Source: Gammaproteobacteria bacterium (GTDB lineage Bacteria; Pseudomonadota; Gammaproteobacteria; Xanthomonadales; Marinicellaceae). Taken from it: DNA of 35,510 nucleotides. The stretch spans positions 1-35,510 of the forward strand of contig JAJRQG010000157.1 of the NCBI GenBank assembly GCA_024280395.1. Direction: 5' to 3'. Below the pieces are notes generated by a model. It saw only the letters and a list, made by a program, of their open reading frames with translations, had not been told where the DNA came from and did no database searches. Numbering within the stretch: position 1 is the stretch's first letter; each line of letters opens with the position of its first letter. Positions 1 to 35,510 of the stretch are shown one piece after another. The translations under genes and the position numbers were made by a program.

Positions 1-358
1 TATCACTTAAGGATATTGTTGCCATTAAATTTGTCATTACTTCTTCCTTTTGGTTCTTAAATGGAAGTGAATTGTTTTTAACATCATGAATATTCATAAC
101 TCCTGCATTATTAATTAATACATTCAAATGTGGAAATAGTTACATTAGGTTTTCAACCATATTTTTTATAGAATTCTCATTACTCACATCACATTGAATA
201 ATATTAAGATTGCTGTTTTTCTTTTTGGCATTATTTAATTTGTCAATATCTCTACCGCAAATGATTATTGTATTATTGTGAGATAGTTTGTTTGCAAAAG
301 CAAGACCAATACCTGAACTTCCACCCGTAATTAAAATTGTTTGACCTTGTAGTTTCAT
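1..358 (-). pseudogene. DltE-like short-chain dehydrogenase, in-frame stop, cut by window edge
   Basis: The first 72 codons give a classic Rossmann start: ITGGSSGIG nucleotide-binding glycines at residues 10-18, an acidic/Arg stretch after strand 2 (CGRDIDKL), and a CDVSN motif near residue 56. A TAA at 140-142 then ends the frame. Reading on in the same frame to the window edge gives LFPHLNVLINNAGVMNIHDV, which holds the NNAG motif typical of classical SDRs at the expected spacing. The gene is therefore one SDR interrupted by a single nonsense codon, or a base-call error. Sequence style resembles DltE-like oxidoreductases; the substrate is unknown. The catalytic Tyr-x-x-x-Lys would lie beyond the window. 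The start overlaps the stop of the MAPEG gene (ATGA), so translation is probably coupled. Confidence 0.8.
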
Positions 359-750
359 ATTAACTCCTTTATAAAGTGATATATATTTAATCCCGATAAA
401 ACAAGGATTGTAGACATGGTTAGCATTATTCCTGCAATGCGCCCAAAAGAAACCCCAACTGATGATGACAATCCTATGGCGTGTAAAACTCTGGCAATAA
501 CAGCAACTAAACCTATAATATGCAACAACACATTTGATCCTCCATTTACTTCATAAACCCCCATTAAAATTATCATTATTGGGATATATTCAATTGCATT
601 AGCATGCACCCTCATTGCTTGTAATACGTCTTGATTACCATTATCTCCTATAACAACATTATTTGAGCGCCTTGCTTTGATAACTCTAAAGGTTAAAAAT
701 ATCACTAACAAAGCCAAAAGTGAAGCATAAAAACTGGTTATAATTAACAT
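355..750 (-). CDS. MAPEG family membrane protein
   Basis: This 131-residue protein has four hydrophobic segments (about residues 3-22, 55-68, 73-92 and 103-128). The signature of MAPEG proteins (membrane-associated proteins in eicosanoid and glutathione metabolism) lies after helix 1 and into helix 2: RVxxARR, then an Arg-x-x-x-Asn-x-x-Glu-Tyr-x-Pro block at residues 47-57 (RVHANAIEYIP). Bacterial members of this size are usually annotated as YecN-like; some have glutathione transferase or peroxidase activity, but that cannot be read from sequence. It sits in the inner membrane. It is first in a two-gene unit with the interrupted SDR, whose ATG overlaps this stop codon. Upstream lies a 389-base non-coding gap that presumably holds the promoter. 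Confidence 0.85.
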   Translation of the reverse strand: MLIITSFYASLLALLVIFLTFRVIKARRSNNVVIGDNGNQDVLQAMRVHANAIEYIPIMIILMGVYEVNGGSNVLLHIIGLVAVIARVLHAIGLSSSVGVSFGRIAGIMLTMSTILVLSGLNIYHFIKELI

Positions 751-1139
751 TTTATTATTCCTCTTTTAATTTTTATAATTTCATCCATGGTAATAAATTC
801 CCTATTTTTATCTAAGAATACATTTATTCGACTAAATAAATGTAACTAGTTAGTTATATTAATGAATAAAGTATCTTTTTCAAGCTATTTACAGCAATAT
901 TTAAAAAAATTATATTTTCTTGTGTTGAAATTCCTGAAAGCACAAAGTTTATATGTTTATAGTCATGACACTGATTGTTTTTAAGATTGCCAGTTTGTAC
1001 CTGTATCAGTATGAAGGTTTAGCCATTTTGAATCAATCACCTTGCGCTCTAAATTTAACTTTTAAAATACCCATTTTTTTGGATTCACACCAGTCAATTA
1101 TCCTAAAGCTTACCCCTTATTGAATCGCTTCATTAAACT
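751..1139. other. non-coding gap, promoter region for MAPEG-SDR unit
   Basis: I see no convincing gene in these 389 bases. The sequence is very AT-rich, with a perfect 10-base palindrome TAACTAGTTA at 843-852 that could be an operator for the leftward MAPEG gene. A 40-codon plus-strand frame at 862-984 lacks a ribosome binding site and resembles nothing. The 3' side receives the end of the LuxR-type regulator gene; no clear terminator was found. Confidence 0.5.
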
Positions 1140-1637
1140 TTACTCGGCACTTAAAAAATCTTCAATAAACCAAGCTGACAATTCATGGCGACCTTGCAAG
1201 CCGCTTTTGGCATAGATTGATGAGGCTTGTTGGCGGGCAGTTTTTTCTTTTGTGTCTCTTATGGTGGCGATTTCGTTAAAATTCATGCCTTTGAGCATTA
1301 ACATAGCCACTTCTTGCTCGCTTTGAGACAGCCCCCAATCTTTAAACTGTTGTTGAATGACTTCCGAATATTGGTGACGAATTTCCTTGAACTGTTCAGT
1401 AATTTTTTTTACATTTGCTTCTGCTTCACTTAAAGAACTGGATAAGGAGTTTAAGGCTTTGGTTGTTCGACGCATATCCCAAATTAAATAGCCTGCTAAC
1501 GAACCTGAAAAAAGCACTATCAAGGCTTCTTCTAAAATATGCCACAAAGGCACTTTTAAGGAAATATCAGTAATGACATCCAGTGTATTAAGAACCATTA
1601 TTAGCAATAAGCAGGCAGCAATTATTTTATCTTTCAT
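1140..1637 (-). CDS. membrane-anchored LuxR-type HTH transcriptional regulator
   Basis: The 165-residue protein has two N-terminal membrane helices (about 5-25 and 33-53), a charged helical linker likely to form a coiled coil (56-98), and a C-terminal LuxR/GerE-type helix-turn-helix (about 103-155). The last has the expected pattern: LSQSEQEVAMLMLKGMNFNEIA, then a recognition-helix region with KTARQQASSIYAKSGLQGRHEL. No receiver or ligand domain is present, so any sensing would have to go through the membrane helices. It is transcribed away from the RND efflux operon across a 158-base gap, an arrangement typical of a local regulator. Control of that operon is an inference. Confidence 0.85.
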   Translation of the reverse strand: MKDKIIAACLLLIMVLNTLDVITDISLKVPLWHILEEALIVLFSGSLAGYLIWDMRRTTKALNSLSSSLSEAEANVKKITEQFKEIRHQYSEVIQQQFKDWGLSQSEQEVAMLMLKGMNFNEIATIRDTKEKTARQQASSIYAKSGLQGRHELSAWFIEDFLSAE

Positions 1638-1742
1638 TTTCCAAGTTTGTATTAATTTCCCTTCATTTTACTGCTTTTAGTACAAATGCCCTATGGATAT
1701 TTGGGTTTATTTTCGTCAATGAGACAATTGCCCGATTCATTG

Positions 1743-1766
1743 TATATTAGAAAACACTAATATTAG
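1743..1766. promoter_or_regulatory. candidate operator between LuxR-type gene and RND operon
   Basis: A perfect 10-base palindrome CTAATATTAG lies at 1757-1766. Its right half, ATATTAG, is repeated directly at 1744-1750, 16 bases upstream. It is 29 bases before the TolC-like start codon, and an AT-rich -10-like TATATT is at 1743-1748. LuxR-type HTH proteins bind such dyads, so this could be the regulator's site. This is pattern only; no second copy was found to support it. Confidence 0.3.
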
Positions 1767-1795
1767 AATCCTATTTATTTGGAAAGTACCATCTC

Positions 1796-2962
1796 ATGAA
1801 AAGTGTTATTCTATTTAGCTTAGTTTTTTGTACTTTTGTTAATGCCCAGGAAGATTATTCTTCTAATCGGTTGTTGGCTAAAAGCTTAAACCGACTGAAT
1901 CCCGCTCAATTTGATTCAACCCAAGAAATCAATGAGGTTTCTTCGTGGTTGGTTGGGTTACCAACAACTGGATTTTCATTGTTACAAAGTGATAATAAGT
2001 TAGGGACTGATGAGTATGAATTAAGTCTTAACCTGCCCTTTAAATCACATGCACGTAAGCATTTGGATAAGCAATTGGCTGACCAAACACAGTCATTGCT
2101 TGCTATTACTCAACAAAATAAGGCGTTATTTGTTTCAGGTTTAATTCGTGAAACCATTTGGCACTACAAAATCGCCCTTAAAAAGCGTGATATTGAACAA
2201 AGCAAACTCGATTGGCTTAACAAACAAAAATCACTGTTAACTCGTTTAGTGCAATCAGGTGGTTCGAACTTGGATTTATTATTTGTGGGAAAACAGTTGT
2301 TGGATGCTCAAATCACCCTGTTAGAACTTAATCAACAAGCACAATTACGGCAAACCCAATTTCATGACATTACTGGTGTTTCTGAAGTACCATTAAGTTT
2401 TGTTGAGGATGGCGTTAAAGACGAAAACACAATCTTTACTCAACATCCTATGGTTAAACAATTACAATTATCCATGCAACAAGCTGATTTACAGTATCAA
2501 CTCGCGGGCAAAGCCAGTAACCCGATTAATGTCTCTTTGACCGCACTGGATATTAGAGCCATAGGCGCCAATGACAGACAATACGGTGTGGGAATCCAAG
2601 TTCCAATTGGGTTGAGTAAAAGTAAGACTCAAGCAGATAGTTCTAACTACTTACAACAACAAAACAATTTATCAAACCAGTTGATTACTTTGGAGCGTAA
2701 CTTTAAAACGCAATTTTCACAACTGAGTAATGAACATGATTTCCTGAACAAGAAACAAATCTTACTTGAACAACAAGCACTAAAGACCAAACAGATATTC
2801 ACTAAATTAGAACAATTACGCACAAATAATGAACTCAATCAGGGCTTGTTTTTTCAGCGCATGATTGAACTTATCGCTTCAATTCATCAAGGCGAACTCA
2901 ACCAACTTTATATCAACCAAAACGAATCAAGACAAAAGCAACTGGCAGGAATTACACTATGA
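1796..2962 (+). CDS. TolC family outer membrane efflux protein
   Basis: This 388-residue protein starts with a short signal peptide (cleavage likely after VNA, residue 17), followed by long Gln/Leu-rich amphipathic helices with the two-repeat layout of outer membrane efflux proteins (helical hairpins around 85-200 and 275-375). It is shorter than classical TolC or CusC (about 430-470 residues) but in the range of CzcC-like proteins. It would form the outer membrane channel of the tripartite pump encoded with it. The start is preceded by GGAAAG ten bases upstream. The stop overlaps the start of the adaptor gene by four bases (ATGA), so the two are almost certainly co-translated. The substrate cannot be read from this subunit. 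Confidence 0.88.
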   Translation: MKSVILFSLVFCTFVNAQEDYSSNRLLAKSLNRLNPAQFDSTQEINEVSSWLVGLPTTGFSLLQSDNKLGTDEYELSLNLPFKSHARKHLDKQLADQTQSLLAITQQNKALFVSGLIRETIWHYKIALKKRDIEQSKLDWLNKQKSLLTRLVQSGGSNLDLLFVGKQLLDAQITLLELNQQAQLRQTQFHDITGVSEVPLSFVEDGVKDENTIFTQHPMVKQLQLSMQQADLQYQLAGKASNPINVSLTALDIRAIGANDRQYGVGIQVPIGLSKSKTQADSSNYLQQQNNLSNQLITLERNFKTQFSQLSNEHDFLNKKQILLEQQALKTKQIFTKLEQLRTNNELNQGLFFQRMIELIASIHQGELNQLYINQNESRQKQLAGITL

Positions 2963-3990
2963 ACCTTAAACACCTACTCATTTTATCAATAGCTGCATTC
3001 AGTTTTTCTTTGGTTGCACAGGCAGAACAACATACATTAAAAATTGAGGATTTAGGTCAGCTTAATCTGAAGTATTCACCAGTTGTACAAGTCGATTCTT
3101 TGGCCTTACGCCCCATTAAAGCATTGGTGACCCACAAAACAGGGGAAGCCTTTCAATTGGTTGCTCCTTTTGAACCACAACGCCATGTTTTTTTGGTCAA
3201 AAATGGTCAGCAGGTAAAACAAGGAACTGCGGTAATGTCTTTATCTGGCAGTGAAGTGCATCACTTTATGGAGCAATTTGAATCGGCAAAATATTTGTTT
3301 AACTTGGCTAAGAGCCGTTATGATTTAAATAAAAAATTATTCAAACAAAAAAGCATCAGCAATGATATGTGGATGACGATTTCACAGAACTATTTTGAAA
3401 ACAAGATTGAGTACGGTCATTACCGGCACTTTAATGAATTGATTCATTCGGTTAAATCAGAGGATGAAATTATTATCAAATCCCCTCTTGATGGCTATTT
3501 TTTCTATCCAGATTCTGACAGTATCAGTGCTGGAGAATTAAAACTGGGTCAAGTTTTACCCATAGAATCGTTGCGTATTCAAGCCTTCATCGGTGTTGAT
3601 GACGCCAAAAAACTTAAATCATTCGAGAGCAAAAACTGCAGCATTGAAATTGATGAAGTCAGTCAGGTTTCGCAAGGATATTTTCTCAAAGCTTGGAGTA
3701 AGCCGATTAATGATGACTGTCAATTATCTTTTGGGCAAACCATTCGCGTTATTCCGCATTTGGCCACAAGTGCCTTTAAAGTACCTAAATCCAGTGTATT
3801 CAACATAGATAGAGCGGCTTACGTTCTGCTAAAACAAGGGCAAAACTTGCTAGCAATCGCGGTGAATATCATGGACTCCAATGATAAGGTTTATTTCGTT
3901 GATTCTGCAACAGATTTGCATAACAAAGATGTTTTATCCACTTCAGTTGCTGCTGTGCAAGGCATTATTATGGGTCTAGGAGGCGAATAA
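2959..3990 (+). CDS. RND periplasmic adaptor (HlyD/CusB-like membrane fusion protein)
   Basis: The 343-residue protein has a cleavable signal peptide (MNLKHLLILSIAAFSFSLVAQA). A lipoyl/biotinyl-like half motif follows (about residues 60-90, with KNGQQVKQGTAVMSLSGSEV), then a helical hairpin (about 95-165), the second lipoyl half (about 170-205, IIIKSPLDGYFFY) and a beta-barrel domain. This order is diagnostic of membrane fusion proteins joining an RND pump to its TolC-type channel. The N-terminal His/Met-rich metal-binding stretch seen in some CusB proteins is not apparent. The gene overlaps its upstream neighbour by four bases and the pump gene by one (TAATG). Confidence 0.87.
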   Translation: MNLKHLLILSIAAFSFSLVAQAEQHTLKIEDLGQLNLKYSPVVQVDSLALRPIKALVTHKTGEAFQLVAPFEPQRHVFLVKNGQQVKQGTAVMSLSGSEVHHFMEQFESAKYLFNLAKSRYDLNKKLFKQKSISNDMWMTISQNYFENKIEYGHYRHFNELIHSVKSEDEIIIKSPLDGYFFYPDSDSISAGELKLGQVLPIESLRIQAFIGVDDAKKLKSFESKNCSIEIDEVSQVSQGYFLKAWSKPINDDCQLSFGQTIRVIPHLATSAFKVPKSSVFNIDRAAYVLLKQGQNLLAIAVNIMDSNDKVYFVDSATDLHNKDVLSTSVAAVQGIIMGLGGE

Positions 3991-6900
3991 TGTTAGATAA
4001 AATTATTCGATTTTCCCTGACACAGCGCGTTTTTGTGTTGGTTATCTTTGGTGTGCTTATTACATTAGGTATGAATGCGTGGAAAAACATCCCGATTGAT
4101 GCTTTTCCTGATATTTCCACCACTCAGGTCAATATCATCATTAAAGCACCTGGCATGACAGCCGAAGAAATTGAGTCACAGATCACCACCTTAATTGAAA
4201 CGGAACTTTTGGGCATTCCCAGAAAGGACATCTTGCGTTCCACCACAAAATACGCCATTACTTCAATCACGCTTGATTTCAAAACAGGTACCGATATTTA
4301 TTGGGCACGACAACAAGTTAATGAACGCTTATTAAGTATTTGGAATCAATTACCAGCCAATGTTGAAGGCGGACTAGCACCCATGAGTACGCCTTTGAGT
4401 GAAATGTTTATGTTTACCATCGAGAACCCATCGCTCTCAATTACCGAACGTAAACATATTCTGGATTGGCAGATTCGTCCCCTCTTGCGAACGGTTGAAG
4501 GCGTCGCCGATGTTAATGTCTTGGGTGGCGAAACCAAAACTATCCAGTTTTCACCTGATGCTATTGCACTGTCAAATTCCAATATCACTATTGATGACAT
4601 TCAAAAAAGATTGGATGATGCTAATATCAATGGCAGTGTTGGTCGTATTAATGTCGGTACAGAATCTTTGATTATTCGCACTCAAGGGCGTTTTCAAAAC
4701 ATCAATGATGTTTCTAATTTGGTGGTAAAAAACGACAATGGAAAGTTGTATCACTTAAAAGATGTGGGAGAAATTTCATTTAGTTCTTTAGTTCGTTACG
4801 GTGCTGTGACCAAGGATGGACACGAAACCACCGAAGCATTAGTTGTTGCATTAAAAAATGCCAATACTGCCCAAGTGGTTGATGGTGTGGTTGAAAAGCT
4901 CAATCAAATCGAAAAGACTTTACCCGAAGGCACGCATCTTAATGTTTTCTATAACCGAAAAAACCTAATCGAAACAGCCGTTGACACCATTACTTCGGCT
5001 TTGATTCAAGCCATTGTTTTGGTGATTTTGTTATTGGCTGTTTTTTTGGGCAATATCCGTGCCTCGATGGTGGTTGCCACCTCTATTCCCATTGCTGTGA
5101 TTATCACCTTCTTTTTAATGTATCAATTTGGCTTGTCGGCCAATTTAATGAGTTTAGGTGGCTTGGTTATTGCCATTGGCATGATTGTGGATTCTTCGGT
5201 CGTCGTGGTTGAAAACATCATTTCGCAACTCAGTAAAAATGCCAATTTACCACGCATGCACTTAATGTACCGTGCCAGTAAGGCTATTGCTTCTCCTGTT
5301 TTTTCTGGGACAGTTATCGTGATTATGGTGTTTGTGCCACTATTGAGTCTAACAGGACTTGAAGGCAAATTGTTTTCACCAGTCGCTCTAACCATTGTCT
5401 TTGCCATGTGTTCTGCCTTGGTGATTTCATTAACCGTTATTCCAGTACTGGCTTCCTTTTTTATCAGTAACAAAAATTTAGATACACCGGGTTATTTGGT
5501 TAAATTACAAAAAGCTTACACCAACACTCTGGACAAGGTGCTCAGAGCCCCTTCATTGACCATGATTGTTTTTGTTATTGTCTTAATCGTCAGTGGTGTT
5601 TTGTACAGCTTCTTGGGTAAGACATTTATGCCTGTTTTGGATGAAGGTGATATTATTGTGCAGTTGGAAAAATCACCAACCATTTCACTCAAAGAATCTC
5701 TGGATTTAGATAAACAAATTGAAAAGGCTTTATTGGCTAATATTCCTGAGATTAAACAAATCGTTGCCCGTGTGGGTTCTGATGAGTTGGGTCTTGATCC
5801 CATGAGTCTCAATGAAACCGATGTTTTTATGGAGTTGCAACCCAGTGATACCTGGGAAGTGGCAACAAAATCTGAAATTGAAGATAAAATACGCAAAATT
5901 TTGCTTCAATATCCGGGCATAAACTTTGGATTTACCCAGCCGATTCAGATGCGAGTATCAGAGATGTTAACCGGTTCTACAGGTGCGGTTACGGCCAAAG
6001 TATTTGGTTCTGATATTACGCAGTTGTCGGAAATTGCCCATGATATTTCATTGATTGTTAAGAAAACCCAAGGCAGTATCGATGTACAAACCACCATAAT
6101 CGAAGGTGGAGATTACCTCAATGTTGTATTAAAACCTGAATTGGCCAGTCAATTTGATATGAGTGTCGCCGAGTTATCGCATTATTTAAATATTCAAGTG
6201 GATGGTTTTAAAGCGGCAGAAATAATTAAGGGCAAAATCAAAACTCCAATTATGTTTGCCAACAAATCTAATTCGGGCGAAATTTCATCTATCAAAGAGT
6301 TAGAAAAATTGATGGTTATCATGCCTGATGGCACAACCTTACGTTTGAAAGACATTGCAGATGTCACTTTAAAGGTGGGACCTGCTCTTGTCGAACGTGA
6401 AAATGCGGAACGTTTTGCAGTTGTCGCAACCAATGTAACTGGTCGTGATATGGTTGGTTTTGTCGAAGAGCTACAACTAAATGTCAATGCCGAGTTGAAA
6501 TTACCCAGTGGATATTATGTGGTCTATGGTGGTGAATTTGAAAACCAAATCAGAGCCACAAACAATCTGCTAACCGTTATTCCGTTAGTTTTATTTTTGA
6601 TTGTGATTATTCTCTTTTCAACGTTCAACTCATTAGCCAAGGCTGGATTAATCTTGGCCAATATTCCTTTTGCCTTAATGGGTGGCATCCTGGGCTTGTT
6701 TGTCAGTGGACAATATGTTTCAGTACCTGCTTCTATCGGTTTTATTGCCTTGTTGGGTGTTGCCGTACTTAATGGCGTTGTCATGTTATCGCACATCGAA
6801 TCGGTCAAATACAAAAGCAAAGACTTGTTTAAATTGGTGTCAAATGCTGCAGGTGATCGTCTGCGCCCTATTTTAATGACTGCAACCACTGCCATGTTTG

Positions 6901-7055
6901 GCTTAATGCCATTAGTGGTCGCCACAGGACCAGGTGCTGAAATTCAAAAGCCACTGGCCATTGTGGTTATCGGGGGTTTATTTACCTCAACCATCGCCAC
7001 TTTGTATCTACTGCCTATCTTTTACTTTAAATTGGAGAACAAGAATCGTGTGTAA
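3990..7055 (+). CDS. RND efflux pump permease, CusA/CzcA-like (HME family)
   Basis: At 1021 residues this is a full-length inner membrane RND pump. It opens with the heavy-metal-efflux pattern (PIDAFPDISTTQV, GMTAEEIESQIT, TKYAITSITLDFKTGTDIYWARQQV), followed by two large periplasmic loops and 12 predicted membrane helices. Helix 4 carries SLGGLVIAIGMIVDSSVVVVEN, with Asp401 and Glu408 matching CzcA Asp408 and Glu415, but Ala395 stands where CzcA has its first Asp of the DFG triplet; CusA also lacks that Asp. The later QPIQMRVSEMLTG segment is more CzcA-like. The protein is thus a mixed member, and the cation or compound exported is uncertain. It is third in the overlapping operon and overlaps the DUF3240 gene by eight bases. 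Confidence 0.92.
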   Translation: MLDKIIRFSLTQRVFVLVIFGVLITLGMNAWKNIPIDAFPDISTTQVNIIIKAPGMTAEEIESQITTLIETELLGIPRKDILRSTTKYAITSITLDFKTGTDIYWARQQVNERLLSIWNQLPANVEGGLAPMSTPLSEMFMFTIENPSLSITERKHILDWQIRPLLRTVEGVADVNVLGGETKTIQFSPDAIALSNSNITIDDIQKRLDDANINGSVGRINVGTESLIIRTQGRFQNINDVSNLVVKNDNGKLYHLKDVGEISFSSLVRYGAVTKDGHETTEALVVALKNANTAQVVDGVVEKLNQIEKTLPEGTHLNVFYNRKNLIETAVDTITSALIQAIVLVILLLAVFLGNIRASMVVATSIPIAVIITFFLMYQFGLSANLMSLGGLVIAIGMIVDSSVVVVENIISQLSKNANLPRMHLMYRASKAIASPVFSGTVIVIMVFVPLLSLTGLEGKLFSPVALTIVFAMCSALVISLTVIPVLASFFISNKNLDTPGYLVKLQKAYTNTLDKVLRAPSLTMIVFVIVLIVSGVLYSFLGKTFMPVLDEGDIIVQLEKSPTISLKESLDLDKQIEKALLANIPEIKQIVARVGSDELGLDPMSLNETDVFMELQPSDTWEVATKSEIEDKIRKILLQYPGINFGFTQPIQMRVSEMLTGSTGAVTAKVFGSDITQLSEIAHDISLIVKKTQGSIDVQTTIIEGGDYLNVVLKPELASQFDMSVAELSHYLNIQVDGFKAAEIIKGKIKTPIMFANKSNSGEISSIKELEKLMVIMPDGTTLRLKDIADVTLKVGPALVERENAERFAVVATNVTGRDMVGFVEELQLNVNAELKLPSGYYVVYGGEFENQIRATNNLLTVIPLVLFLIVIILFSTFNSLAKAGLILANIPFALMGGILGLFVSGQYVSVPASIGFIALLGVAVLNGVVMLSHIESVKYKSKDLFKLVSNAAGDRLRPILMTATTAMFGLMPLVVATGPGAEIQKPLAIVVIGGLFTSTIATLYLLPIFYFKLENKNRV

Positions 7056-7350
7056 TCAACAACTCATAACAATAATGATCAATAAATCCATCAAAGACGA
7101 TGCCGTTGATGTGGTTTTAAACTTAGAAAATATCACTGGATTCACCTTGTATAATGCTTATGGATTCAGCCGAAAACATGCACAGTATGACATTAAAGAA
7201 CAGGTAGAAGGCTATAAAGACTTCTACCGTTTGGATGTTGTTCATGATCCTAAGGATCTTGGTGACTTACTTGAGGCTTTTAGTCATTTGGGAGGGCGGT
7301 TCAAGCTTAAGTACTGGGTGGTTCCTTTGATTGATTGTGGCGAAATATGA
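7048..7350 (+). CDS. DUF3240 family PII-like protein
   Basis: The longest frame begins earlier, but a GTG at 7048 sits ten bases after GGAG (7034-7037) and gives a 100-residue protein of normal family size; an ATG at 7075 is the alternative. The conserved DUF3240 pattern is clear: a GFTLYNAYG segment, a His followed by IKEQVEGYKDFYRLDV, an acidic helix, and a C-terminal YWVVPLIDCGEI. These small ferredoxin-like-fold proteins resemble PII/CutA and are habitually encoded right behind heavy-metal RND pumps. A role in tuning the pump or sensing its substrate is inferred. The eight-base overlap with the pump gene suggests coupled translation. It ends the operon just before a terminator. Confidence 0.85.
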   Translation: MCNQQLITIMINKSIKDDAVDVVLNLENITGFTLYNAYGFSRKHAQYDIKEQVEGYKDFYRLDVVHDPKDLGDLLEAFSHLGGRFKLKYWVVPLIDCGEI

Positions 7351-7351
7351 C

Positions 7352-7390
7352 TATTATATTAGCAAACTCTAATATATTAAGTTTTTTTCT
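7352..7390 (+). terminator. rho-independent terminator of the RND operon
   Basis: An 11-base stem with one mismatch (7352-7362 with 7369-7379, inner part ATATTAG/CTAATAT) and a six-base loop is followed by a run of seven T at 7382-7388. It starts one base after the DUF3240 stop. The stem is AT-rich, so termination may be partial. Confidence 0.75.
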
Positions 7391-7399
7391 TATTTATTC

Positions 7400-7427
7400 T
7401 TGCATTCTTAAAAAATATGAGTATATT
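7400..7427 (+). promoter_or_regulatory. sigma70-type promoter of the DUF2202 gene
   Basis: A -35-like TTGCAT (7400-7405) and a -10-like TATATT (7422-7427) are separated by 16 bases, immediately after the upstream terminator. Transcription would start near 7434, at the edge of the palindromic operator, giving a leader of about 40 bases. Confidence 0.55.
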
Positions 7428-7432
7428 TAGAG

Positions 7433-7452
7433 GTAAGTGAATGTTCACTTAC
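7433..7452. promoter_or_regulatory. TetR-type palindromic operator, copy 1
   Basis: Two perfect nine-base arms (GTAAGTGAA and TTCACTTAC) flank a two-base centre TG. The core AGTGAATGTTCACT differs by one base from the palindrome before the LOG/YbhGFSR operon at 18888-18903. It begins five bases after the -10 box and covers the predicted start site, so a bound protein would repress transcription. Arm length, spacing and position fit TetR-family repressors; no such gene is in the window. Confidence 0.7.
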
Positions 7453-7473
7453 TTATTTTTAAAGGTGATTATT

Positions 7474-8466
7474 ATGAAAACAGTTACACAAACAATATTA
7501 TTTACAGGTTTATTATTTGCATTAACAGCCACTGCAAATATACAGCTACAACCGGGTATAAGTGGCGCTTGGATAGCTGGTGCTTCAGGACAAGGTATAT
7601 TTGTTAACATTGCTCGGGTTAATGATCAACCCAACTTTGTTGTCACATGGTACGGATATTTAAATGACCAACAAATATGGTTAATTGGCTCACAACCTTT
7701 CGACTACGGAATAGAAACGCTTTCTGTTCCTATGACTATCACATCTGGTACAGGCTGGGATACTAATTTTGTCGAGTCAGACGTCATTAGAAACGCCTGG
7801 GGAACAGTGACCATTGATTTTTCAGATTGCAACTTAGGTACCATGCAATATTCTTCTAACGATGCTAATTATGGTTCTGGATCATTAGAATTAACTCGTT
7901 TAACAGGTACAGATGGTTTGAGTTGTCATGAGGAAACAGGTACAGCTGATTCTATAGCAAAACAAAGTTTAGCTTTTATGCGTGAAGAAGAAAAACTTGC
8001 ACGAGATGTCTATTTAAAATTCAATAGAGACTATGGTCAAAATGTATTTTCAAATATTGCCAGTAGCGAGCAAACACACATGGACTCAGTTCTAAACCTC
8101 ATGTATATCTATAATGTTGAAGATAGCTCAACAGGCATAGAAGGAACTTTCAACAATACTGATTTACAAGCTTTATATGATGTACTTATTGATATGGGAT
8201 CCAGTTCATTAAGTGATGCTTATCTTGCTGCTGCATTAATTGAAGAAACAGACATACGAGACATCGAAGTATTTTCTGAGGGCATAGAGGCAGAAGACAT
8301 ATTGACAACATACGATAATCTTTTATGTGGATCCCGCAATCACTTGAGGTCTTATGTATCAAAGTACGAAGCAGAAACAGGTACTACATACCAAGTACAG
8401 ATTCCTGAATTAGCCAGTGAAGTTGCAGATATTCTTGCTACTGCAAACGAGCAATGTGGAACATAA
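7474..8466 (+). CDS. secreted DUF2202 ferritin-like protein with N-terminal beta module
   Basis: The start at 7474 is chosen over 7441 because AAAGGTG lies six to twelve bases upstream and a clean signal peptide follows (MKTVTQTILFTGLLFALTATA). Residues 28-145 form a beta-rich, Trp/Gly-rich module (GAWIAGASGQGIFVNIA, then WYGYLNDQQIWLIG) that is common in exported proteins of Lysobacterales-like bacteria. Residues 160-330 are DUF2202, a ferritin-like helical domain: FMREEEKLARDVY (168-180), SSEQTHMDSV with an ExxH pair (199-202), and a later IEETDIRDIE. These Glu/His residues could bind a di-iron or other metal centre, but the function is unproven. It lies upstream of a cytochrome c peroxidase, separated by a strong stem-loop, and is likely exported to the periplasm. 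Confidence 0.82.
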   Translation: MKTVTQTILFTGLLFALTATANIQLQPGISGAWIAGASGQGIFVNIARVNDQPNFVVTWYGYLNDQQIWLIGSQPFDYGIETLSVPMTITSGTGWDTNFVESDVIRNAWGTVTIDFSDCNLGTMQYSSNDANYGSGSLELTRLTGTDGLSCHEETGTADSIAKQSLAFMREEEKLARDVYLKFNRDYGQNVFSNIASSEQTHMDSVLNLMYIYNVEDSSTGIEGTFNNTDLQALYDVLIDMGSSSLSDAYLAAALIEETDIRDIEVFSEGIEAEDILTTYDNLLCGSRNHLRSYVSKYEAETGTTYQVQIPELASEVADILATANEQCGT

Positions 8467-8485
8467 TAGAGCTAAAGTTTGAAAA

Positions 8486-8526
8486 TAATTATTACCCCAG
8501 GTCAAATAAATCTGGGGCAATAATTA
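8486..8526 (+). terminator. 15-bp stem-loop between DUF2202 and peroxidase genes
   Basis: Bases 8486-8500 pair with 8512-8526 with a single A/C mismatch, enclosing an 11-base loop; the centre of the stem is CCCCAG/CTGGGG. No T-run follows, and the last paired base is the first base of the peroxidase Shine-Dalgarno sequence (AGGAG, 8526-8530). It may be a partial terminator, an RNA-processing or stability element, or a translational control hairpin. Confidence 0.6.
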
Positions 8527-8536
8527 GGAGAGAAAA

Positions 8537-9520
8537 ATGAACTTAACAAAAACACTACTATTTGCAATGCTTAACATGTCATTCCTAAGCAATGCACAAG
8601 AGCCAATACAGCCCATAAAACCAGCAGAAAACATTAATCTTGCCATGATGGAATTGGGGAAAAAGCTTTATTTTGATCCACGATTATCAAAATCAGGATT
8701 CATTTCGTGTAATTCCTGCCACAACTTAAGTATGGGAGGAACAGATAATTTACCAACATCTATTGGCCATAAGTGGAATCAAGGGCCTATCAATGCCCCA
8801 ACAGTATTAAATTCGAGCTTTAATATCGCTCAATTTTGGGATGGCCGTGCCAAAGATTTAAAAGAGCAAGCCGGTGGCCCTATTGCAAACCCTGGCGAGA
8901 TGGCATCAACACATGCTTTGGCCACCAGTGTCGTCAAATCAATTCCCGGTTATGTTCAAGAATTTGAGCTAGTTTTTGGTAAAGATAAAATTAGTGCAGA
9001 TAGCATGACTTCTGCGATTGCTGAATTTGAAAAAACCTTAGTGACACCTCATTCTCCTTTTGATCAATGGTTGCTTGGAGATAAAGATGCCATTTCTGCA
9101 AAAGAATTGGCGGGTTATGAATTATTCAAAAACAGTGGCTGCATAGGTTGCCATAATGGTGTTGCAGTTGGAGGATCATCCTACCAAAAAATGGGTTTGA
9201 TTAAAAAATTCCAAACCAACAATAAAGCCATTGGCTTAGCAGGAGTGACTCACAAAGACAGCGATAAGTTTATGTTTAAAGTACCAACCCTTAGAAATAT
9301 AGAACTAACCTATCCCTACTTTCATGATGGTGCAACAACCTCATTAAACGAAGCAGTTAATATCATGGGTGAAATCCAACTGGGTCGACAATTTACCAAA
9401 GATGAAAATGATAAGATTGTATCTTTCTTAAAAACATTAACGGGTGATGCACCTTCATTTGATTTACCAAGATTACCACCATCCGTTGCAGAAACACCAA
9501 AACCAGAACCTTTCAGATAA
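8537..9520 (+). CDS. di-haem cytochrome c peroxidase family protein
   Basis: The 327-residue protein has a signal peptide (to about residue 20, SNA) and two CxxCH haem c sites: CNSCH at 58-62 and CIGCH at 202-206. The spacing and the WDGRAKDLKEQAGGPIANPGEM block (101-122) are diagnostic of the bacterial CcpA/MauG family. The VPTLRNIELTYPYFHDG segment (249-265) near the C-terminus is also conserved. Such proteins reduce hydrogen peroxide in the periplasm with electrons from small cytochromes, or oxidise a protein partner as MauG does; the family call is firm but the choice is not. AGGAG lies six bases before the ATG. The small cytochrome c gene follows after ten bases and is the obvious electron partner. 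Confidence 0.9.
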   Translation: MNLTKTLLFAMLNMSFLSNAQEPIQPIKPAENINLAMMELGKKLYFDPRLSKSGFISCNSCHNLSMGGTDNLPTSIGHKWNQGPINAPTVLNSSFNIAQFWDGRAKDLKEQAGGPIANPGEMASTHALATSVVKSIPGYVQEFELVFGKDKISADSMTSAIAEFEKTLVTPHSPFDQWLLGDKDAISAKELAGYELFKNSGCIGCHNGVAVGGSSYQKMGLIKKFQTNNKAIGLAGVTHKDSDKFMFKVPTLRNIELTYPYFHDGATTSLNEAVNIMGEIQLGRQFTKDENDKIVSFLKTLTGDAPSFDLPRLPPSVAETPKPEPFR

Positions 9521-9530
9521 GGAGAAACAT

Positions 9531-10052
9531 ATGAAAAAACTACTACTATTAACACTCGTATTGACATTGAATGTAATGGCATTAACGCCAGAGGCAGAAA
9601 AAGGAAAGCTCGCAATTAGTGCATGTTTGGCATGTCACAACGCTGAATTAACTCCTGCTAAAGCCCCTCCGTTTTATGGTGTACAAAACAAGTACAAACA
9701 AGCATTTAGTGAGAAACAAATGTTTATTCTAGCTATTTCAGATTGGGCAAAAAATCCTACAATAGAGAATTCATTAATGAAACGGCCCATTAAAAAATTA
9801 GGATTAATGCCTGCCATGCCATTACCCGATGATATGTTGGCGCAAATTGGAGCTTATTTGTACGAAGAAGACTTCGAACCACCTTGCACCCATTGGGCGA
9901 ATGATTTAAAAAAAGCTAGTGGTTCACAATCTCAAGGAAAAGGCATGGGTCGTGGTAAGGGTCAAGGCGGCAAGGGTCACGGAAAAGGTATGGGCCAAGG
10001 TGGCAACCATGATGCAATGATTCGCATGAAATACAACCAATTATGTAAGTAG
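9531..10052 (+). CDS. mono-haem cytochrome c with Gly/Lys/Met-rich tail
   Basis: The start at 9531 follows GGAG at 9521-9524 and gives a signal peptide (MKKLLLLTLVLTLNVMA); the longer frame beginning at 9444 is discarded. The 173-residue product has one haem c site, CLACH at 32-36. The likely axial Met is in GLMPAMPLP (residues 91-99), as in small class I cytochromes. Residues 132-160 are an unusual low-complexity tract of Gly, Lys, Met, Gln and His, followed by a short hydrophilic end with a lone Cys. It probably donates electrons to the peroxidase encoded ten bases upstream. The tract resembles one in the next gene, which suggests a shared partner, metal or surface. Confidence 0.85.
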   Translation: MKKLLLLTLVLTLNVMALTPEAEKGKLAISACLACHNAELTPAKAPPFYGVQNKYKQAFSEKQMFILAISDWAKNPTIENSLMKRPIKKLGLMPAMPLPDDMLAQIGAYLYEEDFEPPCTHWANDLKKASGSQSQGKGMGRGKGQGGKGHGKGMGQGGNHDAMIRMKYNQLCK

Positions 10053-10066
10053 TTAGGTTTTCCCCA

Positions 10067-10107
10067 GAGCTACATCGTTTAGTTTAGATGAATGGACTTT
10101 GTAGCTC
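10067..10107 (+). terminator. weak stem-loop after the cytochrome c gene
   Basis: Eight bases GAGCTACA (10067-10074) pair perfectly with TGTAGCTC (10100-10107) across a 25-base loop, 14 bases after the stop codon. There is no T-run, so this is at best a rho-dependent or processing structure. Confidence 0.3.
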
Positions 10108-10182
10108 ACTTTAATCAATAGAGTTAGAACCAATTTACTATTAGTGGTTGGAATAGACTCATCTTAAAAAAGGTAAATAAAC

Positions 10183-10638
10183 ATGAGAAAAAAACTCCTA
10201 ATAAGCCTAACAATCAGTACTTTGACTATAACAGCCTGTAGTTCAAACTCACCGAAAAGGCATGGCAGTATGCCTACTGAGATTTTTGTTACTCAAATAA
10301 AAACTAATGGAAGTAAAATTTTCAATTATAGTCTCATTAAAAAAATGCCAAATCAAGGCAAAGGACAAATGGGAAAAGGCAAGGGCGGAGGAAAACATGG
10401 TGGTATGGGTGGTGGCATGAAAGGGGGTAAAAAGCCAGACATGAGTAAAATGAAAGCCAAAATGGAAGAAAAAGCCGTCAATAAACTCGCTAAAAAACTA
10501 AGTGAGACAGGCTATTGTCGTGAAGGATATATGGAACTAGATAGCTTCTTCGAACGCGGGCATGTAACCATAAAAGGTGAATGCAATGAAACTGCAACAG
10601 CACAAGATAAAAAGACTTTCCCTAATAGTGAAGAATGA
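10183..10638 (+). CDS. putative lipoprotein with Gly/Lys/Met-rich tract
   Basis: I do not recognise a family. The 151-residue product starts with a lipoprotein signal (MRKKLLISLTISTLTITACSS; lipobox ITAC, modified Cys19). A short globular-looking stretch (about 25-54) precedes a low-complexity Gly/Lys/Met/His tract (about 55-90), a Lys-rich helix, and a C-terminal part with two Cys in TGYCREGYMEL and IKGECNET. The tract matches in composition the tail of the cytochrome c encoded 130 bases upstream, so the two proteins probably share a function or a duplicated segment. It would sit on the inner or outer membrane facing the periplasm. A leader of 130 bases with a stem-loop means it may be transcribed separately. 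Confidence 0.65.
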   Translation: MRKKLLISLTISTLTITACSSNSPKRHGSMPTEIFVTQIKTNGSKIFNYSLIKKMPNQGKGQMGKGKGGGKHGGMGGGMKGGKKPDMSKMKAKMEEKAVNKLAKKLSETGYCREGYMELDSFFERGHVTIKGECNETATAQDKKTFPNSEE

Positions 10639-10691
10639 AGAATGCTCAATCACCTATCAGAAGGGGCCATCTTACATAGTGAGCTAAATCA

Positions 10692-10729
10692 CCAATCAGG
10701 TTTGAATGTATTCACTCAAATCTGATTGG
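10692..10729. terminator. bidirectional stem-loop between convergent genes
   Basis: Fourteen bases at 10692-10705 pair with 10716-10729 (CCAATCAG/CTGATTGG plus TTTGA/TCAAA, one G-T wobble) around a ten-base loop. It covers the end of the leftward ATP-grasp gene, whose TGA stop (10696-10698) is inside one arm, so the last codons double as RNA structure. It lies where the rightward lipoprotein gene and the leftward operon meet. There is no T-run on either side. Confidence 0.55.
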
Positions 10730-11853
10730 AGTATGTTATTCAATTCACGTGTATTACTCTTATCCGTTTCTACAAATAGAAACCCGAAAAGAGGATAGCT
10801 TTTATAATCAATTATCCGAGATTCAAGAACATTATTAAAGCCTTGAAGCACTTTATTAAAGTCAAAGTTTTTAATATCATTCGCATTTATTCCTGATGAA
10901 TTATCTAGGACAATGATGCTGTATAATTTATCTTCTTTTCCTTGTAGCATCTTATCCCAGTTGGGTTTTTGTTGATTATAATAATAAAGGTATTGATTAA
11001 AACCATAGGCATAATATGCCATATCTGCGGTGGTACACCAGCCGCCAAAACGCATGGGGTTCACTTCAATGGGTATTAGCTCTCCGTTGGGTTGACGCCT
11101 TAATTCAATGTGCATGGGGAAATTTTTTAACCCTGCTAGATCGGCTAATTTCTGAGTAAATTCAGTAAATTCAAGCAAGTTATATTCAATGATTTCTTTT
11201 GAAGTGGTATAGACACGATCACTGACATCATCATCCGAGACAAATGTGTGCCTTAAAATATTCAATACCACCGCTTGTCCTTGCTTGTTGATGTATGCAT
11301 CAACTGCAAACTCTTCGCCATTTATATTTTGTTCGATAATAAATTGTTCGTCACCCATGACAGAATCAGGATACAAACCTTTGACTTGCTTCATTTCTTG
11401 TCGGATTAAGTCTTGAGTCTTTTGCCACTCATCAAGAGTGTGTACTTTATAGACACCCATGCTAAAAAAGCCAACACAAGGTTTAATGATAAAGGGCAAA
11501 GGCAGTTGCTTAAAATCAACGTCTTTAAGCTCATTGATAGAAACTGATGTAAAAAAGAAATCTGGATACAATTCTTGAATCAACTGTCTAAATTTATATT
11601 TATCTTTAAATAAATTAATCTTTTCAGGTAAAGGAGTTGTAGCAAGGTTCTCATTTATCCAACCTATCGCATTTTCTGAGTTGCTATACACACAAGGATT
11701 CTTTTGTTCAACGATAGTGTCAACAGCTTGATCGTTTGTTAGTGAATTAAGCGTGGTATTTTCAGTAAAATCAATAACGGGTATGGCATTACTTTTTATG
11801 GTGCTTATCAGTAATTGAGAAACATAAGGTTTGTCTAAAAGAAACATAGGCAT
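10696..11853 (-). CDS. ATP-grasp domain protein of unknown substrate
   Basis: The 385-residue protein has the ATP-grasp layout. A pre-ATP-grasp region spans residues 1-80. A central domain has LPFIIKPCVGFFSMGVYKV (nucleotide-binding Lys124 and a phosphate-loop-like stretch) and FIIEQNINGEEFAVDAY (171-187). The Mg-binding end is MHIELRR and PIEVNPMRFGG (247-271, with Glu250, Glu263 and Asn265). Enzymes of this superfamily join a carboxylate to an amine or thiol with ATP through an acyl-phosphate. The acceptor cannot be told, and no known member such as carB, purK or ddl fits. It lies 37 bases downstream of lpxR on the same strand and is probably the last gene of the LOG-YbhGFSR-LpxR operon. 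Confidence 0.8.
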   Translation of the reverse strand: MPMFLLDKPYVSQLLISTIKSNAIPVIDFTENTTLNSLTNDQAVDTIVEQKNPCVYSNSENAIGWINENLATTPLPEKINLFKDKYKFRQLIQELYPDFFFTSVSINELKDVDFKQLPLPFIIKPCVGFFSMGVYKVHTLDEWQKTQDLIRQEMKQVKGLYPDSVMGDEQFIIEQNINGEEFAVDAYINKQGQAVVLNILRHTFVSDDDVSDRVYTTSKEIIEYNLLEFTEFTQKLADLAGLKNFPMHIELRRQPNGELIPIEVNPMRFGGWCTTADMAYYAYGFNQYLYYYNQQKPNWDKMLQGKEDKLYSIIVLDNSSGINANDIKNFDFNKVLQGFNNVLESRIIDYKSYPLFGFLFVETDKSNTRELNNILQSDLSEYIQT

Positions 11854-11890
11854 AGGTGTGTAAGATTAATAATGTAATGCATTCTACCAG

Positions 11891-12895
11891 TTAATCCAAG
11901 TCATAAGAAATATTAACCGCACCAAATAAACTTTCGTCTTTTTGTCCATAAAATTCTTTGCTGCGTAGCACCTGACTGTAGCTTAACCGAACTTTTCCAC
12001 GTTGGTAAGCGATACCATATTGCAAATCAAAAACCAGTGGCTTTTTATCAACACTGTGGCTGTCTTTGAATGTATTTCCATCAAGAAAAATATTACGTGC
12101 CATTGCGCGCCCTTCAATTCCTGCAAACAGATACCAACTGCTGCCTTCTTTGGTGGGGTTAAAAAAAGCATTACCAGGAAAACCTGGACTAATGTTGGGA
12201 GGACCTATATCGTTGCGAAGATTTCTACCAAACCGCACCATCATGCCTGCTCCTGCATAGCTATAAACATTACCCAAGGCTAAAACTTTATGCGGGGACC
12301 ACGAATACTCAAGGCTATTTTTCATGTAGCGAAAATGTTCGCTTTTTCGCACATAAGTGACCACCAGTCCCAATTCATCGCGCAATTGATTATCCCAACC
12401 ATTTGCATGAGGAACACCAATTAAATCATGAAAACCATTTTGAGCTTGCTCTCCAAGTGACGAAGGCCCAACAATGCCTAATGTAAATTCAACCGCATTT
12501 ATCTTGCGGTAATCGGCAGTATTTTTCATTAATGATGCCACTGAAGCACTGCCATAAAGCCATCCTGCATAAGGTCGATCCTTTTCAATTAACTCGGTTA
12601 TCCCCGTATTTTCAGGAGTGAACATCTTTTGTCCAAAAGCATAACCCCTTCCTTTTTTATCGGTTCGAACAAAAAGTGGCAGTTTATCCACAAGCTTTTC
12701 CAACCAAGTAATGGTTTTATCGCGCTGGATATAGTTAAATTGCACGCCATTGGTATAGAAGCGATCTGTACTGGTTCCAAAAACATCGTTTTCTACTTGC
12801 ACACTCCAATAGCCAGATTGATCAGAATCATGCAACTCAACTTGTGCTTTTACCGATATTGACACAATCAAAAAAGCAATTGATAAATATTTCAT
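11891..12895 (-). CDS. lpxR: lipid A deacylase LpxR family outer membrane protein
   Basis: The 334-residue protein has a signal peptide (to about residue 17) and alternating beta strands of a 12-stranded barrel ending in an aromatic-poor but barrel-like C-terminus (SYDLD). The catalytic pattern of LpxR is visible: VENDVFGTSTDRFYTNG (Asn36, Asp37), then QNGFHDLIG with Gln152 and His156 spaced as in Salmonella LpxR, followed by GWDNQLRDE. LpxR removes the 3'-acyloxyacyl chain of lipid A at the outer membrane in a Ca-dependent reaction, which alters innate recognition and surface charge. Its start follows GGAG and is nine bases from the ybhR stop. It therefore belongs to the exporter operon, a link I would not have predicted. 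Confidence 0.87.
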   Translation of the reverse strand: MKYLSIAFLIVSISVKAQVELHDSDQSGYWSVQVENDVFGTSTDRFYTNGVQFNYIQRDKTITWLEKLVDKLPLFVRTDKKGRGYAFGQKMFTPENTGITELIEKDRPYAGWLYGSASVASLMKNTADYRKINAVEFTLGIVGPSSLGEQAQNGFHDLIGVPHANGWDNQLRDELGLVVTYVRKSEHFRYMKNSLEYSWSPHKVLALGNVYSYAGAGMMVRFGRNLRNDIGPPNISPGFPGNAFFNPTKEGSSWYLFAGIEGRAMARNIFLDGNTFKDSHSVDKKPLVFDLQYGIAYQRGKVRLSYSQVLRSKEFYGQKDESLFGAVNISYDLD

Positions 12896-12904
12896 AACGC
12901 TCTC

Positions 12905-14026
12905 CTAATACATTCTATGCTTAAACAACCAACCAGCAAAAGCCAAACACACTACGCCAATAATAGCCATCGGCCAGAACTGAGAAAACAACAAGGTAAA
13001 GCCATTGCCTTCCAAAAATACGCCACGCAAGATAATTAAAAAATAACGCAAAGGGTTGAGGTAAGTTAATAACTGCACACTATCAGGCATGTTGGCTATC
13101 GGCGTGGTAAAGCCTGAAAGCACCACCGCAGGTACAATAAATAAAAATGCTCCTAATACTGCTTGTTGCTGGGTTAAGGAAATGGCAGAAATCACCAAAC
13201 CAATACCAGTGGCAGCAATAAGAAATAAAAATAATCCAAGATACAAGGCGGCAATATTGCCTTGAATCGGTATCTGAAACAATTTAACAATAATGATTAA
13301 AATCAACGTGGATTCAAGCAAACCGATAACAATGCCAGGAATGGCTTTACCAATCAAAATTTGGGTTGGGTTCATCGGTGTGACCAATAATTGATCAAAA
13401 GTTCCTGCCTCACGCTCACGGGCAACCGATAAGGCGGTAACCAACAAAATCACCACCAAAATAAGTGAACCTAAAATTCCAGGCAAAATAAACCAGCGTG
13501 ATTGCAAGTTTTCATTGTACCAATTGCGTACTTCTAAAGCCACTTTGGGGCCTGTTGCACCATGTTGGGCACTCCATTTTTGGTTAAAATCCAGGTTCAT
13601 GCTGGCAATATAGTTCATTGCTGTCATGGCTGTATTGGAGTTTCTACCATCCAAAATTACCTGCACTTTTGCACTCTTGCCTTGTTGCAATTTATCAGAA
13701 AATTGAGGTTCGATATTTAACACCAACAACACATCTTTGTTATCAATTAAAGGTGCAATGTCACTGTCTTTTTTTATGTGCTCAATAATTTCAAAGGTTT
13801 CAGAGCCTTCAAATTGGCTAACAAATTCACGCGAAACCAATCCTTGGTCTTGGTTATAGATGGCTATAGGAACATTATCCAAATCATAAGTCGCAGCAAA
13901 ACCAAAAATCAATATTTGTAAAAGTGGCGGGAAAACCAAAATCAAACGACTGCGTTTGTCCCGAAACAAGGCCAAAAACTCTTTTAATGCCAAGGCGAAA
14001 ACCTGTGAAAAATACTGTGTTTTCAT
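12905..14026 (-). CDS. ybhR: ABC-2 type exporter permease, YbhR-like
   Basis: The longest frame opens at a GTG (14035), but GGAG at 14038-14035 is ideally spaced (eight bases) for the ATG at 14026, giving 373 residues. One N-terminal membrane helix (about 22-42) precedes a large periplasmic domain (about 45-175). Five C-terminal helices follow, with the ABC-2 motif SVAREREAGTFDQLLVTP and the LSGFTTPIANMP segment. These blocks match E. coli YbhR closely. With YbhS it forms the heterodimeric membrane channel powered by YbhF. E. coli YbhFSR is reported as a drug/cation exporter; the substrate here is unknown. Confidence 0.88.
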   Translation of the reverse strand: MKTQYFSQVFALALKEFLALFRDKRSRLILVFPPLLQILIFGFAATYDLDNVPIAIYNQDQGLVSREFVSQFEGSETFEIIEHIKKDSDIAPLIDNKDVLLVLNIEPQFSDKLQQGKSAKVQVILDGRNSNTAMTAMNYIASMNLDFNQKWSAQHGATGPKVALEVRNWYNENLQSRWFILPGILGSLILVVILLVTALSVAREREAGTFDQLLVTPMNPTQILIGKAIPGIVIGLLESTLILIIIVKLFQIPIQGNIAALYLGLFLFLIAATGIGLVISAISLTQQQAVLGAFLFIVPAVVLSGFTTPIANMPDSVQLLTYLNPLRYFLIILRGVFLEGNGFTLLFSQFWPMAIIGVVCLAFAGWLFKHRMY

Positions 14027-14031
14027 CTGCA

Positions 14032-15168
14032 TCACTCCAATGTTTTACGTGATTTACTTGAAACCAAAAAGGCCAAAACAATCAACATCACTAGCAAAGC
14101 AAAGGCATTGCTAAGAATGACTGGCCAAACATTACCCGCCAAAAACAGAGTTTGTAGTTGTGCCACAAAATAACGGGCAGGAATCAAATAAGTGATGCCT
14201 TGAATGAATGTAGGCATTGAATTTATATCAAATAAGAACCCTGATAATAAAAAGGCAGGTAAAAATGAAGCCGCAATAGCCGTTTGACCAGCGACAAATT
14301 GATTTTTAGATACTATTGAAATTAACAAACCAATAAGTAAAGAAACCATCATAAATAAGGCCGAAACTAACACCATAACCCAAAAAGAACCACGCAAAGG
14401 AACACCAAACCACCAAACTGCCAAAGCGACACTGATAAACATGCTACCCATGCCCAATATAAAATAAGGGATTAATTTACCGGCCAACATTTCTTTCATG
14501 GATAAAGGAGTGACCATTAGTGCTTCCATGGTGCCTCTTTCCCATTCGCGTGCCACCACCATAGCAGTAAGCAAAGAACCAATCATGGTCATAATCACAG
14601 CAATCACACCGGGCACTAAAAATAGACGGCTATTTAATGCCGAATTAAACCACACACGTTGTTCTAAAACCACAGGAAGACTTAACTGTATTCCCCTAGC
14701 ATTTGAAAAAAGGGTTAGCCACGATTGCCACACGCCTTGAATGTAACCCATGGTGATATTGGCTTGGTTGGAATCCACGCCATTAATTATGATTTCAATT
14801 GGGGCTTGTTTTCCTGCTTGTAAGTTTTCCGAAAAATTACTGCGCAACCAGACGATTCCATCAATTTTGCGTTCCTCCAAAGCTTGTTGCGCTTCTTGAA
14901 TGGAATGATAATAAGAAGGTTTGAAAAATTCCGATTGTTGAAAAGAATCACTCAAGGACTGAGTCATCATATCGGCTTTTTCCACCGCTATTCCTACTGG
15001 AATATTCTTGGCATCTAATGATACTCCATAACCAAACATAAACAACAAGACCACAGGCATAACAAATGCAATGGCGATACTGGATGGATCACGTATGATT
15101 TGCCACATTTCTTTGCGTAGCATACCCATTAAGCGCATATTTCGAGCGGAAGTTTTATTCACTGCCAT
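14032..15168 (-). CDS. ybhS: ABC-2 type exporter permease, YbhS-like
   Basis: The start at 15168 is chosen over an upstream 15207 because AAGGAG lies seven bases before it; this gives 378 residues and a 14-base overlap with the ATPase gene. The N-terminus MRLMGMLRKEMWQIIRDPSS leads into a membrane helix. A periplasmic domain (about 50-165) and five C-terminal helices follow, with VAREWERGTMEALMVTP, LSGFLFDINSMP and YLIPARYFVAQLQTLFLAGN, all closely matching E. coli YbhS. It pairs with the YbhR-like subunit encoded next; the stop overlaps the ybhR Shine-Dalgarno region. It acts in the inner membrane. Confidence 0.88.
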   Translation of the reverse strand: MAVNKTSARNMRLMGMLRKEMWQIIRDPSSIAIAFVMPVVLLFMFGYGVSLDAKNIPVGIAVEKADMMTQSLSDSFQQSEFFKPSYYHSIQEAQQALEERKIDGIVWLRSNFSENLQAGKQAPIEIIINGVDSNQANITMGYIQGVWQSWLTLFSNARGIQLSLPVVLEQRVWFNSALNSRLFLVPGVIAVIMTMIGSLLTAMVVAREWERGTMEALMVTPLSMKEMLAGKLIPYFILGMGSMFISVALAVWWFGVPLRGSFWVMVLVSALFMMVSLLIGLLISIVSKNQFVAGQTAIAASFLPAFLLSGFLFDINSMPTFIQGITYLIPARYFVAQLQTLFLAGNVWPVILSNAFALLVMLIVLAFLVSSKSRKTLE

Positions 15169-16918
15169 CAGGTTGCTCCTTTTCTTGAATGAGGTATATA
15201 AAAGCATCTTCCATGGATGGATCGGGCTGTGCTTCGGTTCTCGCTAAATTTTTCATGTCTAACGGTGTGCCCGATGCCAATATTTTGCCCTTTGACATAA
15301 TCACCAAATAGTCACAATAGTTGGCCTCATCCATAAAGTGTGTCGTCACCAAAACCGTCACACCCATTTCTGCCAAAGCATTGGTTCTTTGCCAAAATTC
15401 ACGTCTTGCCAAGGGATCAACTCCTGAGGTAGGTTCATCCAAAAATAAAATTTCAGGTTCGTGCATCAAGGCTGCGGCAAACGATAAGCGTTGTTTATAA
15501 CCCAAAGGCAAGTTGCCCGCATTGGTGTCTTGGTATTCTTGCAATTCAAAAGTTTCTAAGGCCCAATCAATCCGATCTTGCTGGGCCTCTTTTCGTAAAC
15601 CATAGGCGCTGGAAAAGAACTTCAAGTTTTGTTTCACCGATAAATCGGTATAAAGTGAGAATTTCTGTGCCATGTAGCCAATTTTACGTCGTGCGCTTGC
15701 CGTTGCCACACGTAAATCCATACCAGCGACAGCCACCTTGCCGCTACTGACAGGCAATAAACCGCACAACATTCTAAAAGCAGTAGATTTGCCTGCACCA
15801 TTGGCTCCCAATAAGCCAAATATTTCACCACGTTTCACATGAAAATTTATTTTATCAACCGCGGTAAAATCACCAAATTTCCGGGTTAAATCCTCCACTC
15901 GAATAACCTCATCATCTGCTGAACCACTGACTTGAATTTCTGCAATACTCAGCCCCTTGCTATTTTGTTTATTTTTTAAACGGGCAATAAAAGCATCTTC
16001 AAAACGTGGGGCAACGGCTTTTATATTAACTTTCTTATTGGCTTTGACCATATCGGGTAATAGGTCTTCAGCCTTTGGAACACTTTGTTCATTTTGCTCA
16101 ATCATGACTAAACGAACACCTTCGCCTTCGATCAATGCATCCAATACCATTGGATTTTGGCTAAGTTTTTGCTGTAAAGACCGGTGCTTGCTATTTTCTA
16201 CTCTGACTTGAAAGACACGTCCATTGACGCCCTGACTGAACTCGTCGGGGTCTCCCTGCATAATCAGCTTGCCTTCGTGCAATAAAACTACTTCATCGCA
16301 GCGTTCAGCTTCATCCAAATAAGCGGTACTTAATAACACACTCATGCCTTGTTCTTGCACTTGTCGGTAGACAATTTCCCACAATTCACGTCGTGAAACA
16401 GGGTCAACACCAACGGTTGGTTCATCCAATAACAAGAGTTTTGGTGAACGAATCAACGTACAGGCTAAACCAAGTTTTTGCTTCATGCCACCCGATAATT
16501 TTCCGGCCAATCGCCCTGTAAATGGACTCATGCCCGTCATGTGCATCAATTCATCGTAGCGGGCTTGGCGTTTATCTTTGGCGACATTCTGCAAATCAGC
16601 ATACAAATCCAGATTTTCCTGTACGGTTAAATCTTCGTACAAACCAAAGCGTTGAGGCATGTAACCAATTTGCGATTGTACTTGCAGAGGCTCTTTGGTC
16701 ACATCAATACCCATGACTTCAAACTTACCCGAATCTGCTGTCAAAATCCCACAAGCCAAACGCATCAATGTGGTTTTGCCTGCACCATCAGGGCCTATCA
16801 AACCTGTTACTTTACCCGTTTTCACGGCAAAACTCATGTCATCAATCGCCTTGACTTGATAATCTTGACTATCAAAGGTTTTGTTGACTTGTGATAAAGT
16901 GAGGATGGCTTTTGACAT
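15155..16918 (-). CDS. ybhF: tandem ABC ATPase, YbhF-like
   Basis: This 587-residue protein fuses two ATPase domains. Domain 1 has Walker A GPDGAGKT (42-49), signature LSGGMKQ (141-147) and Walker B LLLLDEP (161-167). Domain 2 has GANGAGKS (371-378), a degenerate signature LPLGYKQR (470-477) and ILFLDEP (490-496). The H-loop His is missing in domain 1 (STAYLDEAE) but present in domain 2 (TTHFMDEA), so the two nucleotide sites are unequal, as in E. coli YbhF. Length and motif spelling match YbhF rather than RbbA, which carries a fused permease. It energises the YbhS/YbhR pair. It overlaps ybhG by one base and ybhS by 14. Confidence 0.92.
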   Translation of the reverse strand: MSKAILTLSQVNKTFDSQDYQVKAIDDMSFAVKTGKVTGLIGPDGAGKTTLMRLACGILTADSGKFEVMGIDVTKEPLQVQSQIGYMPQRFGLYEDLTVQENLDLYADLQNVAKDKRQARYDELMHMTGMSPFTGRLAGKLSGGMKQKLGLACTLIRSPKLLLLDEPTVGVDPVSRRELWEIVYRQVQEQGMSVLLSTAYLDEAERCDEVVLLHEGKLIMQGDPDEFSQGVNGRVFQVRVENSKHRSLQQKLSQNPMVLDALIEGEGVRLVMIEQNEQSVPKAEDLLPDMVKANKKVNIKAVAPRFEDAFIARLKNKQNSKGLSIAEIQVSGSADDEVIRVEDLTRKFGDFTAVDKINFHVKRGEIFGLLGANGAGKSTAFRMLCGLLPVSSGKVAVAGMDLRVATASARRKIGYMAQKFSLYTDLSVKQNLKFFSSAYGLRKEAQQDRIDWALETFELQEYQDTNAGNLPLGYKQRLSFAAALMHEPEILFLDEPTSGVDPLARREFWQRTNALAEMGVTVLVTTHFMDEANYCDYLVIMSKGKILASGTPLDMKNLARTEAQPDPSMEDAFIYLIQEKEQPDGSE

Positions 16919-17952
16919 TATTTTTTACACATTTCTGCTGCAGTTATGGGTTTGTCATTGGCTATTTTTGTTGTATCAATGATCACTGTTGCTGGCATTC
17001 CTAAACGCAATTCATTGTTTGGATTACAAGCAAAAACACGCATGGAATAAACCAAACGGGTGCGCAATTCTTCGGTTTGAATGTTTTTTGGAGTAAATTC
17101 CGAGGTCGGTGAAATATAACCGACCCAGCCTTCATAAGCCTTATCGGGATAGGAGTCGGTGTATATTTTGGCTCGACTACCAATGGTGACTTTCCCTAAA
17201 GCCGTTTCGGGCAAATAGGTTCTCACCCAAATCGGATCGACAAAAGCCAAAGTCATCACGGGAGTTTGAGGAAACACCATACTACCAACTTCCATAATTC
17301 GGTTACGAATAATGCCATCTGACGGTGCAATTAATTTAGCATCATTAAGGCGTTGTTGAATCAAATCAACCCCAGCACTGCGTGCCAATAAAACCGCCTC
17401 AGCACTGGCAATGTCTTCTTTTCGTGTACCAGCTTCTAACAAATTCAAACCTTGTTTAATCGCCTCAACTTCCGCATTGGCGGCATCTTTTAAAGCTTTG
17501 GCTTGATCAACTTGATCGGCTGTGACCACTTTTTTCTTTAACAATGAACGCAAACGGCTATAACTGCTGCTTGCTGCCTTGGCTTTTGCTCGAGCAGCAT
17601 TGAGTTCGGCTTTGACCTTGTCCACCTCTTCGATGCGACTACCGGCCTTTAATTTTGCCAACAATTGTTGTTGTGCCACCACTTGAGCTTGAGCTTCTGC
17701 TAATTGTGCCTGTAAAATTTCACTGTGCAATACTGCAAGCAATTGACCTTTTTTAACCGACTCACCCTCTTCAACCAAGAGTTGGCTGATGTGTTCGCTG
17801 CCATTAAAAGCCAATTGCACCTCGCGAATATCCACATTGCCATAGAGGTTAAGCGTTGATGTATCTTGTTCTTGCTTGTTGATGAAAAAATAATAGCCAC
17901 CTGCTGCCAGTGCAGTAAGAACTATTATTAAAATTATGGGTTTTTTGTTCAT
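16918..17952 (-). CDS. ybhG: HlyD-family periplasmic adaptor, YbhG-like
   Basis: The 344-residue protein has an uncleaved N-terminal membrane anchor (about residues 5-24) and a first lipoyl half with VEEGESVKKGQLLAVL (61-76). A long Ala/Lys/Glu-rich coiled-coil hairpin (about 77-195) precedes the second lipoyl half, APSDGIIRNRIMEVGSMV (about 209-226), and a beta barrel. This is the arrangement of YbhG/YhiI membrane fusion proteins working with ABC exporters. It would bridge the YbhFSR inner membrane complex toward an outer membrane channel; no TolC gene is in this operon, so a shared one is likely. It lies 21 bases after the LOG gene and overlaps ybhF by one base. Confidence 0.88.
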   Translation of the reverse strand: MNKKPIILIIVLTALAAGGYYFFINKQEQDTSTLNLYGNVDIREVQLAFNGSEHISQLLVEEGESVKKGQLLAVLHSEILQAQLAEAQAQVVAQQQLLAKLKAGSRIEEVDKVKAELNAARAKAKAASSSYSRLRSLLKKKVVTADQVDQAKALKDAANAEVEAIKQGLNLLEAGTRKEDIASAEAVLLARSAGVDLIQQRLNDAKLIAPSDGIIRNRIMEVGSMVFPQTPVMTLAFVDPIWVRTYLPETALGKVTIGSRAKIYTDSYPDKAYEGWVGYISPTSEFTPKNIQTEELRTRLVYSMRVFACNPNNELRLGMPATVIIDTTKIANDKPITAAEMCKK

Positions 17953-17973
17953 TTTATTTTCCTCTTTTAAGGA

Positions 17974-18864
17974 CTATTTAGGTGGTTGACCATGGTAAAA
18001 ATCAACCATAACCTCAACAGCTTGTTCTGCCGTATCAACTATGTGGAATAAAGCCAAATCATTGCTATGAATAAAGCCCTCTTGTTGCAAGTAATCAAAA
18101 TCAATCACCCGTTGCCAGTATTCTTTACCCAACAGTATAATGGGTAAACGTTTCATTTTCTTAGTCTGCACCAATGTTAACACCTCAAACACCTCATCCA
18201 GCGTGCCAAAACCACCAGGGAAAGCAATCAAAGCTTTAGCCCGCAGTAAGAAGTGCATCTTTCGCAATGTAAAATACTGAAACTGAAAACACAAATCGGG
18301 GCTGATATAGGGGTTGGGTGCTTGTTCATGCTCCAAAGTAATATTAAAACCAACACTGTGCTGTTTGACATCAAAAGCACCTCTGTTGGCAGCTTCCATA
18401 ATACCTGGACCACCACCCGTAACCACCACAAAATCTTTGCGGTTTTGTTGTTGAAACTGCAAAGAAACTATTTGAGATAGCCTTTGCGCTTCTTGATAAT
18501 ACTTAGATTGTTTGACTTGACGCTGTGCTTTTTTCAATGCTACTTGCGCTTGAATATCATTGGGATTATCTTTTACTTTTTGTTGCGCTTGTTGCCATTG
18601 TTCTTGTGCATCTTCAGGGTTTAAAATTCGAGCACTGCCAAAAATCACAATTGTTGAGTTAATACTTTTATCACGTAAGGCCTGTTCGGGTTTAAGTAAT
18701 TCCAATTGTAAACGCACAGGACGTAAATCGTCACTGGTTAGAAACTCTGAATCCTCATAAGCCAATTGATAAGACTGGCTTTGCACAATTTTATCTTGTA
18801 ACCGCTTAATCTGAAGCCTACTTAGTGGAGCACTCCGTTTGTTACTTGATGTAGTTGTATCCAT
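17974..18864 (-). CDS. LOG family protein (nucleotide 5'-monophosphate phosphoribohydrolase-like)
   Basis: The protein has 296 residues, including a charged, Gln-rich N-terminal extension of about 70 and a second Gln/Lys-rich helical insert (about 85-145) before the core. The lysine-decarboxylase-like/LOG Rossmann fold is marked by VVTGGGPGIMEAANRGA (147-163) and PGGFGTLDEVFEVL (216-229). The latter holds the diagnostic PGGxGTxxE motif and its catalytic Glu, together with Arg in TLRKMHF. LOG enzymes split N-glycosidic bonds of nucleoside monophosphates (cytokinin ribotides in plants and pathogens, AMP/GMP/IMP in bacterial relatives). Its real substrate is open. It is first in the exporter operon, directly behind the promoter and operator at 18888-18931. 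Confidence 0.87.
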   Translation of the reverse strand: MDTTTSSNKRSAPLSRLQIKRLQDKIVQSQSYQLAYEDSEFLTSDDLRPVRLQLELLKPEQALRDKSINSTIVIFGSARILNPEDAQEQWQQAQQKVKDNPNDIQAQVALKKAQRQVKQSKYYQEAQRLSQIVSLQFQQQNRKDFVVVTGGGPGIMEAANRGAFDVKQHSVGFNITLEHEQAPNPYISPDLCFQFQYFTLRKMHFLLRAKALIAFPGGFGTLDEVFEVLTLVQTKKMKRLPIILLGKEYWQRVIDFDYLQQEGFIHSNDLALFHIVDTAEQAVEVMVDFYHGQPPK

Positions 18865-18887
18865 AGCAAGTTCTTTATTGACAAAGT

Positions 18888-18903
18888 TAGTGAATATTCA
18901 CTA
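18888..18903. promoter_or_regulatory. TetR-type palindromic operator, copy 2
   Basis: TAGTGAATATTCACTA is a perfect 16-base palindrome. Its core AGTGAATATTCACT matches the operator before the DUF2202 gene at 13 of 14 positions. Read on the minus strand it begins at the last base of the -10 box and covers the predicted start site, 24 bases before the LOG start codon. This geometry is that of a repressor site. The exporter operon is orthologous in content to E. coli ybhGFSR, which is controlled by the TetR-family protein CecR, so a CecR-like repressor is the natural candidate. Confidence 0.75.
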
Positions 18904-18931
18904 CTATAAAGTCTTGGGTACAAATTTTCAA
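18903..18931 (-). promoter_or_regulatory. sigma70-type promoter of the LOG-YbhGFSR-LpxR operon
   Basis: On the minus strand TTGAAA (18931-18926) and TATAGT (18908-18903) are separated by exactly 17 bases. Start of transcription would fall near 18896, inside the palindrome, with a leader of about 32 bases before the LOG start codon. Confidence 0.65.
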
Positions 18932-19052
18932 GTAAAATAGTGGTTTTACTAATTTGTTTTGATAAAGTATTGGTTTATTCTCACAATGTTGGGTTTAATA
19001 TGCTCAAAAATTTTCTAGATGTTTTTTAAGAATTCTTTCTGATATCATCAGT

Positions 19053-20165
19053 TTATAGGTTAATTATATACCTTAAATCGGCACCCAATTTTTTTATTTC
19101 ATAACTGTTAAAAATAATTCTATCCTGCATTGTTTCAATATTAATATCAAACAATGGTCTTGCTGAAGAACCCATTAACACAGGAGCTGTATAAACAATC
19201 AATTGGTTAACCAGTTTTTGTTGGATAAAAGAGCCTGCCAATGTTGCACCTGTTTCTACCAATAGTTCATTGATTTGTTGTTCGCCCAGCCATTGCAACA
19301 CGGCATCTAAACTAATTTTATTATCTAACGTGGGCATTTGAACCACTTCTACACCAAGGTCTTGAAGTTGTTTAATTTTGCAAGTATCGGCACTGGCAGT
19401 CATCACCACACTGCGCCCACAGGATTGTAAGACTTTGGCTTGCAATGGTATTCTTAGCTGTGTGTCCAGAATCACTCGCATGGGTTGGTAAGTTTTAAAA
19501 TCATTGGGCAATGCTTTGTACTTTTCTGGTAAATCATCAGGACGTACAGTCAATCGACAATCATCTTGTAGAACTGTTTCGATACCAGTAAGAACAGCAT
19601 GGCTTCGCGCACGCCAGTATTGCACATCGGATCGGGCTTGTTCACCGGTTATCCAATAACTTTCACCACTTGCCATGGCGGTTCTTCCATCCAATGATTG
19701 TGCCATTTTTAAACGAACAAACGGCAATCCTGTTTGCATGCGGTGAAAAAAGCCTACATTTAAAGACTCCCCTACTTTACTCTTCTTTCCAACGGACACT
19801 TTGATACCCGCAGCTTTTAGTTTTTCTATGCCTTTTCCTGCCACCAATGGGTTTGGGTCTAGATTACATACCACTACCTTCTTAACTTTGGCCTTAATTA
19901 AAGCATCAGCACAAGGTGGATTTTTTCCAAAATGACTACAAGGCTCAAGTGTTACAAATGCAGTTGAGCCCTCGGCAAATTCGTCTGCATTTTCAATCGC
20001 AAATACTTCAGCATGTGCTTCTCCTACCCGTTGATGATAACCCTTACCAACTACGTGTCCTCGACTAACCAACACACAGCCAACCCTTGGGTTTTTAGTC
20101 GTGGTAAACAATCCTTTTTTAGCCAGTTTTAAGGCTTTTTTCATATAATAAGAATTATGATTCAT
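19053..20165 (-). CDS. ribD: bifunctional riboflavin deaminase-reductase RibD
   Basis: The 370-residue length and domain order are those of RibD. The N-terminal deaminase has zinc ligands in HAE (His51, catalytic Glu53) and EPCSHFGKNPPC (Cys76, Cys85), plus NPRVGCVLV (25-33). The C-terminal NADPH-dependent reductase has FVRLKMAQSLDGRTA, GIETVLQDDCRLTVR and LLVETGATLAGSF. It carries out the second and third steps of riboflavin synthesis from GTP. It stands alone here, without ribE, ribAB or ribH, and is divergent from nadC with only 35 bases between start codons. No FMN riboswitch fits in that space. No good Shine-Dalgarno is visible. Confidence 0.93.
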   Translation of the reverse strand: MNHNSYYMKKALKLAKKGLFTTTKNPRVGCVLVSRGHVVGKGYHQRVGEAHAEVFAIENADEFAEGSTAFVTLEPCSHFGKNPPCADALIKAKVKKVVVCNLDPNPLVAGKGIEKLKAAGIKVSVGKKSKVGESLNVGFFHRMQTGLPFVRLKMAQSLDGRTAMASGESYWITGEQARSDVQYWRARSHAVLTGIETVLQDDCRLTVRPDDLPEKYKALPNDFKTYQPMRVILDTQLRIPLQAKVLQSCGRSVVMTASADTCKIKQLQDLGVEVVQMPTLDNKISLDAVLQWLGEQQINELLVETGATLAGSFIQQKLVNQLIVYTAPVLMGSSARPLFDINIETMQDRIIFNSYEIKKLGADLRYIINL

Positions 20166-20200
20166 TTATAATACTCAAACTTTCCGAATTCATTTTATTC

Positions 20201-21028
20201 ATGAAATCAAAAAAATATTCAGCTCTGATTAAAAGAGCTTTAAAAGAAGACATCAAAAAAGGTGACTTGACCAGCCAGTCCATTTTCAAACCAGAGGATA
20301 ATTGTACCGCTGTATTGATTGCCAAACAAGATGGGATTATAGCTGGCTTGAAAGTCTTTAAAAAAACCTTCACACTTTTAGATAACAAGATAAAAGTTAA
20401 ACTGTGTTTCAAAGATGGTCACAGTTGTAAGAATAAAGATGTGATTGCCGAAATTTCGGGTTCAGTTATTTCTGTATTGGGTGCCGAACGTGTTGCCCTC
20501 AATTTATTACAAAGAATGAGTGGCATAGCAACATTCACCCAACAGTTTGTAAAGCTTTGTGAAAATCGCTGTCAAGTGCTTGATACCCGCAAAACAGCAC
20601 CCAATTTAAGGGTGTTAGACAAATGGGCAGTGACTCTTGGTGGAGGCCTCAATCACCGAACAGGTTTATACGACATGGCTCTGATTAAAGAAAACCACAT
20701 AAAAGCGGCAGGTGGTATTACCCAAGCAGTGAATAAAGTATTGGCTTATGATCAGCATCGCCACAAAATTGAAGTGGAAGTGACCAATTTAGAAGAACTA
20801 AAGGAAGCTCTAACATGCGATATAGATCGCATCATGTTAGACAATATGGACAATACCACCATTCGTAAAGCAGTGGCAATAACTGCTGGCAAGATCGATT
20901 TAGAAGCCTCTGGCAACGTCAGTTTAACAACCATTAAAGACATCTCAAAAACAGGAGTCGATTATATCTCTATTGGCGCGTTAACCCATTCGGTCAAAGC
21001 CATGGATTACAGTTTACTCATTAGGTAA
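20201..21028 (+). CDS. nadC: quinolinate phosphoribosyltransferase NadC
   Basis: This 275-residue enzyme makes nicotinate mononucleotide from quinolinate and PRPP. The family blocks are present in order: ALKEDIKKGDLTS near the N-terminus, ERVALNLLQRMSGIAT (about 96-111), DTRKTAPNLRVLDKWAVTLGGG (about 128-149), NHRTGLYDMALIKENH (about 150-165), the acidic EVEVTNLEE and DRIMLDNMD, and LEASGNVSL near the end. The catalytic Arg, Lys, Glu and Asp residues are all in place. It is followed six bases later by nadA, so the two form an operon of consecutive steps. Confidence 0.95.
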   Translation: MKSKKYSALIKRALKEDIKKGDLTSQSIFKPEDNCTAVLIAKQDGIIAGLKVFKKTFTLLDNKIKVKLCFKDGHSCKNKDVIAEISGSVISVLGAERVALNLLQRMSGIATFTQQFVKLCENRCQVLDTRKTAPNLRVLDKWAVTLGGGLNHRTGLYDMALIKENHIKAAGGITQAVNKVLAYDQHRHKIEVEVTNLEELKEALTCDIDRIMLDNMDNTTIRKAVAITAGKIDLEASGNVSLTTIKDISKTGVDYISIGALTHSVKAMDYSLLIR

Positions 21029-21034
21029 ATCAAA

Positions 21035-22063
21035 ATGAACTACGAACAAACACTAGAAAAATTAACCACACTATTATCAGACCAATACAGCGAAGCAGAA
21101 TTAATCCTCAAAGCTGAAATGGCGATGAAAATTAAAAAAATCAAGGAAGAAAGAAATGCAGTAATTTTAGGCCACAACTATATGGAACCCGCCCTATTTC
21201 ACACCGTCCCAGATTATACGGGTGATTCACTAGGTTTATCACGCAATGCCGCTGAAACAGATAAAGACGTGATTGTGTTTTGTGGTGTTGAGTTTATGGC
21301 AGAAACGGCCAAAATACTCAGCCCTGAAAAAACCGTATTGGTGCCATCCAACAAAGCCGGTTGTTCACTGGCATCCTCTATTACAGCTGAAGATGTTAGA
21401 AAACTCAAAGCCCAATTTCCAGGCGTTCCTGTGGTGACGTATATTAATACCTATGCCGATGTCAAAGCCGAAACAGATATATGTTGCACCTCAGGAAACG
21501 CCAAAGAAGTGGTGGAATCTTTAAACACCGATTCGGTTATATTCTTGCCCGATGAATATCTGGCAGGCAATGTTGCCAAAGAAACAGGCAAACATGTAAT
21601 TTTCCCCAGCAAGAGCAAAATCAACAACAATGATCTAGATGTACAAATGATAGGATGGCACGGAAAATGCGAAGTACACGATCAATTCACCGTCGAAGAC
21701 ATCGAAAATGTCCGTGCAAGTCACCCAGATGTGTTTGTTCTGGCTCATCCCGAATGCAAACCCGAAGTAATTGATGCCTCAGATTTTTCAGGCAGCACCA
21801 CCGAAATCATCAAATACATAGTTAATAACAATTTACAGAAGTATTTGCTATTAACCGAATGTGCCATGGGCGACAACATCCAAGCCGAAACCCCCAATCG
21901 TGAAATGCTGCGCTTATGCGCCGTGCGTTGCCCTTACATGAACCAAATCCAACTCAAAGATACCTATGATGCTTTGAAATACAATCAATACGAAATTGTT
22001 ATTCCTGAAGAGATTCGATTGCGGGCGTATAAATCGGTTGAAAGGATGTTGCGGATTGGTTGA
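21035..22063 (+). CDS. nadA: quinolinate synthase NadA
   Basis: This 342-residue protein condenses iminoaspartate with dihydroxyacetone phosphate to quinolinate, using a [4Fe-4S] cluster. Expected cluster ligands are Cys110 (NKAGCSLA), Cys212 (GKCEVHDQF) and Cys299 (RCPYMNQ), spaced much as in E. coli NadA (113, 200, 297). Other hallmarks are GHNYMEP (46-52), GDSLGLSR (63-70), TYINTYADVKAE (135-146) and the Glu/Asn-rich TECAMGDN. The iron-sulfur cluster makes the step oxygen-sensitive. It is downstream of nadC by six bases. Confidence 0.95.
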   Translation: MNYEQTLEKLTTLLSDQYSEAELILKAEMAMKIKKIKEERNAVILGHNYMEPALFHTVPDYTGDSLGLSRNAAETDKDVIVFCGVEFMAETAKILSPEKTVLVPSNKAGCSLASSITAEDVRKLKAQFPGVPVVTYINTYADVKAETDICCTSGNAKEVVESLNTDSVIFLPDEYLAGNVAKETGKHVIFPSKSKINNNDLDVQMIGWHGKCEVHDQFTVEDIENVRASHPDVFVLAHPECKPEVIDASDFSGSTTEIIKYIVNNNLQKYLLLTECAMGDNIQAETPNREMLRLCAVRCPYMNQIQLKDTYDALKYNQYEIVIPEEIRLRAYKSVERMLRIG

Positions 22064-22113
22064 TGTATTTGTGTTTCCTGAAAGGTTTGAGTTTATTTGA
22101 TAATTTTAAGGAA

Positions 22114-22151
22114 CGCAGAGGTTCACAGAGCAGGCACAGAGTTACACAGAG
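22114..22151. repeat. four CACAGAG-type units at helical spacing
   Basis: Units CGCAGAG (22114-22120) and CACAGAG (22124-22130, 22135-22141, 22145-22151) recur every 10-11 bases, about one helical turn, in the convergent gap after nadA. The gap (22064-22253) also has a six-base inverted repeat, CAGTGG/CCACTG, at 22209-22232. Similar CACAGAG-rich intergenic tracts are widespread in environmental bacterial genomes; their function is unknown. Confidence 0.6.
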
Positions 22152-22253
22152 AATAAATTTTCTTCAAGTAGTGACAGAACCCAAGTGAAGTGGTTTTAAC
22201 GCTTTACTCAGTGGCGTATAAAATGTCCACTGGAACTGATTGTTAGAATTTTT

Positions 22254-23434
22254 TTAAAAGGGTATATCATCATCAAAACCATCATCTATTTTTGGCGGTG
22301 ATATTGGTATTATTGGTTTTTTATTCCTGCATTTCTCACATCCATTACTCTCTGTGTCTGCATTCATATCTTCCTTTTTTAAAAACGAGTGACATTTTAT
22401 ACATTCTGGTACATCAAATTGCTGCGAACCACAACCACCACAAAATTTAGTATTCTCTATAGGGCTGCCGCAACTATCACATTGATAGGTGAGTTTATTG
22501 CCGCAATTTGTACAAAATGGCTCAGTGCTTTCTTCAATGAAATATGCGCCTCGGTAGTAACCTTGCGGCGACCAGTTTGCACTAGGACATAATATATTAT
22601 TGCATACTGCTTTGCTAGGTGTATCAAGAAAAGGTAAAGATGCAAATGAAACCTGCTTTAATTCTCTTGAAAAATCATATACATTTAAATACCTTTCTTC
22701 CCTCTTATAAGAGGATGCTCTTTCGATTACCTTTTTTAGTGCTTCAGGAAATTTACTTTTAGAAGCTATTAAATTCTGAGCTTCAGGAGCTCCAGATAAC
22801 ATTTCACAAACTATTAACGCAAAAGAATATATGTCTGAACGTTGATCAACATCTTTCATATTTTGTTTTTGTTCAGGAGACATATACTGTACTGATCCTA
22901 AATGGTCACCTGTCTTAGTTGCTCTGGTCATTCCTGTATTTGGGTCAATTTTAAAACCAATTGAAAAATCTATCAGGTAGCAGTGACCAGAAGGAAGAAT
23001 CATTATATTTGATGGTTTTATATCTCGATGAACTATATTCTTATTGTGTACAAAGCCAAGCGCATCTAATATTTGTATGGATATATTTATCGCAACATCA
23101 AGCGAGAGCGGTGCATGTTTTTTTAGATGTTCGTCTAACGTGATACCATCAATATACTGCATAACAATATATGGAATATCATCGCTATTTTTCTTAATAG
23201 AACCACAAGTTAAAACGTAAGGAATTGATGGGTGTTGTAAATCAGCTAGAAGTTGAGACTCGCGTATAAATTTTTTCTTTAAATCAGCGTTCTCTGTGTT
23301 GAACTTATTATCAAAGAATTTAATTGCTACTGAACGATTTAAAGATGACTGAAACCCTTTGAGCGTACGACCAGACAGCCCAGAACCACCTCAAACCCTT
23401 GTCTTAACAGATGCTCTTTATATTTATCGATCAT
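22254..23434 (-). pseudogene. Ser/Thr protein kinase with zinc-ribbon tail, frameshift in Gly-rich loop
   Basis: The open frame back to 23390 encodes a eukaryotic-type kinase. It has a Gly-rich loop GGSGLSGRT, catalytic Lys in SVAIKFF, HRDIKPSN catalytic loop, DFS in place of DFG, SPEQ activation end and RSDIYSFALIVCEML. The C-terminal 130 residues hold at least five CxxC knuckles (CTNCG, CDSCG, CGGCG, CIKCH, CEKC), i.e. zinc ribbons. In this frame a TGA (23391-23393) lies just before the Gly loop and no start codon exists before 23162. A start ATG at 23434 in another frame gives MIDKYKEHLLRQGF, a typical kinase N-terminus. The two join if one base is missing near 23390. It is therefore a frameshifted gene or an assembly indel. 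No membrane segment is seen; a signalling role is inferred. Confidence 0.75.
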
Positions 23435-23596
23435 TATTAAATTTATTCTTTTGAATTCTAACAATTATTTGCGTATTTTATGCACTGATAACTACTTTTT
23501 AGAATAAAAACCACTGTCAAATTAGTTGTTAATTGATTAATTTTATCATGTTTTGAGCAGTTCTTTTAACATTTATTATTAAATTTCGCTTTGGGT

Positions 23597-23669
23597 CGAA
23601 TAAAAAATATTCGGTGTTTTATGGCTTTTCTTTGCGTTCCTTGAACAGCAAAGCTGTGGGTGAAACCCA
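23597..23669. repeat. three small hairpins in 73 bases
   Basis: The three are CGAATA/TATTCG with an A5 loop (23597-23613), CAGC/GCTG with an AAA loop (23646-23656), and directly adjoining it TGGGT/ACCCA with a GAA loop (23657-23669). Two perfect hairpins back to back are unusual and look like a dispersed palindromic element. The window holds no second copy to confirm it. Confidence 0.4.
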
Positions 23670-23678
23670 TAAATTTTA

Positions 23679-23768
23679 TCAAACCAACTGCATCAACAAA
23701 CTTTCAACGGGGACTTTTATGGGCTGGGTATGTTCAAAACAATTGGCGTCAACAAAGAGTAAATCCAT
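23679..23768 (-). pseudogene. possible gene remnant, C-terminal fragment
   Basis: This minus-strand frame is open from 23897 to a TGA at 23679-23681, with its first ATG at 23768, giving MDLLFVDANCFEHTQPIKV and ten further residues. Upstream in frame is a plausible protein segment (FKTKARHAFQVA) but no start codon. The amino acid mix looks protein-like, unlike its surroundings, but I recognise no family. It may be the end of a decayed gene or chance. Confidence 0.25.
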
Positions 23769-23861
23769 GGCTACTTGAAAGGCATGGCGGGCTTTTGTTT
23801 TGAAACCATTTGAGGTATTTGTTGAGTGGTTTTTTGTATAGTTTGTACGGCTTTTTTTTAT

Positions 23862-23921
23862 ACTAAAATCGTACCTATCGTATAATAGTTTGGATTTTTA
23901 TACGATACATCGTATTTTAGT
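23862..23921. promoter_or_regulatory. large inverted repeat with four TACGAT/ATCGTA boxes before nadB
   Basis: Bases 23862-23884 and 23899-23921 are inverted copies over 23 positions, with eight matching outer bases (ACTAAAAT), six unmatched, and nine matching inner bases (TATCGTATA), around a 14-base loop. The hexamer ATCGTA or its complement occurs at 23868-23873, 23877-23882, 23901-23906 and 23909-23914. The last two make a 6-2-6 palindrome. Such paired dyads suggest cooperative repressor binding. An NAD-responsive regulator or an antitoxin-type protein are both possible. Confidence 0.5.
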
Positions 23922-23981
23922 CAAGTTTTAAGAACTAGGTAAAATTCCTGTTATAATTCTGATTTTATCTATAAGTAGCCC

Positions 23982-25559
23982 ATGTTCGAAGAACTCCACC
24001 AAACAAAAGTCCTTATCATCGGTAGCGGAATAGCAGGTTTATCTGCGGCCATCGAATTGGCTGAGAACAATATCGCTTCTATTGTCATTACCCGTGCTTG
24101 GGATATTAATGATTCAAATACCAAACGTGCGCAAGGTGGGATTGTTTACAAGGGTACTGATGATAGCAAACAATTATTGATTAAAGATATTATGGCAGCT
24201 GGAGCAGGGCTGTGTCATCCGCAGGCGGTTGAGTTGTTGGCAGAGAAAGGGGCTGATTCAATAGACACTTTGTTATTGGGCAAATTGAATATTGCTTTTG
24301 ATAAAGAAGATAGTCAACTAGCGCGATGCAAAGAAGCAGCGCATTCGATTAATCGCATCATTCATGCCAAAGATGCCACCGGTCTTGCGATTCAAAAAGC
24401 TTTGAGCAAAGAAGTAATAAACAACCCATTGATTACGGTGCTGATCGCTCATACGGCGATTGATTTAATCACACCCAATCACCACAGCACCGATAAACTC
24501 ACGGTTTATGACCGGCGCAGTTGTGTGGGTGCTTATGTTTTGGACAATAAATCGGGTAAAGTGAAACGAATTTTGGCAGAAAACACCATCCTTGCCAGTG
24601 GAGGTTTGGGGCAAATCTTTTTACATTCTAGCAACCCAAAAGGGTCGCGTGGTGATGGCATAGCGATGGCAAATCGAGCTGGGGCGAGAATTATCAATAC
24701 CGAGTTTGTGCAATTTCATCCCACCACTTTTTACAAAAAAGGAGCGGATAATTTTTTAATTTCCGAAGCCGTTCGAGGAGCGGGTGCAAAACTGGTCAAT
24801 GCCAAGGGTGAACCTTTTATGCATAAATATGCACCCAAATGGTTAGATTTGGCCCCGCGTGATGTGGTTTCGCGCAGTATTTTTACCGAAATGACCATTA
24901 ATGATGAACCGTGTATGTATTTGGATATTAAGTCTGAATTATCACCAAATGAAATCAAAGACAAATTTCCGACCATTTATGATTATTGTTTAAAATTCGA
25001 TGTGGATATCACCAAACAATTGATTCCTGTCACACCAGCCGCTCATTATTCTTGCGGTGGTATTTGGGTGGATATGCAAGGCAAGACTGATATTGATAAC
25101 CTTTATGCGATTGGAGAAGTCGCTTGTACGGGTTTACACGGTGCCAATCGTTTGGCCAGCACCTCATTGCTTGAAGGTTTGGTTTGGGGCTTAGAATCAG
25201 CTCGACATATTGCCCATGATAAAGTTAAAACCATAGATAAAAAAACCATTCCTCCATGGCAATCTAATAAAAACAACTTCGCTGATGAAGTATTGATACA
25301 ACACGACATCAACCGCATCCAATCCATTATGTGGAATTATGTCGGTGTAAGCCGTTCACCCGAACGCTTGATGCGCGCTTTGCGAGAACTGCGTAATTTA
25401 GAAACAGATATTGAAGGTTTTTATCGCGACAACAAAGTCAGCGACGCTTTGATTGGATTAAGAAATACCGTGAGAACCGCGATTATTATCACTTTGGCGG
25501 CCTGGTCTAATAAACAAAGTATTGGATGTCATTTTCGAGAAGACAGTTTGCTAGAATGA
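23982..25559 (+). CDS. nadB: L-aspartate oxidase NadB
   Basis: This 525-residue flavoenzyme oxidises L-aspartate to iminoaspartate, the substrate of NadA. The FAD-binding Rossmann motif is LIIGSGIAGLSAAIELAE (11-28). The succinate-dehydrogenase-like blocks follow: TKRAQGGIV (47-55), SGGLGQIF, EFVQFHPTTFY, APRDVVSRSI, AAHYSCGGIWVD, and GANRLASTSLLEGLVWG. The C-terminal domain has the RSPERLMRALRELRNLE helix typical of NadB. Length is normal. It is separated from nadC-nadA by the kinase gene and the repeat-rich gap, so it has its own promoter, possibly within or near the inverted repeat. Its 3' end overlaps the convergent DUF4287/DUF5655 gene by nine bases. Confidence 0.95.
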   Translation: MFEELHQTKVLIIGSGIAGLSAAIELAENNIASIVITRAWDINDSNTKRAQGGIVYKGTDDSKQLLIKDIMAAGAGLCHPQAVELLAEKGADSIDTLLLGKLNIAFDKEDSQLARCKEAAHSINRIIHAKDATGLAIQKALSKEVINNPLITVLIAHTAIDLITPNHHSTDKLTVYDRRSCVGAYVLDNKSGKVKRILAENTILASGGLGQIFLHSSNPKGSRGDGIAMANRAGARIINTEFVQFHPTTFYKKGADNFLISEAVRGAGAKLVNAKGEPFMHKYAPKWLDLAPRDVVSRSIFTEMTINDEPCMYLDIKSELSPNEIKDKFPTIYDYCLKFDVDITKQLIPVTPAAHYSCGGIWVDMQGKTDIDNLYAIGEVACTGLHGANRLASTSLLEGLVWGLESARHIAHDKVKTIDKKTIPPWQSNKNNFADEVLIQHDINRIQSIMWNYVGVSRSPERLMRALRELRNLETDIEGFYRDNKVSDALIGLRNTVRTAIIITLAAWSNKQSIGCHFREDSLLE

Positions 25560-26093
25560 CTGTTCATAAGCCTCTTTTATCCAACTTTTCAATTCATTGT
25601 CAATATCTGTTAATTGGGTCAATTGTACTCGGTGGGTACACATGGTTCCAAAAGGGCCGGAATTTTCAAGTCTATCAGTTATGGGTTTGTCTTTAAGTTT
25701 TAATCCCAGATCAATACGTGATTTTGTTGCTGGTTTGATTAGAATAAATTGTTTTTTGCGGATGATGCTAACAGCCGTCTTTTTGGGTGCAATGGTCACA
25801 TCATCACCCAGTGTTTTTACAAAAGAAATCAATTCTTGATATATCAGTTTAAGGTTTTCTTTGCCCTTGTATTGGTTTTCAATTAAATCATCTTCGGTAT
25901 TGTTTTCTTCTTTTGATAAAGAAACAATGGTGTTGGCGAATCCATGGGTTACATCGTGTTCTTTTTTCAAGTAATTCACCGCTTGCATGTGTTTTTCGAA
26001 AGTTTCTTTTTTCAATAAAACTTTCCATTGCTCTAATGATTTGCCGGTTTTTTCAGGCATATTGTTTATCATGGTCTGTAGTGCTTTATCCAT
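25551..26093 (-). CDS. DUF4287 / DUF5655 domain protein
   Basis: The ATG at 26093 is preferred to an in-frame TTG at 26099; it gives 180 residues. The N-terminal part (about 1-60) has the DUF4287 pattern MPEKTGKSLEQWKVLL and HGFANTIV. The C-terminal part (about 75-178) has the DUF5655 pattern: YKGKENLKLIYQELI, DDVTIAPKKTAVSIIRKKQFILIKP, KSRIDLGLKLK, MCTHRVQL and a WIKEAYEQS end. Such proteins are common, small and soluble; DUF5655 resembles DNA- or nucleotide-handling folds only distantly, and no activity is established. The last nine bases overlap the convergent nadB end. Confidence 0.85.
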   Translation of the reverse strand: MDKALQTMINNMPEKTGKSLEQWKVLLKKETFEKHMQAVNYLKKEHDVTHGFANTIVSLSKEENNTEDDLIENQYKGKENLKLIYQELISFVKTLGDDVTIAPKKTAVSIIRKKQFILIKPATKSRIDLGLKLKDKPITDRLENSGPFGTMCTHRVQLTQLTDIDNELKSWIKEAYEQSF

Positions 26094-26123
26094 TTTCAAT
26101 TTACTCTATTTTTATGTTTTAAA

Positions 26124-27761
26124 TCAATCAATTTTCTTGGCTTCGTGATCACCATTTTGATGCAAGGTGACACTAATAACTTTATCACCTTCATCAAGAT
26201 TAAAGGTCAATTGTGCATCAACTCCGATGAGGCTGAACTTATGTAGGTCAGTGCCCACTATTTCAATTTTTTCTTGGCTTGTGGCTTGAGTGTACATCTT
26301 GTTATCTACAGTAAACATTTTGAGGTGGAAATTTTCTGTTAATGCATATTCTCCAATATATATTTTAAATTGATTCTCATCAACTTCAATCGTTGTTAAG
26401 GTCGGGATGGGTTTGTCAGATCTAACCCATTTTTTATCAGACCTAGTGCTTTTTAATATTACTGATACAATTGCATTTTGCGAATCTCTAATAAATTCTA
26501 ACGTAATGGTATCGCCGTCAAAAAAGAATTTATCCTTTGCATAAGGCAGTAATTCATATCTTGATCCACCTGTTCGCATAGAATATAGCTTTCCTTCATC
26601 AAAAGTAATTATTCGTTCATCATCAGACTCTGAGGTATAAACCGCTTCATAGGATTTTAGAGCTTCTTCTTTAAGTGTGATTTTTTTCCTATCAAGAAAA
26701 GGTTTACCAATTGCTATTGCGGCTAACTTTTCAGCTACATCACCAGGAAAATTGCACAGGCAATTCGAAAGAACTGCGACAAAAACTTTTTCATTGGTTA
26801 AATAGTTAGATGCACTAAGAAAACCATTAATTCCGCCATTGTGTGAAATCATAGGACTGCCTTGAATATTACCTATGGCCCAACCAAAGCCATAATCTGT
26901 TTGAGAACCATCATTGAGTGTAAAAACACTGTGTGCTTTTGATCGACTGGCTTTTGTCATCACTTTATCAGACATAACTGCCGCATACCATGTGGATAAA
27001 TCATCAACGGTTGAAAGCAATGATCCCGCAGCAAAGGGTCGAGTCATGCTTAAAAAATCATCATTTTTATAACCATTTTCATCCTTGGCATAACCTGCTG
27101 CTCGGTTTTTAATGATAGGAGAGTTACCACCATAATACGAATTTTTCATGCCTAAGGGTGTAAAAATATGTTGTTGGATGTATTCAGCATAAGTCTGACC
27201 AGAAACTATTTCTATGATGTACCCCAATAAAAAATAACCAGAATTATCGTACAAGAACTTCTCTCCTGGAGTAAAATCCATGGGTTCCGATTTAAAATAA
27301 TCAACCATTTCTTTTGGCGTGACATCTTGTTTTCGCACTTCTTTAGTCCATTTTTTCATCCCCGTATAACTTTTTATACCAGAGGTATGTGTCAACAAAT
27401 TTTCAATGGTAATGGTATAACCATGCGTTGGGTAATCTTTGATGTATTCTGTAATATCATCATCTAAATTAATTTTGCCTTTTTCCACCAACTGCATGAT
27501 GGCCGATGCTGTAAATTGTTTGGTAATTGAGCCAATGCGAAACACATTTTCTGGTTTCATTTCTACTCCAAGCTCAAGATTCGCCATGCCGAAGGCTTTA
27601 CGGTAAATAGTTTTGCCGTCTCTGACCACCAAAGCAACACCTCCAGGGCCATTCTTCTCAAATAATTCATTGAGCAAAGTATCAATTTTTTTATTGGTGC
27701 TTTTGGCGCATATTTGGAAGCTAAGACAAAATAAGATTATTATACTGGCTATGTTTTTCAT
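26124..27761 (-). CDS. exported serine hydrolase, class C beta-lactamase-like
   Basis: The start at 27761 follows AAGGAAA and gives a 545-residue protein with a signal peptide (to about residue 19); the longer frame begins at a TTG and is rejected. The penicillin-binding/AmpC fold is clear: Ser78-x-x-Lys81 (SITK), Tyr171-x-Asn173 (YDN) and HNG (307-309) in place of KTG. A C-terminal extension (about 360-545) has the beta-rich look of domains attached to these peptidase-like proteins. It probably hydrolyses a peptide or ester in the periplasm; true beta-lactamase activity is unlikely given the HNG triad and the extra domain. It is separate from both neighbours. Confidence 0.87.
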   Translation of the reverse strand: MKNIASIIILFCLSFQICAKSTNKKIDTLLNELFEKNGPGGVALVVRDGKTIYRKAFGMANLELGVEMKPENVFRIGSITKQFTASAIMQLVEKGKINLDDDITEYIKDYPTHGYTITIENLLTHTSGIKSYTGMKKWTKEVRKQDVTPKEMVDYFKSEPMDFTPGEKFLYDNSGYFLLGYIIEIVSGQTYAEYIQQHIFTPLGMKNSYYGGNSPIIKNRAAGYAKDENGYKNDDFLSMTRPFAAGSLLSTVDDLSTWYAAVMSDKVMTKASRSKAHSVFTLNDGSQTDYGFGWAIGNIQGSPMISHNGGINGFLSASNYLTNEKVFVAVLSNCLCNFPGDVAEKLAAIAIGKPFLDRKKITLKEEALKSYEAVYTSESDDERIITFDEGKLYSMRTGGSRYELLPYAKDKFFFDGDTITLEFIRDSQNAIVSVILKSTRSDKKWVRSDKPIPTLTTIEVDENQFKIYIGEYALTENFHLKMFTVDNKMYTQATSQEKIEIVGTDLHKFSLIGVDAQLTFNLDEGDKVISVTLHQNGDHEAKKID

Positions 27762-27901
27762 GATATTTCCTTTCAACAATAGAGCTTAGTATTTTACAGT
27801 GTTTACTCAAACTTTAAATAGGTTAATAGTCACTGTTTTTTCTTTGTGTCTTAGAGTCAGATAACATACAATTCGAAAATAATTAAAACATATACAATGA
27901 A

Positions 27902-29524
27902 ATGAAAATAGCCATAGCCCAAATCAACCTTACCGTTGGTGATATTAAATTCAATCAACGCAACATTTTAGACCAAGTGAAAAAAGCGCAGGCTTTGCGG
28001 GTAGATTTATTGGTATTTCCAGAATTAACAGTTTGTGGTTATTTGCCTGAGGATTTGCTCTATCATCAACAGTTTATCGATGATTGTTTAACCTCGGTTA
28101 AGTTTATTGCTGAACAGTGCCAAGAAATTTGTGTGGTGATTGGGTTTCCTCGAAATCACCCCAATGAACCCGAAAAACTGCATAATTCAGCAGCCTTTAT
28201 CCAGAATGGCAAAATCAAAATGATGTATGATAAACATCAGCTGCCCAATTACTTGGTGTTTGATGAACACCGTTATTTCACCAAAGGCTCTCATGATGGA
28301 ATACTAGAAGTTGAAATAAAGGGCGAAAGTCATAAATTTGGGGTGAACATTTGTGAGGATATTTGGAATGATGCAAAAATCGTTGTAGAACAGGCCAAGG
28401 ATAATGTTGATTGGCTACTTAATATATCAGCCTCACCTTATGCGGTGGATAAAATCGGTTCTCGCATTCGCATGTTGCAAAAACGTTGTAAGGACAATGG
28501 TGCTAACTTGGTTTATTGTAACAATGTCGGTGGTCAAGATGAATTGGTCTTTGATGGTACTAGTGTGATTATTAATTCTGATGGAAAATTACTGGCCCAG
28601 TGTGAAACTTTCCAATCACAATTGTTGGTATTTGATACCACTGATAATGAGATTCAAATCAGTGAACGACTAGACCACCAAACAGAGTTGTACGAAGCCT
28701 TATTGATGAGTACCCGTGATTATTTCCATAAAAATGGTTTTTTAAAAGCCATTGTTTGTCTTTCGGGCGGCATTGATTCGGCATTAACAGCAGCCATAGC
28801 GGTGGATGCATTGGGCGCTGAAAATGTACTGGGTTTATTGTTGCCCTCTAAGTTTTCATCCAAGCATTCAATCGAAGATGCTTTAGAATTGGCGGAGAAT
28901 CTCAAAATTAAAACCCATAGCATCGAAATTGAATCGCTTCACTCTGTTTTTGAAAAAACTTTAACTCCGTTTATGGAGGATTATTTTAAAAATCTCACTG
29001 ATGAGAATATCCAAGCACGCATCAGGGGCACATTGGCAATGGCTTTTGCCAACAACGACAATGCTATTTTATTGTCCACTGGCAATAAGAGTGAAAGTGC
29101 TGTTGGCTATAGCACACTTTATGGTGATATGGCTGGTGGGTTTGCTATCATTAAGGACTTGTTTAAATTAGAAGTTTATGAATTGTGTGAATACCGCAAT
29201 ACGATTTCAGTGGTCATTCCAGAAAGCACTATTAGCAAACCACCATCAGCAGAACTGCGTCTTGATCAAAAGGATTCTGACTCTTTGCCTGATTATGAAA
29301 CATTGGATGATATTCTAAAAGCGTATATTCATGATTTCAAAGATGCTGAACAAATTGCCTCACAAGGACACGATATAAATTTGGTGAAAAGAATATTAAA
29401 GCAAGTTGATAGAAATGAATACAAACGTCAACAAGCAGCTCTTGGACCGCGTTTAACCAAAATGGCCTTTGGCAAAGACAGACGCATGCCAATAACCAAT
29501 GGTTATCCGAATAATTATGGTTGA
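27902..29524 (+). CDS. nadE: glutamine-dependent NAD synthetase NadE
   Basis: The 540-residue enzyme has two parts. The N-terminal nitrilase-type glutaminase carries the triad Glu41 (FPELTVCGY), Lys111 (YDKHQLPN) and Cys151 (NICEDIW). The C-terminal synthetase has the PP-loop SGGIDS (288-293), the RIRGTLAMAFAN segment and STGNKSESAVGYSTLYGD. It amidates deamido-NAD with ammonia channelled from glutamine, the last step of NAD synthesis. Both halves are intact, so it does not depend on free ammonia. It is monocistronic here, about 2.3 kb after nadB. Confidence 0.95.
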   Translation: MKIAIAQINLTVGDIKFNQRNILDQVKKAQALRVDLLVFPELTVCGYLPEDLLYHQQFIDDCLTSVKFIAEQCQEICVVIGFPRNHPNEPEKLHNSAAFIQNGKIKMMYDKHQLPNYLVFDEHRYFTKGSHDGILEVEIKGESHKFGVNICEDIWNDAKIVVEQAKDNVDWLLNISASPYAVDKIGSRIRMLQKRCKDNGANLVYCNNVGGQDELVFDGTSVIINSDGKLLAQCETFQSQLLVFDTTDNEIQISERLDHQTELYEALLMSTRDYFHKNGFLKAIVCLSGGIDSALTAAIAVDALGAENVLGLLLPSKFSSKHSIEDALELAENLKIKTHSIEIESLHSVFEKTLTPFMEDYFKNLTDENIQARIRGTLAMAFANNDNAILLSTGNKSESAVGYSTLYGDMAGGFAIIKDLFKLEVYELCEYRNTISVVIPESTISKPPSAELRLDQKDSDSLPDYETLDDILKAYIHDFKDAEQIASQGHDINLVKRILKQVDRNEYKRQQAALGPRLTKMAFGKDRRMPITNGYPNNYG

Positions 29525-29623
29525 TGGGAAAGTGTCAAACGTTTAAAAAACTGACTTATGACACATGTAGAATTTATTAGTATGGGTTAAGCTTGTTGAC
29601 TGTATTTAACAAGAGATTAAATT

Positions 29624-30577
29624 ATGTTAACTTTTAGAAAATCATTAATGATATTACTGTCTGCTGCATTGTTGATTGGTATCAATGCTTGTTCTCTTTC
29701 TGGAAAAATCAAGGAAAACAAAGCGCCTAAAATGGATACTTTGGTCAGTGTACAATGGTTGAGCGATCATTTGAATGACACCAATTTAGTCGTATTAGAT
29801 ACAACAGTAATAGTAAAAATGAATCCCAATGGCGGATTTAGTATGGTTAGTGGACAACAACAGTTTGAAAAAGAGCATATTCCCAATGCTGGATTTGCAG
29901 ATCTGTTGGGTGATTTATCAGCAACCGATACCCAGATGAAGTTTGTTATGCCCTCTGCTGAGCAATTTCGTCTTGCAATTGGTGAATTAGGAATAGGCAA
30001 TGATTCATTGGTCGTTTTGTATGATACAGTCAATCAAGCGTGGCCTGAACGACTATGGTGGATGTTGCGTTGGGCAGGGCATGAGAATGTTGCTATCTTA
30101 GACGGCGGCATGCAGGCATGGAAAGCAGAAACAAGACCCCTTTCAAACAAGCAACCAACCTATGTTAAGAAATCTTACACACTTCACTTGAAGCCAGAAA
30201 TTATTGCAGATCAAGACGAAGTTTTGGCTGCTATTAAAGATGAACAGGTTGAAATAGTAGACTCCTTATCATCTGTTCATTATTCAGGACAATTTTCAAT
30301 GTATCCCAGAGCAGGACACATCGCTACTGCGATTAATTTGGATTCTTCCAAAATGATTGATGAATCGGGCAAACACATTAGCAGTGAAGAAATGAATGTC
30401 TTTTATAATAAAAGTCATGACAAACGGATTATCACTTATTGTGGCGGTGGAGTCGCAGCATCATTAACAGCATTTGAATTGGTGAAAGCAGGGTACAACA
30501 ATGTTGCGGTTTATATGGGGTCCTTACAAGAATGGACAGCAAGCCCGGATAATCCAATGGCCATAGTCGATGACTGA
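29624..30577 (+). CDS. periplasmic rhodanese-type sulfurtransferase lipoprotein
   Basis: The 317-residue protein has a lipoprotein signal (MLTFRKSLMILLSAALLIGINACS, lipobox INAC, Cys23). Two rhodanese domains follow: an inactive first one (about 42-175, with ALGELGIGNDSLVVLYD-like and RLWWMLRWAGHENVAILDGG blocks) and a second (about 190-310) with active Cys273 in TYCGGGVAAS. The order matches thiosulfate or 3-mercaptopyruvate sulfurtransferases; the CGGGVAAS loop differs from both CRKGVT (thiosulfate) and CGSGVTA (mercaptopyruvate). Most such enzymes are cytoplasmic, so the lipid anchor is notable. A sulfur-relay or cyanide-detoxifying role is inferred only. It converges with the DUF819 gene. 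Confidence 0.87.
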   Translation: MLTFRKSLMILLSAALLIGINACSLSGKIKENKAPKMDTLVSVQWLSDHLNDTNLVVLDTTVIVKMNPNGGFSMVSGQQQFEKEHIPNAGFADLLGDLSATDTQMKFVMPSAEQFRLAIGELGIGNDSLVVLYDTVNQAWPERLWWMLRWAGHENVAILDGGMQAWKAETRPLSNKQPTYVKKSYTLHLKPEIIADQDEVLAAIKDEQVEIVDSLSSVHYSGQFSMYPRAGHIATAINLDSSKMIDESGKHISSEEMNVFYNKSHDKRIITYCGGGVAASLTAFELVKAGYNNVAVYMGSLQEWTASPDNPMAIVDD

Positions 30578-30700
30578 TTTTGACTCCATACAGCAATACG
30601 GTGGCAAAAGGAGACATGTTTTATAGTTGTGATAATGTTGAATATGCCTAAATTTAGCCAATATTTTCATCCTTCAAAGAGGTTTTCTATTCTCGGGAAA

Positions 30701-30713
30701 GCTCCTAGGGAGC
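30701..30713 (-). terminator. short GC-rich hairpin after the DUF819 gene
   Basis: GCTCC (30701-30705) pairs with GGAGC (30709-30713) around a three-base loop, four bases beyond the DUF819 stop. On the minus strand TTT follows. This is a minimal terminator at a convergent junction. Confidence 0.4.
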
Positions 30714-30716
30714 AAC

Positions 30717-31973
30717 TTAAAGTGCAATCATTTGTAGCAAAACGCCAGTAAACCATGCCCCATAAGTACCTATAGCATAACCAAACACAGCCAACAATAC
30801 ACCAACTGGAGCAAGTGAAGGATGGAAGGCACTAGCAACTACTGGGGCAGAAGCCGCACCACCAACATTGGCCTGTGAGCCTACCGCCAAAAAGAACAAA
30901 GGGGCTTTTATTATTTTACCAACGACTAGTAATAAGATTGCATGGATACCAATCCAAACACCGCCGATTAAGAAAACCACTGGGTCATCAAATAGTTTTG
31001 TCACATCCATATGCAGACCTATGGTTGCAACAAGGATGTAAATAAACACAGATCCTACTGCTGAAGCACCGCCACCTTCAAGATTTTTGGCTTTTGAAAA
31101 AGACAGAAAAACACCAATTGTAGTTGCTACTACAACCAACCAGAAGAATTCTTTGCCCAAGCTTAGTTTTTTTAATGTAGGGTAACTGTCATTGATAATA
31201 GGTGCAATCCAATTGGCAAAAGCATGCCCAATGGCTGTTACAAAAAAGGCAATGGCAAGAATAAATATCAAGTCGTTTAAATTGACATTGCGCGCATTTT
31301 TAGTTTGAAAAGTTTCCATTTTTAATTTAATACGTTCAATAGCTGAAACATCTGCTCCAGTTTTAGCATCAATTTTTTCAGATCGCTTTGCCATGATTAA
31401 TAAAATAGCCATCCATAAATTCGCCCAGAGAACATCCACTGCAATCATTTTGTTATAGGATGCTTCTGAAACTTCATAAACTTCTTTCATTGCAACTTGA
31501 TTGGCACCTCCTCCTATCCAAGATCCTGCGAGTGTAGTCATGCCTCTCCAAATTTCATCAGCGGCACTGCCTGAAAAAGTATCAGGAAAAACGGTACGTA
31601 CCACCATAAAGGCAATAGGCCCGCCAATGATTATGCCGAATGTTCCTGTTAAAAACATGATGCCAGCCTTTGGACCTAAACGTATTATGCTTTTTAAATC
31701 AACGCTTAATGTTAAAAGGACAAGAGCAGCAGGCAATAAATAACGAGAGGCGACGTAATACAATTTCTTTGAGTCCTCTTCTTCAAACAGACCAAAAGTA
31801 TTCAATAATGAAGGCAGGAAATAACACAATAGTAAAGCTGGAACAACGCCATAAAACTTTTTCCAAAACTTGGCTTGGTGTTGTTGGGTATAAAAAACCA
31901 GTCCTAAAATGCCTGCTAAAATGCCAAATAAAACCGCATCGGATTGGATTAATGGTATAGTCTCATCATGCAT
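30717..31973 (-). CDS. DUF819 family membrane protein
   Basis: The start at 31973 has GAGGA eight bases upstream and is preferred to an in-frame TTG at 31988; it gives 418 residues. About ten membrane helices are seen, with DUF819 landmarks: an early ...KFWKKFYGVVPALLLCYFLPS, LLPAALVLLTLSVDLKSI, GSWIGGGANQVAMKEV (about 155-170), ASAVGSVFIYILVATIG and a C-terminal GSQANVGGAASAPVVASAFHP. The last two Gly/Ala/Asn-rich loops recall transporter discontinuous helices, and the family is related to YjcL, a putative transporter of unknown substrate. It is head-to-head with the carbonic anhydrase gene: both ATGs lie in one palindromic ATGCAT. Confidence 0.85.
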   Translation of the reverse strand: MHDETIPLIQSDAVLFGILAGILGLVFYTQQHQAKFWKKFYGVVPALLLCYFLPSLLNTFGLFEEEDSKKLYYVASRYLLPAALVLLTLSVDLKSIIRLGPKAGIMFLTGTFGIIIGGPIAFMVVRTVFPDTFSGSAADEIWRGMTTLAGSWIGGGANQVAMKEVYEVSEASYNKMIAVDVLWANLWMAILLIMAKRSEKIDAKTGADVSAIERIKLKMETFQTKNARNVNLNDLIFILAIAFFVTAIGHAFANWIAPIINDSYPTLKKLSLGKEFFWLVVVATTIGVFLSFSKAKNLEGGGASAVGSVFIYILVATIGLHMDVTKLFDDPVVFLIGGVWIGIHAILLLVVGKIIKAPLFFLAVGSQANVGGAASAPVVASAFHPSLAPVGVLLAVFGYAIGTYGAWFTGVLLQMIAL

Positions 31974-32519
31974 TATTTCATTCCTCAAGAAAATTCTTCA
32001 ATAAGAAAATTCGATGGTTTTTCTCCACGAATTAACTCTTTTGCTTATATCGACCCACAAGCATGCGTCATTGGTGATGTCGAAATAGGTAAAGATTCGT
32101 CAATCTGGCCAATGGCTGTAGTTCGGGGAGATGTAAACTCTATTAAAATTGGTAAAAACACCAATATTCAGGATGGTAGTATACTACATGTCACCCACAA
32201 AAGTGCGCAAGATTTGGATGGCGCTCCTTTGACAATAGGCGATGGTGTTACAGTTGGACACGGAGCTATTTTACATGCCTGTACAATTGGTGATTATTGT
32301 CTAATCGGAATGGGTGTAACAGTCATGGATAAATGTGTGATTGAACACCATGCGATGATTGGTGCGGGTTCAGTTGTTCCTCCCAATAAACACATAAAAA
32401 CAGGCGAACTGTGGCTAGGAAACCCTGCAAAAAAAATCAGAAATTTAACTGAAAAACAAATGGCAGACCTAGAATACTCTGCTGACCATTATGTTAAGTT
32501 GAAAAACAAATATAAGTAA
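31968..32519 (+). CDS. gamma-carbonic anhydrase family protein, YrdA-like
   Basis: The 183-residue protein is a left-handed beta-helix of hexapeptide repeats (about 25-150). It has the YrdA/CaiE blocks VIGDVEIGKDSSIWPMAVVRGDV, NIQDGSILHVTH, VTVGHGAILHACTIG and GAGSVVPP. Metal-binding His98 and His103 have the spacing of gamma-carbonic anhydrase ligands, and the third is His74 or His77 in LHVTH. Members bind zinc or iron; many show no carbonic anhydrase activity in vitro, so the label is by family. The N-terminus is about ten residues longer than E. coli YrdA. No other start codon lies before residue 36. Its ATG (31968) shares the hexamer ATGCAT with the divergent DUF819 start. Confidence 0.87.
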   Translation: MHYFIPQENSSIRKFDGFSPRINSFAYIDPQACVIGDVEIGKDSSIWPMAVVRGDVNSIKIGKNTNIQDGSILHVTHKSAQDLDGAPLTIGDGVTVGHGAILHACTIGDYCLIGMGVTVMDKCVIEHHAMIGAGSVVPPNKHIKTGELWLGNPAKKIRNLTEKQMADLEYSADHYVKLKNKYK

Positions 32520-32616
32520 AGAAGTTCAGAAAGCAGTCCTTAAAAAGAATATCAGCATTCCTTCGCTAAAAATTTCTATTCTTGAACAACTTCCTGGCTT
32601 CAATCGGGCATTCTTT

Positions 32617-34938
32617 TTATTCGGGCTGTGTAGTGCCTTTTTCTAAATTTTTGGCTATAGCGTCCAAAGCTCTGTCAAATAATGCAACTTTTTCTAATAG
32701 TTGAATAGACTTATTTCTCAAGCCCTCGGCCAATGCCAGTTTGGTTTTGTCTGATGTTTTCAACCCCCTTGAATTAACAAATAGGAACTTTCCTGTAATC
32801 GGGCTAATCCATGAGAGCTTGGCTCTTATAGTGGTTTCAGACTGGATAAATTCCATCCATGTATTCACTTTTAAAGCGTCTACCATTTCGGAGAATTCAT
32901 CGTTAATTTCTTCATACACTTGAGTGTCTTCAGATGGCGCTATGATTTCTTCAATATATTCTGCGATTTCATGTTGCTTGTGTTTATCTGATAGTTTTAG
33001 AATTTCTTCTGCTGGAATGAGTTCAACAGGAGCTTTGTCATCTTTATTCGATAAATCAATTTTATGTACTTCATAGATGCAATTAATAAGCTCATGTTGT
33101 TTATCAACAAGTTCTTTGGCTTGAAAAGCAAGTAAATCTAAACCTGATTTGTACAGTGCTGAAAGATTTTTTACATCAGATTTGGTTACTTCTTTGTCAA
33201 CAAAAGGTTCTGAATATTTAATTACTTCATCAATAAACAAAACTTTTTGTTTATATTCTTCTGAGTCAATTGTGTGCCTCAAATGCATCAAAATCAACAC
33301 ATTCGACCACTCTCCAAGAAGTATGTCTCTAACTAAAATGGGCATTTGCCTATTGGTTATTTTATCCACCAATAGCTTAGCAGTTTGTTCTTTGGCTTGA
33401 GAGATTTTTTCTTGACCAATGGTTTTTTCCTGAGTACGCTTTTGTAATACATCTGATTTTTTCTTGAGTTGTTTTAAGAATTTTTCAAAATCAGTTTGTA
33501 TGGTGGTAAAAATTTCATGGCCATACTCGTCTAGCTCTAATATGTCATGCACAACTTTTTCTAGTTTAGATATAAAACGGTTGTTTTTATCGGTTTTTTG
33601 GCTCCAACCAACAGAGACCAGAGACAGTTTATCCAATAAAGTTCGCGCTGGATGCTCCTTGTCTGCAAATAATTGATTGTCCTTTAACGCAATTTTTAAA
33701 TAGGGGATTTGTAATCTAGCCAATATGACCTGTATTGAATCTGGTAGATTTCTATCCTCAACAATAAATTGAAACAATAAGGCAACAAGGTTGATGGTAT
33801 CTTCGTCCTTTTGTTCAACCTTTTTATCTTTTGAGTTTGAATCTAATTTATGTAATTGATTAATTAAATCATCCTTAATTTCAATAGGTGATTTATTTGA
33901 GTAATGGTTGTTATTTACATTACCCAATACTTCACCTTGCAAAATAGACAAGGCATTGATCATCGATCCCATATCAATATTGGCGACAGGAACCCTTGCA
34001 CCAGTTGATGGCATTGCAGCGGTGTTATTGAGAGTTGTGTTTTGATCGGTTTGTTGATGGCTGCGTTTAAATAGCTGTGAAATTAACTGGTAATTAGGGT
34101 CAACACTCTGTTGTTCAGAAGGGTTGTCGTTACTTTGTTGGATTTGTTCTGATTGAGCTATAGGTTGATTTGTATTTGAAGTTGGCTCTTGTTGTATTCT
34201 GTTTCCAGAATTGTTAACTCCCTGTGCAGAACGGCCAACATTGTATTTGATTTCTGGGAGAATACCTTTATCAACAAGGAATTCATTGATGTGGTTATAA
34301 AAATCGTTCAGTTGTCCCATAATACATCTTTCAAACAACTTATACAAAATAAGTTTGGTAGTGACATTAATATCTAAAATTTTGATGCTGTTGGAAAAGG
34401 AGTGCACCAATACATGTGGGCCAATTGGAATTTGTTCAGAAGATAATTTGCTGCCGGACGCAAGCAGTGAAAACCTCTTTTTCAATGCAAACATATGGCG
34501 ATGATACACCATCTCTGATTTTTGAATCAGGTTTGTTTTTGCCAGTGTTTCATCCAACTCCTTTTCATCGATTAATGACAGTGATAACGAACTCTGGTTG
34601 TTATCCTTTTTATCAATTTTAAAAAATTCAAATTCATTTTTTTTAAAAGATACAAAAGTAGATTTGATGTTGTTGAAAAAATCAATGAAAATTTTATCGC
34701 GGGACTTGCGAACACTTCGCATTGATTCAAAGTAGAGTGTTTGTTTTTGATTGGAATCAGATTTTTCTGCCAAATCAAAAAGGGTATCATCCAATGATTC
34801 AAAGCAAATAACTAATTTGGGCTTTAAATCAGTAACAAAATTGGCCAATATTTGTGGCAGCAACTCTCCAAAGGCAGCAGCCTCTTTATTTTCTCTATGT
34901 TTATCTAGATTGGCTATTTGTTCATTTTTATCATTCAT
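32617..34938 (-). CDS. DUF1631 family protein
   Basis: The 773-residue soluble protein has the DUF1631 look. A helical N-terminus includes the pattern LDDTLFDLAEKSDSNQKQT and ESMRSVRKSRDKI. A Gln/Asn/Ser-rich low-complexity linker follows (about 240-310), then a helical middle with VALLFQFIVEDRNLPDSIQVILARLQIPYLKIAL. The C-terminal domain has GEWSNVLILMHLRH and, near the end, TTIRAKLSWISPITGKFLFVNSRGLKTSD. That end is thought to be PilZ-like in some members, so cyclic di-GMP binding is possible, but the RxxxR/DxSxxG residues are not clear here. Restricted mostly to gamma- and betaproteobacteria; function unknown. It is downstream of the amidotransferase gene, 102 bases away. Confidence 0.85.
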   Translation of the reverse strand: MNDKNEQIANLDKHRENKEAAAFGELLPQILANFVTDLKPKLVICFESLDDTLFDLAEKSDSNQKQTLYFESMRSVRKSRDKIFIDFFNNIKSTFVSFKKNEFEFFKIDKKDNNQSSLSLSLIDEKELDETLAKTNLIQKSEMVYHRHMFALKKRFSLLASGSKLSSEQIPIGPHVLVHSFSNSIKILDINVTTKLILYKLFERCIMGQLNDFYNHINEFLVDKGILPEIKYNVGRSAQGVNNSGNRIQQEPTSNTNQPIAQSEQIQQSNDNPSEQQSVDPNYQLISQLFKRSHQQTDQNTTLNNTAAMPSTGARVPVANIDMGSMINALSILQGEVLGNVNNNHYSNKSPIEIKDDLINQLHKLDSNSKDKKVEQKDEDTINLVALLFQFIVEDRNLPDSIQVILARLQIPYLKIALKDNQLFADKEHPARTLLDKLSLVSVGWSQKTDKNNRFISKLEKVVHDILELDEYGHEIFTTIQTDFEKFLKQLKKKSDVLQKRTQEKTIGQEKISQAKEQTAKLLVDKITNRQMPILVRDILLGEWSNVLILMHLRHTIDSEEYKQKVLFIDEVIKYSEPFVDKEVTKSDVKNLSALYKSGLDLLAFQAKELVDKQHELINCIYEVHKIDLSNKDDKAPVELIPAEEILKLSDKHKQHEIAEYIEEIIAPSEDTQVYEEINDEFSEMVDALKVNTWMEFIQSETTIRAKLSWISPITGKFLFVNSRGLKTSDKTKLALAEGLRNKSIQLLEKVALFDRALDAIAKNLEKGTTQPE

Positions 34939-35022
34939 AACAGGTCAAAAGTATTGTGAACTCGATTTCTATTATAACAATTAAATTAAATAAATTTGAG
35001 ATACATATCACAGTTAGTCATA

Positions 35023-35061
35023 CATGCTAACTCTGCGGTATTATGCCGCAGGGTTAGCATG
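35023..35061 (-). terminator. 16-bp stem-loop with the amidotransferase stop codon in its loop
   Basis: Bases 35023-35038 pair with 35046-35061 (CATGCTAAC/GTTAGCATG, then one wobble, then CTGCGG/CCGCAG) around a seven-base loop. The TAA stop at 35041-35043 lies in the loop, so the last six codons form one arm. Strong GC core; no T-run follows, so it may stabilise the 3' end or assist rho-dependent termination. Confidence 0.65.
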
Positions 35062-35510
35062 AAAGCAGATATGCCTAAATTGTTGTAGTAATTGCTTTCC
35101 TAAATCATCGGTATGGATTTGGGAAAGCAATGTCTCTGGAGATAATCCTTCTTGTTCAATATCGTCAGAACGCGCTTTAATATAACACTTTATAATATCC
35201 GTGGTGAACTCTGGATGAAATTGTAGTCCCCAAATGTATTTTTTGTATCTAAAGGCATGATTGGGATCTAGATCAGTGTAACCCAGCAGAGCAACATTGT
35301 TTGGAAGTTGAATAACTGATTGCTGGTGTGTAGCGATCAGTTTTAAATAATTGGTGCTGATATCAATAATATTTTTAAATAAAAGATCCTTTTTCAGGCG
35401 TTCATTTATAAGCATATTAACTTGTCCTATTTGTCGGCCTTTGGGATTCCAATCAACAATTCCCCCCAAAGCTTTTGCCAATAATTGATGCCCATAACAA
35501 ACGCCAAGCA
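35041..35510 (-). CDS. class I glutamine amidotransferase-like protein, N-terminus beyond window
   Basis: The frame runs off the window at 35510; an apparent start inside it is only a TTG. The first visible residues are LGVCYGHQLLAKALGG, holding the nucleophile Cys of class I amidotransferases (CxGHQ). The WGLQFHPEF block (about 95 residues later) supplies the catalytic His and Glu. The triad is thus complete. The length after the Cys (about 155) fits stand-alone GATase1 proteins related to GMP synthase amidotransferase domains, such as YfeJ-like proteins. No synthetase domain follows; the C-terminus ends at FHANPAA. The substrate is unknown. Confidence 0.85.
   Translation of the reverse strand, partial: LGVCYGHQLLAKALGGIVDWNPKGRQIGQVNMLINERLKKDLLFKNIIDISTNYLKLIATHQQSVIQLPNNVALLGYTDLDPNHAFRYKKYIWGLQFHPEFTTDIIKCYIKARSDDIEQEGLSPETLLSQIHTDDLGKQLLQQFRHICFHANPAA

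Follow-up and report, generated by a model that had tools for sequence, protein, structure and literature searches.

Gene content and conserved order

Seven open reading frames on the minus strand fill positions 10696–18864 of the window, by which we mean the whole 35,510-nucleotide stretch analysed. A check against the ORF list confirmed the layout of the original prediction, with seven leftward genes running from LOG to ATP-grasp at gaps of 21, −1, −14, −4, 9 and 37 bases, and Pfam matches support its gene names at the family level. The first gene (17974–18864) encodes a predicted LOG-family nucleotide 5'-monophosphate phosphoribohydrolase of 296 aa, assigned by Pfam (Lysine_decarbox/LOG, 111 bits), by TIGR00730 (102.4 bits; cut-off 96.35) and by motif. 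Like other LOG/TIGR00730 phosphoribohydrolases it keeps both nucleotide-binding motifs, GGGPGIMEAANRG and PGGFGTLDE, which are invariant in 6 sequences; unlike them, it has about 120 residues ahead of the matched domain, some of which 5wq3 also has, and belongs to a separate, exporter-tied branch. Its best PDB matches bear the name cytokinin riboside 5'-monophosphate phosphoribohydrolase.

The next four genes, all on the minus strand, encode a YbhG-like membrane fusion protein of the HlyD family (16918–17952, 344 aa; HlyD_D23 62.6 bits, HlyD_3 54.5 bits), a YbhF-like ABC ATPase with two ATP-binding domains (15155–16918, 587 aa; two ABC_tran stretches) and two ABC-2 permeases matching ABC2_membrane_3, YbhS-like (14032–15168, 378 aa) and YbhR-like (12905–14035, 376 aa, GTG start). 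The ORF listed for YbhS begins at 15207, and an in-frame ATG at 15168 yields the −14 overlap. Together in one operon, an HlyD adaptor, a double ATPase and a pair of ABC-2 permeases make up a YbhGFSR-type tripartite exporter at the family level. YbhG scores 334 bits against NCBIfam PRK03598, below its cut-off of 393, and the NCBIfam RbbA model matches YbhF, YbhS and YbhR below its cut-off of 1050. A Hoeflea plasmid carries RbbA next to LOG in the run TetR-MBL-LOG-HlyD-RbbA-permease; unlike RbbA-type exporters, the window's ATPase and permeases are separate proteins. According to the available excerpt of PMC7190983, the E. coli ybiH(cecR)-ybhGFSR genes form a five-gene operon for tetracycline efflux and Na+(Li+)/H+ transport. 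That system shares with the window the order of fusion protein, double ATPase and two permeases, together with TetR-type control (proposed here); as far as the excerpt goes it differs in lacking LOG and lpxR, and at the window locus no CecR-family TetR is adjacent.

The sixth gene (11891–12895, minus strand) encodes a 334-aa predicted outer-membrane lipid A deacylase of the LpxR family (Pfam 334.8 bits; cut-off 26). It resembles Salmonella LpxR (PDB 3fid) in family, in alignment over most of the barrel and in the catalytic histidine, H156 aligning with H122 of 3fid and being invariant in 10 aligned sequences. It differs in that equivalents of K67, E128 and K129 are not kept, E128 and K129 aligning with P162 and H163, and in being encoded in an efflux operon. 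Simulations of LpxR showed no lasting E128–H122 bond, as reported in the portion of PMC6260217 available. Judged by eye, the protein has a signal peptide.

The six-gene order LOG-ybhG-ybhF-ybhS-ybhR-lpxR is identical in two congeners (G006, G010), a third (G004) shows a contig-cut part with YbhS-YbhR-LpxR only, and YbhR is 96–97% identical across the three. Thus lpxR stays beside the ybhGFSR genes in relatives, as the original prediction required, and since congeners conserve the gene order, the first six genes constitute a real unit. On this comparative evidence LOG-ybhGFSR-lpxR is an inherited six-gene operon, and the seventh gene, for a 385-aa ATP-grasp ligase (10696–11853, minus strand; ATP-grasp_4 206.5 bits), is a late arrival. 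Of the four genomes of the genus that show the lpxR end, this one alone has the gene after lpxR; it is absent from this place in G004, G006 and G010, and in congeners it lies elsewhere (close homologues in G003, G006 and G010) or was not found. A hairpin stands 3' of lpxR in G006 and G010, and there is no notable hairpin between lpxR and the ATP-grasp gene in the window. The gene is lower in G+C (34.4% vs. 39.3–43.0%) and sits after lpxR without a hairpin, so we regard it as a late addition, perhaps co-transcribed with the operon by read-through. None of 49 other ATP-grasp loci (excluding L013, which shares a contig with L085) has an LpxR or YbhG homologue beside the gene. Because of its placement elsewhere in congeners, the 0/49 neighbours, the lower G+C and the hairpin pattern, the ATP-grasp gene was rejected as a core member.

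A shared promoter palindrome and a candidate TetR

A predicted promoter with −35 TTGAAA, a 17-base spacer and −10 TATAGT (18903–18931, minus strand; 10/12 consensus matches), aligned with G006 and G010, precedes LOG. A consensus scan found 27 promoter-like sites vs. 26.9 in shuffles, and alone is no proof of one promoter. Touching the −10 element is a perfect 16-base palindrome, TAGTGAATATTCACTA (18888–18903), which we propose as a TetR-type operator; both it and the promoter are conserved in two congeners. Counted by its degenerate 14-base core, the palindrome AGTGARYRYTCACT occurs three times in the 3.77-Mb genome: at the LOG promoter, ahead of a convergent DUF2202/cytochrome operon, and on contig C112 in the gap separating a TetR gene from an RND pump. 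Across 7 genomes there are 11 sites, all of them preceding one of these operons or lying between TetR and RND genes; a reversed-pattern control gave 0 in 6 genomes and 1 in G012. Eight aligned promoters (G000, G006, G009, G010) share CTTG, TATA and a palindrome overlapping or just downstream. G022 has YbhGFSR with palindromes, without LpxR and without a LOG of the exporter-linked branch. No close palindrome was found in eight further loci (L112, L113, L185, L207, L225, L230, L243, L288), the best having 3 mismatches (L112), and in G006 and G010 none was found before any TetR gene.

The second copy of the palindrome, AGTGAATGTTCACT (7436–7449), lies in the promoter of the convergent plus-strand operon and thereby brings in a second set of genes, for cytochrome-type redox proteins. 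These encode a DUF2202 protein (7474–8466; the ORF is listed from 7441 and start 7474 is preferred), a MauG-like di-haem cytochrome c peroxidase (8537–9520; CCP_MauG 193.8 bits), a small c-type cytochrome (9531–10052; probable start inside ORF 9444–10052; Cytochrom_C 21.1 bits, cut-off 21.3) and a 151-aa protein (10183–10638), lipoprotein-like by eye, for which no family was found and whose homologues occupy the same place in G004, G006 and G010.

Pfam scans of 23 window proteins found no TetR and no universal stress protein. The TetR encoded on C112 is the candidate repressor and probably binds the AGTGARYRYTCACT sites. Its identity to the TetRs that belong to clusters of other genera and of plasmids is only 18–25%; hence the regulators differ although the palindromes resemble each other. 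CecR membership was rejected, the cut-off of the CecR model being reached neither by the C112 TetR nor by the TetRs of related clusters. With a palindrome and a candidate TetR in hand, the regulon is directly testable.

Recurrent association of LOG and LpxR with exporters

Other families also carry the same ingredients (LOG, exporter, LpxR). In the LOG tree the window protein falls in a separate branch in which each of 9 rows (5 genera; L108 and L109 identical) has an LpxR, a YbhGFSR/RbbA-type exporter or both no more than 9 kb away, vs. 1/52 LOGs outside it (L207). The reference exporters of this comparison excluded the MacB type, so that some of the 52 may have MacB neighbours, and outside loci L190, L205, L206, L208 and L220 are short (4–5.5 kb), limiting the view of neighbours. 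A Fisher value was set aside, as it takes no account of the few genera and the identical pair among the branch rows. Of 57 class LOG places, 42 are covered, namely 40 loci read (L185–L224) and the two of the window's own genome; other ABC ATPases in L272 and L274 (37–38% identity) were not counted. When the branch was enlarged, 11/12 rows lay beside an ABC exporter and/or LpxR, the exception being L290, with neither in its 19.9 kb of sequence. The LOGs of L288 and L289, found later by profile score (476.1 and 473.6 bits), are also in such clusters. An RND pump lies within 9 kb of 6/52 LOGs outside the branch, so efflux neighbours are not unique to it. The window's operon is without a beta-CASP gene and an outer-membrane channel, the usual LOG companions in most other clusters.

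Work on LpxR treats it as a stand-alone lipid A modifier. Among the 9 class genomes with both genes (own genome excluded), LpxR lies within 10 kb of YbhR in 3, vs. 0.07 expected under random placement (P ~4e-5); the two are apart or on other contigs in 6/10. Of the 47 LpxR places in the class, 44 are covered, namely 40 loci read for the count below and those of G000, G044, G053 and G224; G244, G366 and G443 fall outside the set. Within the 40 loci read, several of them cut by contig ends, a YbhR/RbbA-type exporter is found within 9 kb in 4, an RND pump in 2 and neither in 34. The exporter-linked LpxRs stem from several LpxR branches, and a conjugative Hydrogenophaga plasmid carries TetR, LpxR, YbhGFSR and an outer-membrane channel together. 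LpxRs of several lineages stand beside tripartite exporters more often than by chance, in one case on a conjugative plasmid, which suggests that selection can act on efflux and lipid A trimming together.

A proposed TetR-repressed efflux and envelope-defence operon weighed against other readings

We propose, with a probability of roughly 0.6, that LOG-ybhGFSR-lpxR is a TetR-repressed efflux and envelope-defence operon within a regulon. The C112 TetR would hold down three promoters, those of its own TetR/RND-pump intergenic region, of the LOG operon and of the convergent DUF2202/cytochrome peroxidase operon, until a membrane-active or otherwise toxic compound lifts it. YbhGFSR, with a TolC-type channel encoded elsewhere, would then extrude the toxic compound, LpxR would take 3'-acyl chains off lipid A and so alter outer-leaflet packing, and LOG would cleave nucleotide monophosphates to base plus ribose 5-phosphate, for their salvage or removal; the ATP-grasp gene, which this lineage acquired 3' of lpxR, may be transcribed by read-through from the operon promoter. 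The envelope unit of the original prediction is supported for LOG, exporter and LpxR, given the conserved order, the other families, the LpxR/YbhR adjacency above chance and the palindrome shared with TetR/RND genes, and fails for the ATP-grasp ligase. The exporter-tied LOG branch raises the question of why nucleotide cleavage should be part of an efflux response. In a further reading, which we consider improbable, the exporter cargo is a modified nucleobase, in a line from RNA turnover to export of which LOG, the pump and LpxR survive in this operon: the beta-CASP nuclease of fuller clusters would degrade RNA, LOG would free bases from modified nucleotides such as isopentenylated adenylates, YbhGFSR would export them as waste or signals, and LpxR would adapt the outer leaflet.

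The strongest competitor, although still unlikely, is that LOG serves to salvage nucleotides or RNA when oxygen is low or cells are stressed, RNA-derived nucleotides being turned into ribose 5-phosphate, acetyl phosphate and ATP with the help, in relatives, of an MBL beta-CASP nuclease, phosphoketolase and acetate kinase; the exporter and LpxR would be companions in a survival-type cluster like the low-oxygen-activated (lxa) locus of Burkholderia. Such runs exist, as LOG-AckA-XFP-beta-CASP in G025 (L123) and LOG-beta-CASP-(561 aa)-XFP-AckA in G110 (L199), with AckA named in both from its sequence and from similarity rather than by a family scan; XFP and cytochrome c' follow LpxR in G019 and G024, one G179 LpxR (L264) has beta-CASP, AckA-like and XFP genes in its vicinity, and beta-CASP is within 9 kb of LOG in 16/40 class loci read. 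However, in the window, G006 and G010 LOG has no beta-CASP, XFP or AckA gene within 9 kb, the LOGs of G025 and G110 fall outside the exporter-linked branch, and the palindrome links the operon with genes for a TetR and an RND pump. The likeness to the Burkholderia lxa locus is by analogy only, resting on stress-type genes (phosphoketolase, cytochromes) near LOG in relatives; the window locus lacks such genes. In the available text of two lxa papers the B. cenocepacia locus has six universal stress proteins and the word phosphoketolase is absent. Descent of the operon directly from lxa is neither supported nor excluded by the same portions of text. A rather doubtful alternative is that promoter sharing by LOG, exporter and LpxR is a historical accident of the genus with no joint function; the genus LpxR and YbhR lineages do differ from those of other LOG-linked clusters, and the 34/40 LpxR loci have none of the sought exporter types nearby, but recurrence above chance with different LpxR lineages and gene orders argues against it.

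It is highly improbable that all seven genes form one biosynthesis-and-export pathway, with the exporter secreting an amide- or peptide-like ligase product. The 37-base gap on the same strand without a notable hairpin would suit it, as would the modelled ATP-grasp fold, whose closest matches are L-amino acid ligases (4wd3 and 3vot at the top of the ranking, 16–17% identity), and transporter homologues lie two to five genes from ATP-grasp in two loci: an RND pump at two and an ABC ATPase at five in L091 (G071), and an ABC-2 permease of the YbhS/YbhR similarity group at five in L044, which also has a peroxidase homologue two genes away. We take these neighbours, like the ABC ATPase homologues near ATP-grasp in L018 and L034, to belong to large generic families, and the absence of the gene from this place in three congeners, its location elsewhere in G003, G006 and G010, its lower G+C and the 49 other loci count against the pathway. 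Least credible of all is that the palindromes are SlmA-type nucleoid-occlusion sites rather than operators, leaving the operon constitutive. The palindrome core resembles the consensus GTGAGTACTCAC given in the consulted part of PMC3116907 and is identical to it in G019 and G022, and 6/7 scanned TetRs match the SlmA model at 47–89 bits (C112 TetR 61.6, G009 TetR 47.2; the Hydrogenophaga TetR without a match). None, however, reaches the cut-off of 120 bits, all 11 sites precede genes, and there are 0–3 sites per genome vs. 50 in E. coli K-12, where most fall inside coding sequence (same part of PMC3116907).

Within the open-licence PMC literature, a scope outside which most subscription papers fall, no paper was found that joins LpxR with ATP-grasp, or any three of six terms describing this gene set. 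Among the matches listed there, titles and abstract starts showed no such operon, and the part of PMC10936184 available describes none either. Anti-phage defence was rejected, PADLOC giving no match for the LOG, LpxR or ATP-grasp protein of the window; it gave two weak matches for the beta-CASP protein of L108. As for ATP-grasp, a context not seen in the window occurs in Gastranaerophilales, where the gene commonly precedes LptC/LptA-like genes.

Gene content and conservation of the LOG operon

Listing of the open reading frames bore out the original prediction of seven same-strand genes with their close spacing, running leftward across positions 10696-18864 from LOG through YbhG, YbhF, YbhS, YbhR and LpxR to an ATP-grasp gene, and each of the seven was assigned to a family by Pfam. 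YbhS was listed from 15207; the -14 overlap results if its start is taken as the ATG at 15168. YbhF, YbhS and YbhR matched the RbbA model and YbhG matched PRK03598, all with scores under the cut-off, so that "YbhGFSR-like" is the safe name. LOG retains its family motifs, and deacylation by LpxR appears likely because the histidine described as catalytic (PMC6260217) is kept, though E128/K129 are not.

The proposal that LOG, YbhGFSR and LpxR form an envelope unit gained support from two congeners (G006 and G010), in which the six-gene order LOG-YbhG-YbhF-YbhS-YbhR-LpxR is kept at 86-97% protein identity; in a third (G004), the cluster consists of YbhS-YbhR-LpxR and is cut by the contig end. The searches also covered seven further congeners (G001-G003, G005 and G007-G009), several of them incomplete, and gave no match to LpxR or YbhR there. 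In G004, G006 and G010, LpxR is directly followed by a convergent gene equivalent to that at 10183-10638 of the window, and folding of the intervening sequence in G006 and G010 gave a hairpin with z-scores of -5.9 and -3.3, respectively. In the window, neither the stretch separating lpxR from the ATP-grasp gene nor the one following the ATP-grasp gene folded into anything unusual.

Recurrence of LOG, exporter and LpxR genes

Profile searches among 369 genomes of the class gave 56 matches for LOG, 46 for LpxR and 50 for YbhR, the window's own genome (G000) being included in each. LpxR and YbhR were both present in 10 of these genomes, and with G000 left out they lay within 10 kb of each other in three of nine (G206, G224 and G433), where random placement predicts 0.07 (P ~4e-5); the three cases are not fully independent, as G224 and G433 come from the same family. 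Most LpxRs stand apart from exporters: a YbhR- or RbbA-type exporter was found within 9 kb at 4 of 40 class LpxR loci (L243, L244, L253 and L254), an RND pump at two (L250 and L251), and neither at 34.

In a tree of 61 LOG sequences, nine rows including the window formed a branch with support of 100/97, and each of the nine LOGs lies within 9 kb of LpxR and/or a YbhGFSR/RbbA-type exporter. Among the 52 rows in the rest of the tree, YbhGFSR was nearby in one (L207), LpxR in none and an RND pump in six. As a test on new genomes, the profile of the branch was run on 190 genomes of the order and 190 of the phylum. Both new hits above 470 bits, in G525 and G511, lie inside such clusters. The next hit, at 424 bits (G641, locus L290), does not, and a quick tree placed it inside an enlarged branch of 12 rows (SH-aLRT 94), of which 11 are thus linked. 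Neither a YbhGFSR set nor LpxR was seen at seven loci with lower scores (L291-L297, two of them below 12 kb). Among these, L291 and L294 gave a distant match to an ABC ATPase, and L292 carries a beta-CASP gene.

Beyond the genus, G019 and G024 (genus g3 of the same family) carry genes for a beta-CASP MBL protein, YbhGFSR, an outer-membrane channel, LOG, LpxR, cytochrome c' and phosphoketolase, and G224, from another family, has TetR, YbhGFSR, channel, beta-CASP, LOG and LpxR. G098 and G511 share beta-CASP-LOG-LpxR and a divergent TetR followed by adaptor, permease, ATPase, a cytochrome c'-like protein and channel; a family scan of the G511 exporter identified it as MacB-like. G525 has TetR, beta-CASP, YbhGFSR and LOG, with no LpxR on its 18.6-kb contig, and in G433 LpxR directly follows YbhGFSR, with YbhF split into two ORFs. 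On a Hydrogenophaga conjugative plasmid (NZ_CP044976.1, locus L225, 9014-17663), TetR is divergent from LpxR-HlyD-ATPase-two permeases-channel, a YbhGFSR set with LpxR and an outer-membrane channel; this cluster is flanked by a relaxase gene on one side and conjugation genes on the other, the position of cargo in a transfer element. A Hoeflea plasmid carries TetR-MBL-LOG-HlyD-RbbA-permease, and a Marinobacter salarius plasmid (L230, 7188-13377) carries MarR-LpxR-RND adaptor-RND pump, LpxR being paired here with a different pump class.

A quick LpxR tree, weak in its deep forks, placed the exporter-linked LpxRs in several positions rather than one: G019, G224, G098 and G511 grouped together, as did the window genus, G433 and G404; the LpxRs of the Hydrogenophaga plasmid, G114 and G245 fell in other parts of the tree. 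In the YbhR tree (13 rows), the window paired with G303 (82/86), and G019, G022, G024, G224 and G525 formed a group (100/100) apart from it, the program flagging long branches. The clusters therefore have a LOG branch in common and differ in the lineages of their pumps and LpxRs. We take this pattern as repeated recruitment, which makes a functional connection more plausible than common ancestry by itself.

In relatives, LOG is also accompanied by acetate-kinase-like, phosphoketolase and beta-CASP MBL genes, in G025 (L123) and G110 (L199), and both of these LOGs fall outside the exporter-linked branch. Genes of these three kinds occur near LpxR at L264 as well; they possibly represent an RNA-to-acetate energy route. 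At L111 (G031), an in-frame stop interrupts an LpxR gene located after LOG.

A promoter palindrome and its candidate regulon

The palindrome TAGTGAATATTCACTA lies upstream of LOG (18888-18903), touching the -10 box. Sites matching AGTGARYRYTCACT numbered three in G000 (3.77 Mb), two each in G006, G010 and G022, one each in G009 and G019 and none in G012; the reversed-pattern control was absent from six of these seven genomes and occurred once in G012. All 11 sites are accounted for by positions before LOG and before the DUF2202/cytochrome operon (G000, G006 and G010 in both cases), between TetR and RND genes (contig C112 of G000, and G009), before a small membrane-protein gene leading the beta-CASP/exporter operon (G019 and G022) and before TetR (G022). 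Related palindromes precede TetR on the Hoeflea plasmid and in G511; no close palindrome was found in loci L112, L113, L185, L207, L225, L230, L243 and L288. Eight promoters from four congeneric genomes line up, with CTTG and TATA elements and a palindrome that either overlaps them or comes shortly after, a position typical of repressor sites. The palindrome core resembles the SlmA consensus GTGAGTACTCAC, of which E. coli K-12 is reported to have 50 copies, most of them inside coding regions (PMC3116907); no TetR scanned reached the cut-off of the SlmA model.

The third palindrome of G000 lies on C112 at position 6033, in a region (L309, 1456-8159) where genes for an RND adaptor and pump run divergently from a TetR gene at 6068-6661. 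The C112 TetR shares 50% identity with the one from G009, compared with 18-25% for the TetRs of the clusters. Downstream are genes for a 131-aa membrane protein (33% identity over 112 residues to a 146-aa protein of G019), DUF2141 and cytochrome b561. The convergent operon at 7436-10638 of the window, which shares the promoter palindrome (its copy spans 7436-7449) and is kept with it in G006 and G010, encodes DUF2202, a MauG-like di-haem peroxidase, cytochrome c and a 151-aa protein. At 1140-7055 lie a CusA/CzcA-type RND pump gene, two genes upstream of it and a small protein gene (1140-1637, helix-turn-helix-like by eye), counterparts of which adjoin the exporter clusters in G019, G022 and G024.

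Proposed role, and the ATP-grasp gene

Candidate TetR-type control, a pump and an outer-membrane enzyme sharing one promoter, and RND pump and cytochrome peroxidase genes that carry the same palindrome together make it most likely that the operon is induced to counter some toxic or membrane-active compound. In E. coli, efflux by YbhFSR under control of the TetR-type YbiH has been reported (PMC7190983), and our operon is like a YbhGFSR-type exporter operon in its exporter and TetR-like candidate operator, extended by LOG and LpxR. The role of LOG is the least secure step: it might serve nucleotide salvage, clearance of damaged nucleotides or base supply for export. The parts are known individually; their grouping, its repeated occurrence and the candidate regulon were not found in the open-licence papers searched, a collection that leaves out most subscription papers.

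The ATP-grasp gene, originally counted in the set, is probably a late addition to it, not a core member: homologues in G003, G006 and G010 (65-66% identity) are located elsewhere, and no LpxR or YbhG homologue was found near the gene in the other loci among 50 compared (window included). Its G+C content is 34.4%, against 39.3-43.0% in the other six genes. It is present in 10 of 101 genomes (own included; two by weak matches only), and 43 loci are scattered across several phyla, some titled as archaea. Structure prediction (mean pLDDT 90) gave a fold similar to that of L-amino acid ligases, a likeness in the model that does not reveal the substrate. Generic transporter homologues lie two to five genes away in L044 and L091, and in Gastranaerophilales (L030 and others) the gene is commonly found between TPS/pilin-like and LptC/LptA-like genes.
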